Source of the DNA: Bradyrhizobium sp. NP1
GTDB lineage: Bacteria > Pseudomonadota > Alphaproteobacteria > Rhizobiales > Xanthobacteraceae
Length of the DNA stretch: 64,000 bases
Assembly (NCBI RefSeq): GCF_030378205.1
Contig: NZ_CP127385.1
Span: forward strand, 3,140,001 to 3,204,000
Reading direction: 5' to 3'
Shown here: positions 1 through 64,000 of the stretch, in pieces
How positions within the stretch are numbered: position 1 is the stretch's first letter
Layout: every line of letters begins with the position of its first letter
Notes under the pieces: model-generated
Told to the model about the DNA's origin: nothing
What the model saw: the letters and a program-made list of their open reading frames with translations, nothing else
The model's database searches: none
Program-made: the position numbers and the translations under genes

Positions 1-16
1 CGGGAGGACCGCGGCA

Positions 17-724
17 ATGCCTAATGCCATCACCCACTCCGATTTCGTCCTGCCACCTCCGCCGCAGGCCTCGGTCGCGGTTCACAACTCGACAGCGCGC
101 TTTCCGGTGCGTCGTATCATCTGTGTCGGCCGCAACTACGCGGCGCATGCGCGGGAGATGGGGCGCGATCCCGATCGTGAGCCGCCGTTCTTCTTCATGA
201 AACCCGCTGATGCGGTCGTGGACGGGGGGACGACCGTTCCGTATCCGCCCCAGACGAAGAACTTCCACTACGAAATCGAGCTGATCGTCGCGATCGGGAA
301 GGGCGGGACAGACATCGCGGTCGAGCACGCACCCGATCATGTCTGGGGCTACGGCGTAGGCGTCGATCTGACCCGTCGCGATCTGCAGCTTCAGGCCCGC
401 GAGCAAGGCCGTCCCTGGGACTGGGGCAAAGGTTTCGACCGGTCGGCGCCGATCGCCCCGTTGCGGCCGCTCTCACAGGTCGGGCACCCCAAGGCCGGAC
501 GCATCTGGCTCGCCGTTGACGGCGTGCTCAAACAGGATTCCGACATATCAAAGCTGATCTGGCCTGTGCCGGATATCATCTCTATCTGCTCGCAATCGAT
601 GGCGCTTGGACCCGGCGACATCATCATGACGGGGACACCGGAGGGTGTCGGCCCTGTGCAGCGCGGCGAAGTGGTAACGGGAGGGATCGAGGGCCTAGGC
701 GAAATCAGGATCTCTGTGAAGTAA
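17..724 (+). CDS. Fumarylacetoacetate hydrolase family protein (fumarylpyruvate hydrolase-like)
   Basis: A 235-residue member of the FAH superfamily, closest in layout to short fumarylpyruvate hydrolases (NagK type), which split fumarylpyruvate into fumarate and pyruvate at the end of the gentisate route. Visible are the N-terminal GRNYAAHA block (about 38-45), the YEIEL segment (85-89) whose two Glu are the usual divalent-metal ligands, and the C-terminal TGTPEGVG signature. The ATG follows GGGAGG by nine bases. It sits at the window edge, so upstream partners are unseen. The fold is certain. The substrate is inferred, and the gene lies about 14 kb from the gentisate-dioxygenase-like gene at 15115. 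Confidence 0.88.
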   Translation: MPNAITHSDFVLPPPPQASVAVHNSTARFPVRRIICVGRNYAAHAREMGRDPDREPPFFFMKPADAVVDGGTTVPYPPQTKNFHYEIELIVAIGKGGTDIAVEHAPDHVWGYGVGVDLTRRDLQLQAREQGRPWDWGKGFDRSAPIAPLRPLSQVGHPKAGRIWLAVDGVLKQDSDISKLIWPVPDIISICSQSMALGPGDIIMTGTPEGVGPVQRGEVVTGGIEGLGEIRISVK

Positions 725-1096
725 ATGCTTTGACGTTGGCCAAGGAGTGAAGGGCGGTCCTCGGGAGGGAGCGGTTATCGGGCGCAATCCGGATGCCCGT
801 CGGAAACCCGAAAGTCGGAGAGCGTAGGTCGCGATGAGAAACCGGGAAATGCCGAACGTGGGGAATGAAATCTGCAAACTTGGCCGCGCTCGCACAGCCA
901 TCCTATGAGAGGTGCGGATCCTTGGATCCCCGGTCTTCTCAGCGTGGCGCATCAATAAAATTCGGCGTTTGTCATCGGTCCATATCCCGACCACGTCCGA
1001 AAGCCGAAAGGTGCGATAGGCGACGTTACGCTCGTGTGCCGCGCCGTGCTGATCGCGGGGACGAAAACGTTTGAGCGCTCCATACAACTTGTCGGG
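725..1096. other. Gap without a recognised gene
   Basis: This stretch separates the FAH gene from the convergent peptidoglycan-binding gene. Open frames exist on both strands, but none has a good ribosome-binding site or recognisable domain. The segment near 955-1010 resembles the degenerate dispersed repeats seen near the right end of the window. No terminator with a clear T-run was found. Confidence 0.5.
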
Positions 1097-1591
1097 TCAC
1101 CTGCGTCCGAACAGTCCGCCCACCACGCCGCCAATCAGTCCACCTGGACCGCCACCACTGCGGTGATGGTGAGCACCACCCGCGCCGCGGCGATGGGCCG
1201 GACGGTCGTCATCGGATCTGTAGTTGCCGACGAAGCTGGCGTGCGCCCCTGAAACGGACTCGGTCAGCAGCGCGTGATGCTGCACCGTGTTGAGGAAGCC
1301 AGTCTTGGGATAGCCGCGCGCCGCCTGCCAGCGCGTGATGACGGCGCGGGTCGGCTCGTCGAACCGACCGCTGACCTTGGTATCAAAGCCGAGACCGGTC
1401 AGCCGGCGCTGCACGTCGCGACGCCTTCCCTTGTCGAGGCCTATCTGATCTTCGGTTTCCTGAGTTGCCTCGAAGGCTGCCGGATCGACGGATGCCAACA
1501 AGCTGCGGTCGGCCGTGCTCGGACCGGCTTTGGCAACATTTGCACTGACGAGAAATCCTAAGACTGACAATGCGATGATGAGGACACGCAC
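1097..1591 (-). CDS. Secreted peptidoglycan-binding domain protein
   Basis: A 164-residue exported protein. Residues 1-22 form a signal peptide (hydrophobic core, cleavage after AKA). Residues about 45-105 match the PG_binding_1 fold: a repeated helical segment with RRDVQRRLTGLGF followed by DEPTRAVITRWQAARG and the TGFLN turn. The C-terminal 45 residues are rich in Gly, His and Arg and end in GGVVGGLFGRR, which looks like a low-complexity glycine-zipper tail. Proteins of this shape bind cell-wall peptidoglycan without being enzymes themselves. It is a single gene with no operon partner. The precise role is unknown. Confidence 0.8.
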   Translation of the reverse strand: MRVLIIALSVLGFLVSANVAKAGPSTADRSLLASVDPAAFEATQETEDQIGLDKGRRRDVQRRLTGLGFDTKVSGRFDEPTRAVITRWQAARGYPKTGFLNTVQHHALLTESVSGAHASFVGNYRSDDDRPAHRRGAGGAHHHRSGGGPGGLIGGVVGGLFGRR

Positions 1592-2029
1592 GGCTTATTC
1601 TTCCCTGATCTTAAAGTCTCTCAGTGATTTCGCTTTGAGAACCGATCGGTTCAAATACACCGCCCTGAAACTCGAACTTCCGGCGGCGTCCAAATCAAAG
1701 GTCAACTCCGGCTTCGTCGCTGAGCAACGGTTATCTGGGTCATTTGTTCCTCAGCGCGCGTCGAATGCTACGCCGCATTACACTTAGAAGCCCAACAAAA
1801 GAAACGGCACGGAGAGGAGGGTCTGCGCGCCCGACGTCCGCTTTTTAAGCGGGCATTGGCTTGATCGCCCTCATCAGGACACTCGAAACTGGGAATTAGG
1901 ACAGTGAGCAAAATTGAACAGCGGCGGCGAGATGGCTGTGATCGGCTGTGGCCGAATGGGGCCCGGCAGCTCGCGCCGTTCTCCCGAAGATGACCCCAGT
2001 TTCCCCGAAGACTGGGCCGATCTCGTTTG
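1592..2029. other. Gap without a recognised gene
   Basis: This stretch upstream of the peptidoglycan-binding gene contains only short, arginine-rich frames on both strands that look like chance readings of GC-rich DNA. It leads into the transporter remnant at 2030 and may hold eroded 5' sequence of that gene. Confidence 0.45.
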
Positions 2030-2230
2030 TTCACTGCCAACCCTGATCGGACGCAGCACGTCACCCTTGCTGTTTGGCTGGTTGATCGAGTCGGGATCGA
2101 CGGGCGTGTCAGCGTCGGTTATCTCTTGGCGGCGCTGCTGCTGATCATTGCAGCGGGAACGGAGCTCGAATTTGGAATTGATGCGGGAGGGAAATCTCTT
2201 GAGAGCATCGCCGCGCCGCTTTCGAAGTGA
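2030..2230 (+). pseudogene. Frameshifted C-terminal remnant of an MFS transporter
   Basis: Two adjacent forward frames carry consecutive pieces of a major facilitator C-terminus. The first reads GRSTSPLLFGWLIESGS (about 2050-2100). The second, shifted by one base, reads VGYLLAALLLIIAAGTELEF and then GIDAGGKSLESIAAPLS up to a stop at 2230. Together they resemble the last two membrane helices and tail of a roughly 400-residue transporter; the rest is missing or unrecognisable. The frameshift and absent N-terminus make it non-functional. Identification is from remembered family sequence and was not searched. Confidence 0.6.
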
Positions 2231-2409
2231 TGCGGATTTATGCCGGACGGCCTCGAATCGATCACCCGTGTCACGCTCTGATCCACGTCATGGATCGGAT
2301 CTCTAGCTATCCATCGCGCTGAAACATTGCTCACGCCAGCGGATCTCCATCGGCAGTGCGATCTTCCGGAATCTAACTTCAAAACACGCTTTCGGCCGCC
2401 AATATAGAT

Positions 2410-2907
2410 CTACCGCTTCGTACTTAATTCAGCCATCTCTGTCGAATGCTTCCGGAACATGGCGAGGCGTTTGCTTGTGTATTCTGCAATGACACTGGGA
2501 AATTCAAGGGGCGACCTGACCGCCGCAAGCCTCTGGGCGAACTCAAAGGTAAATTGCATGTTGGCTTGTGCTATTTCCAAAAGCTTGTCTTGATAAGCCC
2601 GCACTTTTGCGTTGGCAGAGGAGAGAAAATCAATCCCTTTCTTTGAATCCTTCTCCGTCATCTGTTTTGCATCTTGAAGGGCTGTCTCTGCATTCTCAAC
2701 GAGAAGCTCCGGATTCTCAACAAAGAGGGCGTCTTGTTGCGAGTCCTCATGAAGCTTTGAACGCTGTTCGTTCGAGTCCGCACCGACGGAGCGCGGAACG
2801 CTCACTTTTGGGCTTCTGACAATAGCTTGAGCGGCCCGTTGGGCCTTCGCGACTATTCTCGGGCTGTGGGTGTGCTTTGACCCTCTTGCCGGTTTACGTT
2901 TGCTCAT
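2410..2907 (-). CDS. Phasin family protein
   Basis: A 165-residue phasin, a surface protein of polyhydroxyalkanoate granules. The N-terminal 60 residues are basic and disordered (KRKPARGSKHTH). The following region, about 75-165, is an amphipathic helical phasin domain with the typical KVRAYQDKLLEIAQANMQF and FEFAQRLAAVRSPLEF segments. I chose the ATG at 2907 because GGAG lies eight bases upstream; the frame stays open further upstream but without family similarity. It is monocistronic. A second, unrelated-length phasin lies at 59472. Confidence 0.85.
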   Translation of the reverse strand: MSKRKPARGSKHTHSPRIVAKAQRAAQAIVRSPKVSVPRSVGADSNEQRSKLHEDSQQDALFVENPELLVENAETALQDAKQMTEKDSKKGIDFLSSANAKVRAYQDKLLEIAQANMQFTFEFAQRLAAVRSPLEFPSVIAEYTSKRLAMFRKHSTEMAELSTKR

Positions 2908-4151
2908 CTGATGCTCCAAGGATGATTGCTCGACTCGTAAAGGTCGTGACCAGTCAACATGCCGTGCCGTGCAACGTTCCGAAAAGTTCCACCTGATTAA
3001 GAGGTCAGATATCACATGTTCGTTGGGGCGCGCCGGCATCGTTCCTTTATCGACGTGCGATCGTTTGGAGTACCAGGCCATCGCCTGCCATGCGGGGGTA
3101 TCGCATGATCAGGAAACGCAACCGTTTTAGACAAACGACGCTTGAAGAACGTCTGGCGAATTCAGCACGGACGTGCAGCGTCAGGCGATGGCGCAGCTGC
3201 CGCCAGGCACCGAGCAGCTAGACAAATCTTGCGAAGAATCCAACAAGGCTGGCGGCGCAGCATCTCGACTTGCCTTATGCCTTCGGCGCCCAGGCCATAG
3301 GCCACTTGCCCTCGCTCAATAACTGGCCGCCGATCCGTAGGGGGCGGCGAGTCAAAATCGAATTCCAAAAGATCTGACCCTGCCCAGGGCGTAGATTATG
3401 CCCGCATCTAATTCCGTTTTTGGCGCGGAACGTGCCAGATCGCGACTACTCTTCGTCGCGGCGGTGGAGGTGCCAATTGAGTGAAGGTCGCCGCGCGTAT
3501 GCACTCCGGCTTCGTGTGCAGCACTACGTGTGCGCCGACAGGTCAAAACGGGTACAAACGTGTGCAATTTCGTCTAGTTTGGAGTGCACACGTTCTTCTT
3601 CCATCCCATTGAGAGTGTAGGGTAAACGATTGAAATATCAAGACTATCGCTTTTCCGTGGCGCCGATGATGGATTGGATCGAAAGCACAATTCTCTCAAT
3701 ACGATAGAGGGCGCCGTGTGCACGACGTGTGCACCGGGAGGTCAAGAAAAATCCATCGACGGCGAGCGTGGGCGATCGCTCTTTGGTGTGATGCGCGTCC
3801 CTACGGGTTTGGGCGGCCAAGGGAGTTAGGCCGCAAGGGCAGGGCACTCGCGTGCGACTTAAGGGCTGATCACGCTCGTTGCGAGCCCACAATTGTAGCG
3901 GTCAAGCGCCTCAAGCGCGAAGCGCGCCTCGATCGGTCGAGCCTCGCACAAAACAGATCGCCTTCGCCCGTCTCCGGCTTTCTCGGTCGCGCTCTTCGCC
4001 GGTATACCGGCAGCCCGCGCCACAAACATCCACAGGCCAACTGCGCAGGCTGGATCAGCATGCATCCATGCAATAGTCTCCATCCGTTTGGTGCAAATTA
4101 TCCGGCGGGTCAGCGGTCGCCTGGTTGGTTTAAGGATTGGATACTTCCTCG
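2908..4151. other. Gene-poor region with repeat copy A
   Basis: No supported gene lies between the phasin and ubiX. The region contains the well-preserved repeat copy at 3621-3753 and a degenerate partial copy near 3510-3555, where the GTGTGCA..ACGTGTGC..CAGGTCAA pattern recurs. Open frames across 3640-4160 on both strands are short, Arg/Cys-rich and lack ribosome-binding sites. This may be the eroded left border of the catabolic block. Confidence 0.5.
3621..3753 (+). repeat. Dispersed repeat, copy A (direct repeat of 34374-34507)
   Basis: This block matches 34374-34507 in the same orientation. Shared cores are AGACTATCGCTTTTCCGTGG at 3641-3660, an ATGATGGAYTGGA block, and the GTGTGCACGACGTGTGCACC motif followed by GGGAGRTCAAGAAAAATC at the right end. 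The middle is divergent. The two copies bracket about 30 kb of catabolic genes. The motif contains two GTGCAC palindromes spaced by eleven bases start to start. Confidence 0.85.
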
Positions 4152-4745
4152 ATGAGTTCACCTTCACGATTGATTGTCGGAATGACCGGGGCGTCCGGCG
4201 CGATTTACGGTGTTCGGCTGCTGCGCTTGTTACAGCCTATCGCGATCGAGACCCATCTGGTGATGAGCCGGTCCGCCAGGATCACCTTGACGCAGGAGCT
4301 GGACCTCAAGCCGTCCGACGTCACGGCGCTGGCGGATGTTGTCCACCAAGTCGACAACATCGGCGCCACGATCTCGAGCGGCTCGTTTCGGACGCTTGGC
4401 ATGATCATCGCGCCATGCTCGATGCGCAGCCTGTCCGAGATCGCGACGGGCGTGACGTCGTCGCTGATCACCCGCGCCGCCGACGTCGTTTTGAAGGAGA
4501 GCCGGCGTCTGGTGCTGATGGTGCGTGAAGCGCCGCTGCATCTCGGCCACCTGCGTTCGATGACGGCGACCAGCGAAATGGGGGCAATCATCTACCCGCC
4601 GGTACCGGCATTCTATGCCCGCCCGGGCAGCCTCGAACAGATGGTCGATCATACGCTGGGACGGGTGCTCGACCTGTTCGACATCAAAACCGATGTCGTC
4701 AGCCGCTGGGAAGGCCTGAAACCAAAGGAAAGAGATCCGGTGTGA
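4152..4745 (+). CDS. ubiX: Flavin prenyltransferase UbiX
   Basis: A 197-residue UbiX/Pad1 enzyme, which attaches a dimethylallyl group to FMN to make the prenylated FMN cofactor used by UbiD decarboxylases. Visible are the N-terminal GMTGASGAIYGVRLLRLL flavin-binding loop, the IIAPCSMRSLSEIATGV segment, and the LVLMVREAPLHLGHLRSM block followed by PPVPAFYARPGSLEQMVDHTLGRVLD, all typical of the family. The ATG at 4152 is preferred over an in-frame TTG at 4137. A dedicated UbiD homologue lies at 18439, so the pair probably serves an aromatic decarboxylation rather than ubiquinone synthesis. The enzyme is cytoplasmic. Confidence 0.95.
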   Translation: MSSPSRLIVGMTGASGAIYGVRLLRLLQPIAIETHLVMSRSARITLTQELDLKPSDVTALADVVHQVDNIGATISSGSFRTLGMIIAPCSMRSLSEIATGVTSSLITRAADVVLKESRRLVLMVREAPLHLGHLRSMTATSEMGAIIYPPVPAFYARPGSLEQMVDHTLGRVLDLFDIKTDVVSRWEGLKPKERDPV

Positions 4746-4788
4746 GCATGTCGCGGCAACCAGCGCCGGAGACGGCTGTGAGTCAGCG

Positions 4789-5316
4789 ATGACAGCAGGT
4801 CAACCCGAACCGAATCTCGAAAGCTGGGCTTTTGCCCTGCAACTTTACGCCAAGCCAGGGGTTGCCGATGCCTGCCTCAGACTACAGGCCGAGGCCGGCG
4901 TCGATGTGATGATGCTGCTGACGGCCGTGTTCGCGGCCGTCAGGCGCGGCATTGTGCTGGAGCCGCCTGCTATCCAGGATATGAACGAAGTTTGCCGCCC
5001 GTGGCGAGAGCAGATTGTGCAGCCGCTGCGTGGGCTGCGCGTGGCGTTGAAATCCGGACCGCTGCCGGCGCCCACCGGGGGCTCGGAACAACTACGGACA
5101 CAGATCAAGGCTGCGGAACTGGCTGCCGAACGGCTGCAGAATGATTTGCTGACGGAATGGTTGGAGCAAAAGGCGCCAGCGCCGCGACCGGTCACGCACG
5201 AGGATGTCCGCGCCGTGGTTTGCAGCGTGGTGCTGCTTGCGCTGGAAAAACGTGAAAGCGAAATGAATTCCGATATTTTGTCTTTGGTCGACGGAATCGT
5301 TGCAGCTGCGGGGTAA
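4789..5316 (+). CDS. TIGR02444 / DUF2390 family protein
   Basis: A 175-residue protein of the TIGR02444 (DUF2390) family of unknown function. It has the characteristic N-terminal SWAFALQLYAKPGVADACLR segment, then LQAEAGVDVMMLLTAVFAA and the PWREQIVQPLRGLR motif (about 70-85). The rest is helical. It follows ubiX by 43 bases and may be cotranscribed with it, but no functional link is known to me. Its length is normal for the family and the protein appears cytoplasmic, with no signal or membrane segments. Confidence 0.8.
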   Translation: MTAGQPEPNLESWAFALQLYAKPGVADACLRLQAEAGVDVMMLLTAVFAAVRRGIVLEPPAIQDMNEVCRPWREQIVQPLRGLRVALKSGPLPAPTGGSEQLRTQIKAAELAAERLQNDLLTEWLEQKAPAPRPVTHEDVRAVVCSVVLLALEKRESEMNSDILSLVDGIVAAAG

Positions 5317-5364
5317 GGCTCGCGCTCGACGATCGAAGGGCCGGCGCCTCGTTCGGATTCTCCA

Positions 5365-7074
5365 TCAGGTCGCGGACACGCTTGGTTGTGCAGCGATGGG
5401 CGCTCTACGCAATATTGTTCCTAACGCCTTGGCGATCTCCTCCGGCAGCAACTGGCGCCAGCGCCCTAGGACGTGACCATCCGGCCGGATCAAGTAGGTA
5501 GTGCCCGGCCGCGCCTCAAAGAGGCCCGCCAGGCGTCCGGACGGATCGTGAATGACGCCCGGAGCGGCCGCATCGAGCGCGAGAGGAACGAATCTGATCG
5601 GCAGTTCCTGGCCGAGCCGCGCTTCGACCTCCTCCATGTTTCCTGATGGCTTGCCGTCGGTCGTGAAAACAAAGCAGGTGAAATGAGGGCCAAGCAGGTC
5701 TGTCAGAAAGCCGCGATCCGCGTTTCTAATAATGGGACATTCAGGCAAGACGTCGCCGGGCGCAGGACCCTTTTCGAAGACCGTCTCATCGACCGTCCAG
5801 TTCAGGGGGGAGGCGGTCAGCTGGCTTGCTGAATGCCATCTCGGATCGAGCAGCGACGCAGCCCAGGGATGTTTGGCTGCCAGCGACAAAACGGCGTCTC
5901 GCAACACGCGGGCGCCCCGAGAAGGAGGCGAATAGAATTCAGCTCGTCGGATCGCAAAATGATGATTGCGACGAGCGACCGCAACGCGCTCGGTCGAATA
6001 AGACTGCAAGAGGGCAGGGTCGGCCTGCCCTTTGAGAACAAGGGCAAGTTTCCAGGAGAGGTTGTGAGTGTCCTCTATGGCAGAGTTGAAGCCTCGCACA
6101 CCGAAGATAGGCATGATGTGAGCCGCGTCCCCGGCAAAGATGACGCGGTCGTGCACATAGGATGAAAGCGTCGTCGCGGTCACCCGGTAGAGTGACAACC
6201 AGACCGGTTCCCAAGGTGCGTCAATTCCCATCCACTTCAACTGCCGTGAGATGAAATCGAAGACTTTCTCCTGCTTGATTTCCTCCTCTTCGTTCTCACC
6301 TTCACGAATCTGGCAGTCGAAGCGCAACATGCCGTTCGGCTTCTTGAACATGATCAGGGTTCCGCCGGGTCGCGTCGGGGGATCGAACCAAAAGCGACGT
6401 CCCGGCGGCAGGTCTCCGCTATCAACCCTCACGTCGGCAATGATGTACCGGCCGGAATGGCGATTTCCTTCCATGCGCAGGTCGAGCGCCTTGCGCACCG
6501 TGCTGTGGCCACCGTCGCAGGCGACCACCCAGTCCGCCTCTAGTTCATAGCTGCGGTCGGGAGTCTCCACGCTTATGCGAACGCCATCGTCGATTTGATC
6601 CACCGCCGTGACCCGCGTCTGCCAGCGAATATCGATCAGGCCACTACGCTCGGCATGTTCAACCATGACATGCTCCATGTAGTTCTGGAGCTGGCTGATC
6701 GTCGGAGGATATTTCTGGAAGGCGTCGTTTGGAAGTTGCGTGCGCAAGACTTCCTTGTCACGGAAATAAGTCCAGCTCGTCGACCACCCGTAGCTGGTGC
6801 GGACCATCTCATCCGCAATCCCGATGCGCTCCAGTATTTCCATCGTGCGCCGGGTGAAGGCGCCGGCCCGGCTACCGGAACAGACGGTATCATCGGCCTC
6901 GAGAACGATGGTCGCGATCCCATACCGGGCAAGTCCGAGGGCCAATGCAAGCCCGGTGGGCCCGCCACCCGCGATGACGACGGGCTTGCGGCTTGGTTCG
7001 CGACCAGCCACCAGCGCCGGAATTTGAACGGAGTGATGGGTGTAAGGGAAATATTCCGAGAAGACGGTTTCCAT
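5365..7074 (-). CDS. FAD-dependent aromatic monooxygenase (class A, MhpA/PheA-like)
   Basis: A 569-residue single-component flavoprotein hydroxylase. It has the dinucleotide-binding GGGPTG at 36-41, the CDGGHS motif at 186-191 that contacts FAD and NAD(P)H, and GDAAHIMP at 315-322 binding the FAD ribityl chain. Then comes RGFNSAIEDTHNLSWKLA, and a C-terminal thioredoxin-like domain (about 450-560) ends in YLIRPDGHVLGRWR. Such enzymes insert one oxygen into a phenolic ring using NAD(P)H and O2. The PIFGVRG stretch departs from the common P.GGQG form. It lies 11 bases behind the alpha/beta hydrolase gene and is cotranscribed with it. The substrate is unknown. Confidence 0.88.
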   Translation of the reverse strand: METVFSEYFPYTHHSVQIPALVAGREPSRKPVVIAGGGPTGLALALGLARYGIATIVLEADDTVCSGSRAGAFTRRTMEILERIGIADEMVRTSYGWSTSWTYFRDKEVLRTQLPNDAFQKYPPTISQLQNYMEHVMVEHAERSGLIDIRWQTRVTAVDQIDDGVRISVETPDRSYELEADWVVACDGGHSTVRKALDLRMEGNRHSGRYIIADVRVDSGDLPPGRRFWFDPPTRPGGTLIMFKKPNGMLRFDCQIREGENEEEEIKQEKVFDFISRQLKWMGIDAPWEPVWLSLYRVTATTLSSYVHDRVIFAGDAAHIMPIFGVRGFNSAIEDTHNLSWKLALVLKGQADPALLQSYSTERVAVARRNHHFAIRRAEFYSPPSRGARVLRDAVLSLAAKHPWAASLLDPRWHSASQLTASPLNWTVDETVFEKGPAPGDVLPECPIIRNADRGFLTDLLGPHFTCFVFTTDGKPSGNMEEVEARLGQELPIRFVPLALDAAAPGVIHDPSGRLAGLFEARPGTTYLIRPDGHVLGRWRQLLPEEIAKALGTILRRAPIAAQPSVSAT

Positions 7075-7085
7075 TGGAGAGGCCG

Positions 7086-8231
7086 TTATGTAAGCGCCTG
7101 AGACCAGTCAGCCATGACCTGACATGCGAAGCGCTTCTGCTCCGGCTGATCGCTGAGATAATGATTGCCGCCTTTTACAGCGGTCAGTTGTTTGCGATCG
7201 TGCGGGATCGCATCGAAAAAGAGCCGCGCATAGCTCGGATAGCAACCGGGGTCTGCCGTTCCATAGATAACGTGCACCGGCACGCTCACCCGCTTCAGGC
7301 ATTTTGGTCCGTCGCCGTTGGAGCAGCGATTGCTCCATTGCGACAGCCAGGAGCGCAAGCTCGTATAATGCCCAAGCGAAGCCGGAATGAGGTTTGCCGT
7401 ATATGGCTCGCCCCAATGCGTCGTCGCTTTGCGGTCGGACGGGTCGAGCGACAGGTCAAGGTTGCGCGGATCGGCGACGGTGCCATGCACGACGAACGGA
7501 AGATCGTGCACTTTGCCCTTCGTTCGCTCCATCACATCCGTCAGCCTGGATAAAGCCCAGTCGGTGATCCGGTCGTTGCGGGCGATCTGGGCGGTGCGGA
7601 AGCGCTTCAAGAACTCCGCCGAGTAAGGCGGCCCGTTGGCCGGGTCGAACATGTCCAGCTCGGGGTCGCGATCGAACGGATCGGCTTCGTTGCGGATGGC
7701 TGGATCAAGCTTTTCGGTCAGGACGATGCTGCGTCCGGGATGAGCCATCAGCAAAATCAGGCCGTCGGCCGGCGGCAGATCGGCTTTGGTCAGATCCGGC
7801 GCGCCGCCGCCGGGAGGGGCGGTGATGCTCGGATCCTCGGCTTCGCTCTGGTAGAGGGGGACGAGCGATCCACCACCCGAATTGCCGACGAGCACCACAC
7901 GCTCATAGCCCTCCGATTTGAGGTGCCGGACGATCGAGCCGAGGTCGAGGACGCAGTTTTCGAGGAGCAGCGTCGATTCATTGTTCAGATATCGGGTAGA
8001 AACCCCAACGGCATCGACGCCGAGTTCGGCCATCGTTGATAGGGCATAGTGACCCATGAAATTTGCTGACGGATGGACAAAGACCAGCACCACGCGTGAG
8101 AACTTGCCCGCTTCCGCCCGCCAGCGCGTGCACCACAAGACGCCGGCCATCCTTGCTACTCCCGATTGAAGATCAATCGGGCCTCTTGGTGCGGCCATCA
8201 CCGGGACTGCTAACAATTCGCGTGCAATCAT
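7086..8231 (-). CDS. Alpha/beta hydrolase
   Basis: A 381-residue alpha/beta hydrolase. The nucleophile elbow reads GNSGGGS in the context RVVLVGNSGGGSLVPLYQ (about 115-130). A late VPVHVIYGTADPGCYP segment supplies the usual acidic residue, and VKGGNHYLSDQ the catalytic His. The ATG at 8231 is preceded by AGGA eight bases upstream; upstream in-frame codons lack a ribosome-binding site. It is first in a two-gene operon with the flavin monooxygenase, so it may hydrolyse an ester, amide or ring-cleavage product of the same aromatic compound. That link is inferred from context only. Confidence 0.82.
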   Translation of the reverse strand: MIARELLAVPVMAAPRGPIDLQSGVARMAGVLWCTRWRAEAGKFSRVVLVFVHPSANFMGHYALSTMAELGVDAVGVSTRYLNNESTLLLENCVLDLGSIVRHLKSEGYERVVLVGNSGGGSLVPLYQSEAEDPSITAPPGGGAPDLTKADLPPADGLILLMAHPGRSIVLTEKLDPAIRNEADPFDRDPELDMFDPANGPPYSAEFLKRFRTAQIARNDRITDWALSRLTDVMERTKGKVHDLPFVVHGTVADPRNLDLSLDPSDRKATTHWGEPYTANLIPASLGHYTSLRSWLSQWSNRCSNGDGPKCLKRVSVPVHVIYGTADPGCYPSYARLFFDAIPHDRKQLTAVKGGNHYLSDQPEQKRFACQVMADWSQALT

Positions 8232-8525
8232 CTCTCGTTCCTTGGGAAGCAATGCACAGGTCAGGCAATTTCCAACAGACGGTGCCTGCAAGTGGCATCT
8301 AGTAAATTGCAAAAATTTAGAGATGACTACCAAAAACTGATATTGGTTCGCGATTTTTTTCTACCTTTTGCCTAGTCGACGAGATTTGCGTCATTTTTTC
8401 TCTGGACATTTTGCGGCATGGCCGACACAGTGTCATTTCGACTTGATTGCGGCAGTAGCCGCCTGGCTGATGGCGCAATAGTCGCATGGCCTGGGTCGCT
8501 TTGCTGTTTCTTCGGGCGTGGTGTG
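8232..8525. promoter_or_regulatory. Divergent intergenic promoter region
   Basis: This AT-rich gap (notably 8300-8400) lies between the leftward hydrolase-monooxygenase operon and the rightward DUF2783-ABC-monooxygenase operon, so it must hold promoters for both. No clear operator palindrome was identified. A forward frame beginning at 8418 extends the DUF2783 gene but looks unconserved. Confidence 0.5.
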
Positions 8526-8726
8526 ATGACAGATCGCATGAACGGACAGGACCTCGAGGACCTCTATGTCAGGCTTGCCGACAAGCTGACGGCGGCAGGC
8601 GACGATTATCCGGCGGTGCTCTCGCGCCTTGTTCTGTTGATGATGAATCATATTGGAGCGCGTGATCTGCTCGCAGGTTTCATTGACGAGGCAGCCGACA
8701 TCAAGACGACGGCGGTCACGCAATGA
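8526..8726 (+). CDS. DUF2783 family small protein
   Basis: A 66-residue acidic helical protein resembling DUF2783, with the YVRLADKLTAAGDDYPAVLSR segment followed by LVLLMMNHIGARDLLAGFIDEA. Members of this uncharacterised family often sit next to FAD-dependent aromatic monooxygenases, and here one lies on each side (5365 and 11521). I chose the ATG at 8526 because conservation starts there; the frame is open from 8418. It is the first gene of the rightward operon with the ABC importer. Confidence 0.65.
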   Translation: MTDRMNGQDLEDLYVRLADKLTAAGDDYPAVLSRLVLLMMNHIGARDLLAGFIDEAADIKTTAVTQ

Positions 8727-8763
8727 ACACGCGAAGACCCATCCACAAGAGGCTGCGACGCTA

Positions 8764-9561
8764 GTGCTTGTGGCAAGCCCGCGGAGGAGGTCGCGCTCAC
8801 GGTCGCTGCGGAAATTCCGCTTCGATTGGATGATATCGCTTCTGGCTCTGCTGGTTCTGTGGGAATTGCTGTGCCTGAGCGGACTCTTTCCGCCCTCCAT
8901 TCTCGTTCCTCCACAAACCGTCGTGTCGACGTTCATCGAGCTCTGTCAGAGCGGCGATATCGCAACCAATCTCGCCGTGAGCCTCAAGCGCCTTGCGCTC
9001 GGCTACATCAGTGGCGCCGTGGCGGGGATTGCGTTCGGCTTGCTTTTGGGTCTGGTGCCGACGGCGAACCGGTATCTCGGCATGATCTTCAACATGCTGC
9101 GCCAGATCCCGGTCATCACGCTCGCGCCGCTTCTCATGCTGGTCTTCGGTATCCAGGAGACCTTCAAGGTGATCATGATCGCGGTCGCCACCTTCTTTCC
9201 CGTGGCGCTGAATACGCTTGACGGGACCCGCGCTGTACCCGCGGCTTATTTGGAGGTCGCCTCGGCCTTATGCTTCCGCTGGTGGATGCTTATTCGCCGG
9301 GTCATTCTGCCGGCGGCGCTTCCGGCAATCGTGACGGGTCTGCGCGGCGCGCTGTCGCGGGCTTGGCTCATCCTGGTCGCGGCCGAGCTTTTCGCGTCGA
9401 GCGAAGGGATCGGCTATCTCATCGATTGGGGGCGGCAGTTGTTTCAACTCGATATCGTCATGGTCGGTGTATTGCTGGCTGGCCTGATCGGATTGCTGCT
9501 CGACATCTTGCTGCGGCGAATCGAGCAGCATCTCACCCGCTGGAACGCGCAGAGGATCTGA
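8764..9561 (+). CDS. SsuC/TauC-type ABC transporter permease
   Basis: An integral inner-membrane permease of about 266 residues, of the nitrate/sulfonate/taurine/aromatic-acid importer class. There are about six hydrophobic segments. The cytoplasmic EAA-type loop is seen in YLEVASALCFRWWMLIRRVI followed by LPAALPAIVTGLRGAL. The start is uncertain. A GTG at 8764 with GAGG upstream avoids overlap with the DUF2783 gene, but a TTG at 8653 or an ATG at 8830 are alternatives. The stop overlaps the ATPase start (TGATG), so the two are translationally coupled. Together with the ATPase at 9561 and binding protein at 10349 it forms a full importer. Confidence 0.88.
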   Translation: MLVASPRRRSRSRSLRKFRFDWMISLLALLVLWELLCLSGLFPPSILVPPQTVVSTFIELCQSGDIATNLAVSLKRLALGYISGAVAGIAFGLLLGLVPTANRYLGMIFNMLRQIPVITLAPLLMLVFGIQETFKVIMIAVATFFPVALNTLDGTRAVPAAYLEVASALCFRWWMLIRRVILPAALPAIVTGLRGALSRAWLILVAAELFASSEGIGYLIDWGRQLFQLDIVMVGVLLAGLIGLLLDILLRRIEQHLTRWNAQRI

Positions 9562-10352
9562 TGGAAGGAGCCATGGTGCAGGGCCAGATGCATGAATCCC
9601 CGGGCCTCGCCAGCGGATTGCAGGTGAGCCACGTTGGCAAGACCTACGATGTTGTCGGTACGTCGTGGCGGGTACTGGATGACATCAACTTTTCCGTGCG
9701 CGAAGGCGAATTTGTCTCGATCGTCGGAGCCAGTGGTTGCGGAAAATCGACGCTTCTGCGCCTCATCGCAGGTCTTGATCTCAACTTTGAAGGGAAGATC
9801 ACGATCGACGGTCAGCAGGTTCTCGGGCCGAGTCTCGATCGAGGAATTGTTTTTCAGGACCATCGGCTGTTTCCGTGGCTCAATGTCTTTGACAACGTCG
9901 CCATGGCCTTCGAAGCCCGGCCCAAGCCCGCCGCTGAACAGCGTGCCTTGATCGAAGAACATATCGAACTGGTTGGCCTTCGGGGCTTCGAAAAGGCTTT
10001 GCCGAATCAACTGTCCGGCGGCATGGCGCAGCGTGCGGCTATCGCGCGTGCCCTGGTCAATCATCCCAAGATGGTTCTGTTGGACGAGCCGCTCGGAGCG
10101 CTCGACTATTTTACCCGGATGCGCCTGCAACTCGAGCTGCAGACGATCTGGATGACGAAACATGTGACGATGATTTTCATCACCCATGACATCGACGAAG
10201 CCTTGTTCATGAGCGACCGGATCGTCGTTCTCAAGCCGCGCCCGGGGCGTATCGAGCGTATTGTCGATGTGGATCTTCCACGTCCGCGCGACCGTGAAAG
10301 CTCCGACTTTATCAAGCTGCGACACGAAATCCTGAAGGAGTTCGAAGTATGA
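9561..10352 (+). CDS. SsuB/TauB-type ABC transporter ATPase
   Basis: A 263-residue cytoplasmic ATPase that powers the adjacent permease. It shows Walker A GASGCGKST (56-64), the Q-loop in VFQDHRLFPW (about 98), the signature LSGGMAQ (151-157), Walker B MVLLDEP (171-177), a D-loop GALD, and the switch His in FITHDIDEA. The ATG overlaps the permease stop by one base and has GAGG seven bases upstream. The stop overlaps the next gene by four bases (ATGA). Length and motifs are normal and all key residues are present. Confidence 0.93.
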   Translation: MEGAMVQGQMHESPGLASGLQVSHVGKTYDVVGTSWRVLDDINFSVREGEFVSIVGASGCGKSTLLRLIAGLDLNFEGKITIDGQQVLGPSLDRGIVFQDHRLFPWLNVFDNVAMAFEARPKPAAEQRALIEEHIELVGLRGFEKALPNQLSGGMAQRAAIARALVNHPKMVLLDEPLGALDYFTRMRLQLELQTIWMTKHVTMIFITHDIDEALFMSDRIVVLKPRPGRIERIVDVDLPRPRDRESSDFIKLRHEILKEFEV

Positions 10353-11437
10353 GAATGCTGACGATCGGGCTCTCGGTTCTGACGGTTCTCTCGGGGCTTG
10401 CGGGTGTGCACGCCGAGACGCCTCCTGCCGAGCTGCGCATTGGCTTGCCATCGCAAGTCAGTTCTTCCGGCAAGCCGGAACTCGGCACCGCGACGGGCTA
10501 CATCGACCGCTTTGTGCAGGCCGATTTCGCCGGTGGCCCTACCAAGATCGTTTGGGTCCCTGTCCCCGGTGGGGGGCCCGGTGTCAACGAAGCGCTCGGT
10601 GGGAAGCAGATCGATTTCGCCTACTACGGCGATTTTCCTGCTACCGTCGGCCGTGCAGGAAATTTGACGACCAAGCTCATCCTCGGCGGCAGACGCGGCC
10701 TGAACTCATATCTGCTGGTTCCCGTCGGTTCGACGGCGACCTCTATCAAGGATCTGAAGGGCAAGCGCATCGCCGTCAACAAAGGCCGTCCATGGACCTT
10801 TGCTTTCGCGAAACTACTCGCGACGAACGGTCTCAAGGAGAGCGATTTCCAGATTTTCAATCTGAGCCCCGGCGACGGTGCCGCGGCGCTGATCAGCGGC
10901 AATATCGATGCTCTCTATCAGCCGGAGCCTTTTGGTCTCTCCATGGAGGAAAAGAAACAGGCCCGTGTGATCTGGTCGACCCGCGATCTTCCACTCGGAT
11001 GGAAATTCACGCTCGACCTGTTCGTGGTCGATAAATTCGCGGAGCAGTATCCGGAAACGACGCAGAAGCTGGTTACCGCCTTCGTCAAGGCTGCCCAGTT
11101 CGCGTCCCTGCAGGAACACCGCGACGAGTTGTTGCACTCGTTCGTCACCGCTGGCGTAACCTACGAAATGCTGGCCAAGGAGATGGAAAACGAGCCCCTC
11201 CGAGAGATCATGGTGCCACTGGTCGATGATTTTACGCGCGCGCACTATCTGGAAATCATGAATTTCATGAAAGACCAGAAGATGATCCGCAAGTCCTTCG
11301 CCATCGAGGAGTTCATCGATCCTCGTTTTGCCTCGGCGGCCTTCAAATCACTGGGCTTGGAGAATTACTGGCCGGCCGCAAATGCTGACGGCAAGCCGAT
11401 CAGCGCAGCCTCTACGCCGGCGACCGCGTCGAGATAA
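10349..11437 (+). CDS. SsuA/NMT1-like ABC substrate-binding protein
   Basis: A 362-residue periplasmic binding protein with a signal peptide (1-22, cleaved after VHA). The mature part has the two-lobe NMT1/SsuA pattern: ELRIGLPSQ at the first strand, GGKQIDFAYYGDFPATVG lining the ligand cleft, and SIKDLKGKRIAVNKG starting the second lobe. It delivers a small anion, often an organosulfonate or aromatic acid, to the permease. The start overlaps the ATPase stop (ATGA) and GGAG lies upstream. Being followed directly by an aromatic monooxygenase suggests an aromatic carboxylate or sulfonate ligand; this is inference. Confidence 0.9.
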   Translation: MRMLTIGLSVLTVLSGLAGVHAETPPAELRIGLPSQVSSSGKPELGTATGYIDRFVQADFAGGPTKIVWVPVPGGGPGVNEALGGKQIDFAYYGDFPATVGRAGNLTTKLILGGRRGLNSYLLVPVGSTATSIKDLKGKRIAVNKGRPWTFAFAKLLATNGLKESDFQIFNLSPGDGAAALISGNIDALYQPEPFGLSMEEKKQARVIWSTRDLPLGWKFTLDLFVVDKFAEQYPETTQKLVTAFVKAAQFASLQEHRDELLHSFVTAGVTYEMLAKEMENEPLREIMVPLVDDFTRAHYLEIMNFMKDQKMIRKSFAIEEFIDPRFASAAFKSLGLENYWPAANADGKPISAASTPATASR

Positions 11438-11520
11438 AGATCCGGCTTCCTCTTTCCAAAAGTTTTGTCGGCCTGTTCGTTTTGGGCAGTTCGCCGGAAA
11501 ATGTGAGTTGGGAACTTTCG

Positions 11521-13113
11521 ATGGCAGTCGGACCAACGCCGGTAGCAGGGCCGAAAATGGCAACAACGCATGGCACAACATCCGTTATCATCGCCGGCGC
11601 GGGTCCGGTGGGCCTGGCTCTCGCCTGTGAGCTCGGTATGCGCGGCATCGCCTGCACCGTCGTCGAAAGGCGTGACGGGACGATCAGCCTGCCGCGCATG
11701 AGCGCGGTCAGTGCACGCAACATGGAGTTCTGTCGCCGTTGGGGCATTGCGGAAGAGGTCCGTACGGCAGTATGGCCCGAAAGTCATGCAATGGACTTCG
11801 TTTATCTGGACAACCTGCGCGGCCACGAGTTTGCGCGCAACAAGCTGCCGCCGTCGGCGGCCCGAGGCTTGCTCGCCTTCACGCCGGAAGGCGGCTGCCA
11901 TTGCCCGCAGATCTACTTCGATCCCATTCTGGCCAAACATGCGGCGAGCTATGCCAGCGTGACGCTTCGATATGGGATGAGATTGGATGATTTCGAGGAG
12001 ACGGCCGACGGGGTTTCCTCGACTCTGACCGATCTTGCGACGGAGCGAACGGAGGTCCTGGCGGGGAAATATCTCGTTGGTTGCGATGGCCCCGGCGGGA
12101 TGGTCCGTGAGAAGCTCGCCATCGGTTTGGGCGAGATGCGCATCGTCGCTCATAGCGTCAACATCTTCTTTCGTTCCAGCGCCCTTGCCTCTCTCCATGA
12201 CAAGGGTTGGGCCAGGTTCTATCGTTTGATCGACGCAAGCGGCTGCTGGGCCGAGTTGATTTCGATCGACGGCCGCGAATTGTGGCGTCTCACCGTCTTC
12301 GACGACGAGGCTTTCGTTCGCGATCCGGAGGCTGCGCTGGTCAAAATGGCGGGAACGCCATTTCCGTACGAATTGCTGTCGGTGATGCCATGGGAGCGCC
12401 GCGATGTCGTGGCCGATGCGTATGGGCACGGCCGCGTGCTGATCGCAGGCGATGCCGCGCATCAATGCTCCCCGACCGGAGGGCTTGGCATGCATACCGG
12501 CATCGAGGAGGCCGTCAATCTCGGCTGGAAACTTTCTGCTCTGATTGAAGGTTGGGGTGGCCCCCAACTGCTGGCCTCTTACGAGGCGGAGCGTCGGCCT
12601 ATCGCGTTGCGCAATGTGGCGGTCGCGACGCGCATCTATGGCCAGATCCGCAATATTCCCGGTCAAACGATCGGCGGCGAGTCCGGTGCGGCGCTGGATG
12701 AATGGCGCAAAAACCTTGGTGCTTTCTCGATCAGCGAAGAAGAGAAAATGACGTATACCTACGAGAATTCGCCGATCGTGCAGCGGGACGATGCCGACGC
12801 GGGAGCCGGAAGCCGTGCGCGTCCGGGCATGCGGGCACCACATGCCTGGCTTGCCGACGGACGCTCGACGCTCGATCTGTTCGGCACCGACTTGACGCTG
12901 CTTTGTTTCGAGGCAAGCCCCGAAATCGAAAGTTTGGTCCAGGTCGCGCGGGAGGACGGCGTGCCCCTGCGAACGGTCGCTATCGACGATCGCAAGGCGG
13001 CGGCGCTTTATGGTGCGGCCTGGGTCCTGGTTCGGCCCGATGGACATGTCGCATGGCGCAGCAGCGGCGTCTTCGATGCCAAGGCCATCATGTCGCGCTG
13101 CCGAGGCCTGTAG
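11521..13113 (+). CDS. FAD-dependent aromatic monooxygenase (class A)
   Basis: A flavoprotein hydroxylase of about 530 residues. It has GAGPVG (26-31) for the FAD ADP moiety and an acidic end to the second strand (VVERRD). A GCDGPGGMVREKL motif and VLIAGDAAHQCSPTGGLGMH follow, the latter binding the flavin ribityl chain. A thioredoxin-like C-terminal domain ends in AWVLVRPDGHVAWRSSG. The start could be 11521 or the ATG at 11557; an upstream TTG is unlikely. It follows the importer genes by 83 bases in the same direction. It is similar in plan but not closely similar to the enzyme at 5365. It would hydroxylate a phenolic substrate. Confidence 0.88.
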   Translation: MAVGPTPVAGPKMATTHGTTSVIIAGAGPVGLALACELGMRGIACTVVERRDGTISLPRMSAVSARNMEFCRRWGIAEEVRTAVWPESHAMDFVYLDNLRGHEFARNKLPPSAARGLLAFTPEGGCHCPQIYFDPILAKHAASYASVTLRYGMRLDDFEETADGVSSTLTDLATERTEVLAGKYLVGCDGPGGMVREKLAIGLGEMRIVAHSVNIFFRSSALASLHDKGWARFYRLIDASGCWAELISIDGRELWRLTVFDDEAFVRDPEAALVKMAGTPFPYELLSVMPWERRDVVADAYGHGRVLIAGDAAHQCSPTGGLGMHTGIEEAVNLGWKLSALIEGWGGPQLLASYEAERRPIALRNVAVATRIYGQIRNIPGQTIGGESGAALDEWRKNLGAFSISEEEKMTYTYENSPIVQRDDADAGAGSRARPGMRAPHAWLADGRSTLDLFGTDLTLLCFEASPEIESLVQVAREDGVPLRTVAIDDRKAAALYGAAWVLVRPDGHVAWRSSGVFDAKAIMSRCRGL

Positions 13114-13180
13114 CTCGGAACCGCACTCTGTCAACAGGAATGGTTGCAGCAGCGGCGGTAGCAGAGGCGAGCGCGCAATC

Positions 13181-13978
13181 TCAGCGTGGTGCAGGCCAGG
13201 TGATGATACGTTTTTCGACGGCCACGGCGCCGCGGGTCATTGCATAGCCGATTACGGCGACGATCGCGACGCCAAGGAGTATGTAGTCCATCCGGGTTTC
13301 GATCCGCGCTGCCGTCAGGAGGCTGCCGAGCCCCGCGCCGGTGTTCATGAAGAGCTCGCCGCCAACCCCGGATATCCAGGCGAATGCGATCGCATGCCGC
13401 ACGCCGGTCAGAATGAACGGCAAGGCGGATGGCAGAAGCACGCGCCTGAAAGTCTGCCAGCGACTGAAGGTCAGCGCTTCAGCCAGTTCGAGGTATTTCG
13501 CCGGCACGGCGCGCAGGCCTTCCTGCGTCTGCAACATGGTCGGGAAGAAGGCGGCAATCGCAATCAGGACGATCTTCGCGAGATCCTGCGTCCCGAACCA
13601 CAATGTCACGAGCGGAATGAGACCGAAGATCGGGATATGCCGAAGAAGCGTGAAGCCGGAGTCCGTCAGGCGTTTCACCCAGATCGAAACGCCCAGCAAG
13701 AGACCGATGATGAGTCCCGCAGCGGTGCCGGTGAGAAATCCGACGATGACACGCCCGACGGTCGCTTCGAGGTGTTGCAAGAGATCGCCGCTGGCGGATA
13801 GCTGGACGGCCGCGCGGCCGATCTGCTGCAGGCTCGGGAGAAATGGCGATTGCATCCATTCGGCCGCCAACTGCCAGACCGCGAGCAGCCCGGCAACGAC
13901 GACGATGCCACGCCATTCCGAGGTGCTCGCACGTTGCCGCGGTCTCGTCGCCTTCGCTTCCGTCGGAATGGAAACCAT
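13181..13978 (-). CDS. Orphan SsuC-type ABC permease
   Basis: A 265-residue inner-membrane permease of the SsuC class. Hydrophobic segments occur from about residue 24, and the cytoplasmic coupling loop reads YLELAEALTFSRWQTFRRVL before LPSALPFILTGVRHAI. Unlike the other two permeases in the window it has no adjacent ATPase or binding protein. It is the last gene of the leftward operon HmgA - Lrp - gentisate dioxygenase - small ORF - FAH hydrolase, 20 bases behind the hydrolase. It could borrow the ATPase from 9561 or 21863, or pair with the permease at 8764; either is inference. Confidence 0.88.
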   Translation of the reverse strand: MVSIPTEAKATRPRQRASTSEWRGIVVVAGLLAVWQLAAEWMQSPFLPSLQQIGRAAVQLSASGDLLQHLEATVGRVIVGFLTGTAAGLIIGLLLGVSIWVKRLTDSGFTLLRHIPIFGLIPLVTLWFGTQDLAKIVLIAIAAFFPTMLQTQEGLRAVPAKYLELAEALTFSRWQTFRRVLLPSALPFILTGVRHAIAFAWISGVGGELFMNTGAGLGSLLTAARIETRMDYILLGVAIVAVIGYAMTRGAVAVEKRIITWPAPR

Positions 13979-13998
13979 GCCTCAATCTTCTCCACCGG

Positions 13999-14853
13999 TC
14001 AGCTTTGTGCCCGGATCTCCATGGCACCAATCGCCTCGATTTCCGCGCGCATCCATTCTCCGGCCTTGACTGGACCTACGCCTTCGGGCGTGCCGGTCAT
14101 GATGATGTCACCGGGCAACAAAGTATAAAACGTCGACGCGATCGCGATCTGTTGCGCCACATTGTAGATCATATGCTTGGTGTTCGAAGACTGGCGTTTT
14201 TCGTCGTTCACCCACAAAGTCATATCGAGATCATCTGGGTCGGCAATTTCGTCGCGGGTCACGAGCCAAGGACCGACGACAGCATAGGTATCGATCGATT
14301 TGCGCAAGCTGCGGTCTTCAGGTCCTCGAAGCGTCATGTCGAGACCGATCGTATAGCCGGCCACATGGTCGAGCGCCTCGGCTTCGGTGATGTTCTTCGC
14401 CTTCCGGCCGATGACCGCGACGAGTTCCAGCTCATGGTCCGTGCGACGATCGGGAAAATGGAGAACGAGGGGATCACCGCTGCCGCACAGCGCGGTGTTA
14501 GCCTTGAGAAACAACCCTGCTTCCTTGAGCGTCTGCCGAGGCCGTCCTTGTCCAATCACGGGATCGCGGCCCGCCTCTTCAATGTGCTTCTTGTAGTTGG
14601 ACGGTACGCCGATCACCTTGCTGGGATTGGCAATGGGATTTTCGAGCTTCACCTGGGCCAGATCGAGGCCGGGAGCGTTAGCAGCCCGCGCCGCGAAAGC
14701 CGGCAGCAGCTCGTCGAGGTGAGCGATGAGCTGGTCCTCCTGGGGGAAGGGATAATGCAGGGTAGGCAGCTGATTGAGGCAATCCGTCACGTCGTGGACG
14801 TTCCCGCCGTTGACGACCCCGATCCGATCGGAATTAAATCTGCAGATTCGCAT
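13999..14853 (-). CDS. FAH-family hydrolase (acylpyruvase / ring-cleavage product hydrolase)
   Basis: A 284-residue FAH superfamily enzyme. It has the VIGVPSNYKKHIEEAG block where the family usually has an NY..H motif, DHELELVAVIGRKA with the metal-binding Glu pair, GYTIGLDMTLRG with the metal Asp, and DIIMTGTPEGVGPVKAGE near the C-terminus. I chose the ATG at 14853; an alternative ATG at 14874 lacks a ribosome-binding site. In its operon it follows a gentisate-type dioxygenase, so hydrolysis of maleyl- or fumarylpyruvate is the natural reading. No maleylpyruvate isomerase is seen in the window, so direct maleylpyruvate hydrolysis is possible. Confidence 0.87.
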   Translation of the reverse strand: MRICRFNSDRIGVVNGGNVHDVTDCLNQLPTLHYPFPQEDQLIAHLDELLPAFAARAANAPGLDLAQVKLENPIANPSKVIGVPSNYKKHIEEAGRDPVIGQGRPRQTLKEAGLFLKANTALCGSGDPLVLHFPDRRTDHELELVAVIGRKAKNITEAEALDHVAGYTIGLDMTLRGPEDRSLRKSIDTYAVVGPWLVTRDEIADPDDLDMTLWVNDEKRQSSNTKHMIYNVAQQIAIASTFYTLLPGDIIMTGTPEGVGPVKAGEWMRAEIEAIGAMEIRAQS

Positions 14854-14857
14854 CGCC

Positions 14858-15013
14858 TCACCCGTGCTTGTCATGAGCCGTGTCGAGGCGGAAGCCAGCC
14901 GGAGCGTGCGGCATGATCGCCGGCGTGGCCGTGACCAGGGCTCCCGGTGTCGTCGCCCCGGCACATGCCGGCCGCGCCACCGTCTTGGGGAAAAAAGTCA
15001 GATCGAACTGCAC
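14858..15013 (-). CDS. Candidate 51-residue small protein
   Basis: A short frame starting at a GTG (15013) with GAGGAG six bases upstream, a stronger ribosome-binding site than most neighbours have. It ends four bases before the ATG of the FAH hydrolase. It encodes 51 residues beginning MQFDLTFFPKTVARPACAGA. About 78 percent of codons end in G or C by my count, in line with real genes here. It has no recognised domain, signal peptide or membrane span. It may be a true small subunit or a leader that couples translation of the hydrolase. Confidence 0.4.
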   Translation of the reverse strand: MQFDLTFFPKTVARPACAGATTPGALVTATPAIMPHAPAGFRLDTAHDKHG

Positions 15014-15114
15014 GATCGCTCCTCAATGAAAAATTCAACGACACGACATTTGGAGGCGCTCTGAACTCTCGCTTGCGCGAGAGGACTTGTGCTTCTCCGG
15101 GGGGCGGTGCGGTT

Positions 15115-16146
15115 CTAGGCCTCGGCGACCTGATCGCGGTACATGGAGAGTGCACGAATGGCGGGCTCGTCATGGACCCCGAACAGGATTGTCGGTTCGC
15201 TCTTCGATGGATTGGCAAATGTGTGCCAAACCCAGTTCGGCAATGCGAATGTATCGTGCTGCCCCCATGACAAGGCCTTGTCGTCGACGGTCAAGGTGCC
15301 ATGTCCCTGGATGACGAAATAGATGCTGCTGGTTGTGCGGCGATAGCGGCGGGTCGTCTGCCCCGGATGCAGCCATTGCAGCGTGCAACTCATCGTCGGG
15401 AACAGCGACCCTCCTGTCATCGGATTGGTGTATTCGAGCATGACGCCGTTGGTTGGCGTACCCGGACCCTGGCTCGCCATTTTTTTCAGCAGGGGATAAG
15501 TCTCACTCCACGGGAAGCGATACTGGACCCAATCCTGCGGCTCCCCCCATCGCGGGCGCAGCCACGCCGGCCCGTCGCCCGGCATGACGTTGCGATGGGC
15601 CTGACGGGGCTGCTCGTGCGGGCTGAAGAACATCTGATTGAGCCGCGCATAGAGCGTGACGTCGAGAACATCGAGCCAGGATACGTTACCCGCCGATCCA
15701 TTGTAGTGGTCGTGCAGGCTGTAGGAGGGCGTGAGAATGAGGTCGTAGTTGTCCATCGGACAGGGAACGCCGTTAACCACCGTTTCCAGCTTGGGGGCTC
15801 CCTCGATGACGAAACGAAGCGCATTCATCGAATGATTGTGAGCCGTGGCGATCTCGCCGGGGCCGATGAGTTGGATACCCGACGATAGAGTATGGGTTGT
15901 GCCGCGGGGCAAGGCGGGGTTTAGAAAAGTCAGGACCCGGCGCGCACCTTCGGTATCGGGGAGGATCGAGAATGTCTGCAGCAGATGATCTCGGACGGTT
16001 TTCCAGTTCCAAACATGCGGCGCGCATGCCGGCTTCGGACCGTCGCCGAGCGTGACCAGGTGCGGTTCGATGACCCAGTTGCCGACCAGATGGTCTTCTG
16101 CAACACGCGTATTGAAGGCGGCAAGGGCGCCGTTTTCTTCCGTCAC
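15115..16146 (-). CDS. Gentisate 1,2-dioxygenase-like bicupin ring-cleavage enzyme
   Basis: A 343-residue bicupin dioxygenase. The first cupin carries the Fe(II) ligands in EIATAHNHSMNALRFVIEG (HxH) and a further His in SYSLHDHYNGSAG. The second cupin spans about 245-330 and includes IYFVIQGHGTLTVDD and LPNWVWHTFAN. Gentisate, salicylate and 1-hydroxy-2-naphthoate dioxygenases share this plan; all cleave next to a ring carboxylate to give acylpyruvates. The start overlaps the upstream Lrp regulator stop by four bases. The FAH hydrolase downstream fits processing of the product. The family is sure; the choice among substrates is not. Confidence 0.88.
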   Translation of the reverse strand: MTEENGALAAFNTRVAEDHLVGNWVIEPHLVTLGDGPKPACAPHVWNWKTVRDHLLQTFSILPDTEGARRVLTFLNPALPRGTTHTLSSGIQLIGPGEIATAHNHSMNALRFVIEGAPKLETVVNGVPCPMDNYDLILTPSYSLHDHYNGSAGNVSWLDVLDVTLYARLNQMFFSPHEQPRQAHRNVMPGDGPAWLRPRWGEPQDWVQYRFPWSETYPLLKKMASQGPGTPTNGVMLEYTNPMTGGSLFPTMSCTLQWLHPGQTTRRYRRTTSSIYFVIQGHGTLTVDDKALSWGQHDTFALPNWVWHTFANPSKSEPTILFGVHDEPAIRALSMYRDQVAEA

Positions 16147-16646
16147 GATCTGCTCTCCTTGTCGTTTCGTAATTCGGATTCGGTGCGAGTTGCGAACTTC
16201 AGAGGCAGTGCGGTCGTGAACTTGATCTGTTCCATCGCGAAACTCGAGCTCACGTCCGTCAGCTCGATGCGCTCAATCAATCTTTTGTAGACCGCGTCGT
16301 AACCGGCGATATCGGGAACGACCGCGCGCAGGAGATAGTCGACATCCCCGCTCATGCGGTAGAACTCAACAATTTCGGGGATATCCATGACGATCGCGGA
16401 AAATTTCTCAACCCATGCGGCGTTGTGTTGATTTGTGCGAACCGCGATGAACACCGTAACGCCGACGTGCAGCTTGGCCGGGTCCAGCAACGCGACGCGC
16501 TTGCGAATGATGCCTTCTTCTTCGAGTTTTTGAATGCGGCGCCAGCAGGGAGTCGGCGACAGGCCGACCTCCTGGGCTATTTCGGCGACTTTCAGCGTCG
16601 CATCCTCCTGCAGGATCTGCAGCAGAGTGATGTCGAGATCATCCAT
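16143..16646 (-). CDS. Lrp/AsnC family transcriptional regulator
   Basis: A 167-residue regulator. The N-terminal winged helix-turn-helix reads DITLLQILQEDATLKVAEIA then VGLSPTPCWRRIQKLEEEGI. The C-terminal RAM/AsnC ligand-binding domain shows VEFYRMSGDVDYLLRAVVPD followed by the YKRLIERIELTDVSSSFAM motif. I chose the ATG at 16646 over an in-frame TTG at 16652. It lies between the HmgA-like and gentisate-dioxygenase-like genes in the same operon and overlaps the latter by four bases. It is therefore likely a local regulator responding to an aromatic or amino-acid ligand, perhaps through the inverted repeat at 17904. Confidence 0.92.
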   Translation of the reverse strand: MDDLDITLLQILQEDATLKVAEIAQEVGLSPTPCWRRIQKLEEEGIIRKRVALLDPAKLHVGVTVFIAVRTNQHNAAWVEKFSAIVMDIPEIVEFYRMSGDVDYLLRAVVPDIAGYDAVYKRLIERIELTDVSSSFAMEQIKFTTALPLKFATRTESELRNDKESRS

Positions 16647-16718
16647 GGGCAAACCCGCAACCTAAGGCGTCACCAACAGGATTTGTTACCACAGATGCCA
16701 TGTCCGACATACCGGCGG

Positions 16719-17876
16719 TTAGGGGCGCGTCCAGGACATTACGTAATCCGCGACTTCGATCTTGGTGGACTCCCGGGCAATTCGAAGGGGGCGGAACGTG
16801 TCGAGCATGATCGCGCATTCTTCGGATCGTTGTCCGACCTTGGCGCCGGCATTTTTCAAGACGCTTGGATGCGGACCATGTGTATGACCGGATGGATGCA
16901 GCGACAGCCCTCCGCGAGCGATGCCTCCCTTGCGGCTGAAGAAATTGCCTTCGGCGTAGAAGATGACTTCGTCCGAATCGACATTTGAATGGAATGACGG
17001 AATCGGCATCGCGCGCGGGTCGTAGTCGAGCATCCGCGGCACAAAGTTGCAGATGACCAGGTTGGTCGCTTCGAAAACCTGATGCGCCGGGGGCGGCCGG
17101 TGAAAGCTGCCGGTAATCGGCGAGTAATCCCGGACATTGAGGATATAGGGATAGTTGCAGCCGAACCAGCCCACGACGTCGAAGGGATGGGTCTGATAGA
17201 CGTAGCGCGTCATTCCCTCGCGGGTGCGTACCATGACCTCGACATTTTCGCCCTCACGGAGCAAGGGGCCTGTCGGTCGCTTCAGGTCCAGTTCGGAGTA
17301 GGGCGCCATCTGGAGATACTGCCCATACTGCGTGAGGTAGTGGTTCGGCGGGCGCACATGACCGGCAACCTCAAAAACCAGGGCGCGCAAGATCGAATTC
17401 GGGACGAAGCGATGGGTCGTCCCCTTGGGCAGGACGACATAATCGCCCTTTTCAACGGCCAGCGTACCAAACACGGTTTCCACCGTCGCCTCGCCATCGT
17501 GCACAAAGTACAATTCGTCAGCCATGGCATTGCGATACAGCGGCGATGCCTTGTCCGCGTTCACAAAAGACACCATGACGTCATCGTTGCCGCACAGTGC
17601 GGTGCGGGCGGTCAGCGTATTGCCGGTCTCGACGAGGTCGGAGGTGTTGAAGAGGCGCGGGATCAACGGAGTGTTGTCGTAGAGCTCTGGCGCTTTGAAA
17701 TTGGCTCGTTCGTAGGAGAGCACGCCGGTCGGGGCCTCCTTGTGATAGAGCAACGACATGTCGGAGGAGAAACCTTCTTCCCCCATCACCTCGGCTGCGT
17801 AGAGGCTGCCATCCGCTTTTTCGAACCGAGAAAAACGCTTCCTGGGTATTTCGCCGACCTGCATGAAATAAGGCAT
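16719..17876 (-). CDS. hmgA: Homogentisate 1,2-dioxygenase-like protein
   Basis: A 385-residue cupin-fold dioxygenase of the bacterial HmgA type, which opens homogentisate to maleylacetoacetate. The Fe ligands are visible as the His in SFHSNVDSDEVIFYAEGNF, the Glu in DEV, and a His in HPSGHTHGPHP. The N-terminal domain has NADKASPLYRNAMADELYFV and YVVLPKGTTHRF typical of the family. It heads a leftward operon with Lrp, a gentisate-type dioxygenase and an FAH hydrolase. No tyrosine-pathway partner (4-hydroxyphenylpyruvate dioxygenase) is present, so a role on another dihydroxyphenyl acid is possible. It is cytoplasmic. Confidence 0.87.
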   Translation of the reverse strand: MPYFMQVGEIPRKRFSRFEKADGSLYAAEVMGEEGFSSDMSLLYHKEAPTGVLSYERANFKAPELYDNTPLIPRLFNTSDLVETGNTLTARTALCGNDDVMVSFVNADKASPLYRNAMADELYFVHDGEATVETVFGTLAVEKGDYVVLPKGTTHRFVPNSILRALVFEVAGHVRPPNHYLTQYGQYLQMAPYSELDLKRPTGPLLREGENVEVMVRTREGMTRYVYQTHPFDVVGWFGCNYPYILNVRDYSPITGSFHRPPPAHQVFEATNLVICNFVPRMLDYDPRAMPIPSFHSNVDSDEVIFYAEGNFFSRKGGIARGGLSLHPSGHTHGPHPSVLKNAGAKVGQRSEECAIMLDTFRPLRIARESTKIEVADYVMSWTRP

Positions 17877-18438
17877 TGGGCCATCTCCGTTGAAGGCATA
17901 TCATTGCGCACATTTTCAATACTGCGCAAGATATTTCTCTATGATGATCTCTTGGCGAAAAGAAACTTGATCTTTGGGTCGGTTTCAGCAAAATAATGAA
18001 AATCGTTCGATGGCGGTGCCGGGGCGCTTTCGCTGCGTTTCGTGCGACGGCGATTTGCGGCCGGAAGGATTCTCCGAGCGGGTCGGCTGTCGCGCAATGA
18101 CAAAAAAGAGGGGACGCTCGGATGCTGTCCGATGGAGTGATGAGCTTGGTTCGGAGCCGTCCGCCGCAGATCCGGAGCGAGGCCGTTCGCTTTGGTTGGC
18201 CGCTCTCGCTTGCGGAAGCCGAGGTCTTCGAGCAACGCGGATATCAATGGGCGAGGGGTGTCGGACCTGTCCGGCATCGCCGTCGATCTGATCGAGGTCG
18301 TTGGAGCTCGAGCGTTCGCGTTTGCAAATCCCGGGATTGCCTACTCCGGCCGGCCGGGATCATCCGCAGCGCAACATGACATTGAATCTTTCTTCGCCAA
18401 ACGGCACCCCCACCCAGACGGCACGGAGATAAAATCGG
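17877..18438. other. Divergent gap between hmgA and ubiD-family gene
   Basis: This 560-base stretch holds the promoters of the leftward hmgA operon and the rightward ubiD operon, including the inverted repeat at 17904. Frames across 18000-18400 show no recognised domain. AT-rich DNA at 17925-18000 is the most promoter-like part. No gene is called. Confidence 0.55.
17904..17929. promoter_or_regulatory. Inverted repeat upstream of hmgA, candidate operator
   Basis: TTGCGCA at 17904-17910 is exactly mirrored by TGCGCAA at 17923-17929, with a 12-base AT-rich spacer and half-site centres about 19 bases apart. That places both on one face of the helix. It lies 28-53 bases before the hmgA start, a normal position for an operator. 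The Lrp-type regulator of the same operon is the obvious candidate to bind it, but this is untested. Confidence 0.5.
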
Positions 18439-20031
18439 ATGGACGAGACATTTCGCCAATTCCTCGACCGCTTGCGCCAATGCAAGGAATTGATTGACTT
18501 CCGTCAGCCGATCGATATTCGCCATATCGCGACCCTGGTCGATCAGTCTGACAAGGCTTTGTATTTCCATAATGTCATCGGCTACGACATGCCGGTTGTC
18601 TCGGGAATTATCCGGTCGCGCGAACGGGCCATGATGGCTATGGGTGCGACGGAATATCTGCAGATCGAAGACAGACTCAAGAACGGCATCAACAATCCGA
18701 TTTCGCCCCAGCGTGTCGCCAGTTCGCCGACGCGCGAGATCGTGATGTCCGGCGATGATGTCGATCTCTACAAGCTTCCGATCCCGATGTCGTCGATCTA
18801 CGACGGCGGCCCGATGATCACTGCCGGCGTGGTCATCGCCAAAGATGCCGAGTTCGGCATGAACACCGGGATCTACCGCTTCATGGTCAAAGAGAAGAAT
18901 CTGACCGGCATCGATATCGTCACTCCGAACAACATGCGGTTGTTCGTGCAGCGGGCATTCGAGACGCAGCGGCCTTTGCCGATTTCGATCAGCATCGGCA
19001 CGCACCCTATCGAACTGCTTGGGGCTGGTTTCCGCGCACCGCTGGGCGCAGACGAAATGGCGATCGCCGGCGGCATTCGCGGGCGCCCGGTTCAACTGGG
19101 AGCCTGCGAAACCGTCGATGTTCCTTATCTTGCAGATGCTGAAATCGTCCTGGAGGCTGAAGTCCTGCCGACGGGCTGGACACACCCCGAAGGCCGGTTC
19201 GGTGAATTCACCTGGTTGATGGGGGGGCTCCACTGGAATCCAATCGTCCGCGTGAAAGCGGTGTCGATGCGGCGTGATGCGGTCTATTATGCCCTGCACA
19301 TGCCGTGGGAAAACACCTGGTTGATGGCCCCGACCCGCTATACTGCGATCCGGCAGGCGTTGCGGACTGCAGGCGTGGCCGTCAAGGATATCAATATGAC
19401 GATGGGCGGCGTCACCTTCTGGCATGCGGTCATCTCGATCAAGAAGCAGGCCGGTGAGGGAAAGAACGCGCTTCTGGCTGCTCTGTCGGTCATGGATCTG
19501 AAGCATGTCGTCGTCGTCGATGACGATATCGACGTGTTCAATCCCGTCGAGGTCGAATGGGCGATCGCGACACGGGTCCAGGGCGATCGCGACATCATGA
19601 TCATCAGCGGTGCCCGCGGCAAGCCTTTGGATCCGAGTCTCGCGCCGACGCCACACGGTGTTGTGCCGACAACCGCGAAGGTTGGGATCGACGCGACGAT
19701 TTCAGAGGGAATTCCCAAAGAGCGCTATGAGCGCATCACTTACGCTTACGCCGATACTGCCAAGATTACCGATTACCTTGGCGGCAAATCCGATCATAAG
19801 GGCGAGACGGCCTCTGCGTCGGTCATTGACAAGCTCGCGGATGAGATCGCCGCCATCCTCGGCGAAACGCCGCTTTATTTCACCGAGGTCGCCGAGCGCT
19901 TTTCCAGCTATGAGTTCAATGCGGTGGCGCGGGCAGTTGGCCTGTTGCACGAAAAGGAAAAATTATGGCAGGACCCCAGAGGCCGCCTGTGCCTGCGAAA
20001 TTCCGCCTTCGCTGCCAAGTTGCCGCATTGA
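18439..20031 (+). CDS. UbiD-family prenyl-FMN-dependent (de)carboxylase with C-terminal extension
   Basis: A 530-residue UbiD-fold enzyme that reversibly decarboxylates aromatic or unsaturated acids using prenylated FMN from UbiX (4152). Family marks are AGVVIAKD in the first lobe, APLGADEMAIAGGIRGRPV, the ADAEIVLEAEV segment, EGRFGEFTWLMGG, and VKHINMT-like VKDINMTMGG. After the usual end near KITDYL there are about 75 extra residues, including LYFTEVAERFSSYEFNAVAR, that could be a small winged-helix-like domain. The 3' end overlaps the next gene by 67 bases. Cotranscription with an importer suggests that importer carries its substrate. Confidence 0.9.
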   Translation: MDETFRQFLDRLRQCKELIDFRQPIDIRHIATLVDQSDKALYFHNVIGYDMPVVSGIIRSRERAMMAMGATEYLQIEDRLKNGINNPISPQRVASSPTREIVMSGDDVDLYKLPIPMSSIYDGGPMITAGVVIAKDAEFGMNTGIYRFMVKEKNLTGIDIVTPNNMRLFVQRAFETQRPLPISISIGTHPIELLGAGFRAPLGADEMAIAGGIRGRPVQLGACETVDVPYLADAEIVLEAEVLPTGWTHPEGRFGEFTWLMGGLHWNPIVRVKAVSMRRDAVYYALHMPWENTWLMAPTRYTAIRQALRTAGVAVKDINMTMGGVTFWHAVISIKKQAGEGKNALLAALSVMDLKHVVVVDDDIDVFNPVEVEWAIATRVQGDRDIMIISGARGKPLDPSLAPTPHGVVPTTAKVGIDATISEGIPKERYERITYAYADTAKITDYLGGKSDHKGETASASVIDKLADEIAAILGETPLYFTEVAERFSSYEFNAVARAVGLLHEKEKLWQDPRGRLCLRNSAFAAKLPH

Positions 20032-21044
20032 CCGCGGCGCGCGGGAGTACAAAGGAAAAGGCTTTCCAGCGGCGATTGCGGACAATCATCACGTTCCGAC
20101 TAGTCTTGCTGGCGTTTTGCCCGTTGTTCGCTGTCTCGTCACATCCCGAGACGGCGAGCGCTGCGACCGTGCTTCGCATTGCCTCGGCACAACAATCGAT
20201 CGCGTCCATCCCGGTGGTCGTCGCAATGCAACAGAAGTTGTTCGAGGCGGAGGGTATTGCGGCCGAGATCATCGATTTCGAAGGAGGCGGGCCCGCCGTT
20301 CAAGCCTTGGTGGGTGGCGGAGTCGATCTCTGCATCTGTGGCGGCGATCATGCGATGAGATTGGCCAGTCGCGGTCTTGGAGGCGCCGTTTTGGTCGCCT
20401 TGCTCGACAAGCATCCGTATTCGCTGTTGGCTCCGGTCGGATCGACCATAGCCGATTTGAAAGGCCTGCGCGGCAAACCAATCGGGATCACTTCTCCCGG
20501 CAGCCTCACAGACAACACGCTTCGCTATATGATACGGAATCTCGGCCTGGACCCAGACACCGATTACGAAATTATCGCTGCGGGTACGGGAGCTTCTATG
20601 CGAGCTGCGCTCGACACCGGCTCGATTGCAGCCGGCATGTTCACGACGCCTGACGTCCAGGCGAACATCGCGACAGGGAAATATAAATTCATCGCGGATT
20701 TCCGCGACCTTGACCATATGGCCCTGGATCTCATCGCCCTTGGCAGCTGGCTGAAGGAAAATGACGCGACTGCGCATGCAGCGGCGCGGGCCATCGTCAA
20801 GGCTGAGAAGATCATTCAGACGGATCAGAAAGCCGTGCAGGCAGCTGTCCGCGAGCGCTTTCCAGCTCTGTCGCCGGATCTCGTCGCAGCGGTCGCCAGG
20901 GATGCGGCCGAGCGCAATCTGTCCCATGACGGACGCGCGAAAGAGGCTGGATTCAAAACCGCGCTCGACATGTTGCGGGTTGCCGACCCGAGTGTGAAGG
21001 CGGTCACCTACAAGGATGTCGTTGCGCTTCGCTATCTACCTTGA
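19965..21044 (+). CDS. SsuA/NMT1-like ABC substrate-binding protein
   Basis: A 359-residue periplasmic binding protein. The ATG at 19965 has AAGGA six bases upstream, giving a basic N-terminus and a signal sequence at about 42-66 (LVLLAFCPLFAVS...ASAA). A TTG at 20028 would shorten the leader. The mature part shows LRIASAQQSIASIPVVVAMQ, GGGVDLCICGGDHAMRLASR and ADLKGLRGKPIGITSPGS, typical of the family. It is translationally entangled with the UbiD gene end (67-base overlap) and precedes its permease by six bases. Its ligand is probably the acid processed by the UbiD homologue. Confidence 0.88.
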   Translation: MAGPQRPPVPAKFRLRCQVAALTAARGSTKEKAFQRRLRTIITFRLVLLAFCPLFAVSSHPETASAATVLRIASAQQSIASIPVVVAMQQKLFEAEGIAAEIIDFEGGGPAVQALVGGGVDLCICGGDHAMRLASRGLGGAVLVALLDKHPYSLLAPVGSTIADLKGLRGKPIGITSPGSLTDNTLRYMIRNLGLDPDTDYEIIAAGTGASMRAALDTGSIAAGMFTTPDVQANIATGKYKFIADFRDLDHMALDLIALGSWLKENDATAHAAARAIVKAEKIIQTDQKAVQAAVRERFPALSPDLVAAVARDAAERNLSHDGRAKEAGFKTALDMLRVADPSVKAVTYKDVVALRYLP

Positions 21045-21050
21045 CCGCCC

Positions 21051-21866
21051 ATGGCTGAACCAGGCATCGCAGAGGAAACCTCGACCACGAGACCGCTCGT
21101 GCGCGGTGGCGTGGATTATGCGACCTTCTGCTGGCGTCTGGCTTTGATCATCGGGTTACTGTTGATCTGGGAACTTGCCGCCGGCCGTCTGTTCAACGAG
21201 TTCTGGAGCAGCCGGCCAAGTCTGATCGGTGAACGGCTCATCGCATTGCTGAGAAGCGGAGAACTTTCTCGACACGTCTACGCCACGGTTGCAGAAGCTT
21301 TGCTGGGGCTGTTGCTGGGCGCGGTGGTCGGAACGCCGATTGGCGTGGCCCTGGCGCGCTATCGGCGCGCGGCGAAAATTGTCGACCCCTTCGTCATGGG
21401 CCTTTATGGCCTGCCTCGCGTCGCGCTTGCCCCGATGTTCATCTTGTGGTTCGGGATTAGCCTCTTCGCGAAAATCATGATGTCGTTTTCAATGGTTTTG
21501 TTCGTTTTCATTATGAACGTTACTGAAGGAATTCGTACCGTCGATCCCGATATCATCGATCTGATGCGTACGATGCGCGCGTCACGATCCTACATTATGC
21601 GCAAGGTAACGCTTCCTTCCATTGTTCCATGGCTCATTGCGTCCTTTCGCATCGGGATCGGGCTGTCCCTGGTGGGGGCTGTCGTCGGTGAGTTGATCGG
21701 CGCGAACCGCGGCTTGGGCTGGTACGTGACGCGCGCCGGCGGCCAGCTCGATACGACCGGCGTCTTCACCGGCTTGTTCCTTCTTATGCTTGTTGCGATG
21801 ATCGCCAATCAAATCATTTTCATGATCGAAGGAAGGGTGCTGCATTGGCGCCGCGGGCAGAGATGA
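21051..21866 (+). CDS. SsuC-type ABC transporter permease
   Basis: A 271-residue inner-membrane permease with about six membrane segments, the first near 28-45 (WRLALIIGLLLIWELAAG). The cytoplasmic coupling loop reads IIDLMRTMRASRSYIMRKVT before LPSIVPWLIASFRIG. It is the second gene of the importer in the ubiD operon, six bases after the binding protein and overlapping the ATPase start by four bases if the ATG at 21863 is used. Nothing is missing. Confidence 0.92.
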   Translation: MAEPGIAEETSTTRPLVRGGVDYATFCWRLALIIGLLLIWELAAGRLFNEFWSSRPSLIGERLIALLRSGELSRHVYATVAEALLGLLLGAVVGTPIGVALARYRRAAKIVDPFVMGLYGLPRVALAPMFILWFGISLFAKIMMSFSMVLFVFIMNVTEGIRTVDPDIIDLMRTMRASRSYIMRKVTLPSIVPWLIASFRIGIGLSLVGAVVGELIGANRGLGWYVTRAGGQLDTTGVFTGLFLLMLVAMIANQIIFMIEGRVLHWRRGQR

Positions 21867-22651
21867 CGGCTGCGGCAGAGGCAGAGGCCTCACGCATACT
21901 GCTCGACAACGTCTCGATTTCCTACGAGACCGACCACGGTCGCTTACAGGTCGTCGACCGCGTCAGCCTGACCGTGGATAAGGCCGAATTCGTTGTCCTT
22001 GTAGGACCGAGCGGCTGCGGCAAGTCGACGATCCTGCGGGCGATCGCTGGCCTTAACGCCGCCGAGAGCGGATCGATCACAGTCGATGGAAGGAGGGTCA
22101 ACGGGCCGCCCGAGCATATTGGCTTCATGTTTCAGAAAGACACGCTTCTGCCTTGGCAGACGGTGCGCGAAAATATCGAAGTAGGTCTCGCTTTGGCCGG
22201 CGTCTCGCCGTCGCTCTGGACGAAGCGAGTTGCAGAGTTGCTGGCCCTTCTGCGTCTATCCGAGTTTCGAGATGCCTATCCAGCGCAATTGTCCGGTGGC
22301 ATGCGCCATCGCGTTTCGCTCGGGCGTATGCTGGCCTATGAACCGGCCGTCATGCTGATGGACGAGCCATTCGGAGCCCTTGATTTCCAGACCAAAGCCG
22401 TGATGGGGCGTGAGCTTTTGCGCATTTGGGAGGCGGAGCGGCGCAGCATCCTGTTCGTCACCCATGACATCGAGGAGGCCGTTGCGCTTGCCGATCGCAT
22501 CATAGTTTTCTCGCCACGGCCGGCCCGCATCCTCGCGGAGCATCGAATTGCACTGCCCCGGCCCCGCAACCTGCGTGCTCTGCGTGCGAGCACGGACTTT
22601 ACTGGATACACACGCGCAATATGGGAAGCCCTCGGCAGCGAAGAAGAATAA
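21863..22651 (+). CDS. SsuB-type ABC transporter ATPase
   Basis: A 262-residue ATPase with Walker A GPSGCGKST, Q-loop FMFQKDTLLPWQ, signature LSGGMRHRVSLGR, Walker B VMLMDEPFGALDFQ and switch His in FVTHDIEEAVALADR. I chose the ATG at 21863, which forms an ATGA overlap with the permease stop; a TTG at 21845 is the alternative. It completes the importer encoded behind the UbiD homologue. The C-terminal part (LPRPRNLRALRASTDFTGY) is normal for nitrate/sulfonate-type ATPases. Confidence 0.92.
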   Translation: MTAAAEAEASRILLDNVSISYETDHGRLQVVDRVSLTVDKAEFVVLVGPSGCGKSTILRAIAGLNAAESGSITVDGRRVNGPPEHIGFMFQKDTLLPWQTVRENIEVGLALAGVSPSLWTKRVAELLALLRLSEFRDAYPAQLSGGMRHRVSLGRMLAYEPAVMLMDEPFGALDFQTKAVMGRELLRIWEAERRSILFVTHDIEEAVALADRIIVFSPRPARILAEHRIALPRPRNLRALRASTDFTGYTRAIWEALGSEEE

Positions 22652-22708
22652 GGCATTCGATCGCAGAGAATGGATCCTGCCGACCGCGCCGTGTGGGGCA
22701 ACGACGCG

Positions 22709-22830
22709 CTAGACAGCAGGGCGTCCAGCACCATTGCGCCGCGATCATGGAGCGAAAGCCCGAAATGAAACATCCGCTCCAATTCGACGAGCGTCTGGTT
22801 TGGCACCGCGATCAACCGGTCGCTCGCCGC
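22709..22830 (-). pseudogene. Remnant of a GntR/FCD regulator
   Basis: On the reverse strand this stretch reads QTLVELERMFHFGLSLHDRG fused directly to AMVLDALLSS. In the intact GntR regulator at 29095 those two blocks are separated by about 40 residues. The remnant is therefore an internally deleted piece of a close paralogue, lacking the DNA-binding domain. It lies just downstream of an importer operon and upstream of the reductase-ligase-GGT operon. No other gene lies in 22652-23031; the AT-rich part near 22880-23030 must hold the promoter for the next operon. Confidence 0.8.
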
Positions 22831-23031
22831 CGTGATCGATTTTGTCGCAGCCCATGGGCTTTCTGGCGATGAGCGATTTGAACATATTAGTAGGAGCGCA
22901 GTGAGATTATCAAAGAGGTTCAAGTCATCGGATATGGAGCCATTAGATCGAGCAGATCGTAGGAAATTTGGATAGACAGGCGACATAACGATATGTATCA
23001 ATACCTCATAGAACATGTCAGGGAGAGTTGA

Positions 23032-24057
23032 ATGCCGACAGGAACGATGCGCGCGCTGGTTTTGGGAAGCCATGGCGGGCTTGAAAATCTCAAGATCGTG
23101 AATGATCGGCCGATACCGACTGCCACCGACGGACATGTGGTCATTCGCGTCGGAGCCTCCTCCTTCAACTACCACGACGTCTTCACCGTGCGCGGCATGC
23201 CGGGCATCAAGGTGCCGCTCCCGGTGGTGATCGGCCTCGATATGGCTGGCGAGATTTCTGAAGTCGGAGCCGGCGTCCAGGGCTGGAAAAAGGGCGACCG
23301 CGTTCTGGTCAATCCACTGAACAAGAAGAAGGGGCTGCTCGGCGAGATGATGGATGGCGGCATGGCCCAATACTGCCTGGTCGCTGCCGACCAGTTGATC
23401 CGAATGCCGGATGACGTCTCCTACGAAGAAGCCGCCTCGCTTCCGGTCGCCTACGGGACAGCGCATCGCATGCTGGTGACCCACAATACGATCAAGGCTG
23501 GCGACCGCGTGTTGGTGCTTGGTGCATCCGGCGGCGTCGGCACGGGGTGCGTGTTGCTAGCCAAGCTCGCGGGGGCTGAAGTCATCGCCTGTGCGGGTGG
23601 CGAGGACAAGATGCAGCGTCTTCGTGATCTGGGTGCCGATCATGTGATCAATTACAAGGACGTCGACTTCTCGAAGTGGGCGATCGAAAAGTACGGCAAG
23701 CCGCAGCGCCGCACCTATGACGGCGGCGTCGACGTCGTTGTGAACTTCACCGGCGGCGACACCTGGCTGCCCTCGCTGCGTTGCCTCAAGCGCGGCGGCA
23801 AGTTGCTCGTTTGCGGCGCGACCGCCGGGCACGATCCGAAGGAGGACCTGCGTTACATCTGGAGCTTCGAGCTGCAGGTGATCGGCTCCAACAGCTTCTA
23901 CGACGATAACCTTGCCGATCTGATGCGTCTGATTGCGGCAAAGAAGCTCAAGCCGGTGATCGACAAGGTTCTTCCGCTCGACCGGGCGATCGAGGGTCTG
24001 CGGTTGATCGAGAACAGGGAGGTTCTGGGTAAGGTGGTGGTGAACCCCTCAGCCTGA
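23032..24057 (+). CDS. Zinc-independent medium-chain dehydrogenase/reductase (quinone oxidoreductase-like)
   Basis: A 341-residue MDR-superfamily NAD(P)H oxidoreductase. The N-terminal GroES-like domain has VRGMPGIKVPLPVVIGLDMA then GEISEVGAGV, and the nucleotide fold has VLGASGGVGTGCVLLAKLAGA. Where zinc alcohol dehydrogenases have a catalytic Cys and four structural Cys, this protein has SSFNYHD and PLNKKKGL, so it probably binds no zinc. Related enzymes reduce quinones or enoyl thioesters. GGAGAG precedes the ATG. It heads an operon with a hotdog thioesterase, a glyoxalase-like protein, an acyl-CoA ligase and GGT. The substrate is unknown. Confidence 0.85.
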   Translation: MPTGTMRALVLGSHGGLENLKIVNDRPIPTATDGHVVIRVGASSFNYHDVFTVRGMPGIKVPLPVVIGLDMAGEISEVGAGVQGWKKGDRVLVNPLNKKKGLLGEMMDGGMAQYCLVAADQLIRMPDDVSYEEAASLPVAYGTAHRMLVTHNTIKAGDRVLVLGASGGVGTGCVLLAKLAGAEVIACAGGEDKMQRLRDLGADHVINYKDVDFSKWAIEKYGKPQRRTYDGGVDVVVNFTGGDTWLPSLRCLKRGGKLLVCGATAGHDPKEDLRYIWSFELQVIGSNSFYDDNLADLMRLIAAKKLKPVIDKVLPLDRAIEGLRLIENREVLGKVVVNPSA

Positions 24058-24088
24058 TCTTCCAGGAAACAATCAATGTGAAGGATCG

Positions 24089-24511
24089 ATGATGACCGAG
24101 AAGCTTACACCCGCCGCTGTCGAGGAAATGATCAGGACCCGCCCCTTCCACGAATGGCTTGGCTTGCGTGTTCAGAAGGTGGACGAGAGCGGTATCGAGC
24201 TGACCGCCACCTGGCGCGAAGAGTGGGTGGCCAACCCGGAGCGCCGCTATACGCATGGCGGCATCCTGGCGACGCTCGTCGATTTGGCGGCCGATTGGGC
24301 GCTGGTGATGCATACCGGTCGCGGCGTTCCGACAATCGACATGCGGGTTGACTATCACCGCGCCGCGATGCCTGGCGACTTGACGGCAAAGGGCCGCATC
24401 GTGAAGCTGGGCAGCCAGTTTTCCGTCGCGGAAGCCAGCGTCCACGACAAGGATGGTGCTCTTCTTGCCAGTGGCCGAGGGGTCTATCTCACAGCGTCTC
24501 CGAAGGCCTGA
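24089..24511 (+). CDS. PaaI-type hotdog thioesterase
   Basis: A 140-residue acyl-CoA thioesterase of the PaaI/hotdog class. The conserved core is RYTHGGILATLVDLAADWAL, where the HGG turn and Asp supply the active site, followed by TIDMRVDYHRAAMPGDLTAK. Length is normal. AAGGA lies five bases before the ATG (a second ATG follows immediately). It is 31 bases behind the reductase and probably cotranscribed. With the downstream acyl-CoA ligase it could act as a release or proof-reading enzyme for aromatic CoA thioesters, as PaaI does in phenylacetate breakdown; that is inference. Confidence 0.88.
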   Translation: MMTEKLTPAAVEEMIRTRPFHEWLGLRVQKVDESGIELTATWREEWVANPERRYTHGGILATLVDLAADWALVMHTGRGVPTIDMRVDYHRAAMPGDLTAKGRIVKLGSQFSVAEASVHDKDGALLASGRGVYLTASPKA

Positions 24512-24597
24512 TCGGGTAGCCTTACGTGGTAGTCCCGCCCCAAGACAACAATGGCCTCAGGACGGCGGCAGAATCTGCCATCCTGAGGCGTGAGGGG

Positions 24598-25428
24598 ATG
24601 TTTGATCACGCGGTTCTGAACCTCCACTATCATCTCGATGCCGGCGAGGAATTGTTTGGTTCGCTCGGCTTCAAGATCTCGCCACGAGGCTATCATAGCC
24701 TTGGGTCGATGAATCATCTGATCGTGTTCGGCACTAATTACCTCGAGCTCATCGGCCTCGATCCGGCGAATCCCAATCCGCGGAAAGAACTCCTCGATTG
24801 GCCTGTCGGTCTGAACGGCTTGGTCTACAGCAGCGACGATATCGAGGTCACGCAAGCGCGGCTGCAATCTCAGCAACTGCCAGCCCTCGAGCCGAAAGCC
24901 TTCAGCCGGCCAGTCACGATTGACGGCGAGACCGCCGAGGCGCGGTTTCGCACCATTCACATGGATCGCGAGTTCTTTCCGGCTTCCCGTCTCTATTTCT
25001 GCGAACACCTGACGCCGGGCCTGGTCTGGAATGGGGCGTTCATGCAGCATCCGAACACGGCGAACTGCTTGAAGCGGGTGTTGGTCGCCGCTGATGATCT
25101 CGATGCGCAGGCCGGTCGGCTCGCCCGGGCGGTCGGAGTAAGGCCCGGCCCGGACGCTACTGTCGACGTCGGTGGCACGCGCGTTGAATTCATGTCGCGA
25201 CAACGTCTCGCAAATCTCTATCGCAATAACGTTGATCTGGAAGGGGCGCTTCCGCGTGTCGTGGGAATGAGCATCGCCGTCCGCTCGCTGAATGCATTCA
25301 GGGCCAGTTTGGATTCACGGTGGACCGACAAGCTGGTCGGGTTGGACCGTCATCACTTGATCGCCCCCGCTGCTGAATGCTTCGGCGTGATGCTCGAATT
25401 TCTCGAACCGAATGTAAGTTTGGCATGA
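24598..25428 (+). CDS. Glyoxalase/VOC superfamily protein (Glyoxalase_3-like)
   Basis: A 276-residue protein of the vicinal-oxygen-chelate fold, resembling the Glyoxalase_3 (PF13468) group. It begins MFDHAVLNLHYHLDAGEELF and continues FKISPRGYHSLGSMNHLIVF then NYLELIGLD, the first beta-alpha-beta-beta-beta module. A second module follows from about 160. The start at 24598 was chosen because conservation begins there; upstream codons are open. Family members include metal-dependent isomerases and ring-opening enzymes, but this subgroup is uncharacterised. The stop overlaps the ligase ATG by four bases. Confidence 0.78.
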   Translation: MFDHAVLNLHYHLDAGEELFGSLGFKISPRGYHSLGSMNHLIVFGTNYLELIGLDPANPNPRKELLDWPVGLNGLVYSSDDIEVTQARLQSQQLPALEPKAFSRPVTIDGETAEARFRTIHMDREFFPASRLYFCEHLTPGLVWNGAFMQHPNTANCLKRVLVAADDLDAQAGRLARAVGVRPGPDATVDVGGTRVEFMSRQRLANLYRNNVDLEGALPRVVGMSIAVRSLNAFRASLDSRWTDKLVGLDRHHLIAPAAECFGVMLEFLEPNVSLA

Positions 25429-26921
25429 TCTCATCACTCAATTTAGGGGCCTTGATCGATCCTGCACGCCAGCCGGACAAGGTCGCTGTGATCGACTTCG
25501 ACGGCGAGCGGGCCCGCGAGGTGACATATAGTGCACTCGACGCGCTTGCTGATGGCGTGGCGAGGGCTCTCGTCAGTCGCGGTTTTGAGCGAGACGACCG
25601 GATCGCCATCCTGGCCGCAAACAGTTCAGACTACCTCGCGGCTCATCTCGGCATCATGCGCGCCGGGCTCGTGTCCGTGCCGATCAATTTTCGTCTGCCG
25701 CGCCATCTTGTTGAGTTCATTATCCAGGACTGCGGGGCGCGGCTGGTGTTCTGCGATTGCGAGCGCCGCGCTGTTATTCCCGCCGATGTCGTCGCGATCG
25801 ATTTCGACGACGCGGAGTTCGGTGCGTTCGTCCAGCCGGGATCTTTCGATGCAATCGAACCGAAAAAGGGCGAAGCGGCGACGATCCTGTATACATCCGG
25901 CTCGACCGGCAAGCCGAAGGGTGTGGTTCTGTCTCATGACGCCCAGCGCTGGGTGGTGGAGATGCGGCTCGGGCCGCAGGGCATCGAGGATCAGCGCATG
26001 CTGATCGCGGCCCCGCTCTACCACATGAACGCGCTCGCGCTGTCGCTCCTGGTCTTCGCGGGAAATGCCAGCATGGTTCTCATGCCGCAGTTCAAGGTGA
26101 AGCCGTATGTCGAGTCGATCGGTCGCTTCCGCCCCACTTGGCTGACCTCAGTGCCGCCGATGATCGCCATGATGCTCGATGACAAGCAGGCGATGGCCAG
26201 CGCAGACCTGTCGTCGGTACAAAATCTCAGGATGGGCTCGGCGCCGATCGGTGCTAGCCTGCTCGACGAGATCAGGCACACCTTCCCCAAAGCCAAGATC
26301 CTGAACGCTTATGGCACAACGGAGGGCAGTCCGATTGTCTTTGGACCGCATCCGCAGGGCAAGCCGACGCCGAACCTGTCGCTCGGCTACAAGCATTCGC
26401 AGGTAGATTTGCGGCTGATGGATCAGACCGGTGCGGAGGCGGACGAAGGCGTCCTGCAGTTGCGGTCGCCGGGGATGATGAGTGGCTACCACAACCGCCC
26501 CGACCTGCCGCGGCCTTTCACGGATGACGGTTACTACGTCACCGGCGATGTATTCAGCCGAGATGCGGACGGCTTCTACTATTTCGTCGGCCGGGTGGAC
26601 GACATGTTTGTCAGCGGCGGGGAAAACATCTTTCCTGGTGAGGTCGAACGCATGCTGGAGTCCCATCCGGATGTGATCCAGACCTGCGTGGTGCCGATAG
26701 ATGACCCGATCAAGGGGAAAAAGCCGGTCGCGTTCGTGCGGCTCGCTCCCAGCGCGACCGTCGACGCCAGCGCGCTGAAGGCTTTCGCTCTGGAGCGCGG
26801 CGCGGCCTATCAGCACCCGCGCGCGATCTGGTTCCTGGACGAATTCCCGCTCGCATCGACCAACAAGGTTGATCGCGCGGCGCTGGCCCAGCGTGCGCGC
26901 GAGCTCTCGCAAGAATCATAG
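25425..26921 (+). CDS. AMP-dependent acyl-CoA synthetase (ANL superfamily)
   Basis: A 498-residue adenylating enzyme that activates a carboxylic acid with ATP and joins it to CoA. It has the P-loop-like ILYTSGSTGKPKGVVLSH, then LMGSAPIG-type LRMGSAPIGASL, and NAYGTTEGSP. The hinge motif YYVTGDVFSRDADGFYYFVG follows, then DDMFVSGGENIFPGEVERML, and the catalytic Lys in STNKVDRAALAQ. The ATG overlaps the glyoxalase-like gene stop (ATGA). Acid specificity cannot be read; benzoate-, 4-hydroxybenzoate- or medium-chain acid ligases share these motifs. It is cytoplasmic. Confidence 0.92.
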   Translation: MISSLNLGALIDPARQPDKVAVIDFDGERAREVTYSALDALADGVARALVSRGFERDDRIAILAANSSDYLAAHLGIMRAGLVSVPINFRLPRHLVEFIIQDCGARLVFCDCERRAVIPADVVAIDFDDAEFGAFVQPGSFDAIEPKKGEAATILYTSGSTGKPKGVVLSHDAQRWVVEMRLGPQGIEDQRMLIAAPLYHMNALALSLLVFAGNASMVLMPQFKVKPYVESIGRFRPTWLTSVPPMIAMMLDDKQAMASADLSSVQNLRMGSAPIGASLLDEIRHTFPKAKILNAYGTTEGSPIVFGPHPQGKPTPNLSLGYKHSQVDLRLMDQTGAEADEGVLQLRSPGMMSGYHNRPDLPRPFTDDGYYVTGDVFSRDADGFYYFVGRVDDMFVSGGENIFPGEVERMLESHPDVIQTCVVPIDDPIKGKKPVAFVRLAPSATVDASALKAFALERGAAYQHPRAIWFLDEFPLASTNKVDRAALAQRARELSQES

Positions 26922-27021
26922 ACCGTCAGATCCGCGGATTGCCCAGGCGGGCTCGGCGCTCTTCCGTCCGGTCCGCGGGGGACTGTGATCGGAAAAGACA
27001 GGGCAGGACACCGGAGCCGTT

Positions 27022-28821
27022 ATGGCGAGCGCACAGCAGGAAATTTTCACGACGCGACCTGAGATCACCGGCTCGTTCGGGGTGGTGGCCTCGACGCACT
27101 GGATCGCCACGGCGGTGGGCATGGGCATTCTGGAGCGCGGAGGCAATGCCTTCGATGCGGGCGTCGCGACGGCACTTGCTCTCCAGGTCGTCGAGCCGCA
27201 TCTCAACGGACCGGGCGGGGACGTCCCGATTCTGGTCTATGACGTGCGGCGCGGGAAAACGGAGGTGATATGCGGCCAGGGACCGGCTCCCGCCGCCGCG
27301 ACCATCGCGTGCTTTCATCAGATGGGACTCGATCTCGTCCCCGGCTCCGGGCTGCTGGCCGCCTGCGTACCGGGCGCCTTCGACGCCTACATGCTACTGC
27401 TCAGAGACTACGGCACCATGTCCGTCGAAGACGTACTCGCGCCGGCGATTGGGTACGCCAGGAACGGTTATCCTTTGGTGCAGCGCATCTGCGACACGAT
27501 CGCAACCGTCGAAAAGCTGTTTCGCGAGCATTGGTCGTCGTCTGCCGCTGTCTATCTGCCGCATAGCGCCATTCCGGCGGCCGGAACGATCTTCCGCAAC
27601 GAAGCGTTGGCTGCGACCTATTCGCGCCTGCTCGCCGAAGCGAAAGCCGTTGGTGGCGGCCGTGACGCCCAGATCGAATGTGCACGCCGAGTCTGGGCGC
27701 AAGGGTTCGTCGCCGAGGCGATCGACGATTTTTGCAGAACCAATGCCGTCATGGATTCAACCGGCGTGCCGCGCCAGGGCCTGCTCACCGGTGCGGACAT
27801 GTCGAGCTGGCGGGCGTCAGTCGAAGCGCCCATTAGCTACACCTACAGGGATTACGTCGTCTACAAGCCCGGTCCGTGGACGCAGGGGCTGGTACTCCTG
27901 CAACAGCTCGCACTGCTGAAGGGCTTCGACTTGGACAGACTCGACCCCTGCGGTGCCGAGTTCATCCATCTGCAGGTAGAGTGCGCCAAGCTCGCCTTCG
28001 CCGACCGGGACGTGTTTTACGGCGACCCGAACTTCGGCGAAACGCCGGTCGAGCATCTGTTGTCAGAGACTTACAACGCCGAGCGCCGAATGCTGATTTC
28101 CGAGCAGGCATCGATGCAGCTGCTGTCCGGCAAGATTCCCGGTTACGGCAAAGCGGTCGCGATGCGCAAGGGTGGCGTGCGCCAGTCCGTGTCGGCCACG
28201 GGTACAGGAGAGCCCACGGTTGGCCGACTCCGTGCCGAGCGCGGAGATACCGTGCATTTCGATATAGTCGATCGACATGGCAACATGATTTCGGCGACCC
28301 CGTCAGGGGGATGGCTGCAATCCTCGCCGGTCATCCCGAGCCTCGGTTTCTGCCTGGGCACCCGCGCGCAAATGTTCTGGCTGGATGAAGAGCATCCAGC
28401 TTCGCTGCAGCCCGGAAAACGGCCGCGCTCCACCTTGTCACCAACTCTCGCTCTGCGCGGCGGTGAGCCGTATCTCGCTTGGGGAACCCCAGGGGGCGAT
28501 CAGCAGGATCAATGGGCGACACAATTTCTGCTACGTCACATTCACGCCGGGCACAACCTGCAGCAAGCGATCGATGCGCCGGCCTGGCACAGCGAACATT
28601 TTCCGGCGTCGTTCTGGCCTCGCCTCGCGCGTCCCGGGGTGCTGATTGTTGAAGGGCGCATTTCCGACGACGTGGTCAAGACCCTTCGCGGTCGCGGCCA
28701 TATCGTGGAGGTCGGAGAGGATTGGTCCGAGGGCAGGCTGACGGCGGCCTCACGCGAGGGCGGCTGGTTGAGGGCCGCCGCAAATCCGAGAGGGATGCAG
28801 GCCTATGCTGCTGGGCGCTAG
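27022..28821 (+). CDS. ggt: Gamma-glutamyltranspeptidase family Ntn-hydrolase
   Basis: A 599-residue GGT-family precursor. Autocleavage would occur before Thr410 in RGDTVHFDIVDRHGNMIS, producing the catalytic N-terminal nucleophile. The oxyanion region PSGGWLQSSPVIPSLG and the C-terminal RPRSTLSPTLALRGGEPYLA and WGTPGGDQQDQWATQFLLRH are family-typical. Notably there is no signal peptide, so unlike classical periplasmic GGT it should act in the cytoplasm, perhaps as an acylase or glutathione-conjugate hydrolase. It follows the acyl-CoA ligase by 100 bases. A degraded second copy lies at 29887. Confidence 0.9.
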   Translation: MASAQQEIFTTRPEITGSFGVVASTHWIATAVGMGILERGGNAFDAGVATALALQVVEPHLNGPGGDVPILVYDVRRGKTEVICGQGPAPAAATIACFHQMGLDLVPGSGLLAACVPGAFDAYMLLLRDYGTMSVEDVLAPAIGYARNGYPLVQRICDTIATVEKLFREHWSSSAAVYLPHSAIPAAGTIFRNEALAATYSRLLAEAKAVGGGRDAQIECARRVWAQGFVAEAIDDFCRTNAVMDSTGVPRQGLLTGADMSSWRASVEAPISYTYRDYVVYKPGPWTQGLVLLQQLALLKGFDLDRLDPCGAEFIHLQVECAKLAFADRDVFYGDPNFGETPVEHLLSETYNAERRMLISEQASMQLLSGKIPGYGKAVAMRKGGVRQSVSATGTGEPTVGRLRAERGDTVHFDIVDRHGNMISATPSGGWLQSSPVIPSLGFCLGTRAQMFWLDEEHPASLQPGKRPRSTLSPTLALRGGEPYLAWGTPGGDQQDQWATQFLLRHIHAGHNLQQAIDAPAWHSEHFPASFWPRLARPGVLIVEGRISDDVVKTLRGRGHIVEVGEDWSEGRLTAASREGGWLRAAANPRGMQAYAAGR

Positions 28822-28962
28822 GCCGCCGACTCCACGGGGCATCGCATGCCATGGGTCACTACCTGATATGTTCCAGATATTTAGTCCCGGCATTTGCTGG
28901 AGCGGATTGATCTTCCGCGCGGCTTGCGCTGATAATTCTTATCGGCTTCTGGAAGTGTTCTA

Positions 28963-29062
28963 GGGCATGATGCGGAAAAGTGGATACCGGTTTTCCGAAA
29001 ACATCATGCCCAATCAAAAAGCAAAAGCGCGATGGTGATTCAACCTAAAGCCATCGCGCTTT
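28963..29062. repeat. Rhizobial REP-type double palindrome
   Basis: Two palindromes stand in tandem. The first begins GGGCATGATG at 28963 and ends CATCATGCCC at 29011, around a core containing ACCGGTTTTCCG. The second pairs AAAGCGCGATGG (29024-29035) with CCATCGCGCTTT (29051-29062), a perfect 12-bp stem. Elements with the GGGCATGATG..CATCATGCCC frame are common dispersed repeats in Rhizobiales. Placed between convergent ggt and GntR genes, it may also end transcription. Confidence 0.85.
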
Positions 29063-29094
29063 AATCGGCGTGCCGGGGCCGGCAAAACCGTGCG

Positions 29095-29829
29095 CTACAC
29101 GAACCGACCTTCTTCACTGACGCCGATCTTCACGTCGAGCAGTGAGGTGCTCGACAGCAGGGCATCCAGCACCATCGCGCGCGAGGAGCGCACTTGATCG
29201 ACGGTGACCCGTTCAGCCGTTTCGGCGTCGCCTTCGGCCAAAGCGACGATGATTGATTGATGCTCAGAATGCATCTCGCTGCCGCGGTCGCGCAGAGAAA
29301 GACCGAAATGGAACATGCGCTCGAGCTCCATGAGCGTCTGCTTCAGAACAGCGACGAGCCGCTCATTGCCGGTGGCAGCCGCGATGCTGAGATGGAAGTC
29401 GCTATTGCGCTGTAGGAAGATCGCTTCGCTTTCCTTGTTGCCGGGCTGATAGTCAGTGCGGCACAGCCGGTCGAGGCGGTGAAGATCGGCGGAGTCGACC
29501 CGCCCGGCCGCGAGCTTGACGCAGGCCACCTCGACAATTTCGCGAAGCTGGAACAGGTCGTTGAGATCGCGCAGGGTGATCGGCTTGACGCGATAGCCCT
29601 GGCGGCGCACCGGCTGAAGCAAACCGATCAGCGACAGACGATCCACGGCTGCTCTGGCAGCCGCCCGGCCGACGCCGAACTGGTTTGCGAGGTCGACCTC
29701 GGTCACGATCGATCCCGGCATCAGTTCGCAACGCACCACTGCCTTGTGAATAGCGTTGAATGCTACGTCACTTTGCCGCAAGCCAACCTTTTTCCGAGGT
29801 GGATCTCGGAGTGATACAACATGTCCCAT
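29095..29829 (-). CDS. GntR-family (FadR/FCD) transcriptional regulator
   Basis: A 244-residue repressor-type regulator. The N-terminal winged helix shows MPGSIVTEVDLANQFGVGRA followed by RLSLIGLLQPVRRQGYRV. The C-terminal FCD ligand domain has REIVEVACVKLAAGRV, SDFHLSIAAATGNERLV and SEHQSIIVALAEGDAE, supplying the metal-binding Asp/His residues. I chose the ATG at 29829 (a TTG six bases earlier is possible); no strong ribosome-binding site is visible. It diverges from the GGT remnant at 29887, which suggests it once controlled a GGT operon. The sister remnant is at 22709. Confidence 0.92.
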   Translation of the reverse strand: MGHVVSLRDPPRKKVGLRQSDVAFNAIHKAVVRCELMPGSIVTEVDLANQFGVGRAAARAAVDRLSLIGLLQPVRRQGYRVKPITLRDLNDLFQLREIVEVACVKLAAGRVDSADLHRLDRLCRTDYQPGNKESEAIFLQRNSDFHLSIAAATGNERLVAVLKQTLMELERMFHFGLSLRDRGSEMHSEHQSIIVALAEGDAETAERVTVDQVRSSRAMVLDALLSSTSLLDVKIGVSEEGRFV

Positions 29830-29886
29830 AGACAAATTTTAGCAGAAGATTCAAGAGCTCGCAACCTCTTGAAAATGTCAAACGAC

Positions 29887-30260
29887 CACGGGCGCTGGCC
29901 TCGCTGCGGCCGGGCTCCTCCCTGTCGCCGACTTTCGCGATGCGTGACGGCAAGCCGTATATCGCCTGGGGCCCGCCCGGCGGCGATCGATCAGCAGGAT
30001 CAACGGGCGGTACGGTTTCTGCTTCGCCCATGCCGGGTACCACCTGCAGCAGACGATCGATGTGCCCGGCTGGCACACCGAACATTTCCCGGCTTCGTTC
30101 CGGCCGCGCCTGGCGCGGCCCGGCGTCCTTGTTGTCGAAAGCCGCGTTGTGCTCGATGTCGTCGAGAATCTGGGCGGCGGCGGCCCCATCGCAGCCGCGA
30201 ATTCGCACGGCAGGAGCGAAATTCGTCTGGCGTCAAGACGGCGCAGCAGGAGGAACGCTG
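29887..30260 (+). pseudogene. Degraded C-terminal copy of gamma-glutamyltranspeptidase
   Basis: Pieces in different forward frames match the C-terminal half of the intact GGT at 27022. SLSPTFAMRDGKPYIAWGPPGGD parallels its TLSPTLALRGGEPYLAWGTPGGD, and GWHTEHFPASFRPRLARPGV parallels AWHSEHFPASFWPRLARPGV. The catalytic Thr region and everything N-terminal are gone, and frameshifts break the remainder. The fragment lies divergent from the GntR gene at 29095. The rest of the gap to 30528 holds only promoter-like AT-rich DNA near 30420-30470. Confidence 0.9.
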
Positions 30261-30528
30261 CAAGTCTTGGCTCTGATTCCGTCGGAATCAGGGGGGCGCG
30301 GCGGTCGGTTTCACGACCCTAACGCATCGTTGATCGCGACTGCCCCGGTCTGTTCTCCGGGGTGACGAACGTCGAGCAAATGGCTGCGGCTTTAGAAATG
30401 TGAGATGCGCACCTCAAAGATGTTGATATCGGCGTCGGTTCATATAATAAAATGTCTTGAACATGTTTAAAGAGGGAAAAAGCAACGCTAGCGAGGTCCA
30501 AACGATACCTCGTAGGGGAGGATTCGAG

Positions 30529-31956
30529 ATGCATCCAAATTACGTCGCGCTCGCTATTGTCGCGATCTACATTATCGGCTTGGGGGTCGTGACATCGATT
30601 ATCCAGCGCTCGGTGAAAACGGCCAATACCTTCACTACTGGCACCACTGGCAAGACTGGCGTTCCGGCCGTTCTGGTCGGCCTGATGCTGATGTCCGAAT
30701 TCATCGGTACATCGGCAAGCGTGGGCACCGCGCAGGAGGCTTACAAGCTCGGCATTTCGGCCTCCTGGAACATCCTCGCTTTGGCGGCCGGCTTCATCTT
30801 CTACGGTTTCTTCCTCGCCGCGAAATACAAGAGGTCAGGTCACAACACGATCTCGGCCGTTCTCGCCGAGGTTTACGGCCAAAAGACCAGGCTCGCGACC
30901 TCGCTGGTAATGATCTTCGCGCTGGAGATCGTTGCGGTCGCAATCTATGCCGGTGGTGGAACGATCCTCAGCGCTCTGCTGGCGATCGACCGCACTATGG
31001 CCATTGTTATCTGCGGCGTGGTGTCCGTGCTTTACGTGTTCATGGGCGGCATGAAGTCGGTGGTTTACACCAACATCGTGCACTCCTTCGCCAAGTATCT
31101 GGGCGTCGGCGCTGCGCTCTATTTCGGTCTTACCCAAGTCGGCGGCTTCTCGCAGCTTCAGGCCAAGCTTCCGCCCGAGATGTTCTCCTGGGTCAATGTC
31201 GGTTGGGGTCAGATCTTCGCGTGGTTCATCGCCGGGGTTGGCGCGACGTTTTCGACCCAGTACGTCATCCAGGCGATCAACACGGTTGATGATCCGCGCA
31301 GTGCGAAGATCGCGAGCTTTTCGACCGCGCTGTTCCTCGTGCCGTTCGGCGTTATCACCGCGCTGGTCGGCATGTGCTCGTTCGCGCTGTTTCCGAACAT
31401 CAAATCGATCAACGCGTTCTCGGCGCTGATCGCGCAGATGGATGGCCTGATGGCCGGCGTGGTTGCGGCGGGCCTTGCGGCTTCGCTGTTCGGATCGCTC
31501 GCCGCGTTCGCGGTTGCAACCGCAACCCTTCTCTACAAGGATTTCTATGCCGGGCTAATTGTAAAGAATCCGACCGAGAAGGGTTCGCTGCGGTTCATCC
31601 GCATCGCCACCATCGTCATGGGTCTGCTGCCAATCGTCCTTGCGATCTACACGCCGAACGTCTTGTCGGTGACCTTCCTCGGCAAAGCGTTGCGAGCCTC
31701 GCTGTCAGTGCTTGTCCTGTTCGTTTTCTACACGCCGACGGTCGGTAACAAGACTGGCGCGTTCCTGAGCATCCTGGCATCGCTCGTCGCGACTATCGCC
31801 TGGTTCATCATGGGTAATCCCTACGGCATCGACAACGCCTATGTCGCGCTGGTGGTGCCGCTCGTAGTGATGGGCATCAGCAACCCGTTTAAGGGCGCCC
31901 CCGATGCGCAGCCGGTCTTGGCTTCGGCCAGCCGCCCGGCTTCGGGAGGCGAATAA
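30529..31956 (+). CDS. Sodium:solute symporter (SSS family)
   Basis: A 475-residue inner-membrane transporter of the SSS family, with about thirteen hydrophobic segments starting at NYVALAIVAIYIIGLGVVTS. Sodium/solute site marks include EFIGTSASVGTAQEAYKLG and AGVGATFSTQYVIQAINTVD followed by DPRSAKIASF. I chose the ATG at 30529, with GGGGAGG seven bases upstream; the open frame begins earlier without similarity. Family members import acetate, proline, pantothenate, sugars or aromatic acids. It lies between the decayed GGT copy and the class V aminotransferase, so an amino-acid-like or aromatic substrate is plausible but unproven. Confidence 0.9.
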   Translation: MHPNYVALAIVAIYIIGLGVVTSIIQRSVKTANTFTTGTTGKTGVPAVLVGLMLMSEFIGTSASVGTAQEAYKLGISASWNILALAAGFIFYGFFLAAKYKRSGHNTISAVLAEVYGQKTRLATSLVMIFALEIVAVAIYAGGGTILSALLAIDRTMAIVICGVVSVLYVFMGGMKSVVYTNIVHSFAKYLGVGAALYFGLTQVGGFSQLQAKLPPEMFSWVNVGWGQIFAWFIAGVGATFSTQYVIQAINTVDDPRSAKIASFSTALFLVPFGVITALVGMCSFALFPNIKSINAFSALIAQMDGLMAGVVAAGLAASLFGSLAAFAVATATLLYKDFYAGLIVKNPTEKGSLRFIRIATIVMGLLPIVLAIYTPNVLSVTFLGKALRASLSVLVLFVFYTPTVGNKTGAFLSILASLVATIAWFIMGNPYGIDNAYVALVVPLVVMGISNPFKGAPDAQPVLASASRPASGGE

Positions 31957-32265
31957 CGAGAACTCACGTGGGCCGGAGCGTTCCAGCGGGGCACTCCGGC
32001 CCGCGTGTGAGGTGGAGCGGCAGATGAAAAGCCTGAGGGAATCGAAGCTGAAAAAGACGTTGGGCGAGGAGGTTGGGATCTTGGTGCCGGCCTCATAAGA
32101 ATCGGCGCACGAGAGGTGAGGGACGCGGCGGATCGCCGAAGGAGGTTCGGGGGGTGAAGCCGGTCATCGCCGGCTCGGCGCAGAATCCACCCCTGGTTTC
32201 GCACCACCAACGATGCCGTACCGCAGCGCGCGCAAGTCAAACGCTTTATTTTCGGAGCTCTCGCA
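31957..32265. other. Gap with at most a tiny frame
   Basis: This stretch separates the symporter from the aminotransferase. The only frame with a ribosome-binding site is a 24-codon one at 32024-32098 (start MKSLRESKLKKTLGEE), too short to support. The GC-rich segment just after the symporter stop (ACGTGGGCCGGAGCG and a partly mirrored CTCCGGCCCGCGTG) can fold into a hairpin and may terminate transcription. Confidence 0.45.
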
Positions 32266-33765
32266 ATGACCATGGTCAGCCAACATTATCTGCAAGCGCG
32301 TAAGCTGCTGGACGATTTTAGGACGGATCTTGCCGGGCCGGATCGTCTCGAGCGTATGGCTTCCGACCTCATCGGCAAAGACGCGCCGATCGTCGGACCA
32401 TTCGGCTCGAAACGACTTGTCTATGCCGACTACGTGGCCTCCGGACGCGCGTTGATGAGCATCGAGCAGTTCATTCTATCGAATGTGCTGCCATACTACG
32501 CCAACAGTCATACCGAGGCGTCCTATTGTGGCGGTGCCATGACCGGATTTCGCCGCGCGGCGCGCGAAACTGTCGCGGCCTGCTGCGGCGCCACCGACGA
32601 GTATGCCGTGATCTTCACAGGCTCTGGCGCGACTGCCGGTCTGAATCGTCTGGTCAACCTGCTCGGCGTGACCGAAAGCATGGCTGCCGGTGTGCGACCG
32701 CGGATCATTATCGGTCCTTATGAACATCATTCGAATATCCTTCCCTGGCGCGAAAGCGGCGCAGAGATTGTTGAGATTCGGGAAGCCGCATCGGGTGGGC
32801 CCGATCTCGGCGAAATCGATGCGGCGTTGGCGGACGCCGATGGCCGCCTCGTGATCTGTGCACTTTCTGCAGCATCGAACGTCACCGGCATCGTTTCCGA
32901 CGTTGCCGGGCTGACCAAGCGGGTGAAGGACGCCGGGGCCAGAGTGGTATGGGACTACGCGGGCGCAGGTCCGTACTTACCTATTGTGATGGAGCCCGCC
33001 GCGGGCGCGCTCATCGACGCGGTCGTAGTATCGCCGCACAAGTTCATCGGCGGTCCGGCGGCTTCGGGCATCCTGATCGTATGCCGCGACGCCGTGGACG
33101 TGAAGAAGCCGACGTGGCCCGGCGGTGGTACAGTCAAGTTCGTCACGCCGACCGAGCACGACTATAGCGAAAGCCTTGAGGTGCGCGAGGAAGGCGGAAC
33201 GCCCAACGTGGTTGGCGATATCCGCGCCGCGCTCGCCTTTCTCGTCAAGGACGCGATTGGCGTCAACACCATGGCGAAACGCAATGCCGAGTTACGTGCG
33301 CGCGCGTTGGCGGCGTGGAGCGGGATCGACCGCCTCGAGCTTCTCGGTAACACGCGGGCCGAAAGCCTTCCGATCTTCTCGTTCAGGATAGGGGACGGCA
33401 ACGGAGGTCATATCCATCAACAACTCGTCACACGAATGCTGAGCGACCGCTTCGGTATTCAGGCGCGTGGCGGCTGCGCTTGCGCTGGGCCCTACGTTCA
33501 TCGCCTGTTGTGCATCGACGATGAGGAATCGAGCATGTTGCGCCGCCTGATCGCCGATGGCGATGAGCTTCGCAGGCCGGGCTTCATACGGCTCAATTTC
33601 GGCGTCCTGCTGACCGACGATGAGGTGGACTTCATTCTGGGGTCGGTTGTTCAGCTTGCCAACGATGCGACTGGATTCGTGGATCGCTATTCGGTCGATG
33701 TCAGTCGGGCGATTTTCTTTCCGCGCGAGGCGGGAGATGCGCAGATTGTTTCGGCAGCGAGTTGA
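32266..33765 (+). CDS. Class V aminotransferase / cysteine-desulfurase-like PLP enzyme
   Basis: A 499-residue PLP enzyme of fold type I. The Schiff-base Lys is in DAVVVSPHKFIGGPAASGIL. Cofactor contacts are seen in FTGSGATAGLNRLVNLLG, GPYEHHSNILPWRESGAEIV and the Asp of VVWDYAGAGPY. A Cys-rich loop RGGCACAGPYVHRLL sits where group II cysteine desulfurases (SufS/Csd) place their catalytic Cys. The protein is about 90 residues longer than SufS and lies alone, far from suf genes, so a catabolic lyase role is also possible. GGAG lies ahead of the ATG. Confidence 0.85.
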   Translation: MTMVSQHYLQARKLLDDFRTDLAGPDRLERMASDLIGKDAPIVGPFGSKRLVYADYVASGRALMSIEQFILSNVLPYYANSHTEASYCGGAMTGFRRAARETVAACCGATDEYAVIFTGSGATAGLNRLVNLLGVTESMAAGVRPRIIIGPYEHHSNILPWRESGAEIVEIREAASGGPDLGEIDAALADADGRLVICALSAASNVTGIVSDVAGLTKRVKDAGARVVWDYAGAGPYLPIVMEPAAGALIDAVVVSPHKFIGGPAASGILIVCRDAVDVKKPTWPGGGTVKFVTPTEHDYSESLEVREEGGTPNVVGDIRAALAFLVKDAIGVNTMAKRNAELRARALAAWSGIDRLELLGNTRAESLPIFSFRIGDGNGGHIHQQLVTRMLSDRFGIQARGGCACAGPYVHRLLCIDDEESSMLRRLIADGDELRRPGFIRLNFGVLLTDDEVDFILGSVVQLANDATGFVDRYSVDVSRAIFFPREAGDAQIVSAAS

Positions 33766-33970
33766 AGAAAAGCGAACCCTGCCGAGCGTTGCGTCGGAGT
33801 TGCTGGCGTTTCCAGATAGCCAGCGCCAGGCGGTCACGGCACCGCTGCGTGTTATCCTTGCAGCGGCGTGAGATCGGTGGCGGCGAGTTTGGGGCGGATC
33901 AACATGTTGAAGGAACTTATTCGGACAGCGAATTTCTCCACAAGGCTGAGTGGCTCGAGACGCCGTCGCT

Positions 33971-34119
33971 CTATCGCAGCATCGGATTGAGGGACGCGGG
34001 CCTTTGCGAAGGGTAGAAGTCCTTTCCGAGCATCTCCTTCAGCGTCGACACATCCAGCATCGACTCGGCCAGCAGCTTCTTGAGCTTGCGGTTCTCCGCT
34101 TCGATATTCTGGTCGGCGG
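33971..34119 (-). pseudogene. IS3-family OrfA C-terminal remnant
   Basis: The reverse strand reads NIEAENRKLKKLLAESMLDV followed by STLKEMLGKDF and a tail ending in a stop at 33971. This is the coiled-coil C-terminus of an IS3-group OrfA (the part just before programmed frameshifting into OrfB). The helix-turn-helix half and OrfB are absent, so only a scar remains. It sits at the right edge of the catabolic block. Confidence 0.8.
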
Positions 34120-34130
34120 GGTTTGTTCCA

Positions 34131-34933
34131 GTCAGCTTTGTCTAGTTTGATCTGGCCGTTCACCCTCTATTGAGGTGTTGGGCCATTTGAGCTGAGGCTG
34201 GACTCAGATCCTTCTTGTTAGAGCAATCGTGCTCCGCATTGCTCTCTCTTGCTCGCCACCATCTTTATTCTACTTGAATAGGAAGCGCATTCAGGCAAAG
34301 GATGCGCGCAAACCGCTTTGAGAGGTCAGCCAAGACCCTGCACTGCCATGGTGTTTGTCCAATTGCGACGAATGGTTAAATAATTGAAATCGCAAGACTA
34401 TCGCTTTTCCGTGGCGCCCATGATGGACTGGACTAAAATAGCAATCTGTTCAAGATATTAGAAGCCGGCGTGTGCACGACGTGTGCACCGGGAGATCAAG
34501 AAAAATCTTGTGACAACCAGTGTGAGCAGGCCCTTTGGCGTGAGGCACGGCGACGATGTGCACGACAAAGGTTCTCCGGGCGCAAGAGGAGGTGTGCGAG
34601 CGACGGAGGATGAGCAAGCCTTAGTTGTCGGAGGTGAAAGACAGTCACACGTCACTGCGCAGGAAGCGCGCCAATCTGCGCCGTCTTGTAATGCCTCCTG
34701 AAGATTGTTCGCTTTACCAGCCAAGTACAGGCCCTGCCGTCCCGCGCGGTCGGCGAATCTCGCTCCAGAGACGAAGGCGACTTGATCTGCATGTGTTCCA
34801 AATCAGGAACCTGACAAGCGCTCAGCGCAAGAATCTTCGGAGGTGTGAGGAGGCTCACACCCTCACGTCGCGCTTCGCACTAATCAGGTCGCTGCAAAAG
34901 TTTCCTGAATTTCAGCTGAACAGGAGATTTCGC
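34131..34933. other. Gene-poor region with repeat copy B
   Basis: No supported gene lies here. It contains the repeat copy at 34374-34507 and, beyond it, a segment at 34510-34720 reading (in either strand) as short Arg-rich frames commonly found near this repeat in related genomes. The AGGAGA ribosome-binding site for the next gene lies at its right end. Confidence 0.5.
34374..34507 (+). repeat. Dispersed repeat, copy B (direct repeat of 3621-3753)
   Basis: The same repeat as at 3621-3753 in the same orientation, sharing AGACTATCGCTTTTCCGTGG and the right-hand GTGTGCACGACGTGTGCACC core followed by GGGAGATCAAGAAAAATC. The centre (34430-34465) has diverged. It is placed to the right of the IS3 remnant and the catabolic block. 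Confidence 0.85.
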
Positions 34934-35152
34934 ATGAAGCCTCTGATTATTATTTTTTTCATCGCCGCTATCGGTCTGCTTACAGCTGTTACCGCCATCC
35001 CGCGATCACACTCGGGCTCGACGAGTGGGCGCGCCGGAACAGCAAGCATGTCGACATTACAAGACATGCAAAGCGCCCGCGGCGCAGACAAGCTGCCGGC
35101 TGAGGACTTTGACGATCGGTCATTGGTCTTTCCGAGGGCAACGAAGCGCTAA
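34934..35152 (+). CDS. Small secreted/anchored hypothetical protein
   Basis: A 72-residue protein with an N-terminal hydrophobic segment (KPLIIIFFIAAIGLLTAVTA, 2-21), then a polar tail rich in Ser, Gly and Ala ending DFDDRSLVFPRATKR. AGGAGA lies before the ATG. It is probably exported or membrane-anchored. I recall short proteins of this type in Bradyrhizobium but know no function. The frame extends upstream to 34625 without similarity, so the shorter start is preferred. Confidence 0.7.
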   Translation: MKPLIIIFFIAAIGLLTAVTAIPRSHSGSTSGRAGTASMSTLQDMQSARGADKLPAEDFDDRSLVFPRATKR

Positions 35153-35248
35153 GTAGAAGGCCACGTAGCAGACACAGCGAGGGCTCGCAAAAGGCTCCGC
35201 GCTTGAAGGAACATCGAGGGCGAACGAAGCTTGGTAGAGCGGCGAGGC

Positions 35249-35488
35249 CTACGGGCTCAAGAATGCGACCGGAATCGGGTAGCTGTGCCCCAAAAGGCCA
35301 AGTGATTCCAATTCGTCTCGATGAGCGTCGACTTCCAAAAGGGCCAAGAGAAACGCCAGCACGACTACTGTATAGATAAGGGACGGTGACGTTTCAGCGC
35401 GCACGTCTCCGCGGCGTGGCGGAAGCGAATCGCGAAATGATCGCCACAGCGAGATGAAATGCAGATACGTTCTAGGTCGTATTTGCAT
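35249..35488 (-). CDS. Hypothetical small protein with one membrane segment
   Basis: A 79-residue frame beginning MQIRPRTYLHFISLWRSFRD, with one hydrophobic stretch (LIYTVVVLAFLLALLEV) at about 47-63 and a polar C-terminus. GAGG lies eight bases before the ATG at 35488. No family is recognised. It could be a single-span membrane protein or a chance frame. Confidence 0.35.
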   Translation of the reverse strand: MQIRPRTYLHFISLWRSFRDSLPPRRGDVRAETSPSLIYTVVVLAFLLALLEVDAHRDELESLGLLGHSYPIPVAFLSP

Positions 35489-35695
35489 GCCGTCATCCTC
35501 GACGTGTGGAACAACCATAGGATCTGGCTATATTGGGTTCAAGCCGAACCTATTGCGGCGTTGCGTAGCAGGCTCCGTCCCGCGGCGCAGCATGGAAACT
35601 GAACAACGACCTCGGTCGTTGATGCGGGTTGCGAAAATGCAAAAATTCCTGCGTGGCCGCGAGCGACGTGCCTAGGCTGATCCGAAAAACCGCCG

Positions 35696-36982
35696 ATGAA
35701 TTTCGTCCCGAGTCTCAGCATCATCGCTGCCCTGCTGGCGATTTATTCAACGCCGGCGCAAGCGCAATTGACAGGCCACGGTGGGCCCGTGCGGGCGATT
35801 GCGATTTCCGGTGACGGCAATAGCGTCCTGTCGGGCAGCTTCGACACTGCCGCCATCCGATGGTCGCTCAAGACCGAATACGCCGAGCAGGTCCTTCGCT
35901 TTCATTCGGACGCCGTGAACGCAGTCGCCTTCCTGAAGGATGGGCGCATGGCGACCGCCGGAGCGGACGCGCGGATAGCGATCTGGACGCCTGGCCGGCC
36001 GCGGCCGGATCAGGTTTTGGAGGGCCATCGCGCGCCAATCGCTTCGCTCGCTGTCTCGCCGGACGGCGCGAAGCTCGCCACTGCGTCGTGGGATCACACG
36101 GTTCGCGTCTGGTCGCTTGCTGACGGTGGCCAGCAGGTGCTGGAGGGGCATGCGCAGAACGTAAATGGAGTCGTTTTCACTCCGGACGGACGATCGCTCG
36201 TCAGTGTCGGTTACGATCACGAGTTGAGGATCTGGCCAAGGACGGGCGGAACGCCGGACGTCATCGTGCTCCCGTCACCTCTTAACGCACTGACGGTCGC
36301 TCCTGACGGCGAAGTCGTGACGGGTGGCGCCGATGGAAAGCTGCGCTTTCTCACCTCGGAGGGTCAGGAAACGGGCGAGGCGCAAGCCGGCGCGACGCCA
36401 ATCATCGCGCTGGCGATGTCGCGGGACGCCACGTTGATCGCTGCTGCAGCAATTGGCGGCGTCGTGGCCATCTTCGATCGAAAGGCGCGGAGCATCGCCC
36501 GAACGTTGGGCGATTCCGGTTCGCCGGTGTGGTCAGTCGTGTTCCTGCCGGACAACGTAACATTGCTGACGGGCGGAGCCGACGGCAAGATCCGACGCTG
36601 GAATGCGCGGACTGGCGATCCCATCGGCTCTTCGTTGCAAGCCACGGCACGCGATCCGCTTGCCGCCTATGCGGGAGATCACGGTGCCGAGGTGTTCAGG
36701 GCGTGCATTGCCTGCCACACCTTGTCGGACAAGGAGGTGCAGCGCGCGGGCCCCACGCTTGCGGGCTTGTACGGCCGCAGGATTGCGTCCCTTCCCGGCT
36801 ACCGCTTCTCAGAAGCCCTGAAGGGCATGAACATCGTGTGGACGCCGGAAACAGTATCAAAGCTGTTCGAGGTCGGTCCGAACGCCTATACGCCGGGGAC
36901 AAAGATGCCGGAGCAACGCATTGGATCGGCGGAAGACCGCAAGGCGCTCACCGATTTTCTCGCGCGTGCGACATCGAACTAG
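35696..36982 (+). CDS. WD40 beta-propeller fused to cytochrome c
   Basis: A 428-residue exported protein. The signal peptide is 1-23 (cleavage after AQA). About seven WD40 repeats follow, for example GHRAPIASLAVSPDGAKLAT then ASWDHTVRVWS, to roughly residue 315. The C-terminal 100 residues form a class I cytochrome c with haem motif CIACH and the axial Met in YTPGTKMPEQR. A periplasmic propeller carrying a haem domain could dock electron-transfer partners. It lies two kb from the formate dehydrogenase locus but is not in its operon. Its stop codon lies inside the palindrome that starts at 36979. Confidence 0.88.
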   Translation: MNFVPSLSIIAALLAIYSTPAQAQLTGHGGPVRAIAISGDGNSVLSGSFDTAAIRWSLKTEYAEQVLRFHSDAVNAVAFLKDGRMATAGADARIAIWTPGRPRPDQVLEGHRAPIASLAVSPDGAKLATASWDHTVRVWSLADGGQQVLEGHAQNVNGVVFTPDGRSLVSVGYDHELRIWPRTGGTPDVIVLPSPLNALTVAPDGEVVTGGADGKLRFLTSEGQETGEAQAGATPIIALAMSRDATLIAAAAIGGVVAIFDRKARSIARTLGDSGSPVWSVVFLPDNVTLLTGGADGKIRRWNARTGDPIGSSLQATARDPLAAYAGDHGAEVFRACIACHTLSDKEVQRAGPTLAGLYGRRIASLPGYRFSEALKGMNIVWTPETVSKLFEVGPNAYTPGTKMPEQRIGSAEDRKALTDFLARATSN

Positions 36983-37054
36983 TGTGGCGGTTCAGAAATC
37001 CGCATCATTATCGCAGCAAGTTCGTCATGCGGACTTCTGAACAAAAGCCACTAG
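36979..37054. repeat. Palindrome 1 with CTAG ends
   Basis: CTAGTGTGGCGGTTCAGAA at the left is mirrored by TTCTGAACAAAAGCCACTAG at the right, and TCCGCAT within is mirrored by ATGCGGA. The whole forms a long imperfect hairpin. The TAG stop codon of the WD40-cytochrome gene (36980-36982) is part of the left CTAG. It could act as a terminator and resembles palindromic dispersed elements of Bradyrhizobium. Confidence 0.8.
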
Positions 37055-37067
37055 AATCATATGTTTG

Positions 37068-37142
37068 CTAGTGTCCTTTCGAATCCGAAGTTCGCTAAGT
37101 GCCCGTCGCGAAATGTTGCGAACTTCGGATTCGGGACACTAG
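37068..37142. repeat. Palindrome 2 with CTAG ends
   Basis: CTAGTGTCC followed by CGAATCCGAAGTTCGC on the left is mirrored by GCGAACTTCGGATTCG followed by GGACACTAG on the right (37118-37142), a near-perfect stem with a 22-base loop. It is only 13 bases after palindrome 1 and shares the CTAGTG terminus but not the inner sequence. Confidence 0.85.
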
Positions 37143-37207
37143 ACTGTCATCGGATCCGCGGATCAACGAAAGTCTCACCTGTTGGGCTCGTGCTTCGGCT
37201 TGTTTGT

Positions 37208-37513
37208 CTAGAAGCCGGGCCATTCCTCGACTGGAAGGTCCGTCAAATCCGGACGGTCTTTGAGCATCGTCGTGACGTCAATGTTGGGATGGCTCTTCAT
37301 AGCCTCCGTCACGCAATTGTTGACGTATTTCCGGCGCGAGAGCCACTTGATCTTCTTGCCTTTGGCCTCCGCCTTACAGGCCACGATCGCCCGCTTGAGG
37401 GCGGCCTTGTCAGCCTTGGATGGGCTCGCGGCCTCGGCAGGCCAAGGCATCACCGCAGCGATGCTAACGAAAAGCACGGCAATGATGGACGCAACTGTGG
37501 TGAATCGAGACAT
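37208..37513 (-). CDS. Small secreted protein, PsiF-like
   Basis: A 101-residue exported protein with a signal peptide (1-28, cleaved after AEA) and a lysine-rich mature part. The segment CKAEAKGKKIKWLSRRKYVN and a second Cys, in CVTEAM, resemble the PsiF repeat (two Cys about 23 apart in a Lys/Ala-rich helix). PsiF-type proteins are phosphate-starvation proteins of unknown activity. It is a lone gene upstream of the polyferredoxin gene's 3' end. Similarity to PsiF is weak. Confidence 0.6.
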   Translation of the reverse strand: MSRFTTVASIIAVLFVSIAAVMPWPAEAASPSKADKAALKRAIVACKAEAKGKKIKWLSRRKYVNNCVTEAMKSHPNIDVTTMLKDRPDLTDLPVEEWPGF

Positions 37514-37572
37514 AACCCGCCGCCGGTTTTTTTGTTGCTCCGCGAATAGCTGCTCGTTTGTGTGTCAGAACC

Positions 37573-39591
37573 TCAATCCTTGTTTTCGCGCCGGCGCAAA
37601 TAGTCGTCCGTCGTGCGCGGCGGCGCGCGCGCCGGAATGTCCTTGAACGGATCGAACTGCTGCTCGCTCATGGCGATGACGCGGCAGTCCGCGCACATTC
37701 TGACCACGTCCATCCGCTTGTCGCCTGTGGGATACATCCAGTGCCGGCCCTCGAGTTTCGCGGCGATCTTGTCGATCGTGCTCTTCACGCCAAAGGGCTT
37801 GTTGCAGCGGATGCAAAACGCTGGCTCTTCTTCCTTGATGATCTGGGCCGCCGCCCTGGCTGCACGGAAATCGATCTGCGGCTTCAGCGTAATGACCTTC
37901 TCCGGGCAGGTGCTCTGGCACAATCCGCACTGCACACAGGCGTCTTCGACGAATTTGAGCACGGGACGTTCGGGATCATCGCGGAGAGCGCCGGTGGGAC
38001 AGACTGAGACACAGGACAGGCACAAGGTGCATCCCTCGATGTTGACGCTGATCGTGCCGAGCGGCGCGCCTTCCGGCAGCGCAATCACGTCAACGGGGCC
38101 GGGTGCCACGCGGTGCAGCTCGCTCAGGGCAAAGCGAAGCAGATCGGGCCGCTTGCCGACCGTCTTGAAAGTGGCGGGGCGCTCGACGGCCGGAGCTGGC
38201 CCGATTCTCTTGAGCGTCTCGCCGAGCGCATCAGGATCCTCGGTTTCGACCGTTGCGACCGGGCAGCCCAAAAATCCAAGGCCGGAAAGAATGGCATCGG
38301 CCGTCGCAATCGTCTGCGAAAGCCCGGTGACGTCGTGCAATGGCTTTGCGCGGAGAAGGAAACGCACACCAGCCGCGCCGTAGGCGAAGGCGGCCACGAT
38401 CGCCTCCAGACCAACTTGCGTCACCTCATTCACCGCAAAGGGCAGCACAGTAGCCGGCAGACCGTCACCATGGCGGGCGAGCGCATCGATCAGCGCGCTG
38501 CCGTGTCGGCTGTCGTGGAACAGCACGACGGCATTGGCGCCGCCGGCTTCTCGGTAGGTCAAGAGCATCGCTCGCAATTTGTGCAGCAAGGTGTCGCCAG
38601 GCGGCAGGGCATAGGTTGCAGCGCCCGTCGGACAGGCCGCGGCGCACTGGCCGCACCCGGCGCAGATCTCCGCGTCGATTTTGACGTGATCGCCATGCGG
38701 CGTGATCGCGCTGGTTGGGCAGAGATCAAGGCAACGATGACAACCGGTCAGCTTCGAGCGCGAATGGGCGCAAAGCGATGCGGTGAAGTTGACGTATTTC
38801 GGCTTGTCGAAATTGCCGACAAGGTCGCGCGCCTTGAGCACCGCACGCAGCATCGCGGTCGGATCTCGCGGATCCGCGCGGAGATAACCGTCGCGCAAAT
38901 CATATGCGGGAAAAAGCGGTGTTCCGCCGGAGAGGTCAAGGACGAGGTCGCAGCGCGAAGTCAGGCCATTGCGCGAGGCTTCGAAGACGAGCGAATCGCG
39001 CGAGGAGGGGTCGGGGGCAGCGTAGTCGTCGACCGTCAACTCGAAGGTTCCCAGATAGCCCTTGGCATTGCGGATCGTTCCCTTGACGATGGGGAACGAT
39101 GTCGTGGCCGGAGGCGTAATCTGCGCCGGCTTTGTGATCATGACCGTTACGTCGAGGTGATCGGCAAGCAGTTGGCCTGCCTCGACTGCAACGTCGTCGC
39201 GGCCGTAGATCAGAACCACGCCGTCGCTCTTCAAGGCAACGAATGGATAAGCGGGCTCAGCTTCGGACGCAGCTGCGAGCAGCGCTGCCATTTTTGGGCC
39301 TGCCTTGGCTCCCTCGACCGACCAGCCGGCCGTCTCGCGCAGGTTGACGAAGTCAATTTTCCCGGCACGTTCTCCGGCCTCGCGGCGGAACAGCGGGGCC
39401 TCCTGTGTGCAGCCGACGAGGAGCGATCCTTCTGCCCTCGCTGCACTGCGAAAATGATCAAGCTCGGCCCGGCAGAGCTGGCGGAACTCGGCGATTTCGC
39501 TTTTGCGGCATCCTCGCTTAACAGCGGCCGTATCGAGATGCATCGTGTCTTCGCACGAGCAGATCAGGATCGATTTCGACGGATCCGGCAT
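37573..39591 (-). CDS. Polyferredoxin-type 4Fe-4S protein of the formate dehydrogenase locus
   Basis: A 672-residue iron-sulfur protein. The N-terminal third has isolated Cys (ILICSCEDTM, LLVGCTQEA). A first ferredoxin pair is at about 280-325 (CHRCLDLCPTSA and CAGCGQCAAACPTGAATY), and a second near 525-575 (CTLCLSCVSVCPTGAL and CVQCGLCQSTCPEK). CIRCNKPFG and a final CADCRV add extra Cys pairs. I chose the ATG at 39591 over a GTG at 39597. It diverges from the lipoate-ligase-like gene at 39737 and probably passes electrons to or from the formate dehydrogenase or its assembly machinery. It is cytoplasmic, as no signal is visible. Confidence 0.85.
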   Translation of the reverse strand: MPDPSKSILICSCEDTMHLDTAAVKRGCRKSEIAEFRQLCRAELDHFRSAARAEGSLLVGCTQEAPLFRREAGERAGKIDFVNLRETAGWSVEGAKAGPKMAALLAAASEAEPAYPFVALKSDGVVLIYGRDDVAVEAGQLLADHLDVTVMITKPAQITPPATTSFPIVKGTIRNAKGYLGTFELTVDDYAAPDPSSRDSLVFEASRNGLTSRCDLVLDLSGGTPLFPAYDLRDGYLRADPRDPTAMLRAVLKARDLVGNFDKPKYVNFTASLCAHSRSKLTGCHRCLDLCPTSAITPHGDHVKIDAEICAGCGQCAAACPTGAATYALPPGDTLLHKLRAMLLTYREAGGANAVVLFHDSRHGSALIDALARHGDGLPATVLPFAVNEVTQVGLEAIVAAFAYGAAGVRFLLRAKPLHDVTGLSQTIATADAILSGLGFLGCPVATVETEDPDALGETLKRIGPAPAVERPATFKTVGKRPDLLRFALSELHRVAPGPVDVIALPEGAPLGTISVNIEGCTLCLSCVSVCPTGALRDDPERPVLKFVEDACVQCGLCQSTCPEKVITLKPQIDFRAARAAAQIIKEEEPAFCIRCNKPFGVKSTIDKIAAKLEGRHWMYPTGDKRMDVVRMCADCRVIAMSEQQFDPFKDIPARAPPRTTDDYLRRRENKD

Positions 39592-39736
39592 GCGCACAGC
39601 CTTTTACCTCGCAAAGAGGTCGGCGGAAGGACGGCGAGCGGACTCGCATAGACCCTTCTGCTTCATCAAGCTATTCTCACAAAGGGAGAAAAGGAAGCTG
39701 GAGGTCCGACTGACACCGACAGCCGCCAGGCGCTCA
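39592..39736. promoter_or_regulatory. Divergent promoter region of the formate dehydrogenase locus
   Basis: This 145-base gap separates the leftward polyferredoxin gene from the rightward accessory operon and must carry both promoters. An AT-richer tract (CTTCATCAAGCTATTCTCAC, near 39660-39680) is the most promoter-like part. No palindromic operator is evident. Confidence 0.45.
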
Positions 39737-40465
39737 TTGGTCTCGGAGCCAATCAATCTGCCTCCGCCATTCACGCTGGTGAGGCTGCGCGAGAGCCGTG
39801 ACGCCTTCGCCCACGCCATCGAAATCGCCGAGGAGAGTGGGGCAGGTACGCTGACCTATGTGGGACGGTTCGACCTTGCCGAGTTCGCCGTCGTGCTTGA
39901 ACCCGGCGAGGCCTTGCGCGCCGCGCGCCGGGCCTTCTATGCCGCGATGGTGGCGCTAACCGACGCCCTGCGCGCGTATGCACCGCCAAACAAGGAGATC
40001 GCGATCGACTGGCCGGACGCGATCCGTGTCGACGGCGGCCTTGTCGGTGGCGGGCGGCTTGGCTGGCCGTCGTCCACGAAAGAGGATGAGCCGCCGCGCT
40101 GGCTGGTGTTCGGCGCCATGATCCGGACAGTCGCGATGACCGACGGTGAAGCGGGCGTGCGTCCGCTTGCCTCCGCACTCGACGAGCAGGGCTTTGGCGA
40201 GGCCGGCGCGGTTCAGATCACGGAAAGCTTTGCACGGCATCTGATGCTCATCACCGACACCTGGCAGGTCGATGGTTTCGACGCCGTCGCGCGCGAATTC
40301 TTGCTCCGGTTGACGCGTGAGCAGCAGGCCGCTCATGTGATCGACGACAATGGCGATCTCCTGGTACGCCGTATCGGGCGCGACAGGCCAGATCGGCGCG
40401 ATTTGAGGAAAGGCTTGCTATCGCCCTCCTGGCTCGATCCGAAGCTCGGAGGGCCGCGCCTATGA
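39737..40465 (+). CDS. Biotin/lipoate A/B protein ligase family protein
   Basis: A 242-residue protein resembling the BPL/LplA fold. It has INLPPPFTLVRLRESRDAFA at the start, then WPDAIRVDGGLVGGGRLGWP in place of the ligase substrate loop, and DEPPRWLVFGAMIRTVAM. The open frame runs upstream over the divergent gene, but similarity begins at the TTG at 39737, which I take as start. In related genomes this protein accompanies respiratory formate dehydrogenase. No biotin- or lipoyl-dependent enzyme is in the locus, so it may act on another acyl group or be non-catalytic. The stop overlaps the next ATG. Confidence 0.75.
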   Translation: MVSEPINLPPPFTLVRLRESRDAFAHAIEIAEESGAGTLTYVGRFDLAEFAVVLEPGEALRAARRAFYAAMVALTDALRAYAPPNKEIAIDWPDAIRVDGGLVGGGRLGWPSSTKEDEPPRWLVFGAMIRTVAMTDGEAGVRPLASALDEQGFGEAGAVQITESFARHLMLITDTWQVDGFDAVAREFLLRLTREQQAAHVIDDNGDLLVRRIGRDRPDRRDLRKGLLSPSWLDPKLGGPRL

Positions 40466-40998
40466 AGCTCTTGCGCACCATCGCGCTCGACCCTTCCGAC
40501 ACTTTCATTTTCGACGTGCCGGCGAAGCCCGGCGATTGGGCGGTGTCCGGCGCATTCCGCTTTTGTGATCGCGATCCGGCGAGCCTGAGCGGCAAGGATC
40601 GCTCGGCGTTCCGCAGCGGTTTTCTCGGCGTGCGGTCCTGGGGCTGGTCGACGCTGGCGCAAATCGTCCACGCGACCGAGGACGATCGCCGAACGTTGGT
40701 GGAACTCCTGGCGAGGCAACTGGTCGAACGGTTCGGTGCGCCGGACCTTGCAACCGCGCGCCTGGCGGCGGAGGAAGAAGTCGGATTTGCGCAGTCGCTC
40801 TGCACGCATCCCATTAGCACGCTGATCGCCGTCCACCGCTTGGCAAGCGATGGCGAGGTCCGCGAGTCATTCCGCAGATTGCAACTTCGAGAGGGGCAGG
40901 GTCACGGTAAGGCGTTCTCGTTCATGGAAATGGAGGATGACAACGAACCCAGCGATCTTAACGTTGCGAACGTGAGCGAGGAGCCGCCGCGCCGATGA
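40462..40998 (+). CDS. DUF6505-like protein of the formate dehydrogenase locus
   Basis: A 178-residue cytoplasmic protein starting MKLLRTIALDPSDTFIFDVP and containing GDWAVSGAFRFCDRDPASLS then KDRSAFRSGFLGVRSWGWST. I recall this as DUF6505, found with formate dehydrogenase genes; no function is known. Both ends overlap neighbours by four bases (ATGA), giving tight translational coupling with the lipoate-ligase-like protein and the DUF6352-like protein. There are no metal-binding clusters or membrane segments. Confidence 0.75.
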   Translation: MKLLRTIALDPSDTFIFDVPAKPGDWAVSGAFRFCDRDPASLSGKDRSAFRSGFLGVRSWGWSTLAQIVHATEDDRRTLVELLARQLVERFGAPDLATARLAAEEEVGFAQSLCTHPISTLIAVHRLASDGEVRESFRRLQLREGQGHGKAFSFMEMEDDNEPSDLNVANVSEEPPRR

Positions 40999-42002
40999 AG
41001 GATTTCTGGATCGCCTGCGGCCATCACCTGCTCGATCGCGATGCGAACGGCGGGCTCGTGGTCACGGATGAGTTCCTGAAAGCCTATTTCGTGCGTCCTG
41101 AGCTGATGCCGCCGGACGTTGCTTGCGCGGTCGAGCGCCGGCTGCAAGGGGAATTGCTGGCCGATCCGCGCCGGGCAATCAGCGCGGAAGAGGTTGCCGC
41201 AATCGCCGATTTGGATGCTCGGGAGAATTGGCAATTCGTGCTGGCATTTCGCGACCTTTTGCTGTGTCATGCCACGTTGGAGGCGGCCTATCTCGCCTTG
41301 ATCCGCTCGGGATCCGTCAACTTACCGCCGCTGTTTGTGAACCAGCTCGTTCACGTGATCCTGCGCAACGCGCTTGATGGATGCGAGGATCCATTCGTGC
41401 TGCGGGCGGCGGAGCTGTTCTTTCGGCCGCAGCGCATCATTCCGCATGAACATTCCCTGCTGCTGGGCGACGAGGAAGTCATCGGCAGCCCTAGTCCGAC
41501 CCCGGTGTTGTCGCTGATGTCCATGCTGGGCGCAACGTCCGGCGCCCAAGTCGATGTGCTCACCGAGGAGAACGCTGCAAGCTATTGGCAGCGCAGTGAC
41601 GAGTTCGATCTTGCGCTTGATTGCACGGGCGGAGGACCGGGGCCGGCAGCGCTGGCAGATGCAATGAGACGCTGGATTTCCCATTTGCTGGGGATTGACG
41701 TCGGAATCGAGCCACTCACGGCACTGCGCGACGCAAAACTCACCTGGTATGTTGGGCTCGATGCTGAGGCCACCCGCATCGGTGACCGGCTCTGGCATGG
41801 AGAGGAGCTGGACGACCACGCCGCGAGCCGTGTGCTGACGCTATTTCGCCTCACCTTTCCCGATACCGGCCTGGTCGTTGATGCCGTCGGGCGCGAGCCG
41901 GTCTATCTGATCCTTGCAATGACCTCCGACCAGCATGTCCGGATGAAGCCACAGAATCTGTTGATGGGACTGCCGATCAGGCACCTGGAGGCTGCTACGT
42001 GA
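40995..42002 (+). CDS. DUF6352-like protein of the formate dehydrogenase locus
   Basis: A 335-residue protein beginning MKDFWIACGHHLLDRDANGG, with VTDEFLKAYFVRPELMPPD and LRAAELFFRPQRIIPHEHSL. These features match the uncharacterised DUF6352 family as I recall it. It is largely helical, without signal peptide or Cys clusters. It overlaps both neighbours by four bases. Its constant association with DUF3305/DUF3306 and formate dehydrogenase points to enzyme maturation, but the role is unproven. Confidence 0.75.
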   Translation: MKDFWIACGHHLLDRDANGGLVVTDEFLKAYFVRPELMPPDVACAVERRLQGELLADPRRAISAEEVAAIADLDARENWQFVLAFRDLLLCHATLEAAYLALIRSGSVNLPPLFVNQLVHVILRNALDGCEDPFVLRAAELFFRPQRIIPHEHSLLLGDEEVIGSPSPTPVLSLMSMLGATSGAQVDVLTEENAASYWQRSDEFDLALDCTGGGPGPAALADAMRRWISHLLGIDVGIEPLTALRDAKLTWYVGLDAEATRIGDRLWHGEELDDHAASRVLTLFRLTFPDTGLVVDAVGREPVYLILAMTSDQHVRMKPQNLLMGLPIRHLEAAT

Positions 42003-42514
42003 GCCGCGGCGTCGTTCCTTTGTTGCGTATTCCGGTCGGCGTCGTGGTCGAGCGCCGCAAGGCGGATTCCTCATGGACCGATTTTGTCTGGCGCGGCATC
42101 GGCGTATTGCCGGATGAGCCGGAGATAACGCCGTGGACTGTCATCCGGGAACAGGAGGGAACGACGCTCTTTTACGCCGGGAGCGCGACGGTCGATCTCT
42201 ATCGTTCCGAAACTGCGCGCTACCGCGACAATCTTGCCACGGGTGTTCCCAGCATCTGGATCGTATTGAGCCCTTTGGAAGGGCCCTGGCCGTATGCGGT
42301 CACGGCCGTCACCGCGGACCCCGCGGAAGGGGAGGCATTCACCGAAGCCGGCGCCAATCTGGTCGAGGCGGTGCCGATGCCAGAGGTGCTGCATGAGGCG
42401 ATTGAAAAATTCATCGCCGAGCACCACGTCGAGGCGGAGTTCGTCAAACGCGAGCGGCGCCGCGCCGATCCGGAGGCGCTTGCGCGGCGGCACCGTGAAG
42501 ATGGGCACGAATGA
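41999..42514 (+). CDS. DUF3305 family protein
   Basis: A 171-residue protein of the DUF3305 family, starting at a GTG that overlaps the preceding stop. Marks are RIPVGVVVERRKADSSWTDF followed by VWRGIGVLPDEPEI, then VDLYRSETARYRDNL and PSIWIVLSPLEG. The C-terminus is charged (FVKRERRRADPEALARRHRE). Family function is unknown; it is nearly always encoded with DUF3306 in formate dehydrogenase clusters. It is cytoplasmic. Confidence 0.85.
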   Translation: MSRGVVPLLRIPVGVVVERRKADSSWTDFVWRGIGVLPDEPEITPWTVIREQEGTTLFYAGSATVDLYRSETARYRDNLATGVPSIWIVLSPLEGPWPYAVTAVTADPAEGEAFTEAGANLVEAVPMPEVLHEAIEKFIAEHHVEAEFVKRERRRADPEALARRHREDGHE

Positions 42515-43167
42515 GCGACGAGCAATTCCTGGCGCGCTGGTCGCGCCGCAAGCAAGAGGCGAAGGCTGGTCACGTTGAATCAGCCCCCGAAGAGGCTGCT
42601 GAGACGCAAGGGTCGGCGCCGTCCGACCGTGCCGCGGCGGAACCGATTCCCCCGGAGCGGGATCTTTCGAACTTGCCCCCAATTGAATCAATTGATGCTG
42701 TCACCGACGTCACGGCTTTTCTGCGCGAGGGCATTCCGCAGGAGCTGCGCCGTGCGGCGCTTCGTCGCGCCTGGAGCGCCGATCCCGTTATCCGCGATTT
42801 CGTGGGGCTGGCGGAAAACGCCTGGGACTTCAATGACTCGAACGCCATGCCTGGCTTCGGTCCGCTGGACTATTCGCCCGAGCAGGTTGACGCACTCGTC
42901 CGCCGCATCGTCAGAGGGGTGGTGGAGACCGCTGATTGCCTCCCCAATTCGCTCGCAGAGGTGGCCGAAGACGCTGCGCGATCGGCCCCCGCGGATGCCA
43001 GTTTTGCGGAATCACCCAGTCCGGTGAAGGCGACCACGGATCCTCGACCGTCAGAGGAGACCGCCGCAGCGGAATCGCTGTCAAATTCTGTTGCATCGCA
43101 ACCAGCGGCTGCGAGTGAAGAAACTCCCCCTGCGCCCCGGACGCATGGCGGAGCGTTGCCTCGCTAG
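42511..43167 (+). CDS. DUF3306 family protein
   Basis: A 218-residue protein of the DUF3306 family. The core begins FLARWSRRKQEAK and includes LPPIESIDAVTDVTAFLREG then IPQELRRAALRRAWSADPVI and ENAWDFNDSNAMPGFG. The last 80 residues are Ala/Ser/Pro-rich and disordered. The ATG overlaps the DUF3305 stop. It is the last of five overlapping genes; a 119-base gap then leads to the chaperone gene. The function is unknown but linked to formate dehydrogenase by context. Confidence 0.85.
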   Translation: MSDEQFLARWSRRKQEAKAGHVESAPEEAAETQGSAPSDRAAAEPIPPERDLSNLPPIESIDAVTDVTAFLREGIPQELRRAALRRAWSADPVIRDFVGLAENAWDFNDSNAMPGFGPLDYSPEQVDALVRRIVRGVVETADCLPNSLAEVAEDAARSAPADASFAESPSPVKATTDPRPSEETAAAESLSNSVASQPAAASEETPPAPRTHGGALPR

Positions 43168-43286
43168 ACTGCGACTAAATGCGATAGCCTCAGGCTATGG
43201 CTATCAATTGACCGCTCCCCGGCACGCGCCTAATCTTTGTTAAGCGAACGCAATCAAGCGCTTGGCCCCTTGGATGGGAGGTCGGC

Positions 43287-44066
43287 ATGCGCGATGCGGG
43301 CCTCGAACTTGCCATCGATGCGGCGGGCGGCGTTGCTCAGCTTGCCCGAAAAATCGGTATTGCCCAGCCCTCAGTATCGAACTGGAACACGGTGCCGGCG
43401 CAGCGCGTGATTGCGGTCGAAGCCGCCACAGGCGTGTCGCGCAAGGTGCTTCGTCCCGATCTCTACAGTGAGCCTGCTGTTACGGACGACGCGGTTGATC
43501 CGATCGATGCTAGGCGCGTACAGGAATACGCGCTGTTGGCAACCTTGCTTGCGTCGGCGCCGTCGGCCGCATTGCTCGAGCAGATCGCGCAACTGCGCGA
43601 CGATGCGACGCTGCTGGGACGAGCCCACGCAGCTCTCGCGGAAGCCGCGGTAACGGCGGTCGCATCCGAAGTTGAGCGCGAATATTTCGATCTGTTCGTC
43701 GGTCTCGGCCGCGGCGAGTTGCTGCCTTACGCATCCTATTATCTGACCGGTTTTCTCAACGAACGCCCGTTGTCGCGCCTGCGCGACGATCTCGCCACGC
43801 TCGGCATCGAGCGGGTGGAGAACAATTTTGAACCCGAGGATCATGCGGCGACCCTGTGCGAGATCATGGCGGGTCTTGTGGCGGCGCGGTTTCCTGCATC
43901 GCCGGATGCACAGCGCGCCTTCTTCGAGAAGCATGTGTCCCGCTGGATGGGACGTTTATTCGCCGACATGGAGAAGGCGGAAAACGCCAAATTCTATCGA
44001 TCGGTCGGGACGCTTGGGCGCGCGTTTTTGGAGATTGAAACTGAAGCTTTCACATTCGCCAACTGA
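43287..44066 (+). CDS. TorD-family chaperone with N-terminal YdaS-like helix-turn-helix
   Basis: A 259-residue two-part protein. Residues about 1-60 (AIDAAGGVAQLARKIGIAQP, SVSNWNTVPAQRVIAVEAAT, then a VSRKVLRPDLY end) match the YdaS/Cro-like DNA-binding fold. Residues about 75-255 match TorD/DmsD chaperones, which bind twin-arginine leaders of molybdoenzymes: EYFDLFVGLGRGELLPYASY with a following YLTG, and ENNFEPEDHAATLCEIMAGL. GGGAGG lies six bases before the ATG. It directly precedes the formate dehydrogenase genes and probably guards folding and export of the alpha subunit. The DNA-binding head suggests it may also sense unfolded enzyme and regulate transcription. Confidence 0.88.
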   Translation: MRDAGLELAIDAAGGVAQLARKIGIAQPSVSNWNTVPAQRVIAVEAATGVSRKVLRPDLYSEPAVTDDAVDPIDARRVQEYALLATLLASAPSAALLEQIAQLRDDATLLGRAHAALAEAAVTAVASEVEREYFDLFVGLGRGELLPYASYYLTGFLNERPLSRLRDDLATLGIERVENNFEPEDHAATLCEIMAGLVAARFPASPDAQRAFFEKHVSRWMGRLFADMEKAENAKFYRSVGTLGRAFLEIETEAFTFAN

Positions 44067-44094
44067 CCAGCGCCGCTGGTCCAGGAGAGATGCG

Positions 44095-44304
44095 ATGAGG
44101 GACGAGAAGAAGACGACGGTTGCCCGCCGCGATTTCCTTCGCAAGGTCGGCATCGGCACGGTCGGTGCGGGGGCGACGCTGGCAACACCCTTGCTGACGC
44201 CCGCGCAGGCCGACAGCGAGACCGACGACGAGAAACGCAAGGCGCGTTACAAGGAAACCGACCATGTGAAAGCCTACTACCGCGTCAATCGTTATCCTTC
44301 TTGA
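44095..44304 (+). CDS. Small twin-arginine protein of the formate dehydrogenase operon
   Basis: A 69-residue protein with a twin-arginine leader (VARRDFLRKVGIGTVGAGAT, cleavage likely after PAQA at about 39) and a short charged mature part ending KAYYRVNRYPS. AGGAGA precedes the ATG. Such small Tat proteins commonly sit just before the alpha subunit in formate dehydrogenase operons; their role is unknown. The mature peptide of about 30 residues could be a small exported subunit. Confidence 0.8.
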   Translation: MRDEKKTTVARRDFLRKVGIGTVGAGATLATPLLTPAQADSETDDEKRKARYKETDHVKAYYRVNRYPS

Positions 44305-44315
44305 AGGAGGCGGCC

Positions 44316-47264
44316 GTGCTGATCAAGAGAACATCACAGCGTTCCGAATCCGCTTCCCGCGGATCGATTGCTGCAGCCCTGTCCGGGCAAGGCAACGGCC
44401 TCGACCGCCGTGCGTTCCTGCGCCGATCAGGCCTCGCCGGTGGCGCTCTCGCCGCGTTGGGCACGCTGCCAGTCGGCAGCGTCCGAAAGGCGCAAGCGGC
44501 CATGGCAGGTCCTCTCACCTCGGGAGCGACCACTCGCAAGAGCGTCTGCACGCATTGCTCGGTTGGATGCACCGTGACCGCGGAAGTGCTGAACGGGGTA
44601 TGGATCGGCCAGGAGCCGAGCTGGGATTCCCCGATCAATCGCGGATCGCACTGTGCCAAGGGTGCTTCCGTGCGTGAGCTTGTGCACAGCGAGCGGCGGC
44701 TGCGCTATCCGATGAAGCTCGTGAATGGGCAATGGACACGCGTGTCCTGGGACACCGCGATCAACGAGATCGGCGACAAGCTCCAGGAAATACGCGAGAA
44801 GTCGGGCCCCGATTCCGTTTATTGGCTCGGGTCGGCCAAGATGACAAACGAAGGCGCCTATCTGTTCCGCAAGCTCGGCGCGTTCTGGGGAACCAACAAC
44901 ACCGACCATCAGGCGCGCATCTGCCATTCGACAACCGTCACCGGCGTAGCCAACACCTGGGGTTACGGCGCGATGACCAACAGCTTCAACGACATCCGCA
45001 ATGCCAAGACCCAGATCATCATGGGCGGCAATCCGGCCGAGGCGCATCCGGTATCGCTCCAGCATCTGCTCGAAGGCAAGGAGCTTCAAAAGGCCAACTT
45101 CATCGTCATCGACCCGCGCCTGACGCGAACCGCGGCGCACGCAACTGAGTATGTGCGCATGCGGCCGGGCACCGACATCCCGGTGCTTTACGGCATGATG
45201 TGGCACATCCTCCAGAACGGGTGGGAGGACAAGGAGTTCATAAAGCAGCGTGTCTACGGTTTTGATGATCTCCGGAAAGAAGTGGAGAAGTGGAATCCCG
45301 AAGAAGTCGAACGCGTCAGCGGCGTTCCCGGCGAACAGCTCAAACGCGTCGCCAAGCTTTTGGCCACCGAGAAGCCGGCAACGCTGATCTGGGCCATGGG
45401 GCAGACCCAGAAGACCGTCGGTACCGCCAACGTGCGGGCAAGTTGCATCGCACTGTTGCTGACCGGAAATGTCGGCGCCCCCGGCACCGGTGCCAACATC
45501 TTCCGCGGCCACGACAATGTGCAGGGAGCGACCGACGTCGGGCTCGATATCGTCACGCTGCCGTTCTATTACGGCCTTGCCGAGGGCGCGTGGAAGCACT
45601 GGTCGCGGGTTTGGGAAGTCGACTACGACTATCTGTTGTCGCGCTTCGACTCCAAGCAGATCATGGAAACCCCGGGTATTCCTCTCACCCGCTGGTTCGA
45701 AGCGGTGACGCTGCCGAAAGATCAGGTCGCGCAGAAAGACAATGTGCGGGCGGTTTTCGTGCAGGGACACGCCAGCAACAGCATCACCCGCATTCCGGAA
45801 TCGATGAACGGTTTGAAGGCGCTCGACCTGCTCGTCGTCGCCGACCCGCATCCGACCACCTGGGCCTCGCTCGCGGTGGAGGCCGGACGTAAGGATGGCC
45901 TCTACATTCTTCCGGTTGCCACGCAATTCGAGTGCAAGGGGTCGCGCGTCGCCTCGAACCGCTCGCTGCAATGGGGCGAGCAGATCGTCAAACCGGTATT
46001 CGAATCGAAGGATGACCTAGAGGTCATGTATCTGGTGGCGAAGAAACTCGGCTTCGCCGACAAGATGTTCAAGAACGTCAAAGTCGAGAACAATCTTCCC
46101 GAGGCTGAGGATATCCTGCGCGAAATGAACCGCGGCAGCTGGTCGACCGGTTACTGCGGCCAGTCACCCGAGCGTCTCAAGGCGCACATGAAGAACCAGG
46201 CCAAGTTCGACTTCTTGACCATGCGCGCGCCCAAGGACGATCCAGAAGTCGGTGGCGACTATTACGGCCTGCCCTGGCCGTGCTGGGGGTCGCCGGAAGT
46301 CAGGCATCCGGGCACCCCGCTGCTCTACAACACCAATCTCCACGTGATGGATGGCGGCGGCACGTTCCGGCCGCGCTTCGGTATTGAGCGCGAGGAGAAG
46401 CTACCTGACGGCACGACGCGGAAGGTCAGCCTGCTCGCAGACGGTTCGTACTCAAAGGATTCGGAGATCAAGGACGGCTATCCGGAATTCACGCTGGCGA
46501 GCCTGAAGAAGCTCGGCTGGGACAAGGATCTGACCGAGGCGGAAATGGCTACCATCACCAAGGTCAACTCTGCCAATCCGGATACGGTGTCGTGGTCGCT
46601 CGACCTGTCTGGCGGTATCCAGCGCGTTGCGCTGATGCACGGCTGCGTGCCTTACGGTAACGGCAAGGCGCGCATGAATGCGTTCGGCTTGCCCGATCCG
46701 ATTCCGGTTCATCGCGAGCCGATCTACACGCCGCGCGTCGATCTGGTCGCGAAATATCCGACGCTGCCCGACGCCAAGCAGTTCCGAATGCCCAATATCG
46801 GCTTCTCTGTGCAGAAAGCGGCGGTCGAGAAGGGGATCGCCAAGCAGTTCCCGCTCATCCTCTCCTCCGGTCGGCTCGTCGAGTATGAGGGCGGTGGCGA
46901 GGAGACGCGAACCAACCCGTGGCTCGCCGAGCTTCAGCAGGACATGTTCATCGAGATCAGCCCGGCTGATGCCGCCGATCGCGGCATCAAGGACGGCGGC
47001 TGGGTCTGGGTCACCGGCGCCGAAAATAATTCGCGCGCCCGGATGAAGGCGCTCGTAACCGAGCGTGTCGGCAAGGGCGTCGCCTGGATGCCTTTCCACT
47101 TTGGCGGCTGGTTCGCAGGCAAGGATCTTCGCGGCAACTATCCGAAGGGCACCGACCCGATCGTTCTCGGCGAAAGCGCGAACACGATCACCACCTACGG
47201 ATACGATCCGGCGACCGGCATGCAGGAGCCCAAAGTCACTCTTTGCCAGATCGCGGCAGCATAG
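44316..47264 (+). CDS. fdhA: Formate dehydrogenase alpha (catalytic) subunit, periplasmic, Cys type
   Basis: A 982-residue molybdenum/tungsten bis-pterin enzyme oxidising formate to CO2. It has a twin-arginine leader (LDRRAFLRRSGLAGGALAAL), a 4Fe-4S site (CTHCSVGC ... HCAKGAS), and the active-site segment ARICHSTTVTGVANTWGYGA with Cys at the position of Sec in E. coli FDH-N (RVUH). The pterin-domain C-terminus is intact. I chose the GTG at 44316, with AAGGAGG six bases upstream. It forms the FdnG/FdoG-like respiratory complex with the beta and gamma subunits downstream. The codon is an ordinary Cys codon, so no selenocysteine is needed. Confidence 0.95.
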   Translation: MLIKRTSQRSESASRGSIAAALSGQGNGLDRRAFLRRSGLAGGALAALGTLPVGSVRKAQAAMAGPLTSGATTRKSVCTHCSVGCTVTAEVLNGVWIGQEPSWDSPINRGSHCAKGASVRELVHSERRLRYPMKLVNGQWTRVSWDTAINEIGDKLQEIREKSGPDSVYWLGSAKMTNEGAYLFRKLGAFWGTNNTDHQARICHSTTVTGVANTWGYGAMTNSFNDIRNAKTQIIMGGNPAEAHPVSLQHLLEGKELQKANFIVIDPRLTRTAAHATEYVRMRPGTDIPVLYGMMWHILQNGWEDKEFIKQRVYGFDDLRKEVEKWNPEEVERVSGVPGEQLKRVAKLLATEKPATLIWAMGQTQKTVGTANVRASCIALLLTGNVGAPGTGANIFRGHDNVQGATDVGLDIVTLPFYYGLAEGAWKHWSRVWEVDYDYLLSRFDSKQIMETPGIPLTRWFEAVTLPKDQVAQKDNVRAVFVQGHASNSITRIPESMNGLKALDLLVVADPHPTTWASLAVEAGRKDGLYILPVATQFECKGSRVASNRSLQWGEQIVKPVFESKDDLEVMYLVAKKLGFADKMFKNVKVENNLPEAEDILREMNRGSWSTGYCGQSPERLKAHMKNQAKFDFLTMRAPKDDPEVGGDYYGLPWPCWGSPEVRHPGTPLLYNTNLHVMDGGGTFRPRFGIEREEKLPDGTTRKVSLLADGSYSKDSEIKDGYPEFTLASLKKLGWDKDLTEAEMATITKVNSANPDTVSWSLDLSGGIQRVALMHGCVPYGNGKARMNAFGLPDPIPVHREPIYTPRVDLVAKYPTLPDAKQFRMPNIGFSVQKAAVEKGIAKQFPLILSSGRLVEYEGGGEETRTNPWLAELQQDMFIEISPADAADRGIKDGGWVWVTGAENNSRARMKALVTERVGKGVAWMPFHFGGWFAGKDLRGNYPKGTDPIVLGESANTITTYGYDPATGMQEPKVTLCQIAAA

Positions 47265-47276
47265 GGAGCAACGACC

Positions 47277-47873
47277 ATGGCACGTATGAAATTCCTCTGC
47301 GACGCCGACCGTTGCATCGAGTGCAATGCCTGCGTCACCGCCTGCAAGAACGAGCATGAGGTGCCCTGGGGCATCAACCGGCGCCGCGTCGTCACCCTCG
47401 ATGACGGCAAGCCAGGAGAACGATCGATCTCGATGGCCTGCATGCACTGCACCGACGCGCCCTGCGCGGCCGTCTGCCCTGTGAATTGCTTCTACACGAC
47501 TGCCGACGGCGTCGTGCTTCACTCCAAGGATCTGTGCATCGGTTGTGGCTATTGCTTCTACGCCTGTCCGTTCGGTGCACCGCAATACCCGAAGGTCGGC
47601 AATTTCGGCTCCCGCGGCAAAATGGACAAATGCACGTTCTGCGCCGGCGGCCCCGAGGCCGACGGCAGCAAGGAGGAGTACGAGAAATATGGAGCAAACC
47701 GTCTCGCCGAGGGCAAATTGCCGCTCTGCGCCGAGATGTGCTCGACCAAGTCGCTGCTTGCGGGCGACGGAGAGATCATCGCCCAGATCTACAAGGAACG
47801 TGTGATGAAGCGCGGTTACGGCTCCGGGGCCTGGGGCTGGAAGACCGCCTATCACGAGACGATCGAGTCCTGA
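47277..47873 (+). CDS. fdhB: Formate dehydrogenase beta (iron-sulfur) subunit
   Basis: A 198-residue ferredoxin-type electron-transfer subunit with four 4Fe-4S motifs: CIECNACVTACKNEH, CMHCTDAPCAAVCPVNCF, CIGCGYCFYACPFGAPQY and the split CTFCAGG ... CAEMCSTK. It receives electrons from the alpha subunit and passes them to the haem b of the gamma subunit. It lacks the C-terminal membrane anchor seen in E. coli FdnH. It starts 13 bases after the alpha subunit. Confidence 0.94.
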   Translation: MARMKFLCDADRCIECNACVTACKNEHEVPWGINRRRVVTLDDGKPGERSISMACMHCTDAPCAAVCPVNCFYTTADGVVLHSKDLCIGCGYCFYACPFGAPQYPKVGNFGSRGKMDKCTFCAGGPEADGSKEEYEKYGANRLAEGKLPLCAEMCSTKSLLAGDGEIIAQIYKERVMKRGYGSGAWGWKTAYHETIES

Positions 47874-47908
47874 CGTTGCCCGTGGTCGCGCAAGATCGGG
47901 AGGAACTG

Positions 47909-48913
47909 ATGGCGTGTTTTGCACGATTAATTCGGCTAGCGATTGGCGCGGGCGCGCTCCTGTTGCTCGTCTCCGCGGCTTCACCGTCCATTGCCCAGCA
48001 GATCAATCCGACTGCAAGCGCGGTAAAGGAGCGGCAGCTCTTGCAGGAGCTGAACCGGATCCAGGGACGCGTGAGCATTCCTGATCAGCGCTCAGGCGTG
48101 CTGGAGCAGCCTGCGGGGCGCGAGTGGCGGGAATTCCGAAATGTCACCCTGCGCTGGATCGGTGGCATCGCCATTCTTGGCATGCTCGCGGCGCTGATCA
48201 TCTTCTACCTCCGCCGCGGCATGGTGCGACTGGAGAGCGGTCGTTCCGGCCGGACCATCGTGCGCTTTACGTCATTCGAGCGCTTCGTGCATTGGATGAC
48301 CGCGACCTGCTTCATCATTCTGACGATTTCCGGATTGAACATAACCTTCGGACGTCCGTTGCTCCTGCCGCTGATCGGCCACGAGGCGTTTTCCGAATGG
48401 TCGCAGTGGGCCAAGTATGCGCACAACTATTTGAGCTTCCCGTTCACCATCGGCGTCGTGCTGATCTTCTTGATGTGGATTGCAGGAAACATCCCCAATA
48501 AGGTGGACGTCGACTGGGTCAAGCGCGGTGGCGGTATGGTGGGTCACGATCATCCGCCGGCCTATCGTTTTAACGCCGGCCAGAAGGCGATCTATTGGAT
48601 CGTGGTGATCGGCGGTGGCCTGGTGGCGGCCACCGGATATGAGCTGATGTTCCCCTTCTATCTGTCAGGTATCGAAGGGATGCAGCTTGCGCAGATCGTC
48701 CACTCGATCGTGGCGATGCTGTTCGTGGCGGCGATGGTGGCGCACATCTACATCGGCACGATCGGCATGGAAGGCGCGTTCGAGGCGATGGGCAGCGGCA
48801 CCGTCGATGTCAACTGGGCGAAGGAGCACCATAGTCTCTGGCTTGAAGAGCAGAATGCGCGTACCGGTGCAAACGACGCGCGACCGCATCCCGCCGTCAC
48901 TGCGGCGGAGTAG
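47909..48913 (+). CDS. fdhC: Formate dehydrogenase gamma (cytochrome b556) subunit
   Basis: A 334-residue membrane subunit. There is a signal-like N-terminus (cleavage near SIAQ, about 28) and a hydrophobic span at about 85-105. The cytochrome b domain has four helices starting TSFERFVHWMTATCFIILTI. Haem-ligating His residues are likely in FERFVHWMT, KYAHNYLSF, AQIVHSIVAML and VAHIYIGTIG. It passes electrons to the quinone pool. GGGAGGAA precedes the ATG. The N-terminal extension beyond E. coli FdnI is usual for alphaproteobacterial homologues. Confidence 0.93.
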   Translation: MACFARLIRLAIGAGALLLLVSAASPSIAQQINPTASAVKERQLLQELNRIQGRVSIPDQRSGVLEQPAGREWREFRNVTLRWIGGIAILGMLAALIIFYLRRGMVRLESGRSGRTIVRFTSFERFVHWMTATCFIILTISGLNITFGRPLLLPLIGHEAFSEWSQWAKYAHNYLSFPFTIGVVLIFLMWIAGNIPNKVDVDWVKRGGGMVGHDHPPAYRFNAGQKAIYWIVVIGGGLVAATGYELMFPFYLSGIEGMQLAQIVHSIVAMLFVAAMVAHIYIGTIGMEGAFEAMGSGTVDVNWAKEHHSLWLEEQNARTGANDARPHPAVTAAE

Positions 48914-48950
48914 TAGGGACACGCGGTCTTAGGCGTTCAGCGCACGCTCG

Positions 48951-49073
48951 CTAAAGCCGCACGCCCGTCGTTGCAAAGGCCTGTTCGACCGGCTCCTGCA
49001 CGCGGTTGAGAACCACGGCCCCGACTGCCGCCACGACGATGGCGACCATGCAGGCGAGCAAGAAGACTCTCAT
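48951..49073 (-). CDS. 40-residue single-span membrane protein
   Basis: A tiny conserved-looking protein, MRVFLLACMVAIVVAAVGAV followed by VLNRVQEPVEQAF and a TTGVRL end. It has one hydrophobic span (3-22) and a short polar tail. GGAGA lies about seven bases before the ATG. I recall nearly identical small proteins across Bradyrhizobium. It is convergent with the gamma subunit gene and has no known function. Confidence 0.75.
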   Translation of the reverse strand: MRVFLLACMVAIVVAAVGAVVLNRVQEPVEQAFATTGVRL

Positions 49074-49250
49074 TGCAGTTCTCCCAAAGAGACCGGGATG
49101 TCGCAAGAGTTTACACAAAACGGCTCGTCGCGGACAATGCTGTCCTGTGCCGGTGAGGAGCTATGGTTCGAAGTGCTTGCAGGTATAGCCTGTGTGTACC
49201 GAAAGCCGTATCCGTGTTGATGACGTGATGGAGTCGCCTAAGCTGGCGGA

Positions 49251-49423
49251 ATGATCGGGCTGCTCTGTTTCGCTCTGGCCGTCCTGACCTCGCCGTTCAA
49301 GTCGAAGTTGCGGCTTGAAGCTGAGAACGCGGTGCTTCGACATCAATTGATGGTCTTGCGGCGGAGGTTGCGTGGTCGCGTCCGGCTCACGAACCATGAT
49401 CGCTGGTTCCTGATCACCGAACA
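49251..49423 (+). pseudogene. Truncated N-terminus of an integrase-type transposase
   Basis: The frame starts MIGLLCFALAVLTSPFKSKL and continues RLEAENAVLRHQLMVLRRRL to LTNHDRWF, which is the conserved N-terminal leader of a rhizobial integrase-catalytic-domain (IS481-like) transposase. After residue about 55 the similarity stops abruptly and the reading frame continues in unrelated sequence. The catalytic DDE domain is absent. It is an IS scar. Confidence 0.75.
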
Positions 49424-49616
49424 CGGTTACGGTGCGATTTTTCGTTGCCATCATGACTCAAAACCGCCGATTCTGCCTTTTGCTTTCCAATCGGGCGCAG
49501 TCCGCCAACCCGCGCGGCAATGAGGCCGCTCGCATCGTCGGTGTTTTCAATGTCACTCCTGTTTCAGGAGTGCGCCGCTTGAGTTACGATTGGAGCTTGG
49601 ATCAAGGAAACTGGTC

Positions 49617-49814
49617 ATGACTACGTACACGGTCGGGTTGAAACTCCAGACGCGCGCCAAGGCACTGACGATCGAAGCTGAAGACGCATTACTTGCAGCC
49701 CTCAAGATCAAGCTTGAGAACCCCGAGGCGCTCATCACGTACGTTCGCAAATCGAATCGGCGTGGTGACCGTCGCCACCCACATGAAGCGCTGGGGAATA
49801 GGAAATTGGCCTAA
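49617..49814 (+). CDS. Hypothetical 65-residue protein
   Basis: A small soluble protein, MTTYTVGLKLQTRAKALTIE, then AEDALLAALKIKLENPEALI and a basic tail (YVRKSNRRGDRRHPHEALGN). AAGGAA lies about nine bases before the ATG. No family is recognised by name, though the tail looks like a conserved small rhizobial protein. It sits between two decayed elements, so it could be cargo or a leftover. Confidence 0.55.
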   Translation: MTTYTVGLKLQTRAKALTIEAEDALLAALKIKLENPEALITYVRKSNRRGDRRHPHEALGNRKLA

Positions 49815-49899
49815 CCAATATCGCGCGGATCGTTGCATTTCTCCGTTCGCCGGCGTGGGCTGTGCTGGACTGACCTCTCAGCCTGAACTCCGCTCATTT

Positions 49900-50324
49900 A
49901 GATTGCGATGCTCTCCAACCTGGCCGCGACGACGGGCCTTCGCGCCGGCACCGACGGTCGCCCGCGTGGCGGCGCCTGAGTAGTCGCCGGCCAGCATGCC
50001 GGGACGTCCTCCGGCGGGGGCATAGACGGCCCAACTGATGCGGCCGCCCGACGTGGCCCCAATATTAAGGCCCAACGTGTCCACGGTGCCGACGTAGGCG
50101 GGCCGCGTCGCATGGAAGCCTAGATGCATATTTTCGCGGTGCGTCCAGCAATCCCCCACGAAGGCAGCAGCGTGGCTGAGTGTAGGGCAACGACATCGGG
50201 CCGCGCGGCCCAATGCTTTGTCAACCCATTTGCCATCGAGGATGTAGACCTGCATGCAAACCGGATAGCGCGGATCGTACATCTGCGCCATTGCAGGCGA
50301 TGACGCCAAGATCGTGCTCATCAT
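49900..50324 (-). pseudogene. Fused remnants of DUF3551-like and DUF992-like secreted proteins
   Basis: The reverse frame from 50324 reads a DUF3551-like start (YDPRYPVCMQVY and CRCPTLSHAAAF), but the usual Cys pattern is disturbed. It then runs into a DUF992-like end: GTVDTLGLNIGATSGGRISW, then AVYAPAGGRPGMLAGDYSG and AATRATVGAGA. These two families are normally separate secreted proteins, so the frame is probably a chance join of two truncated genes. No good ribosome-binding site is seen. Confidence 0.6.
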
Positions 50325-50370
50325 GGGGGTCGACCAAGCCCTCGCCCGCCAGGGTTTACCACCTGCCGTC

Positions 50371-51552
50371 CTATGACGTGCGGTTGAGAAAAATCGGCAG
50401 CCCCCGCTTGTTGGCGTAGATGGGGCGGTAACGCTCCGTGTTGTAGGTGCTGGCAACGTCCAGTTTGCGCGGCCCGAGCTTGGCGTCAGGGATGGGCACG
50501 AGGTCGTAGCAGCCCTCCACCAGCGCCGACATGAGGCCGGTCTTGCCTTCCAGCATCGCATCGTAGGCCATGTTACCGAAAGTCAGTGCCACAAGCTTGT
50601 CGATGAAGTCCGGATCGCCCGATCGCAGGTCGTAGGTGAGATCAGAGACGATGGTCTCCTCGCCGGTGCGCCGCTTGATCTCGTCGGCAAGCGATTCCGC
50701 CACGTTGGCCTTCTTGCGGTGACCGTAGGCGTCGGGTTCGCCGTATTCCTGCAGCCTGAAGCCCTCCCACTCGGCGCCCTCGCTGAGCACGACCAGCGCG
50801 TAGTTGCTTGGGTTGGCGCGCTTGTCCTCGAGTAGCAGCTGGATCAGCTTGTCGAGGTTAACCTTGTACTCTGGTATGACGCATCGTATCGAGGTCGCGT
50901 ACGCAGTGTAGAGAGCGGTAAATCCGGCGTCGCGGCCAAAGACGCGGAAAATGCCAATTCGCTCATGCGAGCCGACGGTGGTGCGCTGCCGCTGGATGGC
51001 ATCGCTGGCGCGGGTGATCGCGGTCGAGAAGCCGATACAGTACTCGGTGTTGCGGACGTCGTTGTCCATCGTCTTTGGGATGGCGATGATCCTGACGCCG
51101 AGTTCATTGAGCTTGGCCGCATAACTGAGCGTGTCGTCGCCGCCGATGGCGATCAGGTGTTCGATGCCCAGTCCCGAAAGGTTCGCCAGCACCTGGCCAG
51201 TGAGGTCCCACGTCGCGATGCCGTCCTTGGTGCTCAGCGAGACTGGAGCATCCTTGCCGACGAGATGATTGGGCAGCTTTTTTATTTTAGACGGATTGAT
51301 GCGGCTCGAGTGCAGCACGGTACCGCCGCGCCGGTCGATGGTGCGGGTGTTTTCACGGTTCAGCGGAATGACATAGTGAGACCTGCTGGCCGTGTCCTCA
51401 AGGTTCAGGTGCGTGAGGGCCTCCCAACCGCGGCGCAGACCGATGACCTCGATGTCGTTCTCACTGCCGCGATAAGTCACGCTCTTGATGACGGCATTGA
51501 GGCCGGCGACGTCGCCGCCGCCCGTAAGAATACCGATGCGTTTTTTAGCCAT
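50371..51552 (-). CDS. pfp: Phosphofructokinase, pyrophosphate type
   Basis: A 393-residue phosphofructokinase. GGGD (11-14) is the phosphoryl-donor loop. GGDDT (137-141) and PKTMDND (159-165) carry Asp and Lys at the two positions where ATP-using enzymes have Gly, the classic signature of pyrophosphate dependence. FRVFGRDAGFTA and YDLRSGDPDF also fit. It interconverts fructose 6-phosphate and fructose 1,6-bisphosphate, reversibly if PPi is used. I chose the ATG at 51552, with AGGAGG five bases upstream. It lies 109 bases behind an aldolase/phosphatase for the same metabolite. Some GGDD/K enzymes still use ATP. Confidence 0.9.
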   Translation of the reverse strand: MAKKRIGILTGGGDVAGLNAVIKSVTYRGSENDIEVIGLRRGWEALTHLNLEDTASRSHYVIPLNRENTRTIDRRGGTVLHSSRINPSKIKKLPNHLVGKDAPVSLSTKDGIATWDLTGQVLANLSGLGIEHLIAIGGDDTLSYAAKLNELGVRIIAIPKTMDNDVRNTEYCIGFSTAITRASDAIQRQRTTVGSHERIGIFRVFGRDAGFTALYTAYATSIRCVIPEYKVNLDKLIQLLLEDKRANPSNYALVVLSEGAEWEGFRLQEYGEPDAYGHRKKANVAESLADEIKRRTGEETIVSDLTYDLRSGDPDFIDKLVALTFGNMAYDAMLEGKTGLMSALVEGCYDLVPIPDAKLGPRKLDVASTYNTERYRPIYANKRGLPIFLNRTS

Positions 51553-51661
51553 ACCCACCTCCTGGGATCGGCATGTCGCAATAGCGCCTGCATCTGTCGA
51601 TCAAATGCACGGTGAATGTCGCTCCAGCTACGGTGAATGCCGCTCCAGCTTCTGGAGGTCA

Positions 51662-52807
51662 CTACTCGGCCGCTTCCGGCTTACACTCGTCGCGCAGCCG
51701 AAAACGCTTCACCAGCGCGGACACGGTATCGCGGAAGCCGCCATACTCCAGCTCGGAATAGGGCAGCATCGCTGCGCCAGACCAGCCCTGGCTGCGCATC
51801 TCGATGGCTTTGCGCTGCGCGCACCGGCGGACCTCGTCCCACGCGGGGTTGTCGAAGAAGTCGGTATAGGACTCGGAAAAGCGGCCTTCCTTGTCGATCG
51901 AAAAGCCGGCGCAAGAAACGATCGGCAGGCAGTACATCCCTGTCACTGGTGTATTAAGTGGCACGGGCATGAGCGGCATCACGTGCGAGCCGCGCGCATC
52001 GCCGCCCACGAAGTGCGCCTTGGCGAACGGGGAGATGATTTCCTCTGGCGCCGGGAAAATCCCCTGGTTCCGGACGATCGCGACCGGATCATCCTTGCCG
52101 GTATATTTGCCTGCGATCGAGTGCAGACGCTGCGCCGAGATGGCAACGGCGACTTTGCCATATGTTTGAGAAATGATGCGATCAATGCCGAAGCGCTCGT
52201 TGTCGCGGAGCAGCGCGGCAATGTGGTAGCTGTCCGCGGGCGCATCGAGTTCGATCACGCTGTCGCCGGCCGTGTTGTCCATGTCGATGACATGGAAACG
52301 GAATCCCTTGATCATCTGGGGCAGCATCAGCCCTGCGCAATACATGGGATCGGCAAAGGCAAGGTAGAGCGGTAGATTGTAGGCGCCGGGGCCGCATTTG
52401 TCGGCGGCGAACACCATGAAGGACTCTGCGGGTCTCGGGCCCGAGAGGCTGTGGTCGAAGCTGAGCTCGGCGACGGCCGGGCCGGCACCGCGAATGTTTC
52501 CGGAAGGCGCGTCTGCGAGAAGGTCCTGACCGGCGCCGTAGAGACCGGAAGTTTTCGCAACCGAAGTGGCCGCGAGAAACGCCTTCCACGCGAGTTGATG
52601 GATCTCGGAGCTACCTTCGCCCTTTATGTGCGTCATGATGATCGCAATGTCGTCGCCGGTATGGCAGACGAAACCGTCGATCAGCAGATCATTGCAGATC
52701 GCCTTCGCCACCTCGCGCTCGACAGTCGCCATCATGCGTGAAGACGGTTTCGTATGCCCGCCAACCGAGCCAACGTCAGCCTTGATGACTGAAAGGGTGA
52801 GTCTCAT
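51662..52807 (-). CDS. Fructose-1,6-bisphosphate aldolase/phosphatase (archaeal type)
   Basis: A 381-residue class V FBPase of the bifunctional aldolase/phosphatase kind, best known from archaea and deep-branching bacteria. The N-terminal MRLTLSVIKADVGSVGGHTK supplies metal-binding residues. HTGDDIAIIMTHIKGEGSSE carries the conserved DD pair, and FAADKCGPGAYNLPLYLAFA the later motif. I chose the ATG at 52807, with GGAG eight bases upstream. It makes fructose 6-phosphate from triose phosphates in gluconeogenesis. Its pairing with a PPi-type phosphofructokinase puts both directions of this step in one operon. Confidence 0.92.
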   Translation of the reverse strand: MRLTLSVIKADVGSVGGHTKPSSRMMATVEREVAKAICNDLLIDGFVCHTGDDIAIIMTHIKGEGSSEIHQLAWKAFLAATSVAKTSGLYGAGQDLLADAPSGNIRGAGPAVAELSFDHSLSGPRPAESFMVFAADKCGPGAYNLPLYLAFADPMYCAGLMLPQMIKGFRFHVIDMDNTAGDSVIELDAPADSYHIAALLRDNERFGIDRIISQTYGKVAVAISAQRLHSIAGKYTGKDDPVAIVRNQGIFPAPEEIISPFAKAHFVGGDARGSHVMPLMPVPLNTPVTGMYCLPIVSCAGFSIDKEGRFSESYTDFFDNPAWDEVRRCAQRKAIEMRSQGWSGAAMLPYSELEYGGFRDTVSALVKRFRLRDECKPEAAE

Positions 52808-53472
52808 GAGCGCATCTCCGACCGGCACAGCCCAACACTTCGGCCTCGGCGCTCGCTGCGCCGGGGCACGGCGCTGCTCATTCGCGGACAAAACGTCGGT
52901 CGCTGCGATAGGTTCCACGCGCCCCGTTCCACCGGTGATCGGGATCATGCAGAATTTTCCTTAGGACGGATGCGCACCATTTGCTGCGCTGCACGAGCCG
53001 GGTTGTGGTCCGACTCAGATCTCCGGCGAGGTCCGCTTGCGCGCCGCTCTTAAGGGCATACCAGACGCGCCCTGACCCGCTGGGTCTGGGGAAGGGGTGT
53101 CGTGGTGCTGGCACTACGTTAGGCGGCTGTGTGACGAGCGGCGAGACCTTTCAATTTCGACCATCTAATCCACAACAGCAGGCGGAATTTACTACCCACA
53201 GGCGGAGACCGGTTGACCGATCCCCGTCGTCAGCGCCTCTCAAAAGCTGTGGGATTGTTGTAGCTGTCGCCAAAAGTGAGAATGGGCAGGTCCATGGCCC
53301 CGAGGCGGCATCGTTCATCCATTTGATGTTGTCGAAAGGGGCAATCTCATCATGCAGCTCGCGGATATCGTACCGCTGTCATGGGCTTGCCATCGGGGCG
53401 CAGCGGCAGTGGCCTTGGCGGAACACGATCCATAGCCATGAACCTTACCTCGCAATCCGCACTCGACATGCA

Positions 53473-53500
53473 AAAGCCCTAGCTTTTCAGCTAGGGCTTT
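53473..53500. terminator. Hairpin with A/T flanks
   Basis: AAAGCCCTAGC (53473-53483) pairs perfectly with GCTAGGGCTTT (53490-53500) across a TTTTCA loop. On the minus strand the stem is followed by a T-run (GGGCTTTTG), so it may terminate leftward transcription. On the plus strand only TTT follows. Confidence 0.6.
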
Positions 53501-53511
53501 GAGCGATTGGC

Positions 53512-53561
53512 GAGATGGCATCTGCGGGTTCAGGTCCCGAGGGAGCAGGTCCCTCCATCTC
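53512..53561 (+). ncRNA. Candidate three-way-junction RNA structure
   Basis: GAGATGG (53512-53518) pairs with CCATCTC (53555-53561). They enclose two small hairpins, CGGG-TTCAGGT-CCCG (53525-53539) and AGGGA-GCAGG-TCCCT (53540-53554), stacked without unpaired bases between the last three helices. The first inner hairpin and the CATCTCCACC end look like a tRNA or tmRNA 3' half, yet no anticodon arm or tag frame is present. It could be a tRNA-like remnant or a new structured RNA; either strand is possible. Confidence 0.35.
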
Positions 53562-53685
53562 CACCTTCCTCTCCCATGTCTATGGGGAGTTCAAAGACCT
53601 CCATCAAGGAAGCCGATAACGGGGATGCTGTCCATCACTAGGAGCAGCCCCTGACTATAACCTAGTTACTTTGGCGGGGGTATCC

Positions 53686-53708
53686 AGCCAGCAAGGCTGC
53701 CCTTTTTT
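53686..53708 (+). terminator. Short stem with T6 tail
   Basis: CAGCC (53686-53690) pairs with GGCTG (53696-53700) and is followed by CC and six T residues, the form of an intrinsic terminator on the plus strand. No plus-strand protein gene precedes it, so it would end an RNA starting in 53100-53680. Confidence 0.5.
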
Positions 53709-53740
53709 GACTTTCGACTGCAATGCGCAAAAGACCAAAC

Positions 53741-53773
53741 CCCCGGGGAGCTGTAGCTTCCCGGGGCCTTTTC
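53741..53773 (+). terminator. GC-rich hairpin terminator
   Basis: CCCCGGGGAGCT (53741-53752) pairs with AGCTTCCCGGGG (53755-53766), with one non-Watson-Crick pair, followed by CCTTTT. It is a strong plus-strand terminator form, the second within 60 bases, again with no protein gene upstream. Confidence 0.65.
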
Positions 53774-54143
53774 GGAATCGTCCAGATTGGTACATCCGCA
53801 ATCCGACCTGACCCTAGACTGTCGTAGTCACTCCGCCTCGTGTGCTACATGTGGCAAGCGGTGCGCCATCGGCGAGATCTTTTCATGCTAGAAAGGTCTT
53901 GGCGGCTCGCTCCCGCTTATTCCAATCAGCGCGTCGCCGGTGCTCGACCGCCAACGCTTTGCGCGCCTGTTCGCTGGAGCAGACCAGCAACGCCAGCTCA
54001 CGTGCCTGCCGAAGATCATCGACGGGCGGTTGGCCCCGAGGCAACGGTGTCCGCCTAGCCAAACTAAGGCGTTTCAGTCTGCCGATTCGGAGGGGCGCCT
54101 CGAAGCGCGGAGGCATATCCGAACACCGTGAGGCCGGTGAGGC

Positions 54144-54518
54144 TCAGGCGAAGCCGAAATGGGCGCGCTGAGCGCCCATTTCGGTAGGGAAAGGTTTGAG
54201 CAGACCCTTGAGTTCGAGGGTCTTGGGCTGGCGACCATCGAGGATTGCCTCAACGATGTCGGGAGCCAAAAGCGTCATCCGAAGCACGCGGCAGACATAG
54301 GATTCGTTGATGCCGTCCCTATGCGAAAGCTCGGCGGCCGATGCATATAGTCCGGTTTCGATCGAACGTCGCCAGCAATAGGCCTTCGCCAGGGCGTTGA
54401 TCAAGCTGTTGTCGCATCTTGGGCGTGACGGTTGCCAGTCGTCCGCTCCATCCGGAACGACAATCTGTTTCTTGCCTCCGCTTTGCCGAAACGATACCGG
54501 AATGCTGACGACCAGCAC
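54144..54518 (-). CDS. Mobile-element-associated helix-turn-helix protein
   Basis: A protein of about 124 residues with the segment ASAAELSHRDGINESYVCRV then LRMTLLAPDIVEAILDGRQP and TLELKGLLKPFP. This is a ParB/KorB-like helix-turn-helix module I associate with small proteins next to resolvase-type recombinases in rhizobial mobile regions. The start is unclear: a GTG at 54518 begins the called frame, but the frame stays open upstream without an ATG. No recombinase is present here, so it may be a leftover. The last codons overlap a perfect hairpin at 54154. Confidence 0.6.
   Translation of the reverse strand: MLVVSIPVSFRQSGGKKQIVVPDGADDWQPSRPRCDNSLINALAKAYCWRRSIETGLYASAAELSHRDGINESYVCRVLRMTLLAPDIVEAILDGRQPKTLELKGLLKPFPTEMGAQRAHFGFA
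54154..54184. repeat. Perfect 13-bp hairpin
   Basis: CCGAAATGGGCGC (54154-54166) pairs perfectly with GCGCCCATTTCGG (54172-54184) around a five-base loop. It lies inside the 3' end of the HTH gene. There is no T-run on either side, so it is either a factor-independent pause or protection structure, or a mobile element trace. Confidence 0.75.
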
Positions 54519-54987
54519 GCGACCGTTGCGCGTGATTTGCGCCGGGCTTCTGGTTGATGGCTTTATGCCGCCTCCGCGGTTAATCCTGGCTCAACTCCTG
54601 ATGCTCCCCATTGGGAGCCTGGGGCGCGGTCAAAGGTCCACCCGGATTTTACGCGGTCAACCCGGCTGCCTGGTTCGAGGGGAAGAGGTTCAGTTAGAAA
54701 ACAAAAAGACCACCCGTCCGGTCTTGGGCGTGAAGCAGACCTTGTAGGTCGACCGGCCGGGGTCCGCTCGCGGACCCAGGGCGGTCATTCCCCTATTCCA
54801 AACCGGGTGCCGCTCATCCCATTCTGAAGCGTTAAGCTCCAGCTATTCATAGATCATCAGCCGAATTTCGAAGAGTTTTCGTGCTGACTCGACCAGATCC
54901 CGGGCTCGCAACACCCGATGCTTGCCGATTGCTTGAACAGGATATTCCCAGGATGCTTTCGGATCAGGCCTTCGAGACAAAACCAGA
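54519..54987. other. Gap with possible recombinase debris
   Basis: No gene is supported between the HTH gene and the next small protein. On the reverse strand the segment near 54685-54780 reads as a plausible protein C-terminus (YKVCFTPKTGRVVFLFSN) ending in a stop, but nothing upstream continues it. A GC-rich inverted pair GGGTCCGC / GCGGACCC occurs at 54762-54778. Confidence 0.45.
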
Positions 54988-55284
54988 TCACGGCTGTTCT
55001 TGAAGGATCGGTGCACCGAGTTCATCGAAACGAAAGAGCTGGAAGATCCGCTGGCCGTTGAAGTCGAGCACTCTCAAATCGTCGGTCTCGTGCAGATCGC
55101 TCTCGACAGCTTGAAAATGCCCGCCGTAGCGCTCCCTCGCGAGCGACACTGGAACCTCAAATGCGACGAACTTGCCAATCCCTTTGTGCTTGAGCTTCTG
55201 GAGGAGATTAGGATCGTGCAAGGACTCGTGCGACGTGAGAATGAGCAACGGACCGCTCGCCGTGAGCAGCAAATGCGATTTCAT
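54988..55284 (-). CDS. Hypothetical cytosolic 98-residue protein
   Basis: A compact soluble protein starting MKSHLLLTASGPLLILTSHE, then LLQKLKHKGIGKFVAFEVPV and RERYGGHFQAVESDLHETDD with a LRVLDFNGQRIFQLFRF end. AAGGAG lies seven bases before the ATG at 55284. I recall related small proteins in rhizobia but no function. The frame continues upstream into a thioredoxin-like remnant in the same phase, which is why a longer frame exists; the strong ribosome-binding site supports the shorter start. Confidence 0.72.
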   Translation of the reverse strand: MKSHLLLTASGPLLILTSHESLHDPNLLQKLKHKGIGKFVAFEVPVSLARERYGGHFQAVESDLHETDDLRVLDFNGQRIFQLFRFDELGAPILQEQP

Positions 55285-55299
55285 CGGACGCTCCTTCGC

Positions 55300-55494
55300 G
55301 TTTGGACTGAATTCACGCGTCATGTCCAGGCTTGGTTGTACAGTGTCGCTGACATTCCCCAATATAAGCCAGTTGACCGTTGATATAGCGATTCCGGGGG
55401 CGGACATGATCTTGTACTCTTGGACGGTCCCGGGATGCTCGGTTGCATCGAGGTAAGTGACGCGCATGTCCGGGAAGTCGGGCACACATTGCAC
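55300..55494 (-). pseudogene. C-terminal remnant of a small thioredoxin-fold protein
   Basis: The reverse strand reads FPDMRVTYLDATEHPGTVQE then YKIMSAPGIAISTVNWLILG. This is the second half of a thioredoxin-like fold: a YLDATEHP strand, then the IMSAPGI segment with the cis-Pro. The redox CxxC half is absent. It lies directly upstream of the small protein gene at 54988, which may have been cotranscribed with it. The rest of the gap to 55796 shows nothing. Confidence 0.55.
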
Positions 55495-55796
55495 CTTCTA
55501 GCTCGCGCTGACGAGGTGATCGAATGAGTGTGTTCACTTCCGAAATTGGCCCGGCGAAGTGTGGACGGCGCCGACGACGTCAGGTGACGGGAGAGAACCA
55601 GAAGCGACCGGCCGACTGTCAAGACGGCCGAGATTGGCCGGTCCGGCTTACAGTCACCACCGATCAGGAATAGAATGAGCCGATGTCCGCAGCGCTCATG
55701 CCCTTAGGCGAGCTCCCGTGAGGCAGCGTGGCTCAACTTCCATCATGCCCGCCGGCAAAAACTGAGGTTTGCCCGGCGATCCATACGACGAATTCC

Positions 55797-56660
55797 ATGA
55801 CCGAACCCGCGCGTTTGGAAGGCGTTCCTGGCCGTTATTGGCACCGGCTCGAAGATGGGCGTATCCAGTGCGATGTCTGCCCGCGCTATTGCAGGCTCAA
55901 CGAAGGTCAGCGTGGCCTATGCTTCGTGCGTGGCCGGCAGGATGACCGGATCGTGCTTACGACCTACGGCCGCTCCTCGGGGTTCTGTGTCGATCCAATA
56001 GAGAAGAAGCCACTGAACCACTATCTGCCCGGAACTCCCGTGTTGTCCTTCGGCACCGCCGGATGCAATCTGACGTGCAAATTCTGCCAGAACTGGGACA
56101 TCTCCAAAGCGCGAGAACTCGACCGGCTCCAGGACACAGCGGCGCCGGAAGATATTGTCGAGGCCGCGATTGCCACGGGCTCGCGCTCCATCGCCTACAC
56201 CTACAATGATCCCGTCATCTTCCTCGAATATGCCGTGGACGTTGCAAAGGTGGCGCGCCGTCGCGGGATCAAGAACGTGGCGGTCACAGCGGGCTACATT
56301 GACGCGGCGGCTCGGGAGGAGCTTTACACCTTCATGGATGCCGCCAATGTCGACCTCAAGGCATTTACCGAGGAGTTCTACAAGCGGCTGTGCACCGGCC
56401 ATCTCGGCGCCGTCCTCGAGACGCTCGAGTATCTGAAGCAGAGGACCAAGGTCTGGTTCGAGATCACGACGCTGCTGATCCCGGGTCACAATGACAGCCC
56501 GGGGGAAGTTGGGCTCGGATGTCCTGTCAGATCGAGCGGGCTTTCCGGTCTGCTGAAGTCCTCAAAAAAGCCGCCGCTGATCTCGATCGAGGAGCACTTG
56601 CCACCTATGGGATGTGGGCCGAGGCGATGGAACAGATCCACAAATACGGCACCATGGTGA
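55797..56660 (+). pseudogene. Truncated AmmeMemoRadiSam-type radical SAM gene
   Basis: The first 237 residues are a normal AmmeMemoRadiSam radical SAM enzyme: CDVCPRYCRLNEGQRGLCFV, IEKKPLNHYLPGTPVLSFGT, the SAM cluster CNLTCKFCQNW, and VAVTAGYIDAAAREELYTFM. Family similarity stops at LLIPGHNDSPGE (about 56507), and the frame then runs through unrelated Ser/Lys/Pro-rich residues to a stop at 56660. About 100 C-terminal residues are lost. The start at ATG 55797 fits the family; a GTG at 55728 has a better ribosome-binding site. The usual MEMO and AMMECR1 partners are absent. Confidence 0.85.
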
Positions 56661-56839
56661 AATCGCCGACTGGCTATCCGATCCAATCGCCTTATCTCGC
56701 GATCGCGAACCGCCAAGCTGAAATCATGATGCGTATCGCGTCGGAATTCGGTTTTACGCCCGCAAGCCGCAGCCGGATTTCGGTTCCGGCGCCAGATCAG
56801 CTGCCGCTATTCGATTCTGCCGATGGCGAGCACGAATGA
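56519..56839 (+). pseudogene. Phage P27-family terminase small subunit, C-terminal fragment
   Basis: A 106-residue frame whose part from about 20 matches the P27 terminase small subunit C-terminus: ATYGMWAEAMEQIHKYGTMV, KSPTGYPIQSPYLAIANRQA and MMRIASEFGFTPASRSRIS. The N-terminal portion of the roughly 150-residue family is missing, replaced by sequence that joins the broken radical SAM gene. It is therefore a prophage scar. No other phage gene follows before the terminator at 56949. Confidence 0.82.
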
Positions 56840-56948
56840 CTATGCGTCGCTACTGTGACGCTTGCTAGCGAGGTAGGAGCGGACATGGCCCGCGCTGAAT
56901 GCCTCTTCCGTTCATGCCCCTCTCGGACGTGCCCGACAAAAATAAAGA

Positions 56949-56975
56949 GGGCCTGGAGGAGCCCCAGGCCCTTTT
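56949..56975. terminator. Bidirectional hairpin terminator
   Basis: GGGCCTGG pairs with CCAGGCCC around AGGAGCC, followed on the plus strand by TTTT and on the minus strand by a T-rich run (CTCTTTATTTTTG). It stands between the rightward terminase fragment and the leftward transporter gene and can stop both. Confidence 0.8.
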
Positions 56976-57000
56976 CAACAATCGGCGTTGCACCTTTGCG

Positions 57001-58326
57001 TCAGTCGTCATACTCCCTCGAAATGTCCTGGCCAGTGTAGTCAGGCATGAACGACGCCGCCACAAGGCTTACTACCGCGCAAGCGGCGATGTAGATGGAA
57101 ATCGCGTAGCCGGAGTGATAGGCGGCGAATAGGGCTGTGGCGATGAGGGGCGCCGGACCGCCGGCAATCACCGATGCAAGTTGATAGCCTAGTGAAGCAC
57201 CGCTGTAGCGCAACCGTGGCGTAAAGGCCTCTGCGATTAGAGCTGCCTGCGGCCCATATTGCATGTCGTGCGGGATGAGCGACAGCACGATTGCGATGAA
57301 CACTGCAGAGGGAATTGCGGTGTCCACCATTCCGAAATACAGGAAGCCGAACAGGCCCACTGCCGCCGCGCCGATCAGATACATCTTCCTGCGTCCGATG
57401 AGGTCGGAGATGTGGCCTGACAGCGGGATGGTGACGAACGAGACGCAAGATGCAACCAGCACTGCGCTCAGGATCAGATCGCGCGACATGTGCAAGGTGC
57501 CGACGGCGTAAGCGAAGATGAATGCGGTGAAGATGTAGAACGGCGCTTGCTCGGACATCCGCAGCAATGCCGACAGGATTATCTCCTTCGGATGCTTCTT
57601 GAAGACCTCGATGATGGGGGCCTTCTCGATCTTCCTGTTATCCAGGAGCTGCTGGAACACTGGCGTCTCAAGGATGCCAAGGCGAATCCATAGTCCGACA
57701 CCGACGAGAACGATGGAGAGCGCGAAAGGAATTCGCCAGCCCCAGGTGTTGAACTGGTCACCTGACAATTGGCTGAATGCGAGGATTGCAAGGTTTGCCA
57801 GAAAAAGGCCGCACGGCACGCCGAATTGTGGCCAGGATGCCACCAAACCGCGTTGACCGTGGGTGCGCGACCATTCCATCGCCAGCAGCACCGATCCGCC
57901 CCACTCGCCACCAACGCCGATACCCTGAAGCATCCGCAGCACCGTAAGGATGACGGCGCCCCAAATGCCGATTGATGCGTAGGTAGGCACGAATGCGATG
58001 AGGAAGGTCGCGATACCCATACACAGAAGCGTGGCGATGAGTGTCGCTTTGCGGCCGATGCGATCACCGTAGTGACCAAATATTGCGGCACCGATCGGGC
58101 GCCCGACGAAGCCGATGAAATAGGTGCCAAAGGCCGCGAGCGTCGCCGTTAACGCATCTTCGTTCGGAAAATAGAGCTTACCAAAAATAAGCCCGGCAGC
58201 AGTGCCATAAAGGAAAAAGTCGTACCACTCGATTGCGGTGCCGATGGTTGAAGCGATGACCGCCTTGCGCAACTGCGCACTATGATCAGATGCGGACAAC
58301 GTCGCATGGGTAACTGCCATAGCCAT
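57001..58326 (-). CDS. MFS transporter, metabolite:H+ symporter (MHS/ShiA-like) family
   Basis: A 441-residue inner-membrane transporter with twelve hydrophobic spans. Family marks are ASTIGTAIEWYDFFLYGTAA near the start, GHYGDRIGRKATLIATLLCM in the first cytoplasmic loop, GIGVGGEWGGSVLLAMEWSR, and SGHISDLIGRRKMYLIGAAA between the halves. MHS members import shikimate, alpha-ketoglutarate, citrate or aromatic acids with protons. The ends are intact and the stop lies 26 bases from the terminator at 56949. The substrate cannot be read from the sequence. Confidence 0.92.
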   Translation of the reverse strand: MAMAVTHATLSASDHSAQLRKAVIASTIGTAIEWYDFFLYGTAAGLIFGKLYFPNEDALTATLAAFGTYFIGFVGRPIGAAIFGHYGDRIGRKATLIATLLCMGIATFLIAFVPTYASIGIWGAVILTVLRMLQGIGVGGEWGGSVLLAMEWSRTHGQRGLVASWPQFGVPCGLFLANLAILAFSQLSGDQFNTWGWRIPFALSIVLVGVGLWIRLGILETPVFQQLLDNRKIEKAPIIEVFKKHPKEIILSALLRMSEQAPFYIFTAFIFAYAVGTLHMSRDLILSAVLVASCVSFVTIPLSGHISDLIGRRKMYLIGAAAVGLFGFLYFGMVDTAIPSAVFIAIVLSLIPHDMQYGPQAALIAEAFTPRLRYSGASLGYQLASVIAGGPAPLIATALFAAYHSGYAISIYIAACAVVSLVAASFMPDYTGQDISREYDD

Positions 58327-58661
58327 TGAATTGCCCCCTGGTTGGTTGTTTCCTTGCCCTGTGCGAACCTACTCTCAACGGCTCTTTTAGAGTGGATGCT
58401 ACAACCAGCTCACGGCAACTGAAAGGTATCTCTCCGAAGGCACTCATATTGCTGCACCGCAGGAGCATTGTGCGAAGGTCTTGTTATGGGGCACTTCTCG
58501 GAAGTGCGGTGGGACCGTCCTGCTTACCGTGCAACAGCAGACGCGGGATGCGTCGATGGTCGCCGCTAGGGTTGCTTTACCGGCCACATTAAACGCACGA
58601 GCAAGCAGACGCGGCACTGGCAAATGGCATCCCCAATCACGTCGGCAGGAGCTTATCGCCT
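58327..58661. other. Promoter gap with a small hairpin
   Basis: This is the upstream region of the transporter gene. A perfect GCACTTC-TCG-GAAGTGC hairpin lies at 58491-58507. Open frames here are short and show no domain. No gene is called. Confidence 0.5.
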
Positions 58662-58868
58662 TCAGGGCTTCGGGGCATTCTGGTCCTCGACCTTGGTAAC
58701 GGAATATCCGGCTTTGCGAAGAGCAACCAGCACAGCCTTGGCGAGATGAATACTTTCTTCGTCACTTTTCGTAACTTGGTCCCACGTCGTGCCGTGCCCC
58801 GAACTGGGATGATCAATGAAAGCGGTTTTGATGGCGCTTGTTATGACGATAAGGGCGTCTTCTGACAT
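58662..58868 (-). CDS. Conserved hypothetical 68-residue protein
   Basis: A small soluble helical protein: MSEDALIVITSAIKTAFIDH then PSSGHGTTWDQVTKSDEESI and HLAKAVLVALRKAGYSVTKV. The pattern (AIKTAFIDHP near the start, a LAKAVLVAL helix, AGYSV near the end) matches short proteins found in several copies in Bradyrhizobium genomes. No function is known. It stands alone. Confidence 0.65.
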   Translation of the reverse strand: MSEDALIVITSAIKTAFIDHPSSGHGTTWDQVTKSDEESIHLAKAVLVALRKAGYSVTKVEDQNAPKP

Positions 58869-59471
58869 CTAGGTCTCTCGCCGCTTTCCGCTAAGCGTAT
58901 CACGCTTTCGACAGGTACGATGGCTCAACGGCGCCATGCGCAAGCGTCGCAGTCGTCAGCGCCAAAACCGACCGTTACAGCTTTTGTTAGATCCCGTTCC
59001 AGCCGTCGCGGCTTTTTCGGCGCGATCGAAAGAGATGGCGACTACGACAGCAGCACTGTCTTGAAGTCGCCTCGCGGCCAGCCATGTTAGCTTAGTCGAT
59101 GAGACGCGTAGGACTTATCGACATCACGGTAGGCAACGCGGCGCGCCTTGGCGCATCGCAACGTTGCACCACGCGACGCTGCGCGTCGCACCACATCGCT
59201 ACGCAACGCGCGAGCCGCTGGGGACATCCCGGCGGCTCTCGCGCGTTTAGCGCGGACGGTCCGCCTCAAGCGCTCAAGCTCCTCTGGCTGCGAGACGGTA
59301 TGGCGTTTTTGAGGGTAACCGCCGTACAGAGGGCTGCCGACGAAATTGAATTCGCTCCGCGCAAAGATGACGATAATGCCGAAGGCGCGAGGCAAGGACC
59401 CCAGCAGACATTAGGCGAGAGCGATGGCCTCGATGACCGTCGCCGTAAACGCGGCGGCGTGAGTTGTTAAA
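58869..59471. other. Gap without a supported gene
   Basis: Frames on both strands over 59090-59470 are Arg/Ala-rich and mutually overlapping; one reverse frame contains HTVSQPEELERLRRTVRAKR, but I cannot confirm it. The segment at 59205-59250 contains a large inverted repeat (GCGCGAGCCGC mirrored by GGCGGCTCTCGCGC). Several GCGACGC / GCGTCGC mini-repeats lie just before it. Confidence 0.45.
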
Positions 59472-59837
59472 TCAAGTAGTCAGGCTCTTCTTTCGCAACA
59501 TCTCCCCGTGAGGAGGAATTCCACCGCTCATCTGCTTGGATTGTTCTGGTGTTATACCAAACTGATTTCGCAGAAATTCGGTTTGCAGTTGCATCACTTC
59601 GTTTATGTCCTTGGTATTCATTAATTTACGCACATGTTCAAAAGCTGCCTTCAGGTTCTTCTCGGTGATTGCAAGTGCCTGTTGTGCTGCGTCATTCATC
59701 GGACTCGAGACCATAGCGACGGATTTGCTTGCCGATTCCATAAATGACGAAATTGCTCTTTCAGCTTGGTCGACGCTCTTTACTGCGAAGTCGCGCACTT
59801 GTGGGGGCACTTCCATTGTCATTTTTGGGTTTGACAT
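59472..59837 (-). CDS. Phasin family protein
   Basis: A 121-residue phasin. It opens MSNPKMTMEVPPQVRDFAVK, and the helical domain continues SVDQAERAISSFMESASKSV, ALAITEKNLKAAFEHVRKLM and LQTEFLRNQFGITPEQSKQM, the typical Phasin_2 pattern. GGGGAGAG precedes the ATG at 59837. It would coat PHA granules. It is shorter than the phasin at 2410 and lacks its basic N-terminal region. It is monocistronic. Confidence 0.9.
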   Translation of the reverse strand: MSNPKMTMEVPPQVRDFAVKSVDQAERAISSFMESASKSVAMVSSPMNDAAQQALAITEKNLKAAFEHVRKLMNTKDINEVMQLQTEFLRNQFGITPEQSKQMSGGIPPHGEMLRKKSLTT

Positions 59838-60540
59838 GTCACTCTCCCCTTTCAGGCTCATTTCGGCGAAGCGTACCGTGTTGAGGGCTGTGCGTCCTGT
59901 AGAACGAGGCTCTCAGGGTAATAATCTAATAAGCGATAGTGGTGGCGCGATCGGGCATTGCAGCTCAAGTCGGGCGCGCCCCTAGAGAAGGCCTGAGGGC
60001 AGGACTTTTCCCCCAATGGTAATTGAAACTTCATAGACTAGAGACAGACTTAGCCTGCTGGGGATTTGAGGGCCCGGCCACGGAAATACCAGCGCCGCCC
60101 TGTGATCATATTCCGCCGGGCGGCGTTTTGCGCATTAAGATGTCCTAGTTCCGAGCTGTGTCTAGCTGGCGAGTTCGCAGCATGGTCGGAGGGTCGGCTT
60201 GATTTCCAACATTACATAGGACGCCGATAACAGCGGATCGAGCATCGCCGCGCACGAGCGAAGACGTAATAACTTATATGGAAAATCGGATGACGACGCT
60301 GTTTGCATCAGCCCGTTGTTGGCACGAAGCTGCCGACCCGGGATGTCTGCTATCCGGTCGCTACATGGGGTAAACCGGACATGGCCCAAAAGGCCCAATT
60401 CGGTAGCGATTGACCCAGTGCAGACTTGGCCTACAGGCAATCCTTCGGCGAACCACCATTGGAATATGTGCTAGTGTTGGGTGTTGGCCGTCGAGAGCAG
60501 CCCCGAGAACTAGTGATACTTATCGGAGCCCCGAGTGATC
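59838..60540. other. Gap with terminator and a dispersed repeat
   Basis: No gene is supported. A terminator-like hairpin lies at 60093-60129. The reverse strand over 60290-60420 reads HVRFTPCSDRIADIPGRQLR, one of the degenerate HVRFTP/ADI-type dispersed repeats also seen at 61535, 63130 and 63675. The promoter of the following gene lies near 60440-60530. Confidence 0.5.
60093..60129 (+). terminator. Hairpin with T-tail
   Basis: CGCCGCCC (60093-60100) pairs with GGGCGGCG (60118-60125), followed by TTTT. It is a plus-strand intrinsic terminator form with a 17-base loop, although no plus-strand gene precedes it nearby. Confidence 0.6.
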
Positions 60541-61530
60541 ATGAGGCGGCGCGAAGTAATCCTTATGGTTGCAGGCGCTGCTGCAGGTTATTCCCGTATG
60601 GCTTGGGCCCAGCAGCCCCTGCAGATGCGTCGGATCGGCGTGGTCATGCTATACCCTGAGAACGATCCGCAGGGACAGCTCCGCGCCACGGCATTCCAGC
60701 GTCAGCTTGAGAAGGTCGGCTGGACAATCGGGCGAAATCTTCAGGTCAATTTTCAATGGGGTGCTGGCGACGCCGATTGGGTGCGGTCAGCCACCGACCG
60801 AGCGCTGCGTCAGACACCTGATGTACTTCTGGCGAACGGCGATTCAGCCGCGCTGACAGCGCACCAGTCCACCAAAGCAGTACCGATCATATTTATCGGC
60901 AGCGGCGATCCAGTGGGTGACGGCCTAGTGCAAAGTCTCGCTCATCCCGGCGGCAATGTGACGGGCTTTGCGGTGATGGAGCCGAGCCTCGGCGCAAAAT
61001 TGCTTGGGATGCTCAAGCAGATCGCGCCGCAGGTCGCCCACATTGCCATTTTGATGAATCCAGACAATGGAACGCACAAGCGCGTCCTTGCCTTGCTTGA
61101 GGCAGCCGCCCCCGGCTTTTCCGTCGACGTCGTGTCGGCATCGGCGCGCGAAACAGCCGACATCGAAACAGCGATGACGCAGTGGGGACAAGAGCCGGGG
61201 TATGGTGTGATCGTGCCGTCTGATCCGATCACCAACTCTCGCCGCAAACTATTCATTGAACTCGCCGCACGTTACCGATTGCCGGCGATCTACGCATTGC
61301 GCGCGGCCGTTGCCGATGGCGGCCTGATGTCCTACGGAGTTGATCTGATCGAGTTGTTCAGACAGGCAGCGATCTATGCGGACCGCATTCTCAAAGGCGA
61401 GAAACCCGCTGAACTGCCCGTTCAATTGCCGACCAAGTTCGAGCTGGCGATCAATTTGAGGACCGCCAAGACGTTCGGCCTGGAGGTGCCGTCCTCGCTG
61501 CTTGCGACCGCCGACGAGGTGATCGAATAA
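60541..61530 (+). CDS. TrpX-like ABC transporter substrate-binding protein
   Basis: A 329-residue exported binding protein of the ABC_sub_bind (TrpX/YtrF-like) family, which is greatly expanded in Bradyrhizobium. It has a basic leader with MRRREVILMVAGAAAG and AWAQ cleavage. The core shows RRIGVVMLYPENDPQGQLRA, VPIIFIGSGDPVGDGLVQSL, AHPGGNVTGF and FELAINLRTAKTFGLEVPSS. The start may be the ATG at 60541 or a GTG at 60535 with better-spaced GGAG. No permease or ATPase is adjacent, as is usual for these orphan proteins. Ligands are unknown. Confidence 0.88.
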   Translation: MRRREVILMVAGAAAGYSRMAWAQQPLQMRRIGVVMLYPENDPQGQLRATAFQRQLEKVGWTIGRNLQVNFQWGAGDADWVRSATDRALRQTPDVLLANGDSAALTAHQSTKAVPIIFIGSGDPVGDGLVQSLAHPGGNVTGFAVMEPSLGAKLLGMLKQIAPQVAHIAILMNPDNGTHKRVLALLEAAAPGFSVDVVSASARETADIETAMTQWGQEPGYGVIVPSDPITNSRRKLFIELAARYRLPAIYALRAAVADGGLMSYGVDLIELFRQAAIYADRILKGEKPAELPVQLPTKFELAINLRTAKTFGLEVPSSLLATADEVIE

Positions 61531-61833
61531 TTGAGCATGTCTGTCATGGACCCGAAGCGGACCAACGGGCATGTCCACTTTTGCCCCGCTATTGGGGGAC
61601 AAGCGGACATCAATTCTGCCTCATCTGACCCGCCTCGGTCTGCTCGGCATTCCCGTTCACCCCGCGAGCCTGATCCGGCTTGCCTGCGCAACTTTCATGA
61701 TGCTTGGCGTCGTGCTGATACGGACGTAGCTGCAGAAGATGATGCGGCCGTAGTCGCTATGGCGTAACCTTGAAGCGCCCGCGTCGTCACACCAACCAGC
61801 CAACGGCGCTGTCGCCTTGTGAGAGGTCCAGCG
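61531..61833. other. Gap with dispersed repeat
   Basis: Immediately after the binding-protein stop lies a degenerate copy of the dispersed repeat (GGACCAACGGGCATGTCCAC ... GGGGGACAAGCGGACATC, 61557-61612). The rest, to 61833, shows no coding potential beyond shadows of the next gene's opposite strand. Confidence 0.5.
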
Positions 61834-62709
61834 ATGCCCGCAGATCATGATACGCGCCAAGATACGCGTCCCTTGGGTCGAACCGGCATCCATGTGCTGC
61901 CCTTGGGCATCGGCGCGAACAAGTGGCGGCGTGCCGATCGTGGGGCCGTGTTGGAAACGTACAGGACCATTCATGATGCCGGCCCGTGCATGATTGACAC
62001 GGCTGAGATCTATTTCTCGGAGCGCGTCGTGGGTGACTGCTTGCGCGCCGGTCCCATCCGCGCGGTGATAGCATCGAAATTCCTTCCCTTTCCGGGCCGA
62101 ACCTCTCCGCGCCGCCTGATGAGCGCGCTTGACGGTTCGCTCGCGCGCCTGGGCCTCAAGACAATTGATCTCTACTATGTCCATTATCCGCTGCCCTTGA
62201 TCGACGTGGGAGTGTTTGCCGAAGGCCTCGTCGAAGCGGTGAAGTCCGGCAAGGCGCGCGCGGTCGGCGTGGCAAATTTCAATGCGGACCAGATGCGCCG
62301 CATCGCCGATCACCTCGCAAGGGCAGGCGTTCCGCTTGCCGCCAATCAGGTCAACTACAGCCTGCTCCGGCGAGCAGCGGAAACAAATGGCGTGCTCGAA
62401 GCCTGCCGTGAACTCGATGTGGCACTGGTTGCGTATTTTCCCCTTGCGTCTGGCCGCCTCGCGCAGTCGTCAGACAGCATGGGCACGAATGCGCTGCTCA
62501 CTTGTCTCGCCGATATTGCCAGCGCGCATGACGCCAGCATCAGCCAGGTAGCCCTGAACTGGCTGTTGGCGCGCGACAGTCGCGTGATTCCCATCCCCGG
62601 CGCGACCAAGCCTCATCACGCCAGGGCCAATCTCGATGCACTCGGTTGGCGCTTGAGTGAGACCGAGTTCGACGCGATCGACCGAGCCTCAGCAAAGCGT
62701 GGAACATGA
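61834..62709 (+). CDS. Aldo/keto reductase
   Basis: A 291-residue NADPH-dependent aldo/keto reductase. The catalytic tetrad is visible as Asp and Tyr in IDTAEIYFSERVVGD, Lys in VIASKFLPF and His in YVHYPLPLIDVG. Later marks are ARAVGVANFNADQMRRI, LAANQVNYSLL and VIPIPGATKPHHARAN. I chose the ATG at 61834, with GAGAGG upstream, over a GTG at 61819. It reduces carbonyls; the substrate is unknown. Its stop overlaps the ATG of the broken csaA gene, so the two formed an operon before the latter decayed. Confidence 0.92.
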   Translation: MPADHDTRQDTRPLGRTGIHVLPLGIGANKWRRADRGAVLETYRTIHDAGPCMIDTAEIYFSERVVGDCLRAGPIRAVIASKFLPFPGRTSPRRLMSALDGSLARLGLKTIDLYYVHYPLPLIDVGVFAEGLVEAVKSGKARAVGVANFNADQMRRIADHLARAGVPLAANQVNYSLLRRAAETNGVLEACRELDVALVAYFPLASGRLAQSSDSMGTNALLTCLADIASAHDASISQVALNWLLARDSRVIPIPGATKPHHARANLDALGWRLSETEFDAIDRASAKRGT

Positions 62710-63043
62710 ATCCGGCGCCCATCAAACCCCTCATCTCGACCTCTGACCTCGACAAGATCGACGACCGCGTCGGGACCATTCTCGCTGTTGAGGACGGCGC
62801 ATTCGGAGAAGCTCGTACGGCTGCGTGTCGATTTCGGCGACCACGCGCGCTCCATTCTCGTCGGCATGAAAAAGGAGCGGCCATCTCCAAAGGAGATTGA
62901 AGGCCGGCAGGCGCTGTTTGTCGTGAACCTCGCGCCGCGAAAGGTGGCGGGGCGAGATTTCCGAAGGTCTCCTCTTCGATATCGGTTATGCCGATGAGAT
63001 CACGCCGGTGCTGGGGCAGGCGGAGAGGCCCGTTTCGAACGGC
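62706..63043 (+). pseudogene. csaA: Frameshifted csaA (tRNA-binding-domain protein)
   Basis: Three consecutive forward frames carry pieces of a CsaA-type EMAP/tRNA-binding protein of about 110 residues: ISTSDLDKIDDRVGTILAVE (frame of 62706), then SEKLVRLRVDFGDHARSILV and ALFVVNLAPRKVAG (shifted), then SEGLLFDIGYADEITPVLGQ (shifted again). Joined, they make a near-complete protein, so the gene was lost by at least two small indels. It overlaps the aldo/keto reductase stop by four bases. The decay looks recent, as residues are well kept. Confidence 0.9.
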
Positions 63044-63217
63044 GCCCGCGAGGCTGAGGGCCCTGTGGAGCGTCTGTTAAGCTTCGCGAAGCTTCCAATG
63101 ACAAGCGACGGCGAAGCGCTTAGTGAGCCGGGAGCGGCGACCTGTTCGGCCAAAAGTGGACCAACTATGCTCACTTGAGTTTTGTCGGCCGTGACCTCAA
63201 GCAGACCTTCTATTTCT

Positions 63218-63526
63218 CTACCGCGCAGCCATGATGGAGCTATGACGCGACTTCCCGTCGACACTTTTTCCATCTGCCCGCGGGCGCTGTTTCGCTGTTC
63301 CTAACGAAACGGCGGTTTCTCGGGCCTTCCGCGCGATGGCCGGCTTGCTTTCTAGTGTCGCGGAATTGGTCGTGAGCGACGTCGGCTCAATCGCCACGCG
63401 AACAGACATCCAACAAGCCAATGTGTTTCTACTAGCGCAGGAGTCTGCGGCCGTCTGCGCTGGCGGCGGTTGATGGCTACAGCCGAACAAGTTCGCAACC
63501 AGCGCGCCGACCAGGAGCGTTCTCAT
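63218..63526 (-). CDS. Putative small lipoprotein
   Basis: A 102-residue protein with a lipoprotein-type leader: MRTLLVGALVANLFGC, where LFGC is an acceptable lipobox with Cys16. Next comes SHQPPPAQTAADSCASRNTL and a polar Ser/Thr/Arg-rich tail. GGGAGG lies ahead of the ATG at 63526, a strong ribosome-binding site. The last part may run into repeat DNA (63130-63230), so the natural C-terminus could be altered. No family is recognised. Confidence 0.6.
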   Translation of the reverse strand: MRTLLVGALVANLFGCSHQPPPAQTAADSCASRNTLACWMSVRVAIEPTSLTTNSATLESKPAIARKARETAVSLGTAKQRPRADGKSVDGKSRHSSIMAAR

Positions 63527-64000
63527 GTAATCCTCCCAAAAAGAGGCTGAGTTCCGCCCACAATTCTTGCGGCGTGATAATGTTCGCGCTGATCATCCAT
63601 CAGACGTGCAAAAGCGTTAAACGCGCATTAAGCTTGGCCCCCCGGCCGGCCGAGAGAAGCTCCACCGTGGTTAATGTCTGCGCGGACTAAGGATGTCACT
63701 TGCTCAAGCCCGATCTCGATCAGGGAGGCGGAGCGGGACTTCCGGTTATGGCCCATTGCAACGGAAATCCATGTCCCCTGGAACGTCGGTGATCAGGGTA
63801 AGAGCAGACTCGTTATGCTCAACGCGAGTTTTGTCGCTCCTGGCCCGATGCCGACCTTGGGGCGTATGTCACCCTCCATGTCCTAATCTAGAGTTGGCCC
63901 AGCACCTAGGCATGCCCAAGGCATAATTCATTCGATTTGTGCCCAGTGTCAGTTTTGTGGCTCATGACTCCAAACGCGCGTAACGCCGAGGCCGCAGGCA
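63527..64000. other. Gap with dispersed repeat at window end
   Basis: No gene is supported. The segment around 63800-63850 (TTATGCTCAACGCGAGTTTT then GTCGCTCCTGGCC) resembles 63166-63215 (CTATGCTCACTTGAGTTTTG then TCGGCCGTGACC), both degenerate members of the dispersed repeat. The window ends in unclear sequence. Confidence 0.5.

Follow-up and report, generated by a model that had tools for sequence, protein, structure and literature searches.

The window examined here, a stretch of 64,000 nucleotides from Bradyrhizobium sp. NP1, carries a formate dehydrogenase (FDH) locus in which an ORF and profile check found every named gene where the initial annotation had placed it. Five genes on the forward strand encode a biotin/lipoate-ligase-like protein (39710..40465), DUF6505 (40462..40998), DUF6352 (40995..42002), DUF3305 (41999..42514), and DUF3306 (42511..43167, with a poorly conserved C-terminal part). 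They overlap by exactly 4 bp at each of four junctions (ATGA at 40462, ATGA at 40995, GTGA at 41999, and ATGA at 42511), and all score above their Pfam cut-offs (BPL_LplA_LipB_2, 199 bits; DUF6505, 179; DUF6352, 215; DUF3305, 136; DUF3306, 86). On one side lies a divergent gene for a 672-aa polyferredoxin (37573..39591, reverse strand, start ATG 39591) and on the other the genes for a chaperone and the FDH subunits, which confirms the arrangement first described. Which start codon the ligase-like gene uses is uncertain, with TTG 39737 and CTG 39710 as candidates; an in-frame ATG at 39590 sits inside the start of the divergent gene.

Between the DUF3306 and chaperone genes are 119 bp, and because this gap holds a conserved dyad, ATAGCCTCAGGCTAT (43184..43198, strand not assigned), a putative operator, the locus may comprise two transcription units. 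A possible forward promoter, TTGACC-N17-TAATCT (43208..43236), has a weak -10 element and was not called by a consensus promoter scan. Downstream, all on the forward strand, follow a YdaS/Cro helix-turn-helix (HTH) fused to a TorD/NarJ-family chaperone (43287..44066), a 69-aa protein between chaperone and FdhA that we name FdhX (44095..44304), the catalytic subunit FdhA (44316..47264), the beta subunit FdhB (47277..47873), and the cytochrome b561-type membrane subunit FdhC (47909..48913). Beyond the polyferredoxin, a forward gene for a WD40 propeller-cytochrome c fusion (35696..36982), a recurrent neighbor of such loci with a signal-like N terminus by eye, is preceded at 164 bp by a second ATAG-N7-CTAT dyad (35517..35531, forward strand); its product is a possible periplasmic electron partner.

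FdhB matches the FDH3 beta subunit model NF038355 with 342 bits (cut-off, 240), placing the enzyme in the FDH3 type; the genome of the window (7.7 Mb, one contig) has three FDH3 loci. FdhA contains the motif ARICH, whose Cys we take to be the metal-ligand position. Both FdhA (RRAFLR) and FdhX bear Tat motifs, and the FdhA active site is therefore expected in the periplasm. Inspection by eye revealed no signal peptide, and a hydropathy scan no clear membrane segment, in the five cassette proteins or the polyferredoxin, the latter having one borderline stretch (1.61 against a line of 1.6).

In a sample of 179 genomes of the phylum, DUF3305, DUF3306, the FDH3 beta subunit, and the polyferredoxin occur in an identical set of 28, spanning 11 families, counted as raw genomes with kinship ignored and with one distant polyferredoxin match set aside; that relative adjoins another molybdoenzyme in a genome without FDH3 (G171). 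For each of the 31 DUF3305 genes, the start lies no more than 11.3 kb from one of the FDH3 beta genes, which also number 31. This co-occurrence goes beyond coincidence. The frequent occurrence of the cassette without FDH that the initial annotation named as counterevidence was not seen: of the 28 genomes with DUF3305, 0 are without FDH3 beta. The other members are layered upon this core, with DUF6505 in 17 of the 28 genomes, the ligase-like protein in 16, all of which also have DUF6505, and DUF6352 in 12. DUF6352 is unlinked to the FDH locus in two genomes (G019 and G160), and in a third (G016) DUF6352, DUF6505, and the polyferredoxin all lie away from FDH. Two betaproteobacterial MAG loci (L083 and L084) carry DUF6352 alone on the stretch examined. 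The scanned neighbors of unlinked DUF6352 (G019, G160, G016, and L084) were unrelated or gave no family match.

The maturation protein FdhE (PF04216) is found in none of the 28 FDH3 genomes, that of the window included, versus 25 of the 151 others (P = 0.010, assuming independent genomes). Five families contain both FdhE genomes and FDH3 genomes, yet no single genome has both. The absence of FdhE may simply reflect the absence of FDH-N-type enzymes. FdhD was found in all 37 genomes tested, with or without FDH3, including all 28, and in 14 of the 28 no more than 15 kb separates it from a core gene; in the genome of the window it is not near the locus. In addition to FdhD, recurrent neighbors on the examined locus stretches of the 28 genomes include Mrp (11), MoeA (6), MobA (5), and MobB (4).

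The polyferredoxin has an N-terminal CxC..C..C motif, four Fer4-type motifs, and a C-terminal CxxC-X36-CxxC. It shows local similarity to HdrA, FwdF, and MvhB-type carriers, at scores far from membership of the HdrA-type heterodisulfide reductases (NF041891, 55.8 bits; cut-off, 1300) or of NapF (TIGR00402, 44.1 bits; cut-off, 102.2). The DUF3305 and DUF6352 models gave no useful match to solved folds, so the actions that we assign to these proteins are guesses. The DUF3305 protein of the window does match NF011058, a MobA model containing DUF3305 (81 bits, positions 221-368 of 382, which is its DUF3305 region). The source for this fusion is the NCBI model: among 200 genomes of the order of one surveyed genome (G175), no MobA-DUF3305 fusion exceeded the cut-off, and none of 54 matches at E <= 1e-30 extended past profile position 240.

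Three other readings of the cassette have to be weighed. A protein-modification module, in which the ligase would lipoylate or biotinylate DUF6505 or another target, could draw on the PF16917 (BPL_LplA_LipB_2) match of 199 bits and on the presence of DUF6505 in all 16 genomes that have the ligase-like protein. The GRGR nucleotide/biotin-binding loop defines ligase activity, and the Lys of the KxxG motif is catalytic in biotin and lipoate ligases. In an alignment, however, all 94 ligase-like ORFs at FDH loci lack both, the GRGR loop being deleted and the Lys position holding Leu in 75 (the protein of the window among them), Arg in 9, and other residues in the rest, while four of four aligned genuine ligases from the sampled genomes keep both features. 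We therefore predict that the protein is non-catalytic, which makes such a module very improbable. As a protein without these features needs no biotinyl or lipoyl target, the observation that none is visible in the locus is explained. A solved relative, PDB 3bfm (biotin protein ligase-like, 60 bits), is titled a protein of unknown function. The sole PF16917 match of G016 (95.9 bits), which has DUF6505, was rejected as a ligase-like protein, since it retains GRGR and Lys and is a genuine ligase.

The four overlaps had also been taken to imply equal amounts and probably one complex, but an obligate equimolar complex sits poorly with a distribution of 28 (DUF3305/DUF3306), 17, 16, and 12 genomes, with DUF6352 unlinked in two genomes, and with a genome, G016, that keeps three of the proteins apart from FDH and in which no ligase-like protein was found; we regard it as improbable. 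Only marginally better placed, and still unlikely, is electron input, one of the two functions initially suggested, by which the polyferredoxin and DUF proteins would dock on FDH as a complex that transfers electrons in the cytoplasm. The conserved Fe-S motifs of the polyferredoxin in all 28 FDH3 genomes and its resemblance to known carriers are in its favor. It is disfavored because FdhA and FdhX bear Tat motifs while the cassette proteins and polyferredoxin show neither signal peptide nor clear membrane segment, and the recurrent neighbors are cofactor and Fe-S assembly genes. Maturation, the other function suggested, fares better, being supported by co-occurrence, neighbors, and the lack of export signals.

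The chaperone belongs to the NarJ/TorD family (PF02613, 107 bits), and its N terminus matches YdaS/Cro HTH models (PF15943, 54.7 bits, cut-off 30; PF14549, 32.4 bits, cut-off 30.2). An ATAG-N7-CTAT dyad lies upstream of 69 of 76 HTH-positive chaperone ORFs versus 0 of 31 HTH-negative ones, a post-hoc count in that the motif was derived from the same set. Five further HTH-positive ORFs are preceded by the symmetric variant ATAA-N7-TTAT, and two HTH-positive loci (L079 and L080) have neither form. Leaving out two truncated gene copies, the dyad also precedes 10 of the 69 WD40-cytochrome c genes from HTH-positive loci and none of the 10 from HTH-negative ones. The window holds two dyads versus 0.12 expected, and there is no genome-wide excess (14 sites versus 17 for a reversed control pattern); a genome-wide dyad regulon was therefore dropped. 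This absence of excess and the post-hoc origin of the motif would suit a dyad that serves either as the target of an unlinked regulator or as an RNA element, with the TorD HTH acting elsewhere. We consider this rather unlikely, as both paralogous FDH3 loci in this genome have neither HTH nor dyad, the ATAA/TTAT variant preserves the symmetry, and the inner bases pair inconsistently (22, 25, and 18 of 51 distinct sites), which argues against a hairpin. On sequence grounds, the association of dyad and HTH suggests self-control tied to FDH assembly.

The core genes are present, and we infer a function for the cassette: at a probability of roughly 0.7, it is a dedicated cytoplasmic maturation set for FDH3-type periplasmic FDH without FdhE, self-regulation by the HTH-chaperone included. 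Until Tat export, apo-FdhA would be held by DUF3305, DUF3306, and the polyferredoxin in concert with the TorD-family chaperone. A probable role of the polyferredoxin is to supply or reduce Fe-S clusters, by analogy to NapF and periplasmic nitrate reductase; FdhD would sulfurate the bis-MGD cofactor and hand it over. The non-catalytic ligase-like protein may act with DUF6505, the Fe-S carrier Mrp adjoining in several lineages, and DUF6352 would be one more optional factor. The Cro/YdaS HTH that the chaperone carries in the Bradyrhizobium-like lineage probably binds the dyad before the gene of that same chaperone, and FDH transcription would then follow the amount of unassembled FdhA. More tentatively, at less than even odds, we speculate that this is an FdhE-independent second route for exported FDHs, in which the chaperone, fused to a repressor or activator of the Cro type, would respond to free FdhA by switching the operon that encodes it via the ATAG-N7-CTAT operator.

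The module is undescribed only in part, because in the available text of PMC4464133, a 2015 report on DmsD-fdhGHI, the DUF3305/DUF3306 pair already precedes 60% of the fdh operons linked to DmsD. The NarJ/TorD/DmsD chaperones treated there are of the same family as that of the window. That text, as available, has no DUF6352, DUF6505, or YdaS, and calls DUF3305/3306 putative membrane proteins, whereas our hydropathy scan finds no membrane segment in them. DUF6352 and DUF6505 are mentioned in no paper of the open-licence literature searched. New here are the YdaS/Cro-type HTH of the chaperone and its upstream dyad; among the open-licence papers listed for TorD, helix-turn-helix, and FDH, none was on point, as judged by title and abstract opening. 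According to the accessible part of PMC10609526, FdhE and FdhD mature E. coli FDH-N and FDH-O. These are likewise cytoplasmic accessory proteins for Tat-exported FDH, and FdhD is shared, but all 28 FDH3 genomes lack FdhE and have another protein set. The same part describes NapF, a cytoplasmic Fe-S protein, as acting in the Fe-S assembly of NapA and thus also serving an exported molybdoenzyme; the polyferredoxin matches its model only locally and differs in size (672 aa versus 149 model positions). For Methylorubrum extorquens FDH1, a tungsten-cofactor pathway MoeA1-MobB-MobA-FdhD is set out in PMC13197769 (available text), and several FDH3 loci have comparable late cofactor genes nearby. That pathway serves FDH1, and neither FDH3 nor DUF occurs as a term in the main text.

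Our analysis corrects a misleading ligase annotation, and the locus yields a shortlist of genes for testing or coexpression. Maturation is a bottleneck for metal formate dehydrogenases in CO2 and formate chemistry, and the locus offers an FdhE-free maturation set present in 11 families of the sample. If the proposed self-control is true, the assembly state of a metalloenzyme would be read directly by a DNA-binding chaperone.

Our results indicate that the five-gene cassette of Bradyrhizobium sp. NP1 (39710..43167, +) is a real, conserved, FDH-linked accessory system. All genes named in the initial annotation were found in the window, and its description of the locus holds. The ligase-like, DUF6505, DUF6352, DUF3305, and DUF3306 genes follow one another through four exact 4-bp overlaps, and 119 bp separate the cassette end from a TorD-family chaperone gene (43287..44066, +), which is followed in order by the genes for a small Tat-motif protein (69 aa), FdhA, FdhB, and a cytochrome b subunit. 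FdhA likewise has a Tat motif, and its metal-ligand position is occupied by cysteine; the FDH3 beta profile NF038355 matches FdhB with 342 bits (cut-off, 240), and a 672-aa polyferredoxin is encoded on the strand opposite to the cassette. Among the best 80 of 115 DUF6352 relatives, mostly Bradyrhizobium, the same genes occur in near-constant order at most loci; the exceptions include short contigs and loci L083 and L084. The genome, a single 7.7-Mb contig, has three FDH3 loci, and the cassettes of the other two (L004 and L005) are altered: a search of L004 found no ligase-like or DUF6505 gene, and in L005 the DUF6352 gene comes after those for the polyferredoxin and Mrp.

Across a fixed set of 179 genomes sampled from the phylum (requested completeness, ≥95%), DUF3305, DUF3306, and FDH3 beta over the cut-off were each present in 28, and these are identical genomes. 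Each of the 31 DUF3305 genes begins no more than 11.3 kb from one of the 31 FDH3 beta genes. The polyferredoxin query matched 108 genomes, mainly via short Fer4 stretches, and long matches (>200 bits) were confined to the same 28. Genome G171, with a 124-bit match adjoining another molybdoenzyme and no FDH3 beta over the cut-off, was excluded by hand from the polyferredoxin count. DUF6505 is present in 17 of the 28; PF16917 matches above 90 bits occur in 17 genomes, including one with a genuine ligase (G016), leaving the ligase-like protein in 16, all with DUF6505. DUF6352 occurs in 12 (ten of the 17 DUF6505 genomes plus G019 and G160). Because of this distribution, we view DUF3305, DUF3306, and the polyferredoxin as a universal core to which DUF6505, the ligase-like protein, and DUF6352 are added as optional layers.

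The FDH-specific protein FdhE (PF04216) occurs in 25/179 genomes overall and was found in none of the 28 FDH3 genomes, an absence of overlap that would arise with a chance of 0.010 among independent genomes; the sampled genomes are not independent. Five families (f1, f2, f14, f27, and f35) each contain both FdhE genomes and FDH3 genomes, never both in one genome. It may be that FDH-N-type enzymes and FDH3 merely replace each other; whichever reading of the exclusion holds, FDH3 occurs without FdhE.

The catalytic-position lysine is missing in 94 of the 95 ORFs assigned to the ligase-like family in the loci examined (75 Leu, 9 Arg, and 10 other residues), and none of these 94 has a GRGR loop in the domain; two carry a GRGR string hundreds of residues upstream of it, within an over-long reading frame. 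Genuine ligases from sampled genomes kept both features (4/4), in an alignment that also took in two unrelated ORFs (noise) from sampled-genome stretches and to which two further stretches contributed no ORF. We conclude from these motifs that the ligase-like protein is probably a noncatalytic scaffold; PDB 3bfm, a relative, is a protein of unknown function. The sole exception, a PF16917 match in G016 (L139:3765-6023, +; 96-101 bits), was rejected as a ligase-like protein, since it is a true biotin protein ligase with PF03099 and BPL_C domains. Its score exceeds that of other genuine ligases among the matches listed, and it may be related to the protein from which the ligase-like family descended. 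This correction affects only the ligase-like/DUF6505 pairing and leaves the odds of the readings unchanged.

Four N-terminal cysteines (C13, C15, C42, and C63, numbered from an upstream GTG) are kept in 27 of 35 aligned polyferredoxins, which also conserve the sixteen cysteines of four Fer4-type motifs. The quartet is absent from that of G171 and from seven of families f35, f37, and f55, in which one Fer4 cysteine is replaced by Val or Ala. A C-terminal CxxC pair is found in all 35, while NapF and HdrA profiles gave only local matches far under cut-off. In G171 (L156), a polyferredoxin with this CxxC pair adjoins a different, 955-aa molybdoenzyme.

The chaperone of the window carries a YdaS/Cro HTH at the N terminus of a TorD family protein, a fusion to which database records give an automated name. 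Such an HTH occurs in 76/107 chaperone ORFs of the loci examined, and the dyad ATAG-N7-CTAT (here a putative operator at 43184..43198) lies within 630 bp around the reading-frame start in 69/76 HTH-positive versus 0/31 HTH-negative ORFs; these counts are associations rather than probabilities, because these are related loci, from which the motif itself was derived. Eight control patterns gave 0 to 4/76 and 0 to 1/31 in the same regions. HTH-positive loci not titled Bradyrhizobium have ATAG-N7-CTAT (17/24), ATAA-N7-TTAT (5/24), or neither (2/24), and the paralogous L004 and L005 have neither HTH nor dyad. TTGAC stands 7 to 10 bp downstream in 54 of 74 ORFs with either dyad; a consensus promoter scan called none. 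The window holds two dyads (0.12 expected), one upstream of the chaperone gene and one upstream of a WD40-cytochrome c gene.

When the remaining ORFs surrounding 49 loci were clustered and compared with Pfam, FdhD, Mrp (NUBPL, FeS_assembly_P), MoeA, MobB, MobA, ABC-transporter genes, PBP_like_2, and WD40-cytochrome c emerged as recurrent near FDH3. The numbers of the 28 genomes with each in the stretches covered were 11 for WD40-cytochrome c, 11 for Mrp, 10 for FdhD, 6 for MoeA, 5 for MobA, 4 for MobB, and 4 for PBP_like_2, all lower bounds, as the stretches are unequal in length; the ABC cluster (9) was dropped, since it mixes unrelated proteins, an ABC-F type ATPase among them. FdhD was found in 37/37 genomes tested, and in 14/28 FDH3 genomes it is no more than 15 kb away from a core gene; Mrp, ligase-like, and DUF6505 genes are consecutive in seven genomes. 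The PBP_like_2 protein is presumably TupA-like. Its gene adjoins ABC-transporter genes at L126:14250-15062 (-) and similar loci, resembling a tungstate uptake system. Such genes lie near FDH3 loci in 4/28 genomes, and the enzyme may use tungsten there. The WD40 propeller-cytochrome c fusion (window 35696-36982, +), with a signal-like N terminus, recurs beside FDH3 and is a candidate periplasmic electron acceptor. Elsewhere in the window, a PFK-family gene (PF00365, 214 bits; under every NCBIfam cut-off listed) adjoins a fructose-1,6-bisphosphatase/aldolase-type gene (FBPase_3, 476 bits; NF041126, 447 bits versus a cut-off of 520) at 50371-51558 and 51662-52948 (-), a pairing of a kinase with a phosphatase that works the other way.

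The cassette had been proposed as a maturation or electron-input module; a role in maturation is probable, and electron input is not. What the data show is gene content, co-occurrence, the lost ligase motifs, the Tat motifs, and the dyad association; beyond this, we propose that FdhA and FdhB would be assembled in the cytoplasm before Tat export with the help of TorD, DUF3305/DUF3306, and the polyferredoxin, that Mrp and the polyferredoxin would deliver Fe-S clusters, that FdhD would hand over the cofactor, and that the HTH-TorD chaperone may regulate its own expression.

An upstream DUF3305/DUF3306 pair has been reported for 60% of DmsD-linked fdh operons (PMC4464133). PMC10609526 treats FdhD, FdhE, and NapF with no occurrence of the term DUF, and PMC13197769 treats FDH1 cofactor genes. 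To this picture our analysis adds the layered cassette, the absence of FdhE, a probably dead ligase, and a putative DNA-binding chaperone together with its dyad.
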